Source of the DNA: Ectocarpus siliculosus
Taxonomy: Eukaryota > Sar > Phaeophyceae > Ectocarpales > Ectocarpaceae
NCBI GenBank assembly: GCA_000310025.1
Contig: FN649750.1
Span: 1,480,302 to 1,544,301 of the forward strand
Direction of reading: 5' to 3'
DNA: 64,000 nucleotides
The position numbers were made by a program, and so were the translations under genes. Positions within the stretch are counted from its first letter, which is position 1; the number at the start of each line of letters is the position of its first letter. Below the pieces are notes generated by a model. It ran no database searches. It was given only the letters and a program-made list of their open reading frames with translations, and was not told the origin of the DNA. Of this stretch, positions 1 through 64,000 are shown in pieces.

Positions 1-215
1 CCGGGGGGGGGGGGGGGGGAGGGGGGGGGGGTACTCATAGTTGTGCATGGCGTAGTCGTTAGACCATTGACCTCGCATCCCTGGGTACAAAGCTGGGACG
101 GAGCACGCCGGGTTCTCACCGGACCAGGCTCTCACATCACCAAGCGCGAAGCGCCGTGAGGTATTCGGCGAGTCGCATGAAAGGTGCGCTGCATCCTGCA
201 AAGGGTGTTGGGCAG
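1..215 (+). repeat. SINE-like dispersed repeat, copy A (partial)
   Basis: Starts with a G-run cut by the window edge. It is then the reverse complement of the repeats at 62,711-63,010 and 63,268-63,575, including a shared block from the TACTC motif after the G-run to about 214. At 48-58 the string TGGCGTAGTCG fits the classical RNA polymerase III A-box (TRGYNNARNNG) exactly; a weaker B-box-like GGTTCTCACC lies at 111-120. A tRNA-derived SINE is an inference. Homology to the other copies stops near 215, just before the hairpin at 228-450. Confidence 0.6.
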
Positions 216-227
216 TGATTATCTTTG

Positions 228-450
228 AGAACGGTTCGCGGGGCTGCCTTGCGTCCTCTACGGTGCACGTTGTCTTGCGTGCGTGGCATAAATCTCTCTC
301 TGTGTGAAACCCGAGATAGGCGATATCCGTGTTGTGTACGCGAGCCGATATCGCCTATCTCGGGTTTCAAACAGAGAGAAACTCCACTTATCCCACGCAC
401 GCTGATAATGTGCACCGTAGAGGACGCAAGGCAGAGACCCGCGCCCCTAT
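228..450. repeat. Foldback / MITE-like inverted repeat
   Basis: Left arm 244-327 is an imperfect reverse complement of right arm 347-434, with a 19-nt loop. Outer arm ends read CTGCCTTGCGTCCT and AGGACGCAAGGCAG; the innermost stem is GGCGATATC/GATATCGCC. Weaker pairing extends to about 230 and 450. No ORF of note. A non-autonomous foldback DNA element is the simplest reading; the autonomous family is unknown. Confidence 0.65.
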
Positions 451-689
451 TCTCCGTGCCTGGTGCTCCCGAAGGGAAGCTCAAGAACAACACTTTGCCC
501 TTCGTGAAACCGTGTTTGGCGAAACTCGAACACAGACAAATTCATGACATAGTGACGTATGCTTCCGTTCGTGGGAAGGTAGTCAAGCCGGGAGGATTGG
601 CTTCGACAGCAACATAGTATAAGGCACGTCTACGGGATAGATGGACTCGAGAGAAGAACAAGAAACCATTCGGCGCTGTGCTTGGAGCT

Positions 690-800
690 CTCTCTCCTTC
701 TCTGTCTGTCTGTCTGTCTGTCTGTCTCTCGCTCGCTCTCTGTCTGTCTCTCTCTCTCTCCCTCCCTCCCCCTCTCCCCCTCCCCCTCTCTCGCCGCAGG
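690..800. repeat. CT-rich microsatellite
   Basis: Runs of CTGT, CTCT and CCCT repeats. Long reading frames here on either strand are low-complexity artefacts. Confidence 0.85.
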
Positions 801-1387
801 AGACCAACCGGCATCCTCTCCGGGGGGGTAAGGCCTCATCCAACCCAATCGCAAACTAACCGCTTCGAATCCCGGCTCACGGTGGAGGAACAAGCCGCCT
901 CTTTGGAAAAATTTTCGAAACAAGGGTGTCGTGTGTGTCAAGCTTCAGTGGTTACGGAGTTTTCGACCCGAAACAGTTCTGATTTCTGAAGGGGTCAGTC
1001 ACACAGACAGGCCTATCTAGCTCCCTCGATTTTTGTTGGCGCACATGAAAGATGCTTGAAAGTACATTGGCGGATCTCGAAATAAAAGTAGAGGGCAATA
1101 TTTCACTCGGGGGCCAAACCTCTCTCTCGCCCCCCTCGCAAGAAACACCTCCCTCGCCAAAAAAAGACCCAACAACAACGAACACATATGTCAAGGCTCG
1201 TTTTTTGTACGAGATGAGATGAGACAACAACGAGAAGGAAAGGACCAAATCTGCTTTGACGTACGAGATTGGCCAACTCCGAAGGGCCGTCAAGACAAAC
1301 AACAGCACCAAAGAAGGACAGCACAACAACAGAGACAACCAAACACGCGCCTCTTCCCGAAGAAGCCAACCAAACCACGCCGCCCCC

Positions 1388-1440
1388 CAACCGCTAAGGC
1401 ATGCAAAACATAAGAGTACCCCCCTCCCCCCCCCCCCCTT
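1388..1440 (-). repeat. SINE-like repeat fragment (5' end plus C/G run)
   Basis: The plus strand reads CTAAGGCATG, an A-rich stretch, AAGAGTAC and then a C-run. This matches the same junction in the copies at 63.0 and 63.5 kb. Only about 50 bp is recognisable. It lies just downstream of the last recognised exon of the SnoaL-like gene. Confidence 0.4.
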
Positions 1441-1458
1441 CCACACTCCCATTCTCAC

Positions 1459-3844
1459 GTGCTTGAGCACCCGTGCCGAGGGCGGGGTGGCGGCGGCGGC
1501 AGCGGCGGCGGCGGCGGCGGCGGTGGGCATCGAGAACGTGCAGTGCTCCACGATCGCCCACTCACTGGGACCCCCGCAGCTGCAACGGTCCCTCCTGAAC
1601 GTCAGGCTGAAGCGCGCCCGTACCTCCACCGTATACTCTTCCTGGCCGCCGGCCCCCCTCCACGAGAAGGTGTGGGTGCCGGACTGGGAGGCGAAGTCGC
1701 CGCGGACGCGCGCCGGCGCTGCCGTGAACTCCACCAGCCTGAGCTCGGGCAGCCGGGCGAAGTAGTCCTTCGGAAGGCGTCGTGGGGGAGGGGGGGTCAC
1801 AAACCAAAAGGTTTTAGCGGCTTGACCTAACATTTTCGCTGTCGGCGTACCGTTCTGTAGCCGTTCGCATTAACTGCCGTTGGCCTGTACCTTCCTCTGT
1901 GCTCCCTCGGGTTTGGGTTGGGACAAGATGTTTGCTGGCGCTCCTTGGTGCGACGTTAAGCAGCAGCACCAACCGCAACGACTCCTACATCTGGGCCATG
2001 ACGCCGTCCATGTGCCACCCGCGAGAGGAACATCACGTCGCATCACCCGCTATCACCACCACCACCATCAAACGCCAAAAGCACCGACCGACAACAACAA
2101 CCAGCAGCCGAACAAACTCGCATAGCACGTGCAGGTCTGTTCAGCCGTTTCACGGACCGCCGACAACAAGCATGTCCAACAGCTCACACAACAACGGTCG
2201 GTCTATATTCAGCCGTCTCACGGACTAGCGACAACAACAACAACAACAACAACAACAAGCATGTCCAACAACTCACAGAACAAGCGTAGGCCAACAACTG
2301 TGTGCTGCTCGGGCAATCGTGGAAAAACAGAACTTTCGCTGACGCTATGGATTGATTGCTAATCTATCTTATAGACTATTTTCTTCGATGGAGATGGATT
2401 CGTTGGGTCATACTGACAAAAAATAGAAAGAAAAAAAACAACAATTAAGCAGACCTAACACCACACCACTCACGTAGTAAGCGTAGATCTGTTCCGGGGT
2501 GTTCCGGACCAGCTCTGAGGCGTACTCCCAGAGGGGGTCGTCGAAGGCGAAGGCTTCCGTGCCCCAGAGAACGCCGTCCGGGGCGTAGAGATCCGCCGCC
2601 TTTCTCGGTGCGTCGAAGGTGCCAAGCGTTACCGTGTCCGCCCACAGCTTGGTCGTTAGTTCGACCGCATGTTGGTCTGCGCGGGAAGTCGAGAACACAC
2701 AGAATGTGAGTTGTGGCAAACCAGCCTCGGAGTAGAGGTACTCGGTGCATTCTGCATCTCCATAAACCGACGGCATTGTATGTGGCGAGGGTTGGATGTG
2801 TTCTTTCTTCCGACTGTTGTGAGTGAATGTAGCGGTGAAATGACTTCCCACTGTCAGGCGTGAGGACACGTAGACGCCCCCTGGATCCCGCCGTCTTAGG
2901 CTAGCTTAGGGCATTCCCATTCGTTCATTTTTTTCTGTGATGGGCAAGAATCGGTCTACATGCACCTGGTTGCCAGCGTCTCGGGCAACAACCTATTGTT
3001 GCATGATTTCCAACCAAAAGCAACATATTCACGGGCTAGTTGTAATATTCTTCAATGCTGCTCAAAATACGTTCTTCGTGAGAGTGTGGTGCAATCGGGC
3101 CGCTTTTCTTGGAACTGGGAAAATACCGGGTAACTTCGGGTAAAATTGTGGTATGAAACAGGGCTGGTGTGAATTGAGTACAGTCAGGCGTACACTACTT
3201 GGAGACTAGGTGGGAAAAAGCGGGAAATGTTTGAAAGGGTACTGAACTATCGGAGGATTGTGAGGCGGATCGGTATATTATCGGTGAATAAGTTTGAGAG
3301 ATTTGACAGGTCTTTTGAGAGGATTGGATAGAATCTTAGATTCTCGGAACGCAAGTATGGACTGTCAGCAGAGTTGAAGTTGGGAGGATTTTGAGAATTT
3401 GTGGACATGTGTGTGGACGAAGAGACACGCACACGAGGTCAGTCTCACCCACCGGGAGTCCTTTCCCTTTGTTTCGGTACGGCTGGAGCAACTAATAAAC
3501 ACAACACTTTGATCGCAGCTCTACTGGACGTAAACATTAACACGACAAGACCCTTGGCATCAACACAAAGACGTACGCGGTGGGAAACGCCTCCCGACCC
3601 CCCGATAAGAGCTCATGGGAGTTTCACATATTCCGGCGGCGTTTACAGCGCGGGGACTTTTGCATCCAAGGGAACAGCGCTGTGCAAAGGGGCGAACAAC
3701 AGATACGGCGCCCGGTGACAGTAGTCTTTCTCACTCACCGTCGTCTGCCGCAGGTGGGGGAGACGCGGCTGCTACTTCCGCTGTTGCTGAGCCCAGGCCT
3801 GCGTCCAATCGTCAAAAGTTCGGCAGCATGCGGATCAGTTGCTT

Positions 3845-3884
<40 letters not shown>

Positions 3885-6800
3885 GCACAATAACAACGAA
3901 AAGCTGCTCACCTCCATCTTCCGCAGGCGGCGGGGATGAGGCCGCTGCTTCCGCCCCCACCGGGCCTCCTGCCGTCATTGCATCAAGAGGGGAAAAAAGT
4001 GCGGTAGAATTCCGATCAGCTGACTTCAATCGAGAACGGAGCAGCCCTTGCTCCTGCCGACCTCTGCCTGCGCCAATAACCGAGCAGCCTAGTTACTGCG
4101 GCATTGGCCTTACTTGAAAAAGAAACAATCGACAGTTGACTTGGAGATACTTCAAAGAGGGCTAGCCGTGAAGCTTCCTCTGATCTCTGTCGCCAACAAA
4201 TACCAGTAGCTAGGAGCGGTGTTTGCTCGTTGCTGGGTGTTTGCCCCCCCCCCCTTTGATCAGACACCTTAGTTGTCGCTCTTTTGCGAGAACTTCTCCG
4301 GGGGGAGGCGTGCTACTCGACCTCTCTCGAAGCGTGCGGCACGATTTTGGCTCGCAAACAGCTCAGCGAAGTGAATTAGTTTCGGGTGACGAATTCGGTA
4401 TGCCATGGCTCGGAATCATCCACACTCAATTGTGGTAGAACAGCCGAAGGACGGGTGGAGCGCACGTAGACGGCATCGGTGAGAACAAACCACCAACAAC
4501 AACGCAAGCACCACAACCAACACGACGGCCAACACGACGGCGACGACAATATCAATCAAACGAAAAGCAACAAACACCGTCACCAACGACGTCGGCATGC
4601 ACACGACATGTCCCCGCCGCTCACCGTCCTCTTCCTCAAAAGGAGTGGCAGAAACCGCCGCCTTCGCTGCTGCTGAGGCTGCCGGGCCTGCTAATCAACG
4701 ACAAGTTTCGGCACAAAAAAAAACTCCAATCACGAACGGGAGCGTCCCTGCTACCTGCCCTGCACATGGTCCAAGTCAGGACCACCTTTGCGCGAATGGG
4801 CGACGAACTTCGGCGGTAATGCCATCGGTTTAATTCCGACCTAGAGGTGAAAACATCCCCCGCCATATCAGCACTGCTCTACATATGCTCGAACTTAGGA
4901 CCATCTCTCGGCGCCGGGTGTAGACAAGACCGCCAATCAGACATCAAGCTGTGTGCATTCCCTCCGAGTCGAGTCATTTGAGGACAGCAGTTGCCGTTCC
5001 TCCAGCGAAATCAATGTTATTGCCGTCCCAGACGGTGACGACAACCACAAACGACGACAGCAACGACAACATCATCGATGCGAGCGTGCCTTCGCCACTC
5101 ACCGTCTTCCTCCGCAGACGGTGGCGGGCACGAAGCTTCCGCGTCCGCTGTTGCTGTTGCTGTGCCTGCTGCACGTGGCGACAGAGTTCGGTAGCACGCA
5201 AGACCGTCCGATCGATCCAATCAAGAACGTGGCAGCTGCCCAACGCTTACTATTCGAACAGGAGAAGGTTCACGTTGCTGTCCGGCTGTGCAGCCCCTGA
5301 GTTCGGTCATCTCGCTATGGAGCCGGTGTCCCTGTTGCAATGCCTCTTGCTATCCTATCCCTCTTCTTGCTGCCCTCTCAGTTCTCATAATACATTTAAC
5401 AACCGCCCTATTCTTGCGAAATAAACCGTTTAGCTTCCGCCATAAAGAGTGCGATATTTTGTACTCTATCGATGGCTTTGTGCGGCACAGCAGTAGTTGT
5501 CGAGCAGCGCATCAAAACGTGGCGGTCTCGGATGACACCAGATCGTCGCGGATTGGGGTCCATCGACATGGACCCTTCTGGCAGCAAGTAGCTGGAAGCG
5601 CATTCGGACGACAACAACGATGACGACGATACCGGCAACTTCTACATCACTCTAGCTTGCCCACTCACCGTCCTCAACCGTAGAAGGCGAGCATGACGCT
5701 GGCGGTTCCGCTGCTCCCGAGTCTGCTGGGCCAGTGGGGCCTGCTTCCGTGACATAGAGGGACGGACCACTTCATTCAGCGACTTTGCTGCTACCAGCCG
5801 GTTCCGATGAAGAATAGAAAGCCTGCCACCGGCCTACTTGTTTCTCACGCCTTGCTGACAATTGTTGTTGTTGCTGTTGTTGTTGTTGCTGTCGTTGTTG
5901 TCTTCACACTGAAAACCGTTCCAATCTCTCTGCTCAGCACGTTTTATCTGACCCACCACTCTGCCTAGAAAAACAAACAGTCCATTCAGCCGTGTGGCAG
6001 AGCAGTCTCTCAGTTCCGTCATATCAGGGCAACTGCTGCGGGCGTCTCCTGAGCGCTACATCAAACAACAATATCCTCCGGTCTAAAAAATCAGCTGCCT
6101 CATGACTCGTCTCCGCTCACCATCATCCTTCTCTTCTTCCGCCGGTGTCGGGGATGAGGCTGTGGCCTCCGCTTCAGCTATGTTTGCCCCATCTGCCCCA
6201 TCTGCCGTATCTGCTGCCCCTGCTTTCATCAAAACCAAACAACGACAACGTTCAGCGGAACCACGCCTACCCAAGACACGAAAAGCCCCTGACTACTGCA
6301 GTGCACCGGCCCGAGCGGCAAAGAGGCACCTGCCGCCTATTTAGAAGTACGTACGAAGGTGTGAGGTTGCGCGGAGCTGCTACGCCCCGCCGATACGGGT
6401 GATAAAACTGAGATTGTCCTTGGTCGGCCCTTAGTCTCTTGTACATACCACGCCGGCAATCAAGTTCCTTGCTGTATTGGGGGGTTAAAAGCAGTGTTCT
6501 GTAAGATAACATCGACACCAACATCGATCGGTGTACATGATAAGAATCGGTCCCCACTCACCGTTCTCTTCCGCACATGATGGGGACTTGTCTGCCGACT
6601 CCGCTGCTGCCCGGTCTGACGTCGTTTCTTCATAGGGCGGCGACAAGGACGGGCGGTACCTGTGAACCGGCTACTTCCACGCTTCGCGAGGTTCGGCCTC
6701 TCTGAACTACATAAATAGGGCGGTACTGTCTTATCCTTGTCACTAGCGCCAACCAGCAAACGGTCACAGACGAGGCCTCCAGGAATAGGGAAGCATATCT

Positions 6801-7431
6801 TATCCTTGACAATAACTGTTGATCCAGCCGGCACCCGGCTCGAGACGAGCCCTCCAATCAGAGGGCAGGCTCTTATTCCTCTCGAGTCCCGTGGTTGGAC
6901 AATAGCATGCTGCGGTTGTCCTCTATTGCTGAGGAGGAGTGTCGCTGCTCGACTACTATTAATTATTGTTGTTTTCTTCGCGTTAAAAAGGTGCCGGGCT
7001 ACCTGCTATCATCTGTACCGGTCCAACTGACCGGAATCCTTCCGTGATCATACTTGAGGGTATAGTCTAACCTTGAAAATATAAAAATCAACAATCTATT
7101 TACTCTTGCAGCCCTCCAGGGTACTCCGAATGCCCGAGGTTCTGTAGTAGAACGCTCTATCGACATGGTGCACTACTCTCGCTGGCACTAACATGATGCG
7201 GCAGGGTTGTTGAGCAGGTGAACGAAGTGATTTGATGTCGGATGGACATTGTCTAGTTTGATAACGCTTGTGTCCCCGCGAGAACATTGCCGATCAATGG
7301 AAACAATGGGCGGGTAGGTACGACGATGAGAAACCTCATGCACGAAAGTGGGCCTCTCCACTCACTATCTTCTTCCACAGACGGAGCGGACGAGACGGAT
7401 GCTTCAGACGCTGCTGCTGGGCATTCCGGAC
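1459..7431 (-). CDS. SnoaL-like (SgcJ/EcaC-type) domain protein with acidic micro-exon N-terminal region, partial
   Basis: Spliced minus-strand gene. Two 3' exons encode a SnoaL/NTF2-like fold of the SgcJ/EcaC (DUF4440) type. Exon 2676-2474 contains ADLYAPDGVLWGT and ends at donor TAC|GTGAGT. Exon 1767-1459 contains DYFARLPEL, the core GDFASQSGTHTFSW, then RARFSLTFRR and WAIVEHCTFSMP, followed by an 11-Ala run. The family has a cone-shaped barrel and serves as enzyme or binding domain; no substrate can be named. The junction is phase 0. Exon 2474-2676 needs a phase-1 upstream exon, which is exactly what the eight micro-exons at 3739-7431 supply. Those encode an Ala/Ser/Pro/Glu-rich linker. 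The first coding exon was not found. The 3' end is unclear: a GTGAGA donor follows 1459, but the frame stays open to 952. Confidence 0.6.
2229..2262. repeat. (CAA)n microsatellite
   Basis: Simple CAA repeat in the intron between the two SnoaL exons. Confidence 0.85.
2870..3738. other. Intron-like / intergenic stretch
   Basis: No supported coding exon between the SnoaL exon and the first micro-exon. Short reading frames here show no family features. Confidence 0.4.
3845..3893. repeat. (CAA)n microsatellite
   Basis: About 15 CAA units in the intron between two micro-exons. Related CAA-rich or TTG-rich tracts occur in other introns of the array, for example about 5862-5905. Confidence 0.9.
6718..6862. 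repeat. Diverged ~70 bp tandem duplication
   Basis: CTTATCCTTGTCACTAGCGCC at 6730 and CTTATCCTTGACAATAACTG at 6801 begin two similar blocks. Each continues to a GAGGCCTCCA/GAGCCCTCCA motif. It lies between two micro-exons. Confidence 0.5.
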
Positions 7432-8850
7432 CTGCTGTCATCGCATCGAGCGGCGACAAAAAGTTCGGCGGAGGTTGATCATAAAATCAAGAATGGAGCG
7501 ACCTCGCTACAATATTTACAATAAGGCCCCTCCGGTGCTGCCGACAAACAAGATGAGGCGCCAGGCACCGAAATTCCCAGCCTTTCTCGTCTCGGTAAAT
7601 ATGAGGCGGTGGGTCCTTTTACATGGCAAAAAGCCCGGTGCAACCAACTCCCCTTGCCTGCCTACAGTACCCACGACGAAACCAGTTGCGAAGTTGAGTG
7701 TGTGCTACAGCAGTACATGCGGTACAAGATAGACTGCCACCCTGGTCGCAAACATAGACCATTGCAAACCATTGGGACAACAACAAAGTATCCGGTGGTC
7801 CTAATATTTCCGAATAGAGTGGTAGTTAACAGACTATGATTTTGAAACCATTCCACTAACGCTCTTCTTGTTATCAACGTGGCTAAGTCATCGGTCAGCA
7901 GTGCCCTGAATCCTACCAAGAATACTTCTAGTCGCCCGTGTTACTGATGCTCACTGGAGCCACATAAATAAATTCCATTCTAGAGCAATGTACTACTCCT
8001 GTACAGAATAGTGAACGCCGTTTTCAACAGCTCTCGTTGCCGTTGTTGCTATGCTGTACAAATATGTTCGTCCATGTTTTTCACGTCGACTGGGGTTATT
8101 TTCGGAGAATGCTAAACAAGTTAGGTGTAAGCTGACGTACTTCATCTCCGCGTGCATGATACCCTCAACATCCGGAGAGCTTTGGTACACCAAGCATCCA
8201 CCATATCGGATGTTTGTTTCTCCCAGGAGTGTGTGCAGTGTGGAGGGGTGGCAAACAAAGCCCGGCGCGGTGTGTTTTTCACAAGATTTTTCTCTCTGGC
8301 GTTTTGTGTTCCAAATCGTATGACGTCAACAGCGCGTATGCAGCCGAAGCGTTTGACAGCAGTGCAGCGGACCAATACAGCCTCCTGTTGCGTCAGTGGG
8401 TGGAGCCAGCGCGGGGGGTACAGACGTGCCCGTGTATACCAGACGACAAGTCATATGCACCAAAAAACAGATCGAGTTCGGTGTGTCGGAACTGCGGCAT
8501 TGCCCCACACAACCGACGAATAAAGTGACAGCTGGCAAGACACGTTGGGGGGGGCTGTCGAAGTCGCGTCGGCGATGCGTGTGCTCAAGGCCGTGCAAGG
8601 CAAAAAAAACACAGCGCCAGTCACATCCGTTCTCGTTGCCCCCCGATAATACTACTGCTGTAGCGGGGTGTTTCTTCAACGCTGCTTTTGACATTTGGGA
8701 TCAGTAATAACGGTGGACGTATTGCGCCTGTGGCCGGGAGTATTTGAATTATCTGGCCTGGTGGTGTGTGGTGTGGTTGATGAACGGCAAACGGGCCCGC
8801 TCCTCTGCTACGCAAACGCCTCTCGTACACACAAAACAAACAAGCCCGGT
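7432..8850. other. No recognised gene
   Basis: Expected to hold the 5' end of the minus-strand SnoaL-like gene, but no exon could be supported. AT-richer than the flanks. Confidence 0.4.
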
Positions 8851-8854
8851 GTCT

Positions 8855-9299
8855 TCGTGTGATGCGGAGTGCACGGGCCAACGTTGCAGACGCAGCGGCA
8901 GCCTTGCATGTGGGCGCCGGCCAAAAGGCTGGTTCTTCAATATGGGCGCCACCCACACCACCCACAACCCACAACATATGTTTGAAATTTTACCTGGAAC
9001 CTCTGCCGCCGGCGGATCACGCTGGTCGAGGGCGGCAGGCATTCCCCCCTCGCACTCCTGCTCCGCGCCCATAAGACCCTTCGCCTTCTGCTGTTGCTGC
9101 TGCTGTGCGGAACGCGTGGCGAACGCGGTGCTCTCGTGCTCCTTCTTTTCGCGCCTTCTGCCCTGCAGGGGACCCTAAGACAGCTGCCGGAACCTCGAAG
9201 AGTCGTCTGTACACGGAGCAGCTTGCAGCACAGCAGGCGAAGCGAAGCAGATCACTCCACACGGCCGCACTATGGTCAGAGCACCGGCGGCGGCGGGGG
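8855..9299 (+). CDS. Candidate exons of an unrecognised gene
   Basis: Two weak plus-strand exon candidates. One runs from an ATG near 8859 (MRSARANVADAAAALHVG) to about 8970. The other is about 9171-9299, preceded by a strong pyrimidine tract and CTGCAG acceptor (about 9136-9170) and encoding an Ala/Gln/Arg-rich peptide with SRLYTEQLAAQQAKRSRS. No domain recognised, no stop or donor confirmed, and the minus strand is also open. Treat as tentative. Confidence 0.25.
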
Positions 9300-9404
9300 T
9301 GTGCCAATGCTACGAGGTATCGACCGTGCTGCTGCTGCTACCGCGAGACGGAAGAAGGTGGTTTGTGAGAGGCGGCGTACGCATGCCTAAGACAAGCGGA
9401 GACG

Positions 9405-9485
9405 GACACCAAGAGATCGGAGATCTGTGAGATCGCTTGGGAGATCTATGGGAGATCTTCATGTTGAAAAAATCGGAGATCTGCC
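9405..9485. repeat. GAGATC-rich short repeat
   Basis: Six or so GAGATC/GGAGATCT words within 80 bp, partly palindromic. Confidence 0.5.
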
Positions 9486-10230
9486 TTCGAGCGATGATGT
9501 AGGGGGGCGGACTTGTTGTTGATAGGGGGACCAACTCACGCCTTGGGTACGCTCAGCTTGACTGATTGCACACCATCACCTGCCGCAAATCCATGGATGA
9601 TGGGCAGTAGAGCCAGCGTGAAGCCTTGGTGTGCGTCCCCGGAACGCTGGCGCAGCTTTTCTACCCCTCGTCTACATACGCGGGACCTCAAAAATTAATC
9701 TACCAGAGAGTCAGTCTTGTTCCGTAGGAGATTCTCTCAACGCAGGTGGCAGAAGAGGGATACCATTGAACTCGCCGGGAAAAGAGATGCCGAGAACGTC
9801 AACGGTCGGCGGCCCTACATAGTTTGTACGCACGCATCAGCATAAATCGCACAAGCATATGTATGCGGAGGAAGAATCCAGCAGTAGACCACTGCCTGCC
9901 GTACTGTCGTCTACACACAAGACACAAAGGCATTTCTTGTTGTGTTGTCACTTTTACTTTTACGGCAGAGCACCCATACACAAGGCAATTTTTTTGTAAG
10001 ACACGGAAGAACTTCCAACAATTATCTATGTTTTAGAGGGGTAGAGCCGGGTAGATGCCTGACTCCCACCAATCACCCGTCGAGTTTGTAAGACATTTTG
10101 TAAGACAGAGACAGATGATTGGGCGATGGGCACGACGCTCTCGGCAGAATCACTGAAATCCTCTCGCACAGCAGCACCATACACATCACGTACATCACGT
10201 AGACAACATGCGATACAACCAGCACAGCAG

Positions 10231-10765
10231 TTATGGACTGCTGTAGGCCAAGGGCAGCCAAAGGCATACATCATGGGAGGCGTTGGGTTGGACTCTTGCG
10301 GCCCGTTGCCTGCTGTCGGCAGCACAAGCGAGTAACGACGCAAGTCAACCCGCGGTCCGTCTGCATCACCCTCAACCTACCGATCTTTGGAGCTTCCCGC
10401 ACAGACGTATCCCCACAACAGAGAAACCGAGGCCTACACACTGCTGTAGGCCAAGGCCGGCCAAAGGCACACATCATGGCTGGCGTCGGAAGCTATTTTT
10501 AGATCCCGAGGCCTACTGCTAGCAGCGTAAGCGAGGGAACATGCGAGTGCACACAAGTGAGATCTTTGTCTGCTGTCTCTTCGTCTGCCGGCCGATCTTT
10601 GCTTCCACAACAGATGCACCCCAGAAACAGAGACAAGTGAGACGTACACAGCGCTGTAAGCCATGGGCGGCCAAATACGCACGTCGTGGGAGGGGTCGGG
10701 CCCAAGTTTTCGAGCCTGTTGCCCTCTGCTAGTAGCGAAGGCGAAGAAAGCAAGTGCGCACCCAT
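10231..10765. repeat. ~200 bp tandem repeat, about three diverged copies
   Basis: The block beginning CTGCTGTAGGCCAAGG(C/G)CAGCC with CATCATGG recurs near 10,237, 10,440 and, diverged, 10,648. Each is followed by a GCCTG(T)TGC(C)CTGCT block and AGCGAA/AGCGTAA. On the minus strand each copy reads like AFGCPWPTAV / AFGRPWPTAV, so a degenerate peptide repeat is possible but unproven. Confidence 0.6.
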
Positions 10766-10832
10766 GCACAGCAGCAGCAGCAGCGCCGGCAGCAACAGCA
10801 AGCAGCAGCAGCAGCAGCAGCACTGCTGTTGC
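10766..10832. repeat. CAG/CAA-rich microsatellite
   Basis: Interrupted CAG repeat. Confidence 0.85.
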
Positions 10833-11400
10833 TGAGCTGATGATGATCAGGGCTAAACATCTCTCCCATTCATCCCCTGACTGACTGGTGGTATCGGGTG
10901 AGGTGTGAGCGTGTGCACTGGTGACCTACGTAGTGGCGTAGGCTCCATCCATATCTATCTAAGCTTGCTTTGATGTCTCTCTCCGACCCTTCTTTTCGCG
11001 CTTCGCGCGAAATAATTTAATTTTTTTGGTTGGACCCCTATGTATGGGAGGTGAGCCACTTTTACGGCCAATTTATTTGCGAATTACACAGACTGCTGTC
11101 GAGTCTAGACTACATGTAACGGCGAGTTACTAGACGCGGATAAACGTTCGAAGCGAAAAGGCCTGTCATTCAGCTGTGAATGGCCGATGCACTACTTGAA
11201 CGAGGCGGAATAAAATTTTCAATTTTTTCCCCACAGTCGGCAAAGGAGGACGGAATCTACAGTCAGACACATATCAAACAGCGTGTTATTAGCAATAAAA
11301 ATATTAAACAATCGTGGCGGCACGGGTGTGCGAATTTTTTTTCTTTGCACACCTAGGTACTCATTCTTATTTCGACGCATGCGATGCTGGTTAGTCTTTT
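10833..11400. other. No recognised gene
   Basis: AT-richer sequence with a short palindromic CGCGCTTCGCGCG near 10,997. May contain the truncated 5' flank of the DIRS-like element. Confidence 0.4.
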
Positions 11401-11442
11401 CGAGTTGCAGGTCGCACACGGTTTCTGGCTCACCCGAGGTGG

Positions 11443-11988
11443 GTGACATCGGCAGAGAACGCAGTCGCTGATAACATTACGCGGCCGGGGAGGCAAGAGA
11501 TCGTCTGCCTCCGACCGGCAGCGTTTGAGAGGTTGCGCCCGTTTTTTGGCGACTTCACAGTAGACCTCATGGCGTCTTCCGAGAACGCCCAGTATAAGGT
11601 GGAGCGTGGCACAGGGGCAAAGTGCCGACTACCATTTTTCTCGCGGTACTCGTGCGAAGGAACGGCGGGTGTAGATGTTTTACGTCAGGATGTGGCGGTT
11701 ACACCGCGGTTGGGCACGCCGGTGTTTGGGTACTGTTTCCCACCCCCAGTCATGGTGGGTCACGTTATCCAGCATCTCGCCGAATGCCGGGCCCACGCCG
11801 TAATCGTGATACCGGATGTATGTGCACGATTATTGGCTACCGCCGGTTGGGCGAGCTACTGTCAAATCGCTCGTGGTGCCGAGACGGGAGAGTTTAGGAT
11901 ATCCTCACCATCAGGACGGTATTCGCGAATACGTTTACGTTTTAGACACGGAACTCGAGCGGTAGAATTAGACTTTCGTCATTTATGA
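11443..11988 (+). pseudogene. DIRS-type RT-RNase H C-terminal / methyltransferase-like fragment
   Basis: 181-codon open frame. The pattern FFGDFTVDLMASSENAQY, a CRLPFFSRY stretch, GTAGVDVLRQDV, CFPPPVMVGHV and AHAVIVIPD follows the conserved region downstream of RNase H in DIRS-like elements. There a D-x-x-A...N and a PP motif resemble a degenerate Dam-like methyltransferase. The frame has no convincing start and is best read as the truncated C-terminus of a polyprotein. It overlaps the next ORF by 4 bp (ATGA). Confidence 0.55.
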
Positions 11989-12437
11989 AACGATATCGTA
12001 AGTTGACAGGTGGTGTTTCCTTGTTATCGTTCGTTTCGTCCGTATGTCATCAGCATTATGACCAGATGACGTTAGAGCGCACCCCCCGCGGGGCCACGCG
12101 CGCGCCGGACCGGGTACAAGTCTTGTGTAATGCGTGTGGGGCACAAAACGAAGCGACATTCAACTTTTGTCAACATTGCGGGGTACAGCCGTTTCGGGGG
12201 CTGTTAGAGCCGCGTGTTCCCGGGGCAACCGTGGTCATCGATGCCGTTCGACTGGCGGCACGCAAAGAAGCCGTCCAAGTCGCCTCCGCGAATACAGCCG
12301 GGCAACGCCGGAAATCCGCCGTCGCGGATGAGCTCGACGCGTTTTTGAGAGCGCACACAGCAGGGAGCCGGGGGGTGGGAGAGCGCCACCGACGCAGACG
12401 TACATGGCTGGTTGTGCTGGTTGTATTCTCATGGTAA
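11985..12437 (+). pseudogene. Zinc-ribbon ORF leading into tyrosine recombinase
   Basis: 150 codons. CNACGAQNEATFNFCQHCG gives a CxxC...CxxC zinc-ribbon (about residues 47-65). The C-terminal part (KSAVADELDAFLRAHTAG) looks like the start of a SAM-like core-binding domain of a tyrosine recombinase. The frame then runs into stop, and the domain continues in other frames (CWLYSHGNGTKAVHAVDC near 12,415), so at least one frameshift lies around 12,400-12,430. Confidence 0.45.
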
Positions 12438-13446
12438 CGGCACGAAGGCGGTTCATGCAGTCGATTGTGTCGCGAGCGGGTCAAATTCGTTGGAATCCTG
12501 TAGTCCGGGAAGTACGTGGCCCAAACATTGGACAAAGGATTCGTCGCGAAACTCAAGAGAGCCATGGTCGAGATATTGGGAAAGTCTGATCCGTGGGACG
12601 ACAGGGAGAAGCGAGGTAATGCGGCCGGTAGCGCGGGAGTTCGTCGGTACCTCTCGTACGCCCAGACCGAGCAGCGCCGGGCGGGAGTTACCGTCAAGCA
12701 AGCTAGGCCCATGTTGGCCCCGCTCCTTTCACGGCTCGTACGGCACATGCGCAACACAGCAGACCAGCAACACACCGTGGGGGAGCGAGTGGCTCGCAGT
12801 AGAGACGTCGCGGCGTCTGTAGTCGCCTTCCACACGATGCAGCGGGGATCCGATTTGGCATGCGCATTTGCAGCACAGGTGTTGCGCCTCCCAGAAGGCC
12901 AAGGAATGATTTTCAACCTTCACTTTGGCAAGACGCTCCGCAATTCGTCACACGCAGTCGTTGCTAAGGGGATAAGAAAAGTATAACGAACTGTGTCCGG
13001 TCCGAGCGGTACAAGAATTTTTCATTGTCGCGAAGTCCGTGGGTTGGAATATGCGTGAGGGGTACTTGTTTCCCGAGATCCAGGGAGATGGCTCGAGGGG
13101 GACGTCCCAGTGGACCGAAGCTAGCATGACAGCGGCTCTGCAGCGTCATATGCGGGAAGGCCGGTTGAACGACCACCACGGCTTGTATACTATGCACTCC
13201 TTTAGGGTGGGAGGAGCCGTCAGCCAGTCCCTCGCGGGGACGGCCGTCGAAGCCCTTATGGAGTTAGTGGGGTAGAGAACGAGAAGGGTAACCCAGCGAT
13301 ACGTAGGCTCCATGATACACGGGGGGGGCTCATCCGCTAAGCGTCCGCGAGATCCGGACCGGAGGGAGCAGGAGCAGCGGTATATCCAAGCAGTGGATTT
13401 GCCACTGCAAGAAGGCTTCGCGGAGACGTTTGCGTTCGGGACATAG
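12430..13446 (+). pseudogene. Tyrosine recombinase, broken
   Basis: Segments in order: FVAKLKRAMVEILG...VKQARPM (core-binding domain); SRDVAASVVAFHTMQRGSDL, holding the first catalytic Arg; IFNLHFGKTLRNSSHAVV; then, after a frame change near 12,985, CPVRAVQEF and GYLFPEI; then TMHSFRVGGA (His-x-x-Arg box) and RYVG with the nucleophilic Tyr. A TAG at 13,273-13,275 sits where the family normally has Trp, in ELVG*RTRRVTQRYVG. Catalytic R, H, R and Y are all visible, but the gene is non-functional as written. Confidence 0.6.
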
Positions 13447-13566
13447 ACTGATGGCTCGACACTCGGTTTACTAGTTTCCTTTATGGAAGTTTGGGATACA
13501 ATATCAGACATCAGGCACCGACACAGCATGAATAGCTGAAAGGCAAAGTATGGGTGGATCCCGTGC

Positions 13567-13623
13567 CGTAGCCGGAGGCCTCATTTCATCCCAAACTCTA
13601 CATCGTTGACAACTATCCCGCAG
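13567..13623 (+). repeat. 57-bp direct repeat, left copy
   Basis: Identical by eye to 13,896-13,952, starting CGTAGCCGGAGGCC and ending CTATCCCGCAG. Candidate B1 unit of split direct repeats downstream of the recombinase. Confidence 0.8.
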
Positions 13624-13895
13624 TAAAATAACGTCGGAATCATGGAACCGCGAAGGGGTTCTGCAGATGAGAACAGACTGACTGCAGAGAAGCTTGGAGC
13701 GAGCACCCACTCGTGACAAGCCTTCCCAACCCTAACGGAGGGAGAGTACGGTAGGAAGAACAGCCGTCCCCGCCCACCCAACTGTGCTAAGTATTTGATT
13801 TGACTGGGGTTAGTATTCTGAGCGACTGCCGCGTTGACGACACGGAGGGCGTCAACGCGCGGGGGTAGTATCCCTGGGTGGAGTCTCCGGGCTTT

Positions 13896-13952
13896 CGTAG
13901 CCGGAGGCCTCATTTCATCCCAAACTCTACATCGTTGACAACTATCCCGCAG
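13896..13952 (+). repeat. 57-bp direct repeat, right copy
   Basis: Second copy, 329 bp downstream of the first. Candidate element end. Confidence 0.8.
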
Positions 13953-14456
13953 GATTTTGGGGGGGGCAAGCTTGGGGGGGGGAAAGGTACGAAGTGACCA
14001 TCCCCCTCCCAGAACGCTAAACTAAATCCTATATAAAACCATACCATACTAAATCCTATATAAAGGGGCACCGTGTGCTCTATAGGGGGGCCACAGTGCA
14101 TGCGCGTGCCCCCTAGCCATGTGCGCCAAGCGCCAGCGCGCCAGCGTGCCAGCACGGGCCGCTCGTGGCATGCACGCTGTGTGTTGCGTACCAGCTAGGC
14201 AAGAGGGAGAACATGATCAGCGCACCCTCAGGGGGGGGGCGTAGGCCTAGCCCAGGTGCCCTTCCAGCAGCAGGATTGGCTGCAGCGACTGAGTACAAGG
14301 AGAAGCGACAGTGAGGGTCGCGAGGAGTGGATTTATTTGCTCCACCGCAGATTTCATTCATTCAATCTGTACTCTCGCGAAGTTCTGCCGTTGGAATAGG
14401 CCTGAAGACGGCGGGTTAAAGCTCCATCGCCACACCATCATGCACCAACGTGATGC
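13953..14456. other. Intergenic, short repeats
   Basis: Contains a duplicated CTAAATCCTATATAAA word (14,021 and 14,048, TATA-like), G-runs, and a duplicated GCACCAACGTGATGC near 14,440-14,475. No gene recognised. Confidence 0.5.
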
Positions 14457-14858
14457 ATGCACCAACGTGATGCTGAAGTGTTTTCTTTGCCTTCCCGAGG
14501 GTTGGGCGTGGAAGTGTACCACGTACAGGAGCAACGCGGCGAGCAATTGCCCATGCGAGAGAAGGATCCCGATACTGTGAGATGTAAAGCCAGCTACGAC
14601 GTAAGCGAGCAAAGAGAAATTCCACGTGATGGCAAAAAGCTGAAGAAGCGTCCGGGGGACGTCTGTCGCTGGTGCACGGCGCAAGACTGTAGTCAAAAAC
14701 GTTCTCGGCCCACAGTATTAGACTCGGAGTCGAGCGAAGAGGGAGGGGGAACTGAAGAAGAGGGAGGGGGAGAGGACAGCGAGGAAGAGGGAGGGGGAAG
14801 TGAAGAAGAGGGAGGAGGAAGAGGAGGAAGAGAGTGGGGAAGAGGAGGAAGAGGGTGA
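14457..14858 (+). CDS. Unrecognised ORF with acidic Glu/Gly tail
   Basis: 133 codons. The middle has a short Cys pair (VCRWCTAQDC); the C-terminus is a simple-sequence acidic tail (SEEGGG, TEEEGGG repeats) produced by a GGAGGAAGA microsatellite that continues to about 14,950. A transposase-derived fragment is possible but no motif proves it. Could be non-coding. Confidence 0.2.
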   Translation: MHQRDAEVFSLPSRGLGVEVYHVQEQRGEQLPMREKDPDTVRCKASYDVSEQREIPRDGKKLKKRPGDVCRWCTAQDCSQKRSRPTVLDSESSEEGGGTEEEGGGEDSEEEGGGSEEEGGGRGGREWGRGGRG

Positions 14859-14950
14859 GGAAGAGGAGGAGGACGGTGAGGGAGAGGAGGAGGAGAGGAG
14901 GAGGAGGAGCAGGAGGAGGAGGAGCAGGACAAGCAGGAGGAAAGGAAAAG
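14725..14950. repeat. GGA/GAA-rich microsatellite
   Basis: Purine-rich simple repeat encoding the acidic tail in one frame. Confidence 0.85.
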
Positions 14951-14999
14951 GAGCCAGATGTACGCTCCCGGGGGCGTAGACTTACTCCGAAACGGCGGT

Positions 15000-15637
15000 G
15001 TTCCGATAATGGCTGTTGGAACGGAACACTGCTGTGCATTGATAGTTGGAAACTCCTACTATGTTCCGCGGTGTCCGTCGATCATTTTGGTTCTTTGTTC
15101 ATGCGCGCAGAGGCGTGATGCTTTCCCGGGTGTTGCGTTCAATGAGCTTTGATTCGAGGATAGGGTGTGGATCATGTGGAACTTTGTCGTGTACAGTTTC
15201 TCCACCGACGCGTTTCTTTCAGCTGTAGTGTCAGTACAGCGAGCAGTCAAACAAGGTTTAATGTTGCACCAACACTGTATATGCACCAATGTTGAGGATA
15301 CGGGCAACAAAAACAAGAGAAAAAATGAGGGAACAAAATATTTTCCTTAAATTTGGGCCTCCTGTTGTGGGAATACACGCGTAGCGATCCCTGAAGACCC
15401 TGATGAAGACTCACTTGTTTATTAATCTCTTGGAGCAGCAGTGCTTGCTATTGTCTTGCGCTCAAAGGTAGACTGAGGACAGAGGGGGAGGACATGCTCC
15501 CTCTAAAAGGGGCCACAAAAGTCCTGTCCCCTGTTTGATCCTTCCATCGGGAGATACATCTCCCGCACTTTCCTCTGGGAATTACTCCGCAATACCGTTG
15601 ACACTGGCTACATTCAAATCCCGTAGCACCAGCCCAC
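15000..15637. other. Intergenic, left flank of the Ty3 insertion
   Basis: No supported gene. The minus strand carries a Cys-rich frame (CSQCQRYCGV, GKCGRC at about 15,550-15,610) that cannot be linked in frame to the right flank after removing the insertion. Confidence 0.4.
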
Positions 15638-15946
15638 TGTAATGGTATTTGACCCCTTCCTTCAGAATCAATCACCTTTGAGCTGTGTGGAACTCTCTTG
15701 TCCGACCACAGTAGCAGGTTGTTGTTGCTTTCCGTTGTTCTCTTTCTCTTGATTAACGCTTTCCAAGCCAACTCACAATATCCCACGCACACACGATCAT
15801 AGATCGCCTGTACGCACACACTGAACAGAAGGGCACATGTCTCGGCATAAAGCCCTGATCTAGCATGACGTCACGTCTCATCATCCGACGGCGCCAAATA
15901 ACCATGATCAACCACGATCACTTGTCTACCTCCAAATACCATAACA
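15638..15946 (-). repeat. 3' LTR of the Ty3 element
   Basis: 309 bp with terminal inverted motif TGT(A/T)ATGGTATTTG. The preceding minus-strand sequence CAGGGTGGGCTAT is a weak polypurine-tract candidate. Confidence 0.9.
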
Positions 15947-17291
15947 ATAGCCCACCCTGAGTGGACGTAGATGCAGATACAGAAGCAAACCTCGGAGGGA
16001 CTCTAGTCAATCAAGAGGATTGCGGGATGGATCGAAGATACGACAACTCAAAACCCTCACCCGCACCTCTCCGTTAACCAAACCAAAGAAGCGGAACCAA
16101 GAAAGAAGAAAACACAGAAGCCGGGGCGGCAAAGTCGGTGGATAAAATCGGTAAAAGGCACATGGGTGCGAAAAATAACCAAAACATCCGAACCGAAAAG
16201 ACCATAACACGAAGTAACGAAATCGTGAAGAGAAAATCACAAACGATCTCGTACGGATGAACCGATCGAATACGCAATCAAGTAAGCCAGAACCTTACGG
16301 GAAGGGGGGCTACGATGCGATCGAGTGCTGAAATGTAAACATAAAGAATAAGAAACGAAAACCGAGCCTGCAAAGGATCAAACGACATGGAAAACCGCTA
16401 GGGGTCGACCAAAATCGAGAAAAGCAGGGAAAGAGGGGGTTTCCGGGGAACGTAAACAACGGCCAAAGAAAAGGACAGGAACCAACGCCAAAAACAACGT
16501 TCGCATGTCACGATACAACGTGCTTGCGATCGGGGTGGGGCGAGGAAAACAATCCTACGTGTACGTCAAGGCCAATTGTATGAAGAAAAATGCTAAAGAA
16601 AGTACCAAGATGGAACACGTTGGCCGTGGCATGCAATAGAAGCACTGACGGAACGTTGGACCACAAAATATGCAAAGCAAACCATAGGGTGGGGAGTTAA
16701 ATGATGCACCAAATTTGGGTGTCACCGCAACTAATGACGAACCTAGGTCGCATTGAAAAATAGGTAAAGGGGAGCGAAAACTTTCGACAACCGACCGAGA
16801 AGTGACAAACGGGGCGCGAAAGTACGCAACACAAAAGCAAGAGCCAGTCTCAAAGAGATTGAGAGGGCGAGCGGAAAGCATAAAGGAGCAATAGCCAGTC
16901 TCGAAATATTCGAGAGGGCGAGCTAGAAACATGTAGAAGCAATAGCCAGTCTCGAAATATTCGAGAGGGCGAGCTAGAAACATGCAGAAGCAATAGCCAG
17001 TCTCAAAAATTGATCGAGAGGGCGAGCTAGAAACATACAGAAGCAATAGCCAGTCTCGAAAATAGATCGAGAGGGCGAGCTAGAAACATACAGAAGCAAT
17101 AGCCAGTCTCGAAAATAGATCGAGAGGGCGAGCTAGAAACATACAGAAGCAATAGCCAGTCTCGAAAATAGATCGAGAGGGCGAGCTGGAAACATACAGA
17201 CAAACATACATAAACACAAACATGTAACACACAAACATATACACATACATATACATACACATAAAACAAGGAAAACAATGCCACAGTGCTA
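15947..17291 (-). other. 3' untranslated region of the Ty3 element
   Basis: About 1.35 kb between the integrase stop and the 3' LTR. Strongly A-rich and C-poor-in-runs on the plus strand, with only short frames. Contains the hairpin tandem array. A similarly A-rich stretch follows the decayed second element at 33.1-33.85 kb. Confidence 0.7.
16844..17208 (-). repeat. Tandem array of seven 51-53 bp hairpin units in the Ty3 3' UTR
   Basis: Units begin (CCAGTCTC) at 16,844, 16,895, 16,946, 16,997, 17,050, 17,103 and 17,156. Each has a small palindrome followed by GAGGGCGAGC. Stem pairs are CTCAA/TTGAG in unit 1, CTCGAA/TTCGAG in units 2-3 and CTCGA/TCGAG in later units, so pairing is kept while sequence changes. 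Confidence 0.85.
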
Positions 17292-20021
17292 TCAGGCATC
17301 TATAGCCGTACCACGCGACTCGTCTACATTGCGTAAGATACCTCGCATGAAGGGACTACTTCGGTGCAGCTGAAGGCACCAAGAACCACAAACAGCTCCC
17401 AAAGCTGTCGTGTAGCGCGAAGGGGAGAGGGTGATCTTGACAGGTCCAGGGTCATCCAGGAAGCGAACGACGAAGACGTTTGTAGTCGGAGTATGTCCGG
17501 AGATTTTCCCTAGCCACCATAGAGCGTCTTGAGCCTTGTACCAGAAGTGTGCGCCTACAGGCAGCACGGTGTTGCGAAAACGGCGGGCCCAAACATCGCG
17601 GGGAACATATTCGTACCCGGGCGACGAGGACCGCTCGCCTTTGATGCGAGACAGTTCACGTTCCGCTGCGCCAATGCGCATGCGACGATACAGACGGTTA
17701 GTCTGCCGGTGTTGGTCGGGTGTACCAGCCCAATACAGAAGAATCTGTTTTCGGGAGTGTTGGAGGTCCATTTCTCGTTCCCACGAGGGCCGCAGAAGAC
17801 CTTTCCAGTGGGTCTCGTACATGACTGCGATAACGCCGCCACGTCCTCGAACCGACTGGTGTCCCGTGATTTTCTCAACCTCGAGCCTGCGGACAGGCGC
17901 CGAAACATCGTCCGCGGTAACATGGTACGGCGGAGACTTCGTCGTGTAGTTGTTGAGAACATACTGCGTGAGGCCTGCAGGCAAGAACCGAGGCATGTCG
18001 TCACTATCGTGTGGGTTCGCACACGGTTTGCAACGAGCGACAGAAACTCGGCGCTTGGCATCCACTCCGGGCATATCGGAGGGAAGATCCAAATACAGGA
18101 GCTTGTCAGCCACCGGGCTGCCATCGGGAGCCTTGTTGCAAGGACCGACTGCTAGGATTTTAAAAGGACCTGTCCAATTCAAGGACAGCTTCTTCTTGAG
18201 TACCTGGGAGTCAGCGTCTGCGCGGGCCTTGGAAGTGAGTTTGGCACCTTGGCGGATGGTAGCCAAATAGTTGTAGACCCACACCCAACCACCGGTAGCG
18301 TAAACGGGTAGTTTATGTAAGGCATCAGACAGTTTCGAGTTCCGTTTTTCCATACGGGAAACTGTGAGTGCGTGTTGTTCACGCACTAGCTCGTAGGAGA
18401 GCCGTTGCCGATCGGCGGCAAGGTTGCAATACTCGAGCTGATCGCGGGCAAGCGACTGGTGACCACGAGCGTAAATGTTGTCAAAAACGGTCAGTGGAAA
18501 CCTGGGAAGGCGCGCCATATGCACCTCATTGGGCGCCAATCCTGTTGCAGCGCTAACGGAGTTGTTGTACGCGAATTCAACATGAGGGAGATGAATGTCC
18601 CAATCATCTTGTCGTTCGTTCACAACCATCGCCAGCATCTGGGCCATGGTGTGGTTCACGCGCTCAACTCCTCCGTTGCCGCTAGGGTGGTACGCGCTCG
18701 TCGTAATTTTTCGGACGCGTAGCAATTTTAGGATGGCAACCGACAGTTTGGAGCAAAACTGCAATCCATTGTCAGAAAGAATGCTGAGGGGGCATCCCCA
18801 AACAGGCATGTATTTATTGACAAGGACGTCAGCTGTACCTTCAGCTGTGAACTCGGCGTCAGTCACTGCGTACATATTGGCTCTCCGACTGAAACGGTCA
18901 GTGAATAGCAAAATATACGAGAAACCTCGCGGAGTTGTGGGAAGCGGACCAAAATAGTCGACGCTAATCGCGACCCCTGGTGCCGAAGGCAGAGGGATCG
19001 TGAGAATCGGCCAGCGAATAGTCTGGCGCGCAGTTTTGCGGGCCTGACATTTCAAACATCGCCGAATCCACCAACGAGTACTGATACTCATCCCAATCCA
19101 CCAGTAAAACCTCTCAAGCAAGCTGAGCGTGCGAGCGGTACCAAGGTGGCAGAGGGCGTTGGCATGACAAGCTTGCATGACCCAAGGTCGCATTAACATG
19201 GGCACGTAAATACGAGTGGGTTCGTCATTCAACAGACGTGCAGCTCGTCCTCCGGGACGGTCAGAAGAGACCGGGGGCTTGGTATTCTTTCGTACCAAGA
19301 GGCAAAGGCCATCGTCAGTGACGAGGCGTCCTTTATCTGCAAGCTCTCGAATATCCTCCAACGAGGGTCTATGCCTGGAGTGATATGACACTCTGGCAAA
19401 GAAATCGACAGGTAGACTCTGAGGGCGTTTGAGGAGAATGTAGCGGATGGTGGCTTCACACACCGGCTCTTTCTGCTGTTCCCGCGCCCAATCTGCACGC
19501 GTGTAGCGTTCGACGGACTCACGGAATTCTAACTCTGCAGGATTGAGGACCATGGAATCCACTGCGGGCGTTGCCTTACCAGCTGCAGCAGCCGGTTGTG
19601 ACAAACCCAACAGAGGACCCGTAGGGGCGTCGGTAACCGTCTCCGGCGGCGCTATAGGCACCGTTGGGACAGGTTCGACAGCAGGCTCAGGCGTGGTGGC
19701 AGCTGGTGTCACTCGTGTTTGACGACGAGAAGCGCCTGCACGCGGAACGTGTGGGGGGATCGACAAATCAGGACCGAAACCGTAGTTTACATCGGGTTGA
19801 GGCTGACCCGCAGCAGCCGCGGTTCGGCGACGCGTACGAGTAGAGATCAGTTCCGACGGATCAATACGATGCGGTTGCAACCGAGAGGTCGAAGGCGGCG
19901 GCAATGAGTCGGCGGCATCCAAACGATCAGAGTGGGAGCCGGCGTCGACAGTTGCGGTCGCAGGAGACACGACAGGGGGCAACCGAGAGTTATCGTCGGC
20001 GGTCGTGGACAGGGAGCGCAA
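17292..20021 (-). CDS. Ty3 integrase with chromodomain and Tudor-like C-terminus
   Basis: 909 codons in the frame +1 to RT-RNase H, overlapping it by 32 nt. Domains in order: low-complexity Pro/Thr linker (about 1-165); HHCC zinc-binding region with CHANALCHLG and CLKCQARK; catalytic core with D in ISVDYFG, D in LSDNGLQF and E in GGVERVNH (DD-E triad intact); GPY-like region with WTGPFKILAVGPC; chromodomain-like segment ETHWKGLLRPSWE; then GAHFWYKAQDALWWLG with VVRFLDDPGPV, which looks like a Tudor/Agenet-type fold. The integrase inserts the cDNA, and the chromodomain is expected to steer insertion to marked chromatin. Intact in this copy. Confidence 0.9.
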   Translation of the reverse strand: MRSLSTTADDNSRLPPVVSPATATVDAGSHSDRLDAADSLPPPSTSRLQPHRIDPSELISTRTRRRTAAAAGQPQPDVNYGFGPDLSIPPHVPRAGASRRQTRVTPAATTPEPAVEPVPTVPIAPPETVTDAPTGPLLGLSQPAAAAGKATPAVDSMVLNPAELEFRESVERYTRADWAREQQKEPVCEATIRYILLKRPQSLPVDFFARVSYHSRHRPSLEDIRELADKGRLVTDDGLCLLVRKNTKPPVSSDRPGGRAARLLNDEPTRIYVPMLMRPWVMQACHANALCHLGTARTLSLLERFYWWIGMSISTRWWIRRCLKCQARKTARQTIRWPILTIPLPSAPGVAISVDYFGPLPTTPRGFSYILLFTDRFSRRANMYAVTDAEFTAEGTADVLVNKYMPVWGCPLSILSDNGLQFCSKLSVAILKLLRVRKITTSAYHPSGNGGVERVNHTMAQMLAMVVNERQDDWDIHLPHVEFAYNNSVSAATGLAPNEVHMARLPRFPLTVFDNIYARGHQSLARDQLEYCNLAADRQRLSYELVREQHALTVSRMEKRNSKLSDALHKLPVYATGGWVWVYNYLATIRQGAKLTSKARADADSQVLKKKLSLNWTGPFKILAVGPCNKAPDGSPVADKLLYLDLPSDMPGVDAKRRVSVARCKPCANPHDSDDMPRFLPAGLTQYVLNNYTTKSPPYHVTADDVSAPVRRLEVEKITGHQSVRGRGGVIAVMYETHWKGLLRPSWEREMDLQHSRKQILLYWAGTPDQHRQTNRLYRRMRIGAAERELSRIKGERSSSPGYEYVPRDVWARRFRNTVLPVGAHFWYKAQDALWWLGKISGHTPTTNVFVVRFLDDPGPVKITLSPSRYTTALGAVCGSWCLQLHRSSPFMRGILRNVDESRGTAIDA

Positions 20022-21999
20022 ATGCAGCTGTATCCGTGTGGGGTCGCGCAGACGGTCCGTAAACCGTGGCGGTGTCCCTATACAATGGTCTCATCGGAGA
20101 CACAACAGGAGAAGCTGAAGACCGGAGTGCCGGCACAGCGCCCTGTATTTTCTGGGTTGCAGCGGAAGTAACCTCAGGCACAGCAAATACGGAGTGGTCG
20201 GTGCAAGACAATGCACGATCGTCCGCAAGGTGTCGCAAAGGTCCTCGCGCATTGACGTACGGAAAAACACGAGCGACGAATTCTCCTGCAGGAGCATCAA
20301 GGTCGTCAATCCTCATTCGAGGCCCGTGTTTGCGAAAATCCGCAAAATCATCGGAAGTGAGGGGTAGCCCACCCAAAGCGGCGTTCTCGCTCGGGGGCGC
20401 CAGCCCACCCAAACCAACGCCAGGCGTGGTTTGTCCGGGTGGTGCGTGACCTGTCGCTCGGATCAGATACACACCAACGTCTTCTGGGGACGTCAAACGA
20501 CTGTTACCGTTGATGTCGGCGGCAGTAGGCTCAATCGGCAGACGAGACAGCATGTCAGCGTTTCCGTTGGAGGCACCTCGTCGGTACTCCAACGTGTAGC
20601 TGTATGCTTCAAGGAACTCAATCCAGCGTTGGACGCGTGGGTTGTGCTCGCTGATTTTTGACAAACTTTCCAGCGCCTTATTGTCGGAATAGATGCGGAA
20701 GTGTGTGCCACGAAGGTATTCGCGGAGACGCTTGATCGCCCATACAACGGCTCCTGCTTCGAGATCGAGAGCGGTCCAGTTGCGTTCAGCGTCGAGCGTG
20801 GCTCTGCTGATGAAAACGATCGGCCGTACCGAGCCGTCTTTCTGCTCTTGCTCCAGCGCGGCGCCGAGACCGTCGGAGCTGGCGTCACAGCAAAGACGTA
20901 AAGGGCGTGTACCGTCCGCAATAGCGTCCCAATCAGGAAACACTAAAATGGGCGGTTTCGCGAGCTCAGCCAGTAGGCTGCGAACAGTTGTTTCCATGTC
21001 GCTCGTGAAAGCGAAGGGAACACCTTTTTTGAGCAAGTGCGTAATGGACTTCACACGCTTGGCCATGTCTCTGAGGAAACGTCGGTAGTAGCTCAGACCA
21101 CCCATGAGTGACCTGAGTTGCTTGACGGTCGTAGGCATGGGCATACCTGCCAGGGCGGCTACTTTACGGGCGTTGGGGAGGACACCTTTCGAAGATATGG
21201 TGTGCCCCAAGAAGTCAGCCTTGGTGGTACCGATGGTGGCTTTCGAGGGAGAAAGTTTGAGGTCGTACTTTCTCAACCGTTCGAAGAGCGTGCGCATATT
21301 ACGGACATGCTGCAGTGGGCCTTCGTCAAAAACAACGACGTCATCGAGGTATGCCTCGACTCCATCGAGTCCTTTGATTACTTCGTTAATCACTTTTACA
21401 AAGTGTGCCTGCGGATTGGCTAGCACCCATCGGCATGCGGAGCCATTCGAACAAACGAGTGGGGGTCGCAAAAGCCGTAAGGGGGATAGTGTCCTTGTGG
21501 ACAGTGATCTGGTGGAAAGAACCGGTGAAATCGAATAACGAGAAAATCGAACCTCTGTTGAGTTTCGTTAGAATCTCGTCGACTCGGGGGATGGGAAGTT
21601 GACCAAAGCTGCTGATATGGTTCAACTTTCGGTAGTTAACCGTGATGCGTATTCCACCAGACTTCTTTGGTATAACCACGATGGGGCTGGAATAAGGAGA
21701 GGTCGAGTGCTGAATTACGCCAGCAGCTAGATACTGGTCCAAAATGGCATCCACTTGCTTCGCAACCAAAGGATTCATACGGTACGGTTTGGACGTCACC
21801 GGGGGACAATCCGGAGGTACTTTGATCTCAAACGGCATCAGGGAACAGGACCCTAAATCCGTCGAGGATGTGGAAAACACGTCTTGAAAATCATGCAAAA
21901 GATCACCAAGTTCTGTGATGACCTCTGGTGACCAACCACGACCGTGTAAATCAAACTTAACCAACTTCATGTGAGGCGGCAAGCGATTCCACAATGACT
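18994..21999 (-). other. Left copy of a duplicated ~3.0-kb pol segment beside the N gap
   Basis: Matches 22,100-25,105 at a constant offset of 3,106 apart from single-base differences, which cluster in the last 300 bp before the gap, and one-base indels. Best explained as two unmerged contig ends. Confidence 0.85.
19990..21999 (-). CDS. Ty3 RT-RNase H, left assembly copy (partial, frameshifted)
   Basis: Contains RT palm motifs (LFDFTGSFHQ, AYLDDVVV), connection region, and RNase H (LRLCCDASSDGLGAALEQ, FRIYSDNKALESL, SNGNADMLSRLP). A one-base difference near 21,409 relative to the right copy breaks the frame between RT (21,386-21,999) and the rest (19,990-21,471). The 5' end is cut by the gap. 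The downstream integrase begins in a 32-nt overlap at 20,021. Confidence 0.85.
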
Positions 22000-22099
22000 N
22001 NNNNNNNNNNNNNNNNNNNNNNNNNNNNNNNNNNNNNNNNNNNNNNNNNNNNNNNNNNNNNNNNNNNNNNNNNNNNNNNNNNNNNNNNNNNNNNNNNNN
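22000..22099. other. Assembly gap (100 N)
   Basis: Exactly 100 N, the usual placeholder for a gap of unknown size. Confidence 0.99.
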
Positions 22100-23127
22100 G
22101 GGATCGTGAGAATCGGCCAGCGAATAGTCTGGCGCGCAGTTTTGCGGGCCTGACATTTCAAACATCGCCGAATCCACCAACGAGTACTGATACTCATCCC
22201 AATCCACCAGTAAAACCTCTCAAGCAAGCTGAGCGTGCGAGCGGTACCAAGGTGGCAGAGGGCGTTGGCATGACAAGCTTGCATGACCCAAGGTCGCATT
22301 AACATGGGCACGTAAATACGAGTGGGTTCGTCATTCAACAGACGTGCAGCTCGTCCTCCGGGACGGTCAGAAGAGACCGGGGGCTTGGTATTCTTTCGTA
22401 CCAAGAGGCAAAGGCCATCGTCAGTGACGAGGCGTCCTTTATCTGCAAGCTCTCGAATATCCTCCAACGAGGGTCTATGCCTGGAGTGATATGACACTCT
22501 GGCAAAGAAATCGACAGGTAGACTCTGAGGGCGTTTGAGGAGAATGTAGCGGATGGTGGCTTCACACACCGGCTCTTTCTGCTGTTCCCGCGCCCAATCT
22601 GCACGCGTGTAGCGTTCGACGGACTCACGGAATTCTAACTCTGCAGGATTGAGGACCATGGAATCCACTGCGGGCGTTGCCTTACCAGCTGCAGCAGCCG
22701 GTTGTGACAAACCCAACAGAGGACCCGTAGGGGCGTCGGTAACCGTCTCCGGCGGCGCTATAGGCACCGTTGGGACAGGTTCGACAGCAGGCTCAGGCGT
22801 GGTGGCAGCTGGTGTCACTCGTGTTTGACGACGAGAAGCGCCTGCACGCGGAACGTGTGGGGGGATCGACAAATCAGGACCGAAACCGTAGTTTACATCG
22901 GGTTGAGGCTGACCCGCAGCAGCCGCGGTTCGGCGACGCGTACGAGTAGAGATCAGTTCCGACGGATCAATACGATGCGGTTGCAACCGAGAGGTCGAAG
23001 GCGGCGGCAATGAGTCGGCGGCATCCAAACGATCAGAGTGGGAGCCGGCGTCGACAGTTGCGGTCGCAGGAGACACGACAGGGGGCAACCGAGAGTTATC
23101 GTCGGCGGTCGTGGACAGGGAGCGCAA
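22100..23127 (-). CDS. Ty3 integrase N-terminal part, right assembly copy (cut by gap)
   Basis: Same protein as the N-terminal third of the intact integrase (linker and HHCC zinc-binding region, to RWPILTI), then N. Overlaps the upstream RNase H frame by 32 nt, as in the left copy. Confidence 0.85.
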
Positions 23128-24103
23128 ATGCAGCTGTATCCGTGTGGGGTCGCGCAGACGGTCCGTAAACCGTGGCGGTGTCCCTATACAATGGTCTCAT
23201 CGGAGACACAACAGGAGAAGCTGAAGACCGGAGTGCCGGCACAGCGCCCTGTATTTTCTGGGTTGCAGCGGAAGTAACCTCAGGCACAGCAAATACGGAG
23301 TGGTCGGTGCAAGACAATGCACGATCGTCCGCAAGGTGTCGCAAAGGTCCTCGCGCATTGACGTACGGAAAAACACGAGCGACGAATTCTCCTGCAGGAG
23401 CATCAAGGTCGTCAATCCTCATTCGAGGCCCGTGTTTGCGAAAATCCGCAAAATCATCGGAAGTGAGGGGTAGCCCACCCAAAGCGGCGTTCTCGCTCGG
23501 GGGCGCCAGCCCACCCAAACCAACGCCAGGCGTGGTTTGTCCGGGTGGTGCGTGACCTGTCGCTCGGATCAGATACACACCAACGTCTTCTGGGGACGTC
23601 AAACGACTGTTACCGTTGATGTCGGCGGCAGTAGGCTCAATCGGCAGACGAGACAGCATGTCAGCGTTTCCGTTGGAGGCACCTCGTCGGTACTCCAACG
23701 TGTAGCTGTATGCTTCAAGGAACTCAATCCAGCGTTGGACGCGTGGGTTGTGCTCGCTGATTTTTGACAAACTTTCCAGCGCCTTATTGTCGGAATAGAT
23801 GCGGAAGTGTGTGCCACGAAGGTATTCGCGGAGACGCTTGATCGCCCATACAACGGCTCCTGCTTCGAGATCGAGAGCGGTCCAGTTGCGTTCAGCGTCG
23901 AGCGTGGCTCTGCTGATGAAAACGATCGGCCGTACCGAGCCGTCTTTCTGCTCTTGCTCCAGCGCGGCGCCGAGACCGTCGGAGCTGGCGTCACAGCAAA
24001 GACGTAAAGGGCGTGTACCGTCCGCAATAGCGTCCCCATCAGGAAACACTAAAATGGGCGGTTTCGCGAGCTCAGCCAGTAGGCTGCGAACAGTTGTTTC
24101 CAT
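23096..24103 (-). CDS. Ty3 RNase H region, right assembly copy
   Basis: 335 codons with the RNase H motifs CCDASSDGLGAALEQ, YSDNKALESL and NADMLSRLP, then a spacer. It is split from the upstream RT frame by one extra T in a T-run at about 24,128-24,134 (seven T against six in the left copy). A sequencing or assembly error is likely, since the left copy reads through here. Confidence 0.85.
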   Translation of the reverse strand: METTVRSLLAELAKPPILVFPDGDAIADGTRPLRLCCDASSDGLGAALEQEQKDGSVRPIVFISRATLDAERNWTALDLEAGAVVWAIKRLREYLRGTHFRIYSDNKALESLSKISEHNPRVQRWIEFLEAYSYTLEYRRGASNGNADMLSRLPIEPTAADINGNSRLTSPEDVGVYLIRATGHAPPGQTTPGVGLGGLAPPSENAALGGLPLTSDDFADFRKHGPRMRIDDLDAPAGEFVARVFPYVNARGPLRHLADDRALSCTDHSVFAVPEVTSAATQKIQGAVPALRSSASPVVSPMRPLYRDTATVYGPSARPHTDTAAFALPVHDRRR

Positions 24104-27100
24104 GTCGCTCGTGAAAGCGAAGGGAACACCTTTTTTTGAGCAAGTGCGTAATGGACTTCACACGCTTGGCCATGTCTCTGAGGAAACGTCGGTAGTAGCT
24201 CAGACCACCCATGAGTGACCTGAGTTGCTTGACGGTCGTAGGCATGGGCATACCTGCCAGGGCGGCTACTTTACGGGCGTTGGGGAGGACACCTTTCGAA
24301 GATATGGTGTGCCCCAAGAAGTCAGCCTTGGTGGTACCGATGGTGGCTTTCGAGGGAGAAAGTTTGAGGTCGTACTTTCTCAACCGTTCGAAGAGCGTGC
24401 GCATATTACGGACATGCTGCAGTGGGCCTTCGTCAAAAACAACGACGTCATCGAGGTATGCCTCGACTCCATCGAGTCCTTTGATTACTTCGTTAATCAC
24501 TTTTACAAAGTGGCCTGCGGATTGGCTAGCACCCATCGGCATGCGGAGCCATTCGAACAAACGAGTGGGGGTCGCAAAAGCCGTAAGGGGGATAGTGTCC
24601 TTGTGGACAGTGATCTGGTGGAAAGAACCGGTGAAATCGAATAACGAGAAAATCGAACCTCTGTTGAGTTTCGTTAGAATCTCGTCGACTCGGGGGATGG
24701 GAAGTTGACCAAAGCTGCTGATATGGTTCAACTTTCGGTAGTTAACCGTGATGCGTATTCCACCAGACTTCTTTGGTATAACCACGATGGGGCTGGAATA
24801 AGGAGAGGTCGAGTGCTGAATTAGGCCAGCAGCTAGATACTGGTCCAAAATGGCATCGACTTGCTTCGCAACCAAAGGATTCATACGGTACGGTTTGGAC
24901 GTCACCGGGGGACAATCCGGAGGTACTTTGATCTCAAACGGCATCAGGGAACAGGACCCTAAATCCGTCGAGGATGTGGAAAACACGTCTTGGAAATCAT
25001 GCAAAAGATCACCAAGTTCTGTGATGACCTCTGGTGACCAACCAGGACCGTGTAAATCAAACTTAACCAACTTCAGGTGAGGCGGCAAGCGATTCCACAA
25101 TGACTCAAAGCTAACTCGCTGTTCAGCGCTCAACCGCTCCATCACATGCTGTGGTGGCGGCGAGGGCGAAGTGTGAGCGGGGGCAGGGGCCGCAGGGGGT
25201 GATTTCCCTGGGTCCGGCACAGGAGGATCGGTGGATCGTAGGTTGTGCACGAAGGGATCGTGGCAACGCACCTGCGGATCGACGGTCCTGTCCGCGTTAT
25301 CCTCGGTAGAACCCAAAATAGGTCCAGGCACCGAACATGAAGTGTCAGCTTCGTCACTAAACTGTTGTTCTAAATGCTCTACCGGGACGCGCATCAGCGG
25401 GGCGGCAGCAGTACCGAGCAAGTCTCCTGGCTCAAGTTCTGCAGCGCCCGCGAGCGGCACAAACTGACGCCCGTCGGAGACAAAGATCTCTTCGTTCGAC
25501 GAAACATCAGGCAACATGTCGACAAGGTATTGACCGGTCAGAGCCGGTGTACCGTTGGAACGCACCAAGTTGACTTCAATCATTTGGTGGTCGTCTAACA
25601 ATGAAGTACCCGTTGGCCCTGCATAACGGAGCTGGAATTGGTCCGCCGGGGCTGTGAAATCGGGCACATACGCGACCGCACCAGAATCATCCTGGTGGGC
25701 AAGCGTATATTCACCAAAAACGCGATTGTCCAGTGGCCTCGGAGGCAACATACGGTACGTGCGAGTGTTAAATCGCATGAAACTATCGCGTCCCAATAGG
25801 ATGGGAAACTGCATGGTGTTTGCAGGGACGATGTGCGCCCAAACGGCAAGAGAAGCCGAAGGCGTATCACCGTGGAAAAATTGCACACTCAGACGGACTG
25901 TATCAGACGTCTGAAGAGACTCGGATTTACCAAAACCTCCCCAAGAACGTGAGTTACCGTGCGATATGCAAGCCTCTGAGATGGCTCCCATGGCTTTGAG
26001 GGTACCGACAGCGTTGCTGTTGATGAACGTGGCCGGTGATCCTGAATCGAGCAGAGCGGCGCAACCATATTGTGATTTGACTGGCCCAGCGTGGATTTTG
26101 ACTCGAGTCGTAAATGAAGCGTCGTCAACTGTAACAACACCACCTACGAGGCAAGGACCATGCTCAGCGAGCAACGGTACACGATCTTCCTCATGATACT
26201 CAGCGGACGTAACCGCGAGAACTTCAGCGCTGTGATCCCTTGGAACATGCGCTGATTTTATGCGGTAACCTGACGACGGGGCGGCCTCCTCGGCGGCAGC
26301 CGTCGAAATACGCTCTTGCGTTGCAGGGTTAACCTCATGTATTGTATTCCGGAGCTGAGCGTCGGACGAAACTTGTGGTGGAAGTGTCGGCGTCGGCGCG
26401 TGCTCTCGGAGTAGGTCTCGAACAACCTGCAGGCTTTTGCCGAGCAGATTGGAGCCCCGCCATAAAGAGGGTTGGATTGCAGCAGGATCATCCGCGCGAT
26501 GTCCAATGCCCCATATGGCATCGAATGGGCTAGCTTCGACGAGCATTTTGTCGCCGGTGCCCAAAAGATGTTGTCGCATAGCGGGATTTTGCGAAAATTT
26601 GTAGTAGGAGGCGACACGCACCACGTTTTCACGCTCGCGCTCCCAAACAGCTTCATCAAACCCTTTAACTTGGCGTCCGTAACGCTTATGTTTAATCGGG
26701 TCAGAAACACGCATAATCCGCCGCAACGTATCTTGGTCGCCAAAGAGACGAGCCTTGGCAGCCGCGAAGAATTGTTCTCCACAAGAGTATTCCACACCAT
26801 CTACAGTAAAGATGGAGGGCGTCCATTGCGAGAAAACCGACGGGGCTTGCCAGAACAACACCATGTTAGGTGTGCAGTACTCCTTGCTCGGATCAAACGC
26901 TGGTGGTGAACACCTGGCGTCGGTCGGAGGAGGAGGGTAGATACGAATACCAGCTATAGCGGAGGAGGGGGATGTCTGTTTCCCCAAGTCCTCTACTCTT
27001 CCAACAGCGCAACCCGGTGGGGGTGTATAGTCTGTAGTGCTTTCGCTAGAATCCATCACGTTGGAGACATGACGGACCTCCCTTGACGAGGGTCGCGAGT

Positions 27101-27608
27101 TTTTCGCTGTTTGTTCAGCGAGGGGCGCAATCGGAGCGTCCTCCGAATACGGTGTTGTCAGCACCTCCGTGGTCGCGGTTGGGGACCGCTCAGTTTTGGT
27201 ACTCCGCGAATCGCAAACCACGGGAAATCGACGCGTATTTCTTTCAACGCAATCGGTCATACTCGCTTCACCGTGCGGCGAGTGACTTTTATTACCGTCT
27301 CGAGTTCCATCGGCTGTATCGCCGCAGGCTGTCGATGACCCGTACGTAGTGGACATGTCCAAAGCATCGCTCGAGGTGGCTAAACCCGGCGACACTTCAT
27401 GTATTGTCGACAACGTAGGTGTCTTAACGGTCTTCCACGAGGACGTCTGAGCGGACCTCTTGGGCATGCTCGACAATCCCGACCTTCCGTACCCGCACCT
27501 CAAACCGACCCTTGCATTCGTGTAGCCAACACGTAATGGTTCAGGCTGGTTTGCGGGCGGCAACGTGGTGTAATTCGTGGGTTGTTGCAAGCTGCTCGAG
27601 CTGTGTTA
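24072..27608 (-). CDS. Ty3 Pol: NADAR domain, aspartic protease, reverse transcriptase
   Basis: Open from just after a TAA near 27,610; numbering below is from codon 27,590. Residues 1-235 are low complexity. Residues 241-396 form a NADAR (YbiA/DUF1768) domain: FTVDGVEYSCGEQFF (conserved Glu272), DPIKHKRYGRQVKGFDE, YYKFSQNPAMR, LVEASPFDAIWGIG, WRGSNLLG. Residues 505-610 are a retropepsin-like protease with ALLDSGSPATFI (Asp515) and ILLGRDS. RT spans about 885-1150 with IPKKSGGIRITVNYRKLN, FDFTGSFHQ and the catalytic YLDD at 1045-1048. The ORF stops at 24,072 only because of the extra T near 24,130. Pol lies -1 relative to the Gag-extension frame, overlapping it at 27,500-27,608. Confidence 0.9.
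26403..26870 (-). other. NADAR (YbiA-like) domain within Ty3 Pol
   Basis: Full-length domain (about 155 residues) with all the conserved blocks of the family, in frame with the protease and RT and without stops. NADAR proteins act on ADP-ribose or N-glycosidic bonds, and members have been reported to remove ADP-ribose from guanine. A role for it in a retrotransposon is inference. Confidence 0.85.
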
Positions 27609-28006
27609 AAACTCGGGGAGCCGCCTTCAAGACAGGTCGCTCCTTGAGTTCCTAACCTTGGGGTATATTTACTGACGACAGCGCTGAAGCTGTCGCGTGT
27701 GCAAGCTGCTCGAGCTGTGTTAAAACTCGGGGAGCCGCCTTCAAGACAGGTCGCTCCTTGAGTTCCTAACCTTGGGGTATATGCATTGACGACAGCGCTG
27801 AAGCTGCCGTGATCGGGAGTGTGGGCTACACCATCTTCACCCGATGAGGTCGAAGCACTACCGCTTGTAGCGGAAGTGTCGGTTGTAGGAACAGGAGTGG
27901 TACACTCGACCGTACCTACTATACGCGCATCCTGCGACACATATCTAGCTGCTCCCTGTTTTGCCATCGGCGGGTCGGGGAGTAACGACAAGCCGCCGTT
28001 GGGCTG
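27500..28006 (-). CDS. Gag-frame extension beyond the UGA stop
   Basis: The Gag frame ends in UGA at 28,007-28,009 but stays open to 27,500. The extension encodes a Ser/Thr-rich spacer with a 38-residue tandem duplication (TPRLGTQGATCLEGG twice). It overlaps the start of the Pol frame by about 100 nt. Translation would need readthrough followed by -1 frameshifting; it could also be untranslated. Confidence 0.4.
   Translation of the reverse strand, partial: QPNGGLSLLPDPPMAKQGAARYVSQDARIVGTVECTTPVPTTDTSATSGSASTSSGEDGVAHTPDHGSFSAVVNAYTPRLGTQGATCLEGGSPSFNTARAACTRDSFSAVVSKYTPRLGTQGATCLEGGSPSFNTARAACNNPRITPRCRPQTSLNHYVLATRMQGSV
27586..27813. repeat. 114-bp tandem duplication
   Basis: TGCAAGCTGCTCGAG begins at 27,586 and again at 27,700, with near-identical sequence between. 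114 bp is 38 codons, so it leaves the frame unchanged. Confidence 0.85.
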
Positions 28007-31000
28007 TCAGTTACCAGCATTATACGTTCCAGGAGTGCGGGCATTTGGGTTGGAGTCTACGGGGAGTCGGCTGTTGATTCTTAACGCCGGCTGCGCGTGT
28101 GTGGCAGACGCTGGAGCAGTGCCTGCATGAGGCTGGTATGCTACCAATGTGTGCTGTTGGGCTGGTGCACTAGATTGCAGCAGGCCCTGTGGTGGCGGTT
28201 GATGCCACGTCTGAGTGTATTGTTGCGGGTTTGGAGCGTTACCAGCGTATTGAACTCTATGAGCTGTTCTGTGGGAACGGCGCCGGTTTTGTTGGCCATT
28301 CGAGTTGCGTGAGCCGTGTGTTGTGGCAGTCGAAGGCTTAGTCCTCCAGGACCGCAAGCGCTCTTGCCACAGGCGAAACATGTCATCACCATCAGTCAGT
28401 GCACCTAAATCTGGGTTCAGTACACCACTAGCATTGGTGAAAGGCTGTTCACAGTGTTTGATGGAGTGGCCAGACCCGTGACAGTTTAAACAACGGCCAG
28501 CATTCGCGCTGAACGCTTGTGCTCGGTCAGCTCTAGTCCTAAGGAGTGGTGTCCAAAGGGGGGGGAGTTGACGTTTGAAACCACTGGAAACAACAGCATG
28601 CACTGTCTCCCAATGATCATCGGTGGCCAGCGGCCAAGCATCGTAGCTAACACAAAACACATCATGAATTGGCTCTGCCTTAACACGCATGACCGATTTG
28701 CCACGTGCTCCCTGGGAGCTCCAAGGCTGCTGCGATTGCGTCGTCGACCGTCCTTGAGAACGACTACCGCCTTGCGAATGCAACGATAATCCACTAAGCG
28801 AGAGCGCAGCATATTGCTCGCCATTCTCTGCCTTGACCTTAGAGGTCGTGAACTCATTCAGCACTCGCCACATCTCATCCAGACTACTGTAGGGTTCTGC
28901 CGCGGTACGCTTTGCACCCGGAAAACAGTCAGACATCATCACAGAAAACTGGTCGTTGATCTTATTCCTTGTGATCCCGACAATCCAAGTCTCGTTGAGG
29001 CTAAAAAGACTGGAATAGTGCGTGATGTTGTTCACGGCAGTACGATACTGTCGCAAAAATTCTCCAAACGTAGTTCCGTTGGGAACACCGAACGCATTCA
29101 GCGTTGTCAAGGCGTCTCCACGGTCTTCATGCTTGAAGTGGGACGCGATCAGACGAAGAAGGTGCTTGAAAGCTTCTCCTCCGTTCATACCGTCGTCCAT
29201 ACGCTGCTTCACCTGCACAAACATACCATTGATAGAGCTGATAAGGTCACCAGTGGTTTGCTTGTTTGGGGATACGGCGCTAATGATGGCTTTCTTCAGC
29301 GGGTTTTCCCACCCGCGAACCCACGTATCGGATTTGTCAAAATCGATGAAAGGGTCAGCCTGTTGCAAGACATCTAAGGCTGCAGCCTTGATAGAATCTA
29401 ACAACTGCGGCACTGCCTGTTTCAGGTTTGCCGGCCAAGGGATCGATGGTTGTATACGAATATCCCTAAACTTCGTCTTGATGTACTTCGCACTGATCTC
29501 TCTGATTCGTGCAGCTTCTGCAAGCGCGTCAGCCTTGTCTATCTCTACTTGGCGAGCACGAGCAGTCGTTGACGACAACGGTTGGGCGTTATGGCCTACG
29601 AATGCACTGTTGCGTGACATCAATGAGTGGTCGCTGGCTGCGACATCACCCAACAACGGTACTTGCCTGTCATCTCGCGGGGCTGTCAGGGGTTGGTCCA
29701 GACGCTCTTCCAGTGGAAGATCGGTGGTCAGGTGCGGTTGGTTTGCGTCAAAGATCTCCTCAGGGGAGTGATCCTCGTAGGCTGGTGCCTCCGAGCCATC
29801 GCTGCTTCGGTGCCCGCGGCGGTGTCCGCGGCGGCGTGGGCTACAGCTCCTGCTATGACTCCGGCTACGGCGGCGGCCACGACTCGTGTCCTCCTTGCTG
29901 ACGCTTTTAGTCGCCGAAGGCTTGCGTTCCACAGCGACCTCCTCTCGGCGGCCGTTGGACCCAGAGCGCTTCTTGCCACGTTTGCCTCGATTCGATCTCT
30001 TGGAGCTGCTGGCGGCCACGGAAGCCGACGCGTCACTTTCGCTAGCTGCGGAAGAGCGCGACCCTCGCGAACCACGTTGACGGTGACCGTTATGGTTACC
30101 ACGTCCACGGTTGCTGGAAGAACCTCGACCACTACCACGACCACGGCTGCCACGGCTGTGGGAGCTGCTGCTGTCGGTAGCGCGCTCCTTCTTCACCTTG
30201 CGGTGAGTGACGACACGGAAATCGCCCGTCTGCTTGGCGAATGCTGCAGAAGCACCAAACGTCGTTGGCAGAATCGAAGGGGGAAGGTACCAGTTGACCT
30301 CCGTCGGACGGTAGCCACCTGTAAGGTTAGCGTAACCTCCTCTGAGCCCGTGCAGAAGGCGCGTAACCGATTCGACTAGTGGGGCGTCTACCGTAGGGGC
30401 ATGAGCGACGTGATGCATGAATTCACGGAGAGTGACCGTAGGTCTCTCCGAGGTTTCTAACATCGTCGTCAGCACTGTAGCCGCCTTGGTGACTTGTATC
30501 CTGCATGCTTCCGTGAAGGCCTGCTGGTGCACGTGCGCGAAGTTAGACACCGGAATGTCAAGGAACAATTCATCCCCCGTTCGGAGGCTGAGATCCGGCG
30601 GTCCTTGCGCCATTTGGCTGTATGACGGTTGGGCCGGGGGCGGTACCACATAACCACCTCTCGCTATGGACAGTGGTGGATTCAGCAACAGCCCTTGCTG
30701 CTGGTATGGCATACCGTACCCCGCAGGGCCGGCGTGCTGGGGCTCGGAACCAAGCTCATTCGAGCCGGTGAGCGCCATGTGCTGCGAACCAAGTCCTGAA
30801 GGACCGGTGAGCGGGTGCTCCGCACCGAACCCCTGTGGGTCGGTGGGAGAGTTTCGCGTCGAACCAAATCCCGTAGGATCGGTGAGCGAGGGCTCCGCAC
30901 CGAACCCCTGTGGGTCGGTGGGAGGGTTTCGCGTCGAACCAAATCCCGTAGGATCGGTGAGCGAGGGCTCCGCACCGAACCCCTGTGGGTCGGTGGGAGG

Positions 31001-31220
31001 GTTTCGCGTCGAACCAAATCCCGTAGGATCGGTGAGCGAGGGCTCCGCACCGAACCCCTGTGAGTCGGTGGGAGGGTTTCGCGTCGAACCAAATCCCGTA
31101 GGATCGGTGAGCGAGGGGCTCTGCGAACCATACCCCGAAGGGTAAGGGCGAGCCTGCTGCAAACCATGCTCATTAGAGCCGGTGAGCTGGGTGAAGGTCC
31201 AACAGACGAGATTGCATTAC
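28007..31220 (-). CDS. Ty3 Gag polyprotein
   Basis: 1051 codons from 31,162, frame open from about 31,220. In order: N-terminal 25-residue repeats (SLTDPTGFGSTRNPPTD pattern) from a 75-bp DNA repeat; an Arg/Ser-rich basic region (SRGRRRSRSHSRSCSPRRR) likely to bind RNA; a capsid-like central region around WVRGWENPLKKAI, GGEAFKHLLRL and FGEFLRQYRTAVN; and a CCHC zinc knuckle CLNCHGSGHSIKHC near the C-terminus. Packages element RNA into virus-like particles in Ty3 relatives. No protease inside. Ends with UGA, after which the frame is again open. Confidence 0.85.
30805..31115. repeat. 75-bp tandem repeat in gag, about four copies
   Basis: The block GAACCCCTGTG(G/A)GTCGGTGGGAG with GTCGAACCAAATCCCGTAGG recurs every 75 bp and is nearly identical between copies. 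Multiple of 3, so all frames stay open, which also creates overlapping artefact frames. Confidence 0.9.
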
Positions 31221-31545
31221 CATGGGGTACAACTGGGTGTAGTCGTTTTTCGGTAGTTTCATGGGCAGGCACAGGCCGCGTTGGAGCGGCCGTTGACCGT
31301 GCTAGATCGAGAGCGTCAGATGGTGGTTTACCAGCTAAACGCCGTGACCGTCTAATAACAGGCATACTCGTAGTTTGCACGCGTGTGGGTGCAAATGGGA
31401 GAGGGGGGGCTGCTGTAGGGGTACGATCTTCGTCTACGGCGGGTAAAGATACACTAGATACAGGTTCTACGTCTCTGCCTGCAATTGCATCGGTACTAAC
31501 AGGGGCAGAAGCATGGTTGCCAGTCGGAACATATTCGCTGTCTGT

Positions 31546-32661
31546 TTATTCACGTGATTGTGGACGCGGGTACACAAGTGCAGCGTCACGTGCATCATGC
31601 GCGGCACCAGGCGGGGCAGGGTTGCTGGAAGCAAATGCGCCGCTGGTGGCTTGCGGTGTCTCACCATCAGCGGATCTCAGGGTATCCGACTGCTGTGAGG
31701 TCGCAGTGGTTCTCAAACTTTGACAGCGAGAACCGTCTCCATCCATCTCCGAAACATTTGTGGTGTTCTCGGAATGCGATAAAGAAGGGGTGTCGGCATG
31801 CAGCCGAGAGAACGTTTTGATAGTTTCTCGGGGGCTTGCGACAGCGAGACCAGGGGCAGAATCGCTCGAGGCGACCGCTCCGCTGGTGCGTTCTGACGTG
31901 CGTTCGACGGAGCTACTAACTCCTATCGAGTGCGTGTGTGAGGCATCGATCAAACTCGTAGAGTGAGAGCCAACACTATCCACATTCGGCACATATCCGC
32001 GCTCGGAATGGGATGCAGCCGGGCTGGCGTCGGAATAATTCAAACTCTGAGGTTCAAACATGCCGACAGCGACAGCTGGGCTACCAGGGGCAGGAGTACT
32101 AGACTCGACCGCGCCACTGGGGGCGTCCGACACGCGCACAATGGAGCTGTGAGCTTCATTCGTGTGCGTGCGTGAGGCTTCAATCAAACTCGGAGAGCGA
32201 GAGCCTTCACCATCCAATTTCGGCACATTGCTGTGTTCGGAATTGGATGCGGGGTGTGAGTGTGCGCGTTGAACCACCGAGCGCATCTGCATTTCTGCAG
32301 GTGTCTCAAGGCGGTGTGCCACATCTGATGACCAGCGGCGAGCTGAATCACGAGAGGGCACAGACCTGGAGCGCGGCGCGCGACCAAGGCCTTCAGTGTG
32401 CGATCGTGCAACATCATCTTCCTGAGAGTCTACGTCTGCTAACGTGCGTTCGAACTGCGATCGCGATCGTGGCTGCTGCTGCTGCTGCTGAAAAGTCCGA
32501 CCGCGAACATGCAAGAAGGCATTCGGCGAATCCTTATCAACACGGAGCGAGCTACGCGAAGCATGCGAATCATCATCGTCAGGAGTGTTGTGCGGCGACA
32601 AAGGGAACGGGGTCGAAGCAGCAGAGTCGCTGCTACCTCGCGGCTCATCAGGAGCCGACAT
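31546..32661 (-). CDS. Ty3 ORF1, repetitive Ser-rich leader protein
   Basis: 371 codons starting with ATG 122 nt after the 5' LTR. No known domain. Has a short poly-Gln run (about residues 58-63) and a 78-residue tandem repeat: the Ser-Glu of the repeat lies at residues 141-142, 219-220 and 297-298. The UAA at 31,548-31,546 is followed in the same frame by an open stretch in which the repeat register continues (Ser-Glu at 375-376). That stretch runs on past RRSRRLAGK to the start of Gag, which is in the -1 frame. Probably the N-terminal part of a larger Gag precursor. Confidence 0.6.
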   Translation of the reverse strand: MSAPDEPRGSSDSAASTPFPLSPHNTPDDDDSHASRSSLRVDKDSPNAFLHVRGRTFQQQQQQPRSRSQFERTLADVDSQEDDVARSHTEGLGRAPRSRSVPSRDSARRWSSDVAHRLETPAEMQMRSVVQRAHSHPASNSEHSNVPKLDGEGSRSPSLIEASRTHTNEAHSSIVRVSDAPSGAVESSTPAPGSPAVAVGMFEPQSLNYSDASPAASHSERGYVPNVDSVGSHSTSLIDASHTHSIGVSSSVERTSERTSGAVASSDSAPGLAVASPRETIKTFSRLHADTPSLSHSENTTNVSEMDGDGSRCQSLRTTATSQQSDTLRSADGETPQATSGAFASSNPAPPGAAHDARDAALVYPRPQSRE

Positions 32662-32764
32662 GCTGAAGCAGGGCCAAGGCTGTTGCCCTGCCGCTATTCA
32701 GCAGACGACTGCAAAAAAGCGAAAAAATCAAAATCAATTGAACGCAAGAATCAAGCAACACGAC

Positions 32765-32782
32765 CAAAACCAACAACGCCAG
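32765..32782 (-). promoter_or_regulatory. Primer-binding site candidate
   Basis: One nucleotide after the 5' LTR the minus strand reads TGGCGTTGTTGG, with the TGG expected for pairing to a tRNA CCA end. The tRNA is not identified. Confidence 0.45.
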
Positions 32783-33091
32783 TGTAATGGTATTTGACCC
32801 CTTCCTTCAGAATCAATCACCTTTGAGCTGTGTGGAACTCTCTTGTCCGACCACAGTAGCAGGTTGTTGTTGCTTTCCGTTGTTCTCTTTCTCTTGATTA
32901 ACGCTTTCCAAGCCAACTCACAATATCCCACGCACACACGATCATAGATCGCCTGTACGCACACACTGAACAGAAGGGCACATGTCTCGGCATAAAGCCC
33001 TGATCTAGCATGACGTCACGTCTCATCATCCGACGGCGCCAAATAACCATGATCAACCACGATCACTTGTCTACCTCCAAATACCATAACA
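32783..33091 (-). repeat. 5' LTR of the Ty3 element
   Basis: 309 bp, same sequence as the 3' LTR by eye. Right flank starts CCAC, matching the left flank. Confidence 0.9.
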
Positions 33092-33853
33092 CCACCCTGG
33101 TGGTTCTCATACGCAGATGCTTGAAACCTAGGGACTTGACAACTATGAAAGGAGTGAGGATGTGGAGCTCCAATATACCAAACTCTCCCACACCTCTCAC
33201 ACGATGAGTCGCAAGACCATCGTTTGACCCAACCAAAAAGAACGATAGAGAAGGAAAAGACGGGGGCTAGGAATGAAACAGGGGGACAATAGACACGACA
33301 AAAGAAAAAAGTCAACGCTACAAATACCATAACAAGTCGGAACCCAAAGAAAGGAAGAAAGCGTTGGGAAAACAACGTCGGAACGGCGAAAACCAACCGT
33401 ATCGACAAAACGATACAAAACACGAAGCAGTCGGTGTCATCCAAATCACTAAACGCGACGAAAACACTCACCGCTAGCCCGTATAAGCTAACCACAAAGA
33501 AAACCTAATGATGCCATAGCACTACGACGTACCCAAAAAGGTAAGAAACCAATCGTTTCGACAACGAAAACCAGGGGGCCATGACCCAACATAAGGTCCG
33601 ACGAAATCAAACCGCCGCAGGGAGCCGAACAAAAACGCTCAACCACGCGAACGGCGAAAGAAGCGAAAGAAGCAGAAATGCAGAAGGACTCGAAGGACAA
33701 GACGACGTACCAGACAGAAACAAACCGATCGCCAGAAAGACGGGAAAAAAGGGATCGAATTACCAAAACGAAGCCTAACACTGCGCTATCCAGAGGCAGC
33801 AACAGCCTACACGTACTTTCAAATGAGAGGACCGGACGAGATCAGGGGCGACC
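33092..33853 (-). other. A-rich stretch, probable 3' UTR of the decayed second Ty3 element
   Basis: Same skewed composition as the 3' UTR of the intact element, but no recognisable hairpin array or LTR. Only low-complexity hydrophobic frames. Confidence 0.4.
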
Positions 33854-35513
33854 TCAAGTCCGCAGCCCATCTGGGGATAGAACACACACATCACACAGAC
33901 AGATCCCAAGACACACACGCTTGCTAATCGGCGCGTGCCGAATCATTTGGCGGCGAATAGTCCGCTCCACGTTTCGCGACATGTTATCATTGCGAAGTCC
34001 TTTCATGAGATTGCTACCGCCGTGAACTTGAAGGCACCATGAACCGCAGACGGCAGATCCGAGGGTAGAGAAACGAACAACGGAGAGGGCGATCTTGACC
34101 GGTCCGGGGTCGTCGAGGAAGCGGACGATGTAGTGGTCGGCCCGCGCTGTCGGTCCAGAAATCTTGCCCAGCCACCAGAGTCCATCTTGAGCCTTGTACC
34201 AGAAGAACACACCCACAGGTAAAGGAGTATCGGCGAAACGACGGTCCCAGGTTGAGCGGGAGAAAAAGGAGTAACCCGGAGGCAAATGTCTCTCACCCTT
34301 AGCACGTGCCAATTCGCGTGCGGCTGCGCCAAGACGCATTGGACGGCAATGGCCATTCGTCTGACGGTGTTGATCGGGTGTACCCGTTCAATACCGGAGA
34401 ATCTGCGATCGAGAGTGCTGATGGTCCATCTCACGCTCCCAAGAAGGGCGGAGAAGACCCTTCCAATGTGTCTGATACAGAACAGCGATAACACCACCGC
34501 GACCGCGAACAGACTGGTGACCCAGAAATTTGTTCCACCTCGAGACGTTCGACCGAAGTCGAGACGTCATTTTCCGTAACATGATACGGAGGAGATTTGG
34601 TCGTATAGTTGTTTAAAACATTCTGCGTAAGACCAGCCGGCAGAAACCGTGGCAGGTCCTCAGCGTCATGCGGATTGGCGCATGGCTTGCAGCGTGCGAC
34701 CGAAACACGTCGTTTCGAGCCTTTGCCCGGCAGGTCCGACGGAAGATCCAAGTATAACAACTTGGCCTCGAGAGGACTGCCATCAGGGGCTTTCGAACAG
34801 GGGCCTACAGCCAACACTTTAAACGGACCGGTCCAAAGCAACGATAAGTTCGCTTTGAGAACCTTGTCGTCGGTGCCTGATCGAACACCGGAGCGAATGG
34901 TAGATTCGGTATTTAGATCCAAACCCAATCGCCGACGGCGTAAGTCGGAAGCTTGTCCAAAGCATCCGAGAGAACGGAATTGCGACGCTCGATCCGAGAA
35001 ATGGATAACTTGTGCTGCTCGGGTACTAGCTCGTATGCACGGCGTTGGCGATCAGCAGCGAGGTCGCACTATTGGAGATGGTCGCGATCCACACTTTGAT
35101 GACCACGAGCATAAGGATGCTCGATGACTGTCATCGGAAGGCGAGGCAAACGGTTGATGTGCACCTCATTAGGTGCTAAACCGGTGGCCGCGCTAGCAGA
35201 GTTATTCTACGCAAACTCTACATGAGGGAGATGGACATCCCAATCATCTTGCCTTTCGTTAACGACCATGGCAAGCCTTTGTGCCATAGTATGGTTAACT
35301 CGTTCGACACCACCATTTCCATTAGGATGGTGCGAACTGGTGGCCACTTTGCGAACTGCGAGACGTTGGTAAACGGCTTGTGACAGTTTCGAGCAAAATT
35401 GTGTGCCATTCTCTGATAAAAGACTCAAGGGGCAACCCCACAGAGGGATATACTGATTCACTAAAATATCTGCAGTACCTTCAGCGGGAAACTCAGCAGC
35501 CGTAACGGCGTAC
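33854..35513 (-). pseudogene. Second Ty3/Gypsy element, decayed integrase 3' portion
   Basis: Three broken frames cover the integrase of a sibling element. 35,513-35,207: MYAVTAAEF, LSLLSENGTQF (the second catalytic Asp is Glu), GGVERVNHTMAQ. 34,928-34,431: WTGPFKVLAVGPC and RRVSVARCKPCANPHD. 34,339-33,854: VFFWYKAQDGLWWLG and VRFLDDPGPV. Many substitutions against the intact element, plus frameshifts and stops. Homology ends abruptly at 35,513 in ACATGCAAGTTTT; no gag, RT or LTR found. Confidence 0.85.
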
Positions 35514-36901
35514 ATGCAAGTTTTACCCCTAGGGCGGGGGGGGGGGGTACCTAGGTGTGCGGGACAACTTTTCCTGCACACCCTTGGTGGCGGGACTTTT
35601 TGTTCACCTCTTTTTTCAGCACACAAAATCAACCAAAATCGGCGATATTTCGGAACAGAATTATTGTTCCGCATCGGACCCCAAAGATTTTCGCAGCAGT
35701 CGTAGTCCCGGTTTAGTGGCGATCCCATAGTGTCACATACAACTAAGAAATTTTGCGATTGAAATTTTGGAACCGCCATTCAAGGCGTAGGCGCTAAACC
35801 TTTTGTCGATTACAGAATCGCTAAACCGGGAGCCTCAACAGCGGCAATGGGCCGCTAAACCGGGAAAGATCCCATTGTTGTGCAACAAGAGCAGCATCGA
35901 GAGTCGACTCGATAGGGCCTCTTGCATGTACGAGTCTCATTGCAGTAGTCACACAAAGGGTCTCAGGTGTATGGAGACCCGTCTCGAGGACGAGCTCGTT
36001 GCGGCGATCTCTTCCTATTCCTCCAGCGGCTCGCTTACGGCTAAAAGCCCCTGCGACGGCTGCAGGTGGGGAAGGGCTACCCGGGGTCGTGCCAAGGTGC
36101 GTCAACCCCTCGCACGACCCCAAGTGTCATCCACGCGGTCTGCATCTGCCTCCGCCTTTGTCTAAGAGTTTTCAGTGCTGCAGCCGTGAGCTCCACTACC
36201 CCAACCCGCTTGGCACCGCTGTGCCACGAATGCCGGGTCTCCGCATATATACTTCGGATCGAAAACCGTTATTGGTCGCTGAAGACAACAACTCGCGCCC
36301 GGTTTAACGGTCGTTCAACCGCTAAACTAGGGTGCAACTGTGCCACGAGATTCTGGAACGTCTACTCAGGGCCTTCTGCTAAAGTATAATGGCGAACCGC
36401 TAAACCAGGACCACCACCGTAGTCTAGGAGTCGAAGATCTCAACCTTTAGTCCATCGTCGAATACGCTGCAGAACGCGCGACATCCAACCGTTGAGCTCG
36501 TACGCACTGTCTTCTTGTCCCGCCGATGCCGTCAACCCGCCTATGTAGGCTATAGCCACAAAGGCAACGCCTTCAGATATTCCCGCCCTTTGGTAATACT
36601 TGTGAAACACTGGCGGTCTTTGTCCACATTAAGAACGAGATCTAACGAAAAACACCAATAAATTGACAACAAACAAATATTTCGCGGTTGTGCCCTATTG
36701 TCGAACGATACCCTCTGGAGTTTTTCTGCAATGGCGTACTTTCAGGCCAGGAGTGAACGTGGAAGGATCATCGTTAACGCTACAGCGTAAAACCAAACTG
36801 TGATGCCAACCACCAAAACAATCTTGGGGTCAGGACAATATACTCGAGTGTTCGAAATCAGGCATAAATTCGGCCCTACTACCAGTACCGTACTGCATCT
36901 A
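35514..36901. other. Non-coding region with a recurring CGCTAAACC motif
   Basis: Holds a G-run (35,531-35,545) and at least six occurrences of (C)CGCTAAACC(GGGA) or its complement, near 35,708, 35,790, 35,820, 35,851, 36,298-36,330 and 36,394. No convincing gene. Confidence 0.5.
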
Positions 36902-39900
36902 TTACGCTTTTTTGCCCTTCCCCTTCTTGATGACCCCCCCTCTGATGTTGCAGCGGCGCACTTTCAGTGCAGCCGCAAACTCTGGGGTCATCTTGCACGT
37001 TTGCTTCTTGTCCGACCTCACATCCAGCTCTTTGAGGTTCTCGCATTTGGCGAGCTCCGACGGCAATGACTTGAGTGCCTTGCATCTGGGATATATTGCA
37101 AAACCAATGGAGGAGCACGACAGCAATAGCCCTTTTGGTTGTTTCCCGCTGTCTCGACCAACCCTGAGCGGTTTTGTCCATCTGGGAGACGGGAAAAATG
37201 TGCCTGAACAGCAATGAAGCACTCAGACACTTACGGGATAGAAGTTGGTGTTGTACTTCGGCATCTCGGGCGCCACGGACTCGCATGCCTATGCTGCACG
37301 GGCTATGTACGGAGAGAGGTAAACCATTCTCGACGATAAGAGAGAAGATAACACAAGAACAGACAACAATGAAGAGAGTTTGCACGATGACAGTTTTGCT
37401 GCCACTAACACACCACCCCCCCCGCATATCATCTATCTTGTGCTTTCTCTCACCGTCGTGCCGACAACTCCCTCAGCATCTTCAAACCGCTTATCGACGT
37501 CGGCACTGACGAGAACTGCGGCAATCACGACACCGTCAGAAAGTCGGCGAGCCGGGGCAGAGGGAAAGCGCGTGACGGAGAGAAAGAATGCGGAGAGAGG
37601 CGACTTCATTTCAGACATCGCCAAAAGATGTTTGAGACCCCTCGAAACAACTAGGATGTGCACCTGAACACGATCCAACATATCGATGACTGTTGGGTCG
37701 CGTAGTCAGAATAGGAGGAGATGAGTTCGATATCTAACATAACACGTTTTCTCAAACGTCAAAAACCTGAGTTTTGTGTCCTTCTCCCCAAAGAGGGATA
37801 CATGCGACGGACGCAGCTCACTCCCGCTCTGCGACCCATTGCGATGGGATTACGTTCTTGTTTCGAACAACTTCGCCTTCAATAGACGGTTTCAATGGAC
37901 GTCCCGAGTAAGAATCCCGAACACCGCGGTTACCCGAGGCACCCAAGTTTTTGGTACTTGTAGGGGTTGCCCAAGTCTCCTGGCAGGCAGACAGTTTCTA
38001 CCCAAGCCACAAAAATTTCGGGTAGACACCGCACATTGGCGTTCGGCTACACCCTACCAGGCACGTCCTCACACGTTCGGGAGTTAGGTGTGAAGCTTCC
38101 GCAAGGGGTGCTTCGGCAAGGATACTGATATTTCCTGAGTTTTTTTTTGTCGTGTGGTTATGTTCACCTTCTGGTTGTTGTTGATGTACAGCTCCGCCAG
38201 CCCACTGCATGCACCGATCTCCGCCGGGATCGCCTGCGTGTACAATGTGGGACGAGGTTCGTAGCGGCTACACGAGGGTTTGCGTCCTTGTCAACTCTTG
38301 CGGCCATCGTGCGCTGCACATCAGTAGTGCTCGAAACATTACTTTCGTGGTCGGCAAAGTGCCTCATCAATCGGTAGGCAAGTGGATTTCCTTACGGGTC
38401 GAAACCTGTTGCGGCAGCCCCAGAGTCTACGCGACGGGAACGTGCGCCAAAACACGAGACTACCCTGCAATGATCCGGTTCTCAATGGGGCAGCGTGATC
38501 CCCGGAACATGGATGTATAGTCATTTTAAAGTGACCAATGTCGTGCGACAGGTCTCCGTTTGACGCCACATGTATTTCTCCGGCTCCCAAGCAATGCCGC
38601 GCCTCAGGCAATACTGTATCGGCTTCTCTTTAGTAGCATTCACTCGCCTTAATATTGTTGCCGCTCAAGGATAGTTTCACCAACCTCGCCATGCACCCCA
38701 CCTTTTTCGCATGTGAAGCACGCAGCGGCAAGCAGTGAAAGAACGCTAAAAGTTCGGTGGTCAAGGTTGCGAAGAACGTATTTCATTAAAATGCCCACTT
38801 CGGTATCATGCCCACTACTGAACACCAAAACATATCTATCGCACAACAACATCGACGACAACACCAAGATTTAGAAGAACTCAGAATCGGAGTTTGCACA
38901 CAGCGATGCAACAAAGGCAAGACTACCTCCGGCGGTAAGGAGGTGATCTTGTTCCGATAGAGGTAGAGCTCTTGCAGGTTCACGAAGGCCTCGCACATCT
39001 CCGGCCCAAACTCCGAGATTTTGTTGCCTCCGACGTGGAGCAGCGCCAGGGACGTGCAGCGAGCCAGCTCGGGGGGAAGCTCGGAGAGCGTATTTCCTCT
39101 AAGGTCTAGGACCTCCAGCTCCGAACACTCGCCCACCTGTATAGATAATGCATACTCCACGTTTTCAGGTTGGGGTTAATTTGCTGTTTCGCTGTAGGTC
39201 GCCAAAATGCAAATAAATTCGGTCGGACCACATCAAATTTCTGATGCTAGGGGTGAGCGTCCCGACATGAAACATATGGATGGTTGTCTTTCTGAGCTCG
39301 GTGTGGTTCTGATATTTCTTGGTTTAACCCACGCTTCCTGGGATCTCCGCAATCTCCCGTTCCGATGAGAATGAACGAGCGTATCTTGCTCGATACGCTC
39401 AACATGGCCTGTAGTGTCTTGGCCGGCGGGAAAGCTGCTACGGCAGCTGCTTCTGGGCTTTCATGTCGTGCTTGAGTCGTAGAAATCAAAGACAACGGCT
39501 ATTGCCGCCAACGGACCGATACCGAAACCTTTCGGCTGATAGCAACAGTATTAAATAACGTAGCATTCGGTCAACGAGTTCACACCAAAAGTGGGCTGTC
39601 AAACCCTCCCAGCTATGGAGAAAACCACGGTTCATAGCTGTAGCAGCTCACGCGGAGAGCAGCCGCGTGACAGAGCCTCGGATTTCGTAGGCGGGGGAGA
39701 CCAGTGATCACAAAATGCTGGGCAAGGGTTGGGCCAACAGCGGGTGGCCTTTCCCCACGCACCCACTCCGTTCTATCAACTGTGGAGTGGTATGGCTGGT
39801 TTCAGATTACTTTTTCATTTTTCAGATGCGTTGGCCTTGTTGTCCTTTTCGATTATCAGCATGGGGACCGCGATGGTGTATAGTCTATTTCTCGTTCTTC

Positions 39901-42521
39901 TGGGTCAAGTTCGGGTGTACTTTCTGGGCAAGGTCGCAACAACAATGGTACCATTATATAACGAAAGCACGAACGACAACGACAACAATGTACCTCTGCT
40001 GGGACCTCAAGGATGCCGTTTCCACCGGCAAGCAACCGCCTCAGCTTGGCCCACCTCCCCATCTCAAGGGGCAGCATTCTCAGGTCGTTGTTGCGCACGT
40101 TAAGGTCCTCCAAGTTTCTCCAGTCTCCGACCTGACGTGATATGTTCGGCGTAATTTTCGAGGATCGGCTTTCTCACGTAGCCGAGAGCTTGATCTCATA
40201 TCTGTGTTGTTGTTATTGTTTCACTTTTCTCCTAACGTCTCAGTTTTTGGATTGCACAGGAGACTACTAACACGCACTTACCGGTAGAGGAATGGGCGTT
40301 GGGCTGCTATGGGCCTACACTCCAAAACGACCGCGGCGGAATCAAGCCTACTACGTCTACCATTTGTCGGTCGAAACAGCTATGCTTTCATGAGCGTTTG
40401 AACTAGACGTGGTCGGACAATCCTCGGCGGCCGGTCAAGGCTAACGCCCACTCGCCTGTGGCGGAAGAACTGTCAAAGCGTTGTGCGATATGCTGAAAAC
40501 GCGCAGCTCCGTCCACATGTCAACCGCAGCCGGAAGCTCCGTGATCTGGGTCAAGAGAGGATAAATACTTCAGTACACGGAACGCACGTTCGTTTCGAGG
40601 AAAAATAAGACCCCCGCTGGGAAAATGACCGTAGGCTGCCACGGTGTTGTCTCATGCGAGGCGAGAACTGGAACCAGGAGTCTCATTTTCGCGTGCAATG
40701 ACACTCTTGCTGTCAAAACCTCTTCTGCTAGGAATTGGCCGACCCGTTGTCTGGGAGTATGACCTAACCCAAACCCTAACCCTACCCCTAACCCTAATAA
40801 GCCTGCAACTCCTGGTCTTGCAGTCAGATCCCCAGGGTATTGACGGCAAAGGGGAGGGCGTGGAAAAAGAAGAAAGCGTGCACACATGTCAGTATGTGTA
40901 TGCATTATTGTGTGAAATATCTTCCCGGACCTGATTGACGTCGAGACGTAGCTCCTCTAGCTCGCGAAGCCTTCCCGCCGCCGCCGATAAGACCCCGTTG
41001 AAGAAGTTGTCTGTCAAGTCCAGCTTCCTGAAATAGCGAAGAAATGGCGCCCGCGAGCAAGGAGCGTGCAGTTTGAAATAGGCTCAGCGTCGCTGTTGAA
41101 ACAGAGTTAGTTCAAAGTTTCGGGCGTATATAACTGCCATGTGGTTATTTTTCCCTTTCTGGAGCTAGCCATACAATCCAGAGACTTCGTAGTCTTGACT
41201 GTCGACCAGCCAATCTCCATACACAAGGTTTACTAGGACAAGGTTGCCTGTAGCTGCTGAAGACCGCTTGGTGGCGGTCGACTTTGAAGAGCGGAGGACG
41301 AGGGTGCTCGAGAGAGGCCAATATGGCGTTGTTGTGAAGACAAGATAAACGACGACCACAACAGCAGCAGAACCAATAATGGCAGTGGCACCACCAATGA
41401 CAATCCGGTCGTAACAATACCACAAACGAGCAGAGCACATACTCTAACCCACACGAGAACCGTGCTTTCTTCTCTTCTCACTTGAGGTTCTTTAGACCCA
41501 GCAGTATGCCGAAGACGTGATCGCTGTTGAACAGCTGATTCCGGCTGAGGTTGAGATTTGTGAGGCAGGCCATCTCTGGCCTTTCTCGAATCTCGTCTGG
41601 CAGGAAGCCCAGCCTTCCCCCCGAAGCATCCAACGTCTCAAGGCCATACTTTACCACCTGGGTTGGCAGTCCAAATATAATGTTTGCAACAGCGGTTGCT
41701 GCTTTTTCGTACGGCAGGTTATCCGTCAGAGGCCCTCGGTCAAAGGCGAAGACTGCCTCCCGAAACGGCGCCTTCTGGCTAACAGTTGCTGGTGCAGTGT
41801 AAGATATATTCGACGACTTCTTGGCACCGAAGGAGGTTTTGTTCTTGCCAAAGGTAAGACCTGTAGCCGGCGCGCCTAGTCTTGCTTGATGCAACGTTAT
41901 AGACGATAGACATGCACCTGCATCGTCCCTATGGACCAGATCAAGATATATTTACCTCGCGTTTAGAAACCATTCCTGGGCTATTCGCTAGCTATTGGTT
42001 CGGGCCGGCAATGAGGCTGCTGGGGGCTTTGCAGCAGGCAATGCCAGGTGGCAGGAGGCCGTCGGGAAGGGGATGCTAGACAGGATAAATAGCACCACGG
42101 TGGTTGGAGACGTACTATCTCGCCAACAAGGCACGGGAAGGATCTTTACACCGCACGACGTTCCACGTCAATACTTGCCACATTAAAATTGCGGTCGCCA
42201 GTCAACGGGGGGGGGCGTGTGTTCACCCCGCAGGCTAATTTACGTCTTCAAAGTACGGAGGCCAGGTCAGCTCGGATGGTCAGAAGCGCATCAAGTTTAT
42301 GTCTTGTATCAAAAAAAGGTAAGAATGTTCATCGCCACCAGCAACCTCACCTTTCTCAACCGACTAAAAACAACGTCCGCCCGCACGTCCAGCACGGCTT
42401 CCGAGCGCGCGTAGGCGTCGCCAAGACGAGGGCACATGCATCTCAGCCGCTCAGCCTCGATGAACCGCGTCGTCACCACAACTCGCTCGGGGGCCGACTT
42501 CTTCCCCTTCTTTTTCCCTCC
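36902..42521 (-). CDS. Leucine-rich-repeat protein, multi-exon
   Basis: Exons 5' to 3': 42521-42351 (basic start GGKKKGKK), about 41885-41482, 41027-40931, 40545-40456, 40131-39994, 39136-38927, 38701-38648, 38233-38168, 37085-36902; an exon near 37,236-37,289 is possible. Joined phases agree for most junctions, for example LGLKNL|KKLDLTDNFFNG across 41482/41027. LRRs of about 23 residues follow LxxLxxLxLxxNxLxxLPxx: LEVLDLRGNTLSELPPELA, LEDLNVRNNDLRMLPLEM, LAELYINNN, LKSLPSELAKCENLKELDV. C-terminus is basic (KKGKGKKA stop). No kinase, ROC or transmembrane segment seen. Likely a protein-interaction scaffold. Upstream exons may be missing. Confidence 0.75.
40764..40800. repeat. Interstitial telomere-like repeat
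   Basis: CCTAACCCAAACCCTAACC followed by CTACCCCTAACCCTAA: about five CCCTAA-like units in an intron of the LRR gene. Complement of TTAGGG. Confidence 0.75.
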
Positions 42522-42959
42522 CTAGTGATGTTACCGAAACCACCAGTAGAACCACAGGGAGAGAGGTATCAATTTTCCCCAATCTTTCTCAACTCTTATC
42601 TATGGGTAGAGATGGGTTTGTTATAGCTCCTGTATGAAAGTATACAATTTCTTGTTGGGATAAATGAACTATAGTGACCTTCGTAAACATCATACTGCGG
42701 TTCGAACTTTTCCTCAACAGAGCTTGCGTTGTAGACCTTGTCTTGATAGAAATACGTGTGAAAAACATGTGTACGTGAGTGCTACCAGTAGCATTCCAAC
42801 GTATGTCTACCTTCTTCTTCATCGCCTCGAAACCTGCGTCGCCCTACGGCAAGGTGGCAGCCGCAGCAAGGCTGTATCTTGTAACCGAGGAGCACAACCT
42901 CGTCTGAAGCGTGCTAATCAAGAGCATTCCCACCGGGCAGGTCCACACCCACCACCAGA

Positions 42960-43130
42960 TGCCACGTGCCCCCTCGGTGAGTCCTGCTGTACAACCTGCA
43001 CTTGTCTTTCGGTGATCTTGAGCATCTCCACAAGTACTGATGCTCTGCCTGTGCGACACCCTGCCGGTATACGACGAGGCAAATGAATCAAAGCTTCCTC
43101 GCCGAGCTGGTAGTGGATCTCGCTGCGGAT
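42960..43130 (-). CDS. Candidate 5' exon, unrecognised
   Basis: After an acceptor-like GGTATCCGCAG the minus strand encodes EIHYQLGEEALIHLPRR and LVEMLKITERQVQVV, with a possible CAG|GTTGTA donor. Could be an upstream exon of the LRR gene; linkage not shown. Confidence 0.3.
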
Positions 43131-44255
43131 ACCACAAGCGGTGGGGTCGTCAATGCTACCGTTTGGCGTGCAGGGAGAGGCCACAAACGTTGTTATCCTA
43201 CGGAAGACGTCAGGCGCACGTGGCACAATACTCCCACAGACTTGTACATACACGTCAGCAGTGACGACTCGTATGGACATAATAAATAGGGCCGCATGTG
43301 CGACGGTTTCGCCAATATTTTCGATTTCGAGCGCGCCTCCCTACCCCCACCATCACAACACACCCGAACAACACATAATCGCACCTGCTACATCGTCCGA
43401 GAAGTACTTAGCAGACCTACATGGAGAACATTCGGTCTTCGATGGTCTTTGAAGTTAGACTATTTTCACCTTTGAGGGATGCCACGCACACACAACTACG
43501 TGCATGCGCATTGTAGAAACATGTAGTCTATCTATTGGGAGATGATTGATAACATCAAACCACTCCACTCGAGACAGCCCGTAAAGGAATGTATATCGAA
43601 GTCCTACAGCAGTAATACAAACTCATTGTCACCTGTCCGAGAACAAACTCTGGCTCACAGAAATTTTGTTCCAGTGATGCTGCCGGCACACATGCCAAAG
43701 ACCAGAGACACCGACAGACCTCGAAAGGAGAGAAGAAACCCTCCGACATGGGCCAACCTCGTGTCCAAGCACTAACTGCTGAATAATACTGCAATGCTGC
43801 GGTTGCTGAAAGAAACATTCGGTTCGTGTTTAATGCGACATTTGTCGTCGCGCTGCGTCGCGTCATGAGCGTCCTGTGAGAGACCTCCGGAAAAAAAGAG
43901 TCGCATAATATGATAATATGTTGTTTCGAGTGCGTAGCGATGAGGAAAACAGTGCCATCGACGCGAATATTTTTTTTGTGGGGTCTTCGTGCGAACGCTT
44001 CGCGTCATCTCGTGGCAAGCGCTCTGTGAATTCGGCCCGCCGCTCGGCGCCGCCTCGCCGCGTGCTTGCAAAGGAAATGCGGCGTAATTACCAGTGAGCG
44101 AGTGAGCGAACCGCGAACGGGAACATTGTACGAGTAAACCCTCCGCACGTCCCCACACGGGCATCAGCGTGGGCCCGCCGCCCTCCCGCTGTTCACACGT
44201 CCGCGCACATGAGAGGGCCGCTGCTCTATTTAGAGAAGAGTCTTCAGCAGGAGCG
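43131..44255. promoter_or_regulatory. Divergent intergenic region between LRR and coiled-coil genes
   Basis: Head-to-head arrangement. No supported exon. The part next to the plus-strand gene (44,030-44,210) is GC-rich, with an AT-rich CTCTATTTAGAG just upstream of the ATG. Promoter function is inferred from position only. Confidence 0.35.
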
Positions 44256-47200
44256 ATGCTTGCTCAGAGGCCATCAGCGACGCCACCCGTTCCTGATGAC
44301 GCTGTTGGTGTTGACACCTCGGGTGGCGTGCGCTTCGTCGCCGTTCCTGGCAGCGGTCTTGAAGAGACCTTTCCCCGGCCCAGCGTCAAAACTGTGGGTG
44401 GCACAGCATTGCCTGCCTCTGCGAGCCCAAGCACTCTGTCACCTCCTCTGGTCAGCAATTTTGGTGGAGTGGAAGATGGGGGTGTTGCAAGGGCGACGAG
44501 TGCAGCTGCTTCCACACAAGCCCCAGAGCTGAAGATGTCCGACTGGGTCAACGCAAGGAGAAGGTGGGTGCAACACTGTACATACATCTTTCCCGTATTT
44601 AGACTACTGGGTATGATCCCCGTGTAGCGTGTTGTCTACCCTGGTGCACCACAACGTCCCACAACGTAGAGCAAGTAAGCAACGAGGGATGCTAACTTGT
44701 ACAGCAGTAGCTTCTCGAGGGAACAATACGGCTTGAACGATACTTACCGGTGAATCCTTCTCCGAATGCAGCACGAGCTGTGTGATCGTCAAACCTTTGC
44801 GCAAAGATGCGTGCTTGCGCAAAGAGCAGCAAACAGTGGCACACGGCGCCTTACGAATGAAACACTGCTATGAACGTTCACCGTAGGCGCGCGAGGACGG
44901 CGTCGTCCAACACGATCGGGCGCAGCCACAGCACCAGCTTCAGCCGCGGCAAGACTCCGGCCGCCGCCTCGTCTTCCGCGTCCGCTTCAACAACAGCAGT
45001 GGCGCTACCACCGCCAGCGTGGGAGCCCGAAGTATTCCTGAACACGGGAGAAAACGCGGCCGCAGAAGCCGAGGCAGCTCAAACGTGGAGCAAGGAGGAT
45101 GAGATGGCCCTGCGCGGGAGAATCCGAGACACGATTTCGAAGATTGAAGATTTGTCGGGAGGGTTGCAAGGTTCCGGCGGACAAGAGCGAGAGGGGGATG
45201 GCGGGGGAGGAGGAGGAGCGGAGGCTCAAGGGAGAGGAAACGGACCGGGACCAATCCTTGCTGGAGGGGGCAGGAAGAAAAGGAACAACCACAGAGGTGG
45301 TGCGGTGAACCAAGCGGGGGGGGGCGAGGGCAGCATAAAAAATCTACACGAGTCTTTGCACCTCTCGATGGAGCTTGTTGCCACTGGCGAGAAGCACGCC
45401 TCTGCGAATACCACAACCATTGCAGACATGTCCGAGTGGCTGTCTCACCTGGAGCAGAAGCAGCTCGTGAGTTCACTAGGCAGCCCGAAACTCAAAGCTT
45501 CAAGAGTGTGCATTGGTGTTTCCAGCTACAATGTACACTAGTTGGACACAGACACGAATACACAGACACCATTCAAGTCTTTAGGAGCATGCGTGGTACA
45601 AGCATCTGGTACAGTGCTCGAAAGGTTCTCGAGGGCGCTCTGCTTAGCAATACCAGTCGAAGCTTGTATTGACCGCATGTATCGCTTAGGTGCCGTCAAA
45701 CTTCGTAGTCACTGCAGCCCTTGCCCATCAACATCCCTCCCCTGGACATACTCAAGGCTGTAGCTGACACGATTCATGTGCCATATATTGATGTTGCCGT
45801 CGCTGACTCGTGAGCAGACTACACTAGTACGTATGACTCTTTCATTTCGTACCCATTTTTCCAGAAAACGCTCACGTGGGCAGCATTCATTTCCATTTTG
45901 ATTGAGAGAGAGAGAGGAGTATCACATTCCGCTCTCTTCATACCACAAAGCTGCTGCAGTCGCTGCTGAACGTGTCTTGCTTGTGGACGTGCGCCCGGGT
46001 CGGTCGACAGATAAACATCAGCCAGGAAGAGGCGATGGAAGGAACCACCATGGCAGGCGTCATCCTCGACGAAGGTCTAGCGGTTGGAGATTGTATCCGT
46101 GACTACAGGTGAGCAATCCCATGCCATCAAATGTGTCTGTTTCTTCTCCCCTTCGAACAAAGATAACCCACACGACGAAACGAGATGCAATGGGGAGATC
46201 CCGTCAGAGTTCAGGTCGGTCTGGGCCAAACGAGCTGGTTCAAAGGCACCTCACAAACCTGGAGATTTCCGTGAAACAACATCCCATACATAACACGCAG
46301 TGACCAGACATCGTCAGCGTTCAAGCGACTGGCGTCCATCTTCAAGACCGCTTGCGCTGAGACCGAGCGCGCAACCAAAGAGCTGGTCGCGAGGCTTACC
46401 GAAGATCCTACAGCAGAAGAGGGGGCGGGGCCAAAGGAAGGCGGGGGAGGCGGGACGTGGGTGGGTGCAGGAAAGGAGGCCGGATCAACTGCGGGGAACG
46501 TGCCGTCCGCGGAGTCGGTGATCAAGGCCAAGAAAGTAGAGCGCATCAAAATCATGCAGGTCGGATGCCGCGATACTTGGGACGTGGGTGCCAACTGACC
46601 TTGCTGTAGCTTCGAGGTGCCTGCGTTACACGGGGTTATCGAGTCGCATACATTTGTTTTGGTCCGCGAGTCCGATTGATACGTTTTTGTTCAGGGTCGT
46701 CGTGGCGTCGAGCACGTAATCGATGAACGCTGTTGTTGGACAGGGCCGTTTCGTGCAGCCATGAGATGTTGCTAGGAACGCCAGTGTTCTGAAGAGAATT
46801 AGTCGAATGTATTCCTCCTGTACCCTAGGAAACGAATAGCTGATACATAACTCCAAACATTTTCGCTATCCGCACGCGATGGCATCCCGAGATCTGGTCG
46901 CTGCGAATTCGTGCCGCAAGGAAGGACAATATTCTTCACGCCATGCGTGGCATTACGTGTATGGAGACATGTGTTTGAACGCTACGCACATTGTGGACCT
47001 TGCAACTCAACAATTCAGGAGAAACAACTGCAGGAGGCCGCCAAGACTAACGAAGAAGCCCAAGAGGTGATCAACCAGCTTAAGGTCTCTCTCCGGCAGC
47101 TGGAGCAACGCTTCAAACAGGCAAGAACGCATCGAAGAGAGCAGACAAAACCTACCTCGCATGTTCCCCGAGCATACCACGAGTCCACCCGATACGTTGT

Positions 47201-50200
47201 CGTCTTCGCTCGTCAGCTTACGTGCTGTCGATCAAAGCTCCCATTCACAGATCAAAGGTGGTGGGTCAATAATGTAGATGATCAACGTGGATGGGTCGCT
47301 TGGCGGTATGAGCCCCTTGTCGAAAATATTTTGAAACCATTTTCGCAAGGAGGGCGAGGATATGGTGGACAGTAAGACGATTGAGCAACGGAAAATGGGT
47401 CTGGAAGCAACGCCCGGGGCTTTGTCCGCATCCAGAAATAGCGCTTGCCGCAGGGGGTGTTGATGTCAGAATGATCAGACGTGGTATTCACATGGGCCCT
47501 AAGAAGGGTCTACATATGGTATAGCCCCAGCATGCTACGACGTGTAGACAGTCAACGCAGGGAGCTTCACGTTTCTCGCTCTTTCCACTTTGAGAACCTG
47601 CGGCTACGGAAATAAGCAAACGCGGTGCTATCAGGGTCAGCAATCCCGTGCATTGTGGAATGAGGGGAGAATAGAAACAGCGATGGTTGCGAGCTCCCAC
47701 AGCAGAGAGACAAACACCATATTGCGCCGTATGTGTGTGCCTGTCCGATGCTCTTTCTCGGCGCGTGCTCGCTTGCAGACTGAATCGATGAACACGATCG
47801 TCACGACGAATCGGCGCAAGGACAACATGAAGTGGAACGCCCTCGTGTTGGAGTACGAGATGAAGATTAACTACCTGGAGCGCGCTTTAGCGCAGGAGGA
47901 GAGCAAGCTAAGGATCGCGGAGCAGGTGCACCGTCTTCCGGGCCTTGCCACGACTCTTCCTTTGAATAGGTCGTGTAGATGAGGGATTTGGACTTGTTCT
48001 ACGCATGCCTCGTTTGTTACTGAAGGGCTCTCACCAGGGAATACTTCTTTTCTGTCATATCGAACCAAGCTGGGTGTCAAGCGTGTCACGCTCAGGATTG
48101 CCCCCCCGCCCCCCCCCTGGTCAGTGGTCTAACCTCTAAGGCATGAAAACGTGAGAACCCCCGCCCCGCCTTCTGCCTTCTCCGAAGGTGCACAGAGAGG
48201 AAGGCCTGGAGCTTCACTTGGAACTAGTTTCCAAGCAGAGGGGGAGTACGCGCGCGGGGACAAAGACCGCGGCCATGCAGGAGGAGATGGCGGCCCTCTG
48301 CTCCAAGCTGAGCGCGACAAACGCTCGCCTTGTCATCGCGGAGAATGCCAAGGCGAAGCTAGAGCAAGAGATAGCCTCTGAAAAGTGAGAGATCGGCGAT
48401 ACCGGAAGAGTTTTGGTCTTTCGGTTCGGTCGGATTTCCACGCCGAGGAGTCCTGGTAGTAGTGTCTTCGGAAGAGGTTTCTGGGCATGATGCACGCCTC
48501 ATTTTTTTTATGTACTTCTGCAACACGATCGGCCTTGAGAAAGAGCTCTCGTGGCTGCGCTTGGACTTCATCGACCTTGAACACTAGACCATAGGCGTGG
48601 ACGACGTAGCTGTGCTAAAAACAATTTACTAAGAACCACCTTGCCAAAACGGAGAAGGGAGGCGAGTTGCGGCCTCGACAAGGCGACGAAGGCTTCCGGC
48701 GGTCTGCACCTTCTTCGAAGGGTCGTTCACCCTGAGTTTGTGGTCAGTGCCTACCGTATCGCTTGACAGACAAGTGAAGGACACTGCACAGCCGAATAAG
48801 TCCGCCCACACCTCGCATACAGAAATGGACAAGCCGCTCCGTTCTTCCTATCGACGATGGGGTTGGTCCAATGAAGCCCAGGTCGTGGACCTTTCACGAG
48901 TGGTCAGTACGAAAATATCCAGTGGATCCAGTTCCAAGGACAGCGTTCTACACTCGGCCGAGGACTGTCGTCCTTGGACCACCACGTTTTGTGATACACA
49001 TCTCCACCTCGAAGACAGTCGTCTACCCAAACGACTCCTCTCCCCACGACAGCGCCATCGTGTTGACTCGCATGTTTCCTTTTTCGACCAAGTGGTCCGC
49101 TGCGTATGTGTCGTTCATGGACCATGGCACGCTCGCGCGTTCCGAAATGTTTGCCGGTCACATCTGAATCCTTGGATTATTGCTTTTCACCTGACCGTAG
49201 GGAGAAATACCGCAAGTTAAAGGAGCAGCGCGCCGTCCAGGGGAAGGAGACACTCGAAGAGCACGAGGAGGAGATAAAATCTCATTCAAAGCTTTACGAC
49301 AAGAAAATCAGGGAGATCGAAATGTGAGAAGCCACCCCCAAACCTTCACCTCCAGGTGAAGTGCCGAAACGAAATGCCCCAAGCTTGCTGTCGAGGACAG
49401 GAACGGAAACAGGGAAGAACCGGTAACTCCGTTCAGGGAACAGGGCGGGGTTCCCGGGATCAATATGTGCGGGTTCGGGAAGCGAATTGCATTCAGCGTC
49501 GGTTTACTTCCTTGTCGACCCGTTTCTTCGTCCCCCTATTTACCTGATGCCGAGAAAGTTGGAGAGGCGGAAAGGGCTTAGTCTATCCTGGTGGGCCCAG
49601 CAGTAGAGTGGGGTAGTGATGGATGTGGCTGCTGCACCTCGGTATACTGGTGCTCTCACTCTACTTGGTTCTACGCTCATCATTTCCTTACATTTGGTAC
49701 ATATATATCGGCAATTTTTGCACACTTTTCACGTTTCTCCGTGGGGTACGAAGTTGAAAATGGTCACGTATTCTCCCGAAAGCAACTACGAATGACCCCT
49801 CACCCCGCAATGAGGGCGAGCGGGACACGGATGGAAACAGTAACCAAACGCCACACGCAATATTCGGAGTACAAGAGATATTCACATCCGGCTCTTTCCC
49901 ATGATTCAAGGGAGCACGAAAAGCAGCTCGTCGTATGGAGGAAGCAGCTGGACGACCTGCGAGAGTCCAAAGAAGAGGAAGCGGGGAAGAGCGCGTTCGT
50001 GATAAGCAGACTCAAGGCCGATTTGGAAATCGCACATCAGAAGGCAAGCGTCGCAGACAGAACCTGTCGTTTGATCTTCACGTTGAACTCATTCCCCACT
50101 TTAATATTGCATTCCCATGTTCTCAGTACCACCGTCGTCATTGTTGTCACAGTGGTACCTCTTATGCGATCCGCGTCTTGTGTTGATGGTATTAATAGTA

Positions 50201-53200
50201 CTGTCACAGTATCTACTACCTGCTCAGTGCTTTTTTCTACGGTATTTTTCTGTGCGGCGACTGGATCTCTTCCAACACATGAGATATGTTGTGGGTTGCA
50301 TAAATAGGCGCCTCATGGATGCCACTTGGTTGGACTGACGAAGAGTCTGAAAAGAGGGGGAGGAACTGCTGCCTGGCATAAGACCATGCCATCATCAGTC
50401 ATTCAGCCAACAGCGTGGTTCCCTCTAGCTGCGCTTCAGGAGGAGCCAGCGAGAGAGAGAGAGAGATACAAGTCGTTTTTTGTTCCGTCGTGCTGCCAGA
50501 GAAAGGAATCACGGTACCCGTTTAGGAAACGCCTGACTCTTGGCCATTGATTCCGGCCACGTAGTTGGTGCAGTAAAACATCGACGATGATGACGTCAAG
50601 GGCGGCTCTTCAGGACTCTGTTCGGATCCTCTACGAATCCCCCTATCGCCTAGTCTAGTATGTTAGATTTCTTCGTTCGCCTGCACAACGGCAATCTCAG
50701 GGCAAAGCAGCCGGGGGAGACGAGCGAGTTTCGGCCGCGCAGGCCAAGCTGGACGCCCTCCGCGAGGAGCAGGAGAGAGCCACCGCCGAGGCCAAGTACG
50801 AAAAGGAGGCGGCAGAAGAGGTGAAGCACGAGAACAAACGTCGCGTTTGCCGAGGCCGCCGATACACGTTCGTCCATGCCACGGATACAACAACAATGAA
50901 GAACACAGCGACATGTGGTGCCCAAAAAGATGCCATGTTCTGAGTATTGTTTCGTGGGTTCGAGGAAAGTGCATCAGGAGATGAGATGGGCAAGCAATCT
51001 ACGAATTGTTCGTTGTTCGTTGACAACAAGGTGCTCGATCATGGTCGACAACACCGAAACCCCTGATGTAGTAAGTATGGTCGTGAGCAAAAAAGCTAAA
51101 TTCGTCTGACAACCTTCACCAACGAACACGATTACCAAGGTGCTGCAAGACGCGATCAAAACGTACAAGGAGAAGCTTACAGAAGCCGCTCGGCTCAAGA
51201 AGCAGAGCGACGAGCGGATCGCGGAGCTGGAGCCGGAGCTGGAGCGGCTGGCTGTCAGATGCAAGGAACTCGTTCAGCAGAAGGACATCACGAGCGAGGT
51301 GGGCTTCGAGAACAGGCAGCGACGTGTTTCGGTAGATCCGACAAACAAGGTTGTTCGGCATGTTAATGAAGGTTGAGAGTGTCGCGCTGTTCTTGGTGCT
51401 CTCGTTTGATCCATGCGCTAGCATAACCAATGCTCATATCTGTTATAATTGTACCACCCTCCCCCTTTGGGGTTTAGGAACGCGCTCGGATAGAGAATGC
51501 TCTACGCCAGCAACACCGCTTGGCCGACGAACAGAGAGTGCAGGACACGGCAAATCGGCTAGCAGCGCTAGAGCAGGAGCAACACAATCTGCTGTCGAGA
51601 GTGCTCGAAGCCGAAGCTGAGGCCGACAGACAGCGGTAAGAATGGACACACATCAGCCTTCCCTTGTCGAACAAGCTTCCTGTGAACCCATCAGGCATGT
51701 CAACAAGCTAACGAAATTTAGCGTTGCCTTCGTAGAACGCGAGGAAGACTTTCGAGGAAATCAATGAGCAACACAGCCAATACGAGGTAGAGACACTGCA
51801 GGTGTAGGCAATTTGCACTTCTCGTTCAAGGCACCCAAAGACAGTCTGCACTTACATCGGCCTGATGCTATTTTTTTGCCTTGGTTGTCCCCTCAGTCCG
51901 GCGGCCTACACAATAGGCCGTCCGCCGTCCCTCAATCCCATGTTTTCAGTAGTTTGGCGCTTTACCTTGCCTAGTCTAATAGCTTCGCTCCATTGTTGCT
52001 GCTGAGCCCTCCGCCCGTTTCGCACGAGTCTCTCACCCGGCGCAATGTTTCACTCGGGTCACCCTGGTCTTCATTCTACGCAACACGAATTCGCTCGATT
52101 TTCCAATCCCGACCCGACCGTTCTGACTAGAGCTGTGAATGACTTTGGATTCCTTGGGATGACTCTGATCTGCGGGGAACTGACTCGCTTCGTATGCGCA
52201 GCTCCGCAGGAGACACCATGACTTGTAACAACGCCGTGGTTAGCCATCGTATTCTTTGGATGGTGATTGGAATTGTCTTCACTGCTCTTATCGGCCTAGA
52301 GGTCGCGTGATCCAATCTGTCGCGATATGCCCATATCATCTGATGTTGCCTAACTGCCACCGATGCGATGCATGCCTACCGTAGGCGTGCTGTAGAAGAC
52401 CTGGTGCTGGTGCTGGAGCAGGCCATGAGTACCCAGGCAGCACTGAAGGCGGCGGCGGCAACGCAAAGGGCCGAGGATGCTGTGAGGGTGAGGATATCAT
52501 GGCGAACGGTATTGTGTGCGGGGGTGGGAAAATATGGGCTCAGTTCATTGCGGAAATGTAGTCTTCTCTGATTGTTATCGGGGGTTTGTCCCAAATATGC
52601 CTGCGCAGAGATGGCCCGGGTAGAAAGCGTCGGGCGCGCGACGCGTGATGAAGTTGAGGCGGGAAACGGCGCAAGAGCCGGGGGCTGTCTGCAAAGATCG
52701 GATATCCGCTCAAAGCCGGATAGAGTTTCACTTACATTTCCCTCCGGAACAGAGTTTGCTTTCCGCTTTCGTTGAAGAGGGGTTGGGAATGTAAACAATT
52801 CACCTATAAGCATATCGACGACAATATCATTACGCTCGCGGACGATCCTGCCCTGTTTATTCAGCGGATGTGATGTGTCCTTTGCGTCATAGGTTGGATC
52901 CTACAAGTGAACAACCATGGCCAAACCTTTGATGAAGGGTCTGTGCGTGTAGATTACGCCAGCTAGCGCACGCTCCCAGCGCGTGCGTTAGCTACAGCCA
53001 TAAGGAGCACGTCGTAGCTCACACCACCCGCGCTGGCGGCGTGATGCCGGTGGTGATTGCAGGAGTCGTCGCCCGAACCTGGTGTTGACACCACCGAGGC
53101 CGAAAATGCCGCTCGGGAGAAGGCTGCCGGGCTTCAGGAGGAGCTCTCCAAGGCGAACATCAGGGTCGAGGACTTGCAGCGGGACCTCACGAGGGCGGAG

Positions 53201-56200
53201 CAGAGCGCGAAAGAAGCAGCGCATGAACAGATTAGGTAAATCGAACCCGAGCAGTTTTGTGTAGAGTAGGTCCAGCTACCTGCAATAACCAAGAGAGGAC
53301 AAAGCACCAACAGCCGTGCACGACGACGAGTCAACACGCACCATGGCACACCCGGGACATCAATGACATAATAAGTGCACCCCGTTCATTCGTCGACGAG
53401 TTAACGCCGTCCGTGCCACCACACGCACATGTTGGAAACCGCCCTACCACACACGACTGTAACGTATCAAGGGCTCGAGAGGCAGTAGAGCGGGCGGCGT
53501 TGGCCGAGGAACAAGCGCGAGCCGCGGCTGAAGCCGCCAAAGCCGCCGCAGCGAGCGGCCCAAGCGAGCACCAGCAGGACATGTTCCAGGTGGAAGCGAT
53601 CCTCAAAGCAGAGGTCCGCGATCTCGAGGAAAGGTACGCAGCATATCACGGAGGCGTGTCGTCACCACGGATATTAGTTTGAGGGGGAGACCAAGGGCGG
53701 CGTAGCACGTTGGACTTTCTGGGCGTTGAAATCCTCAACGTATTCTCTAGATTCTGGTGGAAATCGTTGTGTCTGACGTTGAGGAAATGAGGCTTGAGCT
53801 TTCCTTGCACGAGTCAAAGGAGTAAGCCAAAGGGCAGTGGCGTAAATGATGGTTCCATCGCCCTTGTCGAAAGCAGAATGGGTGGTGAAGCAGGGCCGGC
53901 GGGGCGGGTGATATTGGTGCATCTGAACAGCTGTCACTGAACAGACTTTGGTTGTGCAAACCCCTCGAGACGACGCTGGCCCGGGAGTACAATACCCTAC
54001 GCGTACGCTAGGATGACCCCTGAACGAGCAGCAGCCACTCCTATTGAATTTCCAATTGAGAAGCCTGGATGGCTGATATTTCGCAGACCTCCTGCTGGAG
54101 AACGGTGGAGTCCTCAAGAAATATACATGCAGCGCCTGAAGCCAAACAGCTCGCCTAAGCGTACCTGCATGACGTTGAACGAGTGCAGGATGGTAAATTG
54201 ACTAGCTTTAAGCTCTGGTCAGTCCTCTATACGTCACTGTTTGTTGCGATTTCTCGAGATTTCCCTTGGCCTGTTCTTTCTTGGTGAGTGGTTCTTCTTT
54301 TCTTCAAACTGTGGATGGTCGGGAACGCATTTCCCTGCATGTTCGTCTCCATGCTTCCAAGTTGTCCCCTGATCTCTATTGATGATGTGTTTCGCATGGT
54401 CGTCTCCATTCAATCAAGTTCGTATCCCTTGTATATTGATGGTGGGTGTTGCTCGCTCCACCCAGGGTGCGGACGGCCGAGAGCGAGGCAGACCTGCTCC
54501 ACCACGATCTCATGGACGCCGAGCAAAACATTGAAGAGCTGGAGGAGGAAGTCGGGGCGCTGGCGGAAAGCAGGGCCAAAATGAGGGTGGAAGTCCACGA
54601 GGCCCACTGTCAGGTTCGGCGCGTCCTTGACCACCACTCACTTTAGTACGCCCTGTCGATCTGCTTTTCCAATCAATGTCGACCTCACGAGCAAGAGGTT
54701 CCGTACACTCATCGCCGCGCTCGATGTTTCGTTTTCGGTGTTTTTTGTGGTTACATCTCAATCGCCCCGCAGATTCAGCGTATGACCGTGGAGAGGGCCT
54801 CCCTTCGACGGCAAGGAGTGGACACGACCAACTTGCTCTCCAAGACGGAGGCCCTGCTGCGAGAAGTGACAGGGTACGTGCGTCCCGCTAGAAGCTCTTT
54901 TGCCACTGTCGTGGCTGATCGACCATCTGCCTACCTTTCGGCGGCCACGGTCTCCGCCACAGGTGTTATTAGCGCCTTTCGTGTATTTGCTGAAACCAGA
55001 ATAGCTCGGAGGCTACCGTGACGCCGGAGGTCCAAGCACAAAACGCATCGCCAAGTCTGGCGATGCACCGGCGGTTTCATATCTATCCCTCCGATCACTT
55101 TGTACGTTTCACGTACGGTCCATGCACAACAATTTGTCCATTCACGTTTTGTGCGATATCTTTTTAAAGAAAAAAAATTGAAACGCGAAACAACGATATT
55201 CGTGACTGCCTCGTCGAGCTACGTCGATAGCTGCAGAGTTTTTTTCCTTTTTCGGAAAATGCGGCATTTTTGACCAAAATGATCCACGGAACCCCCTAAA
55301 TCAGCATAGTACCCCCTGTTTTCCTCCGCGGAGCCCCCATATATTACCACGGTGCCCCCCATTTATCACTGCGGAGCCCCCTCTATCACCACGTTGGCCC
55401 CCATTTTTGCGCCAAGGCACCCCCATTTTATGCCACGGTGCCCGCTCTGTGAAATTTCCCCGCGTCCATACCCTTCTTATTCACAACTGATCGCGCACTT
55501 TACTGTAATAATATACACGCAATGCAGGACGAAAACACATGCACAGTCTATTCGCATGCACAACACTTCACTCTATCACTCTATATATAATTAATATATA
55601 CAAAACTTTCGGAGGCAGTCAACCGCAAGGGAGTGCTGGAAAAAACAACAAGGCCCAACACAAAAGAAAGGGAACACGCAGCAGGCGCACAACAAACCCG
55701 GCAAAGCTGTTGAACAAACATTTGTACAGCGCTGGCATGCGCACGCAAAACACACATCACGACCATCAAATCTGCCCCGCGGTCATGGGAGAGCGCATCA
55801 CCAGCACCGGGTGGAAGCTCATGTTGCTGCGCCGGCTTCGGCTTCTTAGGAGCCGCCCGGCCATCGACTCCGCGATAGCCGATCTTCTTCTTCTTAGGCC
55901 GCCCCCTAGGATTCCCCATGGTGCTTGCGTGGGTATTTTGTGTTCTTCGGGCTGCAACGTGTGCGAGAGTTGTTTGTGCGTGTCGTGTCGCCCACCAAAG
56001 CACACCCACCCATGGTGCGGCACAACATGTTGAATATCTCGAAAACTAGATTTTTCCCAGCAAAACCCCAAAAACCCCACCTGTAGATCGACGATAGGGA
56101 TCGTTTGCCACTGTTTATTTTGAAATCGGTCGGGTGGTTGTCGCGCTGTAAACGAATCAAGTTGATCCTCTACATTCAGTTATTCTCTGATATCTCCTGT

Positions 56201-57662
56201 AATTTCGAGAATTACAAAAAAAAAAATCCCCAACCGCAGAATTCCGACATGTGTCCAAATCCGTTGAGTTTTTTGGCATCGGCAATAAACACCACCCTGT
56301 GTAAACGAATCAAGTATTAAAGGTGTTTCGGGGATAAAAAGTCAAGGAAAAAAAACAACAAAAAAAACTCTCCGTCACGCCATGCGCCTGGAAACAGGGC
56401 GTTTGCCGGTACTTTCAGATTTCGGAACAACCACCTGTGTGCAGAGAAAAGTTGTCATTTGTGCTGGGGGAATTTATTGATTCATTGTTGTGCACGGACT
56501 ATATCTCTGTGTCGGCTACACCTTCACTCTTTCTCTCCAACCTATATAGCGAGTTTCCTCCGTACCCCTCTTCCGCCGTCTCTTTGCCCCCAACCACCCC
56601 CCACCCCCACCCCGCCCCTTTGATGCCCCAGCCACTCAATAATTTCGACCCGTACTTTCCAAAACCGTCCCATCTCGCAGGTGCATCGACCAAAAGGAGA
56701 ATATGGCGACGTACACTAGGGTGGCAGAACTCCTCTCGGCCATTCGAAAGCGCAAAATCGACGAGAGGGCCGTCAAGATGAACCGCGCGCGCGACCGCAT
56801 CGAGGCGGAGAACAGGGCCCGGATCGAGAAGGCCCTGAACGCCTTGAGGCTCAGGTCCCAGGACAGCGTCGCCGGGCGCCTCGAGCGCGCCCCCGCGCAC
56901 CTTCGCGGCATCCTCGCCGTCTTTCTCGACCCCAGCTTCCAGAAGGCCTTCGTCGACTACACTAAGCGGTTTGCCCGCGGCGAGGTGGTCCTGCCCTCAG
57001 CCCTTCACAAACAAGCCACCTCTTCTGCAAACATGTTCATATCGTCATCGAAGGAGAGCGAAAAAACCGCCGGCGGCGGCGGTGGAAACCCCCCGCCGCG
57101 GCGGGCAATTAGCCTCGACTACCCGGAGACGTGCCCGGGGCACGGGCCCACGACGCCCGCCGCGGCCGCGGCCGCGGCCTCGGTGCCCGCACTCGCGAAG
57201 GGCTTGGAAAGGCGCAGGCAAGTGATGTTCGGGGACTTGCCGCCGACTAAGTCGGAGGCGAACATGATAGCCTCCGGAAAGCACCGATCGTCTATAGCGG
57301 CACCCGGCGGTCGGAACGCCGGTGGTAAAGGTGGTGGCGCCGTGGGACCTGATGGTGTCGGTGTTCGGCGAAACCAGCAAACAGGGAAGAGGAAGTCGAG
57401 GAATGGGCGGAAGCGGTCGGCAGATGGAGGCAGCAAAAACCCGGGAACGCAATGGCGCAGACACCGTGAAGGATCAGACTTCAGCATGACCCTCACCGCA
57501 GAGAGTGCTGTCGGTCGATCTGCGAGGACCCCTTCCAAGGGGGGTGGTCAGGGGGGCGCCGCGCTGGTAACTGAACAAGGTGGGGTTCCCGGTTCTAATG
57601 TTCGGCTACTCGTGTCAGGACCAAAGGAGGAAGAGTTGATGTGTCTGGCGTTGGGGCGGTGA
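44256..57662 (+). CDS. Large coiled-coil protein, 19 phase-consistent exons
   Basis: Exons: 44256-44563, 44887-45466, 45960-46108, 46301-46559, 47019-47120, 47779-47925, 48200-48384, 49201-49323, 49911-50043, 50701-50820, 51140-51298, 51478-51635, 51744-51803, 52385-52487, 53063-53235, 53472-53633, 54466-54613, 54773-54873, 56681-57662. Total 4,152 nt (1,383 aa), all junctions in phase. Exons 5-18 encode almost unbroken charged heptad-like helix (LEYEMKINYLERALAQEES; LQEELSKANIRVEDLQRDL; NIEELEEEVGALAESRAK). The N-terminus is Pro/Ser/Ala-rich, the C-terminus Gly/Lys/Arg-rich with KRKSRNGRKRS. Introns 5 and 9 use GC donors. No motor or enzyme domain. Start ATG chosen as the first in the open frame after the 5' GC-rich region. 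The last exon may instead splice near 57,581 into the next block. Confidence 0.75.
48119..48172 (-). repeat. SINE-like repeat fragment
   Basis: CAGTGGTCTAACCTCTAAGGCATG followed by a short A-rich part and GAGAACCCCCGCCCCG matches the tRNA-like end of the 63-kb copies. Lies in an intron of the coiled-coil gene. Confidence 0.4.
55270..55450. repeat. C-rich minisatellite (~30 bp unit)
   Basis: Six or so imperfect repeats of the pattern CACGGTGCCCCCCATTTATCA with GCGGAGCCCCC variants. Confidence 0.65.
55780..55918 (-). CDS. Small AT-hook-containing ORF start, unrecognised
   Basis: ATG at 55,918 gives MGNPRGRPKKKKIGYRG, an AT-hook (GRPKKKK core), then a Pro/Lys-rich stretch. No downstream domain was found. 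It sits inside an intron of the opposite-strand gene. Possibly the remnant of an inserted element ORF. Confidence 0.25.
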
Positions 57663-58070
57663 TTGTAGACCCGGGTCGAACCCTGTTGCTCAGCTGTTGC
57701 TGACATGAGAAGCTAGTGACGTAGAACCGAGTTGTGTGAAAATCGCAGGTTTGCATGAGGTCTGATTTACGTGCATAGTAGATGGTGTGCTGATCGTGCG
57801 TACAAATACATCGTCTAGCCAGGGTGGCAGGCTCACCAATTATACATTTTGTGAAAGGGAATCGTCGGTGGGCGTTAATGATAGAGAACGAATGCGACCA
57901 AACGTATCCCTGGGTCAAATGTCTATGTAGGTAGGTTTGGTGTGTTGCTTGTTCGTGTTTTGGGAATTTTTTTTTTTCAGTTTTGGGGACGTACTACTGA
58001 GGAAATATTGGTCTGCACATCACTTTGGACAACAAGACACACGACCCCTCTTGAAACCCATCCTCACCAG

Positions 58071-60056
58071 GCTCAGAAACTGCGGCGACCGCACAAGCGG
58101 CGGCGGTAGCAACGGCAGCCGCTCTGGAAGAGATCAACGTTCGGGTCGGGCAGTTGGATGCTCAAAGGAAGGATCTAGAGGGACGCGAGGTCGGTGGGGT
58201 TGTTTGCGGTGCTGGTCACGGAAAGTAGCGGTAGTGTGTGAGTGTGCATCGAGACGATACAGACTTGAGAGTGCGAGAAAACGTAGAACTGGATTTATCA
58301 TGGTCGCAAGCGATTCCGCACTGTTGGCATGACGAGGCACTGCTGTCAGTTCAGTTCGACTTGGGACACTACGAGACTGGAACGAGGTCGTACGCTGCAA
58401 CGTCGTCCCTGTGTTGTTACCGTTCCTGTTGCTGTTGAAGTTAGTGGTAGGGTGGTTGTCGCCGTCATCGTCGTGGTCGCCTCGAAAATTTAAACTCCGC
58501 CCTACACGATACCTCGATGAGCCCATACTGACGTCCGCTCGAGGCCAACCGCTAACTCGTTCCACGTTTCGTCCGCCATGAAACGGCAGCGTCAGCTCCA
58601 AGAAGACCTGCGATTTGAGGAAGACGCGCAGCGAGAGCTCGGAGCAATGTCCGACGGGGTGGAAGCCGAGGCTGCCAAGATTGATAAACCAGGTCCCGAG
58701 AAAGACAGGTGTGATTGCTGAGGGCTAGAATCAGGGTCGTAGGGCGCTACCCTGGGCAAACCTGAGACACTTGCAAATTTTTGGGATATGAAGAAACTGG
58801 TTTTGAGCGGAAACCTATTTCTTGGGAGAAACGTGAGACAGAGGGTGGAATTCCTGGGCAACAACCCTCGTTTCGACCTTGTTTTTTACTGTCGTCCATC
58901 GCACATCGTCTCAATGTTCGTCTAGTCCCTCCTCTATTCGTGGAGACTCTCGATGTGTGACCCTGCTTAAACGCATCACGTTCAGTTCTATTTGGACATT
59001 GAGACTACGAGGGGACGAATGCAGTTCTAGAAATTTGTGGATAGCGTAGTTGACATAGTGTGAGCATGTCGTGATACTTTGACTATTGTTAATTTCCATT
59101 TCCACACGAACTTTGCTGGACCGGTACGAATGCTACATGTTGTTAGGCTGCGACGTCACCAAATGGACCTCAGCGTAGAAGCTGGCTCTAGTTTCGTCAC
59201 TTCTTGCTTTGTTCTTCCACAACCGCGACCAAATACGCGTTGGAGATGCTACACACGATATTCGGTCAGGCAAAAACCATTCATACAATATCGAACCAAC
59301 GAAGTGAAACAACTGGAGTGAACAACTTGAACCGACTGAATCTCATGGTTGTATGTTATATCGAAAACAGCTCCTGTCCGCTCATGACCAACGAATGGAT
59401 ACATGGAACCCGCCTGGACTCTCTTTGTTTGTCTGATCTACGCATGACGTAGGCTAGAGGAGGAATTGCGGGCAGCGATCTCCAAGGTAGAGGCCGGCGC
59501 AGCCCGACTGGAAGAGCTGTCCCAGCTATCCTCAGCGGCGACCGCAGCCAGAAAAGAGGCTGAAGATGCCTATGCTTCAGCAGTAGCAGAGGAAGCAGAG
59601 GCGGCGAGCGACGCGAAGGCCACGATGTCGGTGGAGGGGGCGCTAGCATCTGGTTCTACCAGCGCCCGGAGTGCAGGAAGCAGCGATAGCACCACCCTCG
59701 CCGTGGCGACAGCGTCGCCGGAAAGAGCGGGCGAGGCGAGTGAAAACGCTCCAGAGGGACAAACCGTCAAAAAAGAAGAACTCGCCGCCGAACCGTCACC
59801 CGCTGGTGCTACTTCTGCTGCCGCCGCTGGTGGCTCTGTGCGAGAGAAGAGACAAGACAGAGTTCTGGACTCGAAAAGGCCAGCCGCAAGCAGGCCCGCA
59901 TCGAACGCCAAACGTCGGCGAACAAGCAGCAGCGGCGGCGGCGGCAGCAGTCGCGCGTCTTCTCGCCGTAACCATGGTGATTCCACGACCCCACCCGGCG
60001 GTACAACAGCCGAAGGTGGCACGGAAATCGGGGAAGCGGCTGTCCCAACAACAGTA

Positions 60057-60088
<32 letters not shown>

Positions 60089-63000
60089 CGCCGGAAGCGT
60101 GACGCTGCACCCCGTGTTCGCCCACATGGAACGAAAGGCGACGAGTGCGGAGGCCTCCATCGCTGCGGCAGCGTCAGTCGTGGAAATGACCCTAGAGGCC
60201 GAGGCCCTCGCCGAAAAATTGTCCGCCTGCGAAGGAAAACTAGAAGTCGCAGCGGCGGCGGAACCTCCGGCCACAAAGGTAAACCCTCTTGGTATTCACG
60301 TTCACTTCGATAGAATCCTACTCCCAGGGCCCTTCACCGTGCAAAAGATATGCTTACTCTTCGGCCCCTCCCCTAGACAGCCGGACCGATCGTGGCTCGG
60401 TGACCTAGAGCCAATGTTTCTGGCAAGCAGACCGGCAACGTGCACGTCCCACTTTGGCGTTTGAACCGCTCACACTGATTTACCTATCTCAAGCAGGAAA
60501 GCGACAACTATGACGTATCTTGAGTCGGCAATACTCTACTGTCCGCTTAAATTTAGGGAAGAACCAGAACCTCAAATCCTCAAAAACTATTGTTTCTAGG
60601 TCGGTAGAGATATTTCGTTCGCTGTATCATCGCTTCGTTGATTGTTGCTGCTGCGGTGTTACATTCATCTTATCCTTTCCGACCTCTACTCAAGACCGTC
60701 AAACATTCGTCGTGGTCGGACTGACGCGGTCACCGTCGGTGGTCAACAGATACAACCTATTAGTACCCAAAGAGGAACACGAAACGAAAAAATAGCCAAG
60801 GTATGAGAGAACAGAGCAACAACAAGAAGGCCCGGGAAAGTTATATTTCACAGGCCGCATGCCAGACAAATGGGAGAAACAGATAGAGCCCATCGCTCCC
60901 ACCCACCACACGAGGCCGGCAAAAGAGAAACAAACAAGAAGAGTCAAGATGACCTATTGCGACAAAGAACACATCGAGAAATTCGGCAACAAATCTACAA
61001 CAACTCGGATCCGGCCCTTTCGTTATGCTCTGTATCCCACGACGACTACGGCACCTACGAACGACCGCATCTTGCCACGGAATCAGACCCATCCGTGCAG
61101 CACCGCTTCGTCGTCTGGGATGCCCAATCCTGCCGAAATTGAGGCGACGAAGGAGCTGAAAGGGTTAATGGAGGCCAAGTCCGAGGCCGCAAAGAAGCTG
61201 GCGGGGACATCCCTTGAGTCCATTCTCACGGCAGTGAAGGTAGGCCAGCGTCGGCGGTGGATACATGCGTATCACCACCTTGCGAGAAAAAAAACGCAAA
61301 ACGTGAACGCGAGGTCATGTGTCCGGGACATCATGTGCGGGGGAAGGGACGTTCTGAGACCTAACAGCGATATTGCTTTCTCCGACGGACCTCGTAGCTC
61401 GAATGTTGGAGCAACCTTACAATACCTATTCCCGAGAAAATATGAGTGTGCTGAGATTCGAACCATCTAGATTGCCCGCGATTCATTGTGCCACGGGTTT
61501 GCTTGGGGTTGGCACGCAGTTGCTGAGGAAAAAGCGAACCGAGCTCAACAAGGATGACCGAAAGGGCATCGAGGCGAATGAAGCTACGGAAAAGGCGCTG
61601 GAGGTGAGAAGAAGCCAGTCGAGGCTAGGATTTGGTGGTGATGATGGTCCAACGACGGCGATATTTCACGGTGTCGACCACCGCGCACTCACGAACAGTA
61701 AGAAACTGCTCTGTCTCTAAGGATGAATCTTCGATAATCGGCCAACAGATGAAGGCAAACAAACCAAGAACCTAGTCAACCATCAACCCCACCATCCCTC
61801 CGCCCCATACTACCGGTTGCTATGGCATGCGTCTTCACGATACAACGCGGCAAATAAACAACAATGTGTCAATCCCAACCGCTATCGCTCCACCAGCGTA
61901 ACCTAGCCTCTGCCGACATGGTGGAGGTCAGCGTGGCCCTCGCCGAAGCCGCTCTCCACAAGCGAGAGGGCGTCGCACTCCTCAAACACCACCAGAGGCG
62001 AAAACGGCAACAAGGTGACCATCGCCGCCTCCGCAGCAAGGAAAACCTTGGCAACGTCTCCTCCCCACTGGGGAACACCCCCGCTGCCGTGGACACCGCA
62101 GACGAAGAGATGGTCGACCGCTGCTGGAACGACGAGAAGGCGGCCGAAACCGAGCGCCGGCTAGCCATCCTGTCGAAGAGCCTCGAAGCCAGCGACATTC
62201 ACGACCTCCAGGTCCTCCGGAAGTCGCTCCAGCGAGAGTTGGACGACGTGGGGAGCGCGCTGCGGGAGTCCAAGCCCAGTCGCTCCCGAGTTGAGACTAC
62301 TTCCGCTGGCGAGGGAGAAGGATACACGTATTCTTCAACAGCCGGGGAAGAACCGGCGGCGGCCGAAACTACCGACGAGGATGAGCGGTGGAAGGCGGAG
62401 GTCCTTGCCCATCGCCTGGACGCGGTTGAGAGGGCGGTGGAGAGGAAAGGGGGCTGGCGGTCTGCGGTTTTCCTCGGCAAGAACGGCGGCGAAGTCAACG
62501 TGGACGTCGATGTGGAGCCCTGGCCCGCGGCGGACGGGGTCCTGATGCTGCAGACCGTGAGGGACGCCCTACACGTTCAGCTCATGGAGGTAAGCGACGG
62601 TGGCCGATTTTGGTTCAAGAATGACATGAATCTTGCCACGTCGACGATTTTCCTCGTTCAAAATGACGCAAATTCGTCCTGCGTTGTCGTCCGTATTATC
62701 TACTACCCCCCCTCGAGGCAGTTACACAGTGCCTACAACTGTCTCTGGAAGTAAAAGCACCAGAAAATAAATTAAGTCATTCGCAGCTGTCATCCGTACG
62801 CAAGGAAGTAAGCACAAGATGCCGAACACCCTTAGCAGGATGTAGCGCACCCTTCATGCGACTCGCCGAATACCTCACGGCGTTTCGCGCTTGGTGATGT
62901 GAGAGAACCTGGTCCGGTGAGAACCCGGCGTGCCCCGTCCCGGCTTTGTAGGGATGCGAGGTCAATGGTCTAACGATTACGGCATGCACGACTAAGAGTA

Positions 63001-64000
63001 ACCCCCCCCCCCTCTGCTCTGTAACCCCCCCGCTCGGTGTTTGCCATCGGGATTGGGTTTTCGTCGCTTGGCAACGACGTTGTAAAACAAGCCAATTCAC
63101 TTCGTGAACTCGGTAACCAGGTTACCGTTTTTTTTTTTTTTACCTCTGTTTATTTTTTCGGCGGTAACCATGAATGGTGGTCGAGTAGATCATGTCGTAC
63201 GGGGTGGAGAACCCTCACTCCGCGCAACGGGGGATGATCGCACCACGTTGTGTTAAAATGGTCAAGCACCCTCGAGGCAGTTACACAGTGCCTACAACTG
63301 TCTCTGGAAGTGAAAGCACCAGAAAATAAATTAAGTCATTCGCAGCTGTCACCCGTACGCAAGTAAGTAAGCACAAGATGCCGAACACCCTTAGCAGGAT
63401 GCAGCTCACCCTTCATGCGACTCGCCAAATACCTCACGGTGCTTCGCGCTTGGTGATATGAGAGCCTGGTCCGGTGAGAACCCGGCGTGCTCCGTCCCGG
63501 CTTTGTACGGATGCGAGGTCAATGGTCTAATGACTACGGCATGCACGACTATGAGTACACCCCCCCCCCTCTGCTCTACTTCACTCTCCCGTGCGTGACG
63601 AAACCATTGGCACACGTACAAATAGTCCCGGTCAAAGGTGGAGGAACTGGAAGACATGGCGGCTTTGGTACCGAGCAGCGAGGGGCTTGGAGGTCATCTC
63701 GAGGCTGCCGCCGACCTCCACCGAGCGGTGACGCTTCTCTGGGAAGGGGTCGGCGACGTCCTGAAGTCCCGCGCAGAGAACAGAACGGCCGAGCCACCGG
63801 CGGAGCCCCTGTCCTCCCAGGAGCTCACACCGATGTCGCAAGTACAGGATAAACCACGCCCCACTGCCTCTGACGTCTCCGATACCTCTGTCATCGACAA
63901 CGCCATCGCTTCTACTGCCAACGGCGCCGGGGAAAACGACCCGATCTTGATGATGCTCCAGGATGAGGAGTTCCTAGAGGTACCCATGCACCTGGAAGAC
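58071..64000 (+). CDS. Coiled-coil / nuclear protein, seven exons, runs off window
   Basis: Exons: 58071-58189, 58590-58708, 59453-60278, 61087-61239, 61520-61603, 61897-62589 and 63638 onward (donor-like GAG|GTACCC near 63,979). All junctions agree in phase; the first needs a phase-1 exon upstream. This may be the previous gene, via a donor near 57,581 in phase 1, or an unseen first exon. Exon 3 (826 nt) holds the bipartite nuclear localisation signal KRPAASRPASNAKRRR (59,874-59,921), very like the nucleoplasmin signal, and a poly-Ala run. Helical stretches: LEEELRAAISKVEAGAARLEE, LQVLRKSLQRELDDVGSAL. Predicted nuclear coiled-coil protein; no family assigned. Confidence 0.65.
60055..60092 (+). 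repeat. GCA/CAG repeat encoding poly-Ala
   Basis: CAGCAGCAGCAGCAGCAG run read in the GCA frame as alanine in the coiled-coil gene. Confidence 0.85.
62711..63012 (-). repeat. SINE-like dispersed repeat, copy B
   Basis: About 300 bp, from CTCGAGGCAGTTACACAGTG to a C-run. Closely matches copy C. The tRNA-like half lies next to the C-run. Sits in the intron following exon 61897-62589. Confidence 0.7.
63268..63575 (-). repeat. SINE-like dispersed repeat, copy C
   Basis: Same orientation as copy B, about 255 bp downstream of it. Few differences by eye; same ends (CTCGAGGCAGTTACACAGTG to C-run). No clear A-tail. Confidence 0.7.

Follow-up and report, generated by a model that had tools for sequence, protein, structure and literature searches.

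One Gypsy lineage of Ectocarpus sp. 7, exemplified by Gypsy-12_Ec32, has been described as having an N-terminal NADAR (YbiA-type) domain in its Pol, and this lineage also carries a C-terminal chromodomain fused to the integrase (Dinatale et al. 2025, PMC12477816). Among the matches listed in a literature search joining NADAR or YbiA with retrotransposons, this paper alone brings NADAR together with transposable elements. It also places a NADAR in ORF1 of a Tx1 LINE of oyster (PMC12477816), and NADARs occur with polymerase in the polyproteins of positive-strand RNA viruses, where they have been proposed to counter host ADP-ribosylation (PMC9503650). In these cases the same domain resides inside the protein of an RNA-copying element, although the element classes are other than Gypsy and the likeness is one of description. 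A further parallel is provided by an AlkB-like m6A demethylase that was captured by an orchid Gypsy element and is active in vitro (PMC9289625). The likeness here is the capture by Ty3/Gypsy of an eraser of nucleic-acid modification; the differences are that the chemistry is another one, that the orchid enzyme is plant-AlkB-like and encoded by an additional, separate ORF, and that it is the orchid enzyme for which activity in vitro was shown.

The biochemistry of other NADARs has been published. Four E. coli and phage NADAR types and a myxobacterial YbiA hydrolysed guanosine-ADP-ribose in DNA, and the four types were inactive on thymidine-ADP-ribose (Cihlova et al., PMC11125620). E. coli YbiA was active in vitro, yet did not rescue cells from DarT1 toxicity (PMC11125620). 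In the solved NADAR of Phytophthora nicotianae (8BAU), residues E125, E43, K50, R79, W89, R93, D130 and W133 are assigned to ADP-ribose contact or catalysis (PMC11543638). The residue at position 125 also defines class, with glutamate marking YbiA and aspartate the BC4488 class, which includes the DarT-linked NADARs (PMC11543638, PMC11125620).

We analyzed a stretch of 64,000 nucleotides of Ectocarpus siliculosus (contig FN649750.1, positions 1,480,302 to 1,544,301), referred to as the window, and all coordinates below are positions within it. A Ty3/Gypsy element spans 33091 to 15638 on the minus strand, to which all of its parts belong. The 5′ LTR (32783-33091) and the 3′ LTR (15638-15946) have TG...CA ends and are identical at 309 of 309 bp, and the same short target-site duplication, CCAC, lies beside both (33092-33095 and 15634-15637). 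A putative primer-binding site, read from the sequence, begins with TGG one base inside the LTR (32764-32781). Next come an open frame upstream of gag (31546-32697) that gave no Pfam match at E≤0.01, and a gag-like frame (28007-31216) for which a Pfam search returned no match and which contains a Gag-type zinc knuckle, CX2CX4HX4C, at 28451-28492. The Pol frame extends from stop to stop over 1177 codons (24072-27605), with an ORF of 1172 aa. An earlier note on this DNA had read the domain as part of one uninterrupted Pol frame; this holds for the leader, the NADAR, the protease motif and the reverse transcriptase (RT), but the RNase H and the integrase lie in separate stretches. The RT core (24303-24779; PF00078, RVT_1, E=6.5e-24), with YLDD at 24447-24458, is in frame with the NADAR. 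The aspartic protease that the note had placed after the NADAR is represented by the motif LLDSGSP (26054-26034), about 120 residues past the domain, but the region gave no Pfam match even at E≤5 and the call rests on the DSG motif; D[ST]G[SA]P is present, in some frame, in the NADAR-RT linker of 69 of the 72 copies described below. The RNase H (23096-24157; PF17917, E=6.5e-32) occupies its own open frame in the window copy, and the integrase frame (17292-20021) contains both the zinc-binding domain (PF17921, E=5.6e-13) and the catalytic core (PF00665, E=1.7e-9). Because RT is followed by RNase H and then by integrase, with the protease (motif only) ahead of them, the order along the minus strand is that of Ty3/Gypsy.

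Compared by description, the window element resembles the published Ectocarpus lineage in carrying a NADAR in N-terminal Pol, before the protease and RT. The published chromodomain has as its counterpart, in the 3′ part of the window element, a weak hint of a Chromo match after the integrase (17730-17882, E=0.0035, 17.7 bits against a Pfam cut-off of 25.1). The NADAR-Gypsy arrangement to which the earlier note had drawn attention is already published for Ectocarpus, in 2025 (PMC12477816). To that description we add active-site counts, selection tests and a tree for the origin of the NADAR.

One irregularity of the window must be described before the copies are compared. Positions 18994-21999 equal 22100-25105 at 99.7% identity, and the two flank a gap of 100 Ns at 22000-22099. 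This 3007-bp duplication (18994-25105 in all) probably represents overlapping contig ends that were left unmerged, and hence an assembly artefact. The two readings of the duplicate are unequal by a slight difference in length. The NADAR and everything upstream of it as far as the 5′ LTR lie entirely to one side of the gap.

The domain itself occupies 26406-26855 on the minus strand, corresponding to residues 246-395 of the Pol ORF, and matches PF08719 over its full length (E=2.6e-46, 158 bits, profile positions 2-163 of 163). The earlier note was therefore correct in recognizing a complete NADAR within the Pol of a Ty3/Gypsy element, and the conserved blocks that it quoted are found at 26783-26766 (CGEQFF), 26600-26583 (KFSQNP), 26543-26502 (the third block) and 26462-26439 (WRGSNLLG). 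The NCBIfam model TIGR02464 also matches (E=7.1e-45, profile 1-152 of 153). By sequence alone the domain retrieves two solved structures, 8BAU (E=1.8e-17) and E. coli YbiA, 2B3W (E=3.2e-10), and with a 33-row profile these matches improve to 2.1e-37 and 4.3e-20.

To compare active sites, 72 copies from the genome were aligned to 8BAU, stop-bearing copies included, with the numbering anchored on the EQYF motif; under this numbering 8BAU itself shows the expected residue at all eight positions. The same residue as in 8BAU is found at the equivalent of E43 in 71 of 72 copies, K50 in 68, R79 in 70, W89 in 70, R93 in 68, E125 in 70, D130 in 71 and W133 in 71, although the choice of the 72 by a complete NADAR match favors conserved and intact copies in these counts. 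The two exceptions at E125 are one lysine and one stop, and by its glutamate at this position the domain belongs to the YbiA class. The likeness to the Phytophthora protein therefore extends from family membership to all eight of the compared ADP-ribose and active-site positions (PMC11543638). The difference is one of context, because 8BAU is a stand-alone protein with an extension of the fold, and here we are dealing with a transposon domain (PMC11543638). Judged by its residues, the NADAR is probably a catalytically competent domain of Pol.

The genome (189.5 Mb in 492 contigs) contains 87 matches to the light-harvesting family. One of these proteins is 96% identical to a EukProt entry, 95% to Ectocarpus sp. 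CCAP 1310/34 and 94% to Saccharina, which identifies the host as a brown alga, and hence a stramenopile; rbcL was looked for in the assembly and not found. A search of the genome with the NADAR profile yielded 150 scored matches among 230 candidates. In 122 of the 150, a scored related RT follows downstream on the same strand at a distance of no more than 6 kb, and with a second RT query a NADAR was found upstream of a related RT at 128 of 150 scored places. The earlier note had pointed out that a chimeric assembly would betray itself by relatives lacking the domain; the recurrence at 128 places shows the opposite. The distance from NADAR to RT ranges from 590 to 2613 bp and is mostly 1462-1816 bp. 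Of the 92 pairs with near-complete NADAR and RT at the usual spacing, 72 were fetched for analysis. Stop codons interrupt the NADAR in 8 of these and the RT in 5, and 59 copies are free of stops in both. Clustered by RT at 25% distance, the 59 form families of 17, 15, 15, 11 and 1. The window copy belongs to a family of 15, and the other 14 members fetched are 97.0-99.7% identical to it over the NADAR-RT stretch. Together with the identical LTRs, this supports the statement in the earlier note that the window element was recently active. Its NADAR also matches a database protein (P0001) on a 7.7-kb public contig, with 100% identity along 95% of the query. Over the 59 copies the mean pairwise NADAR distance is 34%, with the complete domain present.

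Some copies depart from this pattern. In L094 and L095 the middle of the NADAR is shifted, and at 28 of 150 RT places there is no scored NADAR. At six of the 28 the expected NADAR position was inspected: two contain a NADAR split by frameshift, in one the element match ends 113 bp into the stretch, and the remaining three have no match to the NADAR-RT stretch. At none of the six places inspected did we encounter an element that was otherwise intact but had lost its NADAR by a clean deletion. Among 11 further related RT places found with the second query, five also lack a scored NADAR.

To trace the origin of the domain, 318 distinct NADAR sequences (the element copies, database matches, 68 IMG/VR and 80 bacterial sequences) were placed in a tree with midpoint rooting and FastTree local (SH-like) supports. 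The smallest clade that contains all 47 distinct element NADARs includes 11 other sequences (support 0.879). These are database proteins, among them P0005, from Ectocarpus sp. CCAP 1310/34, and P0006-P0008, which derive from long contigs. The next node (support 0.942) adds 77 sequences, namely four bacterial loci, all of them myxobacterial (two from Nannocystis, one from Polyangia and one from Myxococcales), and 73 database proteins, including one from Planctomycetes. A smaller NADAR tree agrees (support 0.812). The nearest sampled relatives are the Planctomycetes protein (60% identity) and those of Nannocystis and Polyangia (57%), along with metagenome proteins. Because the homologues sampled were the best matches to the window domain, a closer donor may be absent from the sample. 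A viral origin was considered and rejected. The best IMG/VR NADAR is 50% identical, against 57% and 60% for the bacterial relatives just named, and within this best-match sample the 77 neighbors of the element clade include not one of the 68 viral sequences.

Within the element clade, families 1-4 are each monophyletic, and a split between families 1+2 and families 3+4+5 is common to the NADAR tree and the RT clustering. L045, which is family 5, pairs with P0005 with a support of 1.0; the node uniting families 1+2 with P0006-P0008 has a support of 0.473. NADAR distances are correlated with RT distances (0.94) over the 59 copies. Since there is one element clade, its families mirror those of RT and the distances are correlated, a single capture is the simplest reading. 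Most simply, then, a bacterial YbiA-type gene would have donated the NADAR in a single event that preceded the division of the lineage into its five or more families, and the domain would have descended with Pol since that time.

Two further searches bear on this history. First, for five RTs at 44-46% identity the 8 kb upstream contain no scored NADAR, which is a weak sign of a NADAR-free outgroup, because related RTs also fail this list test (at 28 of 150 and 5 of 11 places, as noted above). Second, searches of the genome with the Pfam model and with one bacterial NADAR, read exon by exon over the 150 scored of 230 and of 238 candidates, brought up no stand-alone NADAR of the host, 22 of the 150 places having no paired RT. 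Two candidates for such a gene, inspected because they lacked a paired RT, were rejected: L002 proved to be element sequence and was later paired with an RT, and L256 is element sequence that shares up to 83% of its DNA positions with copies of family 2.

We turn now to selection. Recent divergence was sampled with 27 disjoint within-family pairs of stop-free copies, excluding L094, L095 and the single-copy family and skipping pairs with fewer than three differences. In these pairs pN/pS is 0.328 for the NADAR (bootstrap 0.245-0.429) and 0.386 for RT (0.308-0.485). For the linker, with fewer pairs, it is 0.336 with a wide interval (0.220-0.523), and the linker appears about as constrained. Medians over all pairs with an RT dS below 0.5, which are not independent and include L094 and L095, are 0.18-0.23 for the NADAR and 0.22-0.25 for RT. 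Older divergence gives another picture. In 28 deeper within-family pairs (16 from family 1 and 12 from family 3, with RT dS of 1.5-3) the median dN/dS is 0.176 for the NADAR and 0.022 for RT, and in 12 of these pairs it is 0.069 for the linker. In the long term, therefore, the NADAR has been less constrained than the rest of Pol. Of 1310 between-family pairs, 1107 show saturation at the synonymous sites of RT, and for this reason we do not rely on dN/dS in such comparisons; the uncorrected median pN/pS is 0.379 for the NADAR and 0.336 for RT. Stops, as the counts above show, are not rarer in the NADAR than in RT. Retrotransposon copies drift freely once inserted, and ratios that are far below 1 therefore imply that the lineages that are still moving keep the NADAR. 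As a whole, these data indicate that the domain is under purifying selection, comparable to that on RT in recent pairs and weaker than that on RT in deeper ones.

What the domain does may be approached from its context. The earlier note had suggested that an element with a NADAR could counter ADP-ribosylation by the host, and this role is plausible, the more so given the preserved active site and the purifying selection. The NADAR would be synthesized at the N-terminal end of Pol and would probably be freed by the adjacent protease, so that it would be present alongside the RNA and RT. There, acting on the element's RNA or cDNA, it may strip ADP-ribose from guanine or cleave a closely related N-glycosidic adduct of ADP-ribose, and this removal would protect both template and product against host ADP-ribosyltransferases or against damage that blocks reverse transcription. 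The substrate and the role are inferred. We give about even odds to this explanation taken whole, namely that the NADAR belongs genuinely to Pol, is probably competent in catalysis, was captured once and kept by selection, and removes ADP-ribose from the element's own nucleic acid.

Several observations count against it. The host genome yielded four partial PARP matches and one partial macro domain match. DarT and KptA gave no match in an exon-by-exon search of the alga's own genome, so that the partner expected of a DarT-NADAR toxin-antitoxin pair was not found there. Since intron-split genes were searched exon by exon these counts are lower bounds, but the evidence for host ADP-ribosyltransferases is thin. 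Also to be weighed on this side are the name of the TIGR02464 family model, which refers to a riboflavin-intermediate N-glycosidase, the weaker long-term constraint on the NADAR than on RT together with the decayed and frame-shifted copies, and the failure of E. coli YbiA to relieve DarT1 toxicity (PMC11125620).

The TIGR02464 match leads directly to the main rival, which is less probable although it deserves serious consideration. According to this reading the NADAR is a metabolic or signal-cleaning enzyme that hydrolyses soluble N-glycosides and not nucleic acid. Its substrates would be riboflavin-pathway intermediates, ADP-ribose derivatives or cyclic ADP-ribose signals, and its action would help the cell or blunt a host signal. 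TIGR02464 is by far the stronger of the two NCBIfam matches, and soluble ADP-ribose derivatives have been proposed as targets of phage NADARs (PMC9503650). However, fusion to Pol at a nearly fixed spacing puts the domain with RNA and RT, a fusion that a role on soluble metabolites would presumably not need, and the NADARs of positive-strand RNA virus polyproteins have been argued to act on macromolecules (PMC9503650).

Alternatively, the NADAR might be a reader and not an eraser, binding ADP-ribose on host chromatin or proteins for targeting or packaging, with catalysis dispensable. The published lineage does possess a second candidate for reading chromatin in its C-terminal chromodomain (PMC12477816), of which the window element shows the weak hint mentioned above. 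The retention of the catalytic residues (E125 in 70 of 72 copies, E43 in 71 and K50 in 68) is not what such a reader would require, and the NADAR and the integrase are at opposite ends of Pol. We regard this possibility as unlikely.

It is more improbable still that the domain is a passive passenger, a fragment of a bacterial gene carried without benefit. Copies in decay, with stops or split frames in the NADAR, do exist, and the domain changes faster than RT in the long term (0.176 against 0.022). But the ratios of 0.33 in recent pairs and 0.18 in deeper ones are both well below 1, and the complete domain and its active site are kept over 59 copies at a mean distance of 34%, with the proviso that selecting copies for a complete NADAR favors intact ones. 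Finally, an assembly chimera or contamination as the source of the NADAR-Pol join is effectively refuted: although a probable assembly fault does occur in the window, with duplicated contig ends and a gap, the NADAR falls entirely to one side of it, the same join recurs at more than 100 places in the genome and again in an Ectocarpus sp. CCAP 1310/34 protein, P0005, and the arrangement is in print for Ectocarpus (PMC12477816).

Returning to the removal of ADP-ribose from the element's RNA or cDNA, a narrower form of this explanation would have the greatest consequences. In it, a Pol enzyme under selection reverses ADP-ribosylation specifically of guanine in the element's own RNA or cDNA, which would imply that the alga directs ADP-ribosylation against retroelements. 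We consider this version possible, if doubtful. To our knowledge, defense by ADP-ribosylation of nucleic acid is known solely from bacteria, against phages. If the narrower version were true, brown algae would defend themselves against retroelements by ADP-ribosylating nucleic acid. In the broader perspective, the capture of AlkB by an orchid Gypsy element (PMC9289625) and the present case may mean that the capture of erasers recurs among LTR elements facing their hosts. For Ectocarpus, the NADAR is an old and selected component of Pol across one lineage, with a complete ADP-ribose active site, and is more than a curiosity of a single copy. It raises the question of whether a eukaryotic retroelement must free nucleic acid of ADP-ribose and, should that be the case, what puts such marks there.

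Repeats lie within the NADAR-bearing Gypsy element of the window. Tandem repeats with a period of 75 bp occupy positions 30713-31117, towards the N-terminal end of the gag-like frame, and at the junction of this frame with Pol (27586-27809) a stretch of 110 bp is repeated at a spacing of 114 bp with 96% identity. The interval from the integrase frame to the 3' LTR contains a tandem array of seven copies with a period of 51-53 bp (16806-17225). In addition, at 18994-25105, what are probably duplicated contig ends of 3007 bp, 99.7% identical, flank a gap of 100 Ns, and the two readings of the duplicated stretch differ slightly in length.

Inspection by eye suggested a Tudor-like appearance for the tail that follows the weak chromodomain match, at 17292-17700 (VGAHFWYKAQDALWWLGKISG...VRFLDDPGPVKI). 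A search of this tail for a Tudor-type domain gave no match in Pfam, nor did a sequence search of the PDB. A Tudor-bearing Gypsy element is known from another Ectocarpus lineage (PMC12477816). An integrase and C-terminal tail were also recognised by eye in a second, diverged Gypsy remnant at 33854-35779, and 34082-35515 in this remnant shares 68% DNA identity with 17424-18875 in the NADAR element.

The genome-wide NADAR search reported matches within open frames of 10,887 codons (contig C3, 3913787-3914242) and 6,365 codons (contig C489, 435177-435536). In two element copies, L094 and L095, the ends of the NADAR are conserved and the middle retains no resemblance to the family; the surrounding open frames comprise 2346 and 1055 codons, respectively.

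A few within-family pairs, involving copy L089 and element families 1 and 3, combine an RT synonymous divergence of about 1.8 and a nearly unchanged RT protein (dN of 0.03 for the pair L033/L089) with a NADAR dN of 0.18, which is higher. These pairs may represent old sublineages, or parts may have been mixed between elements.

Finally, P0082, a NADAR-only protein of 184 aa from a 1.7 Mb contig, was placed by the NADAR tree inside the element clade with the database proteins P0006-P0008. It may be a decayed fragment, or it may reflect takeover of an element NADAR by a host.
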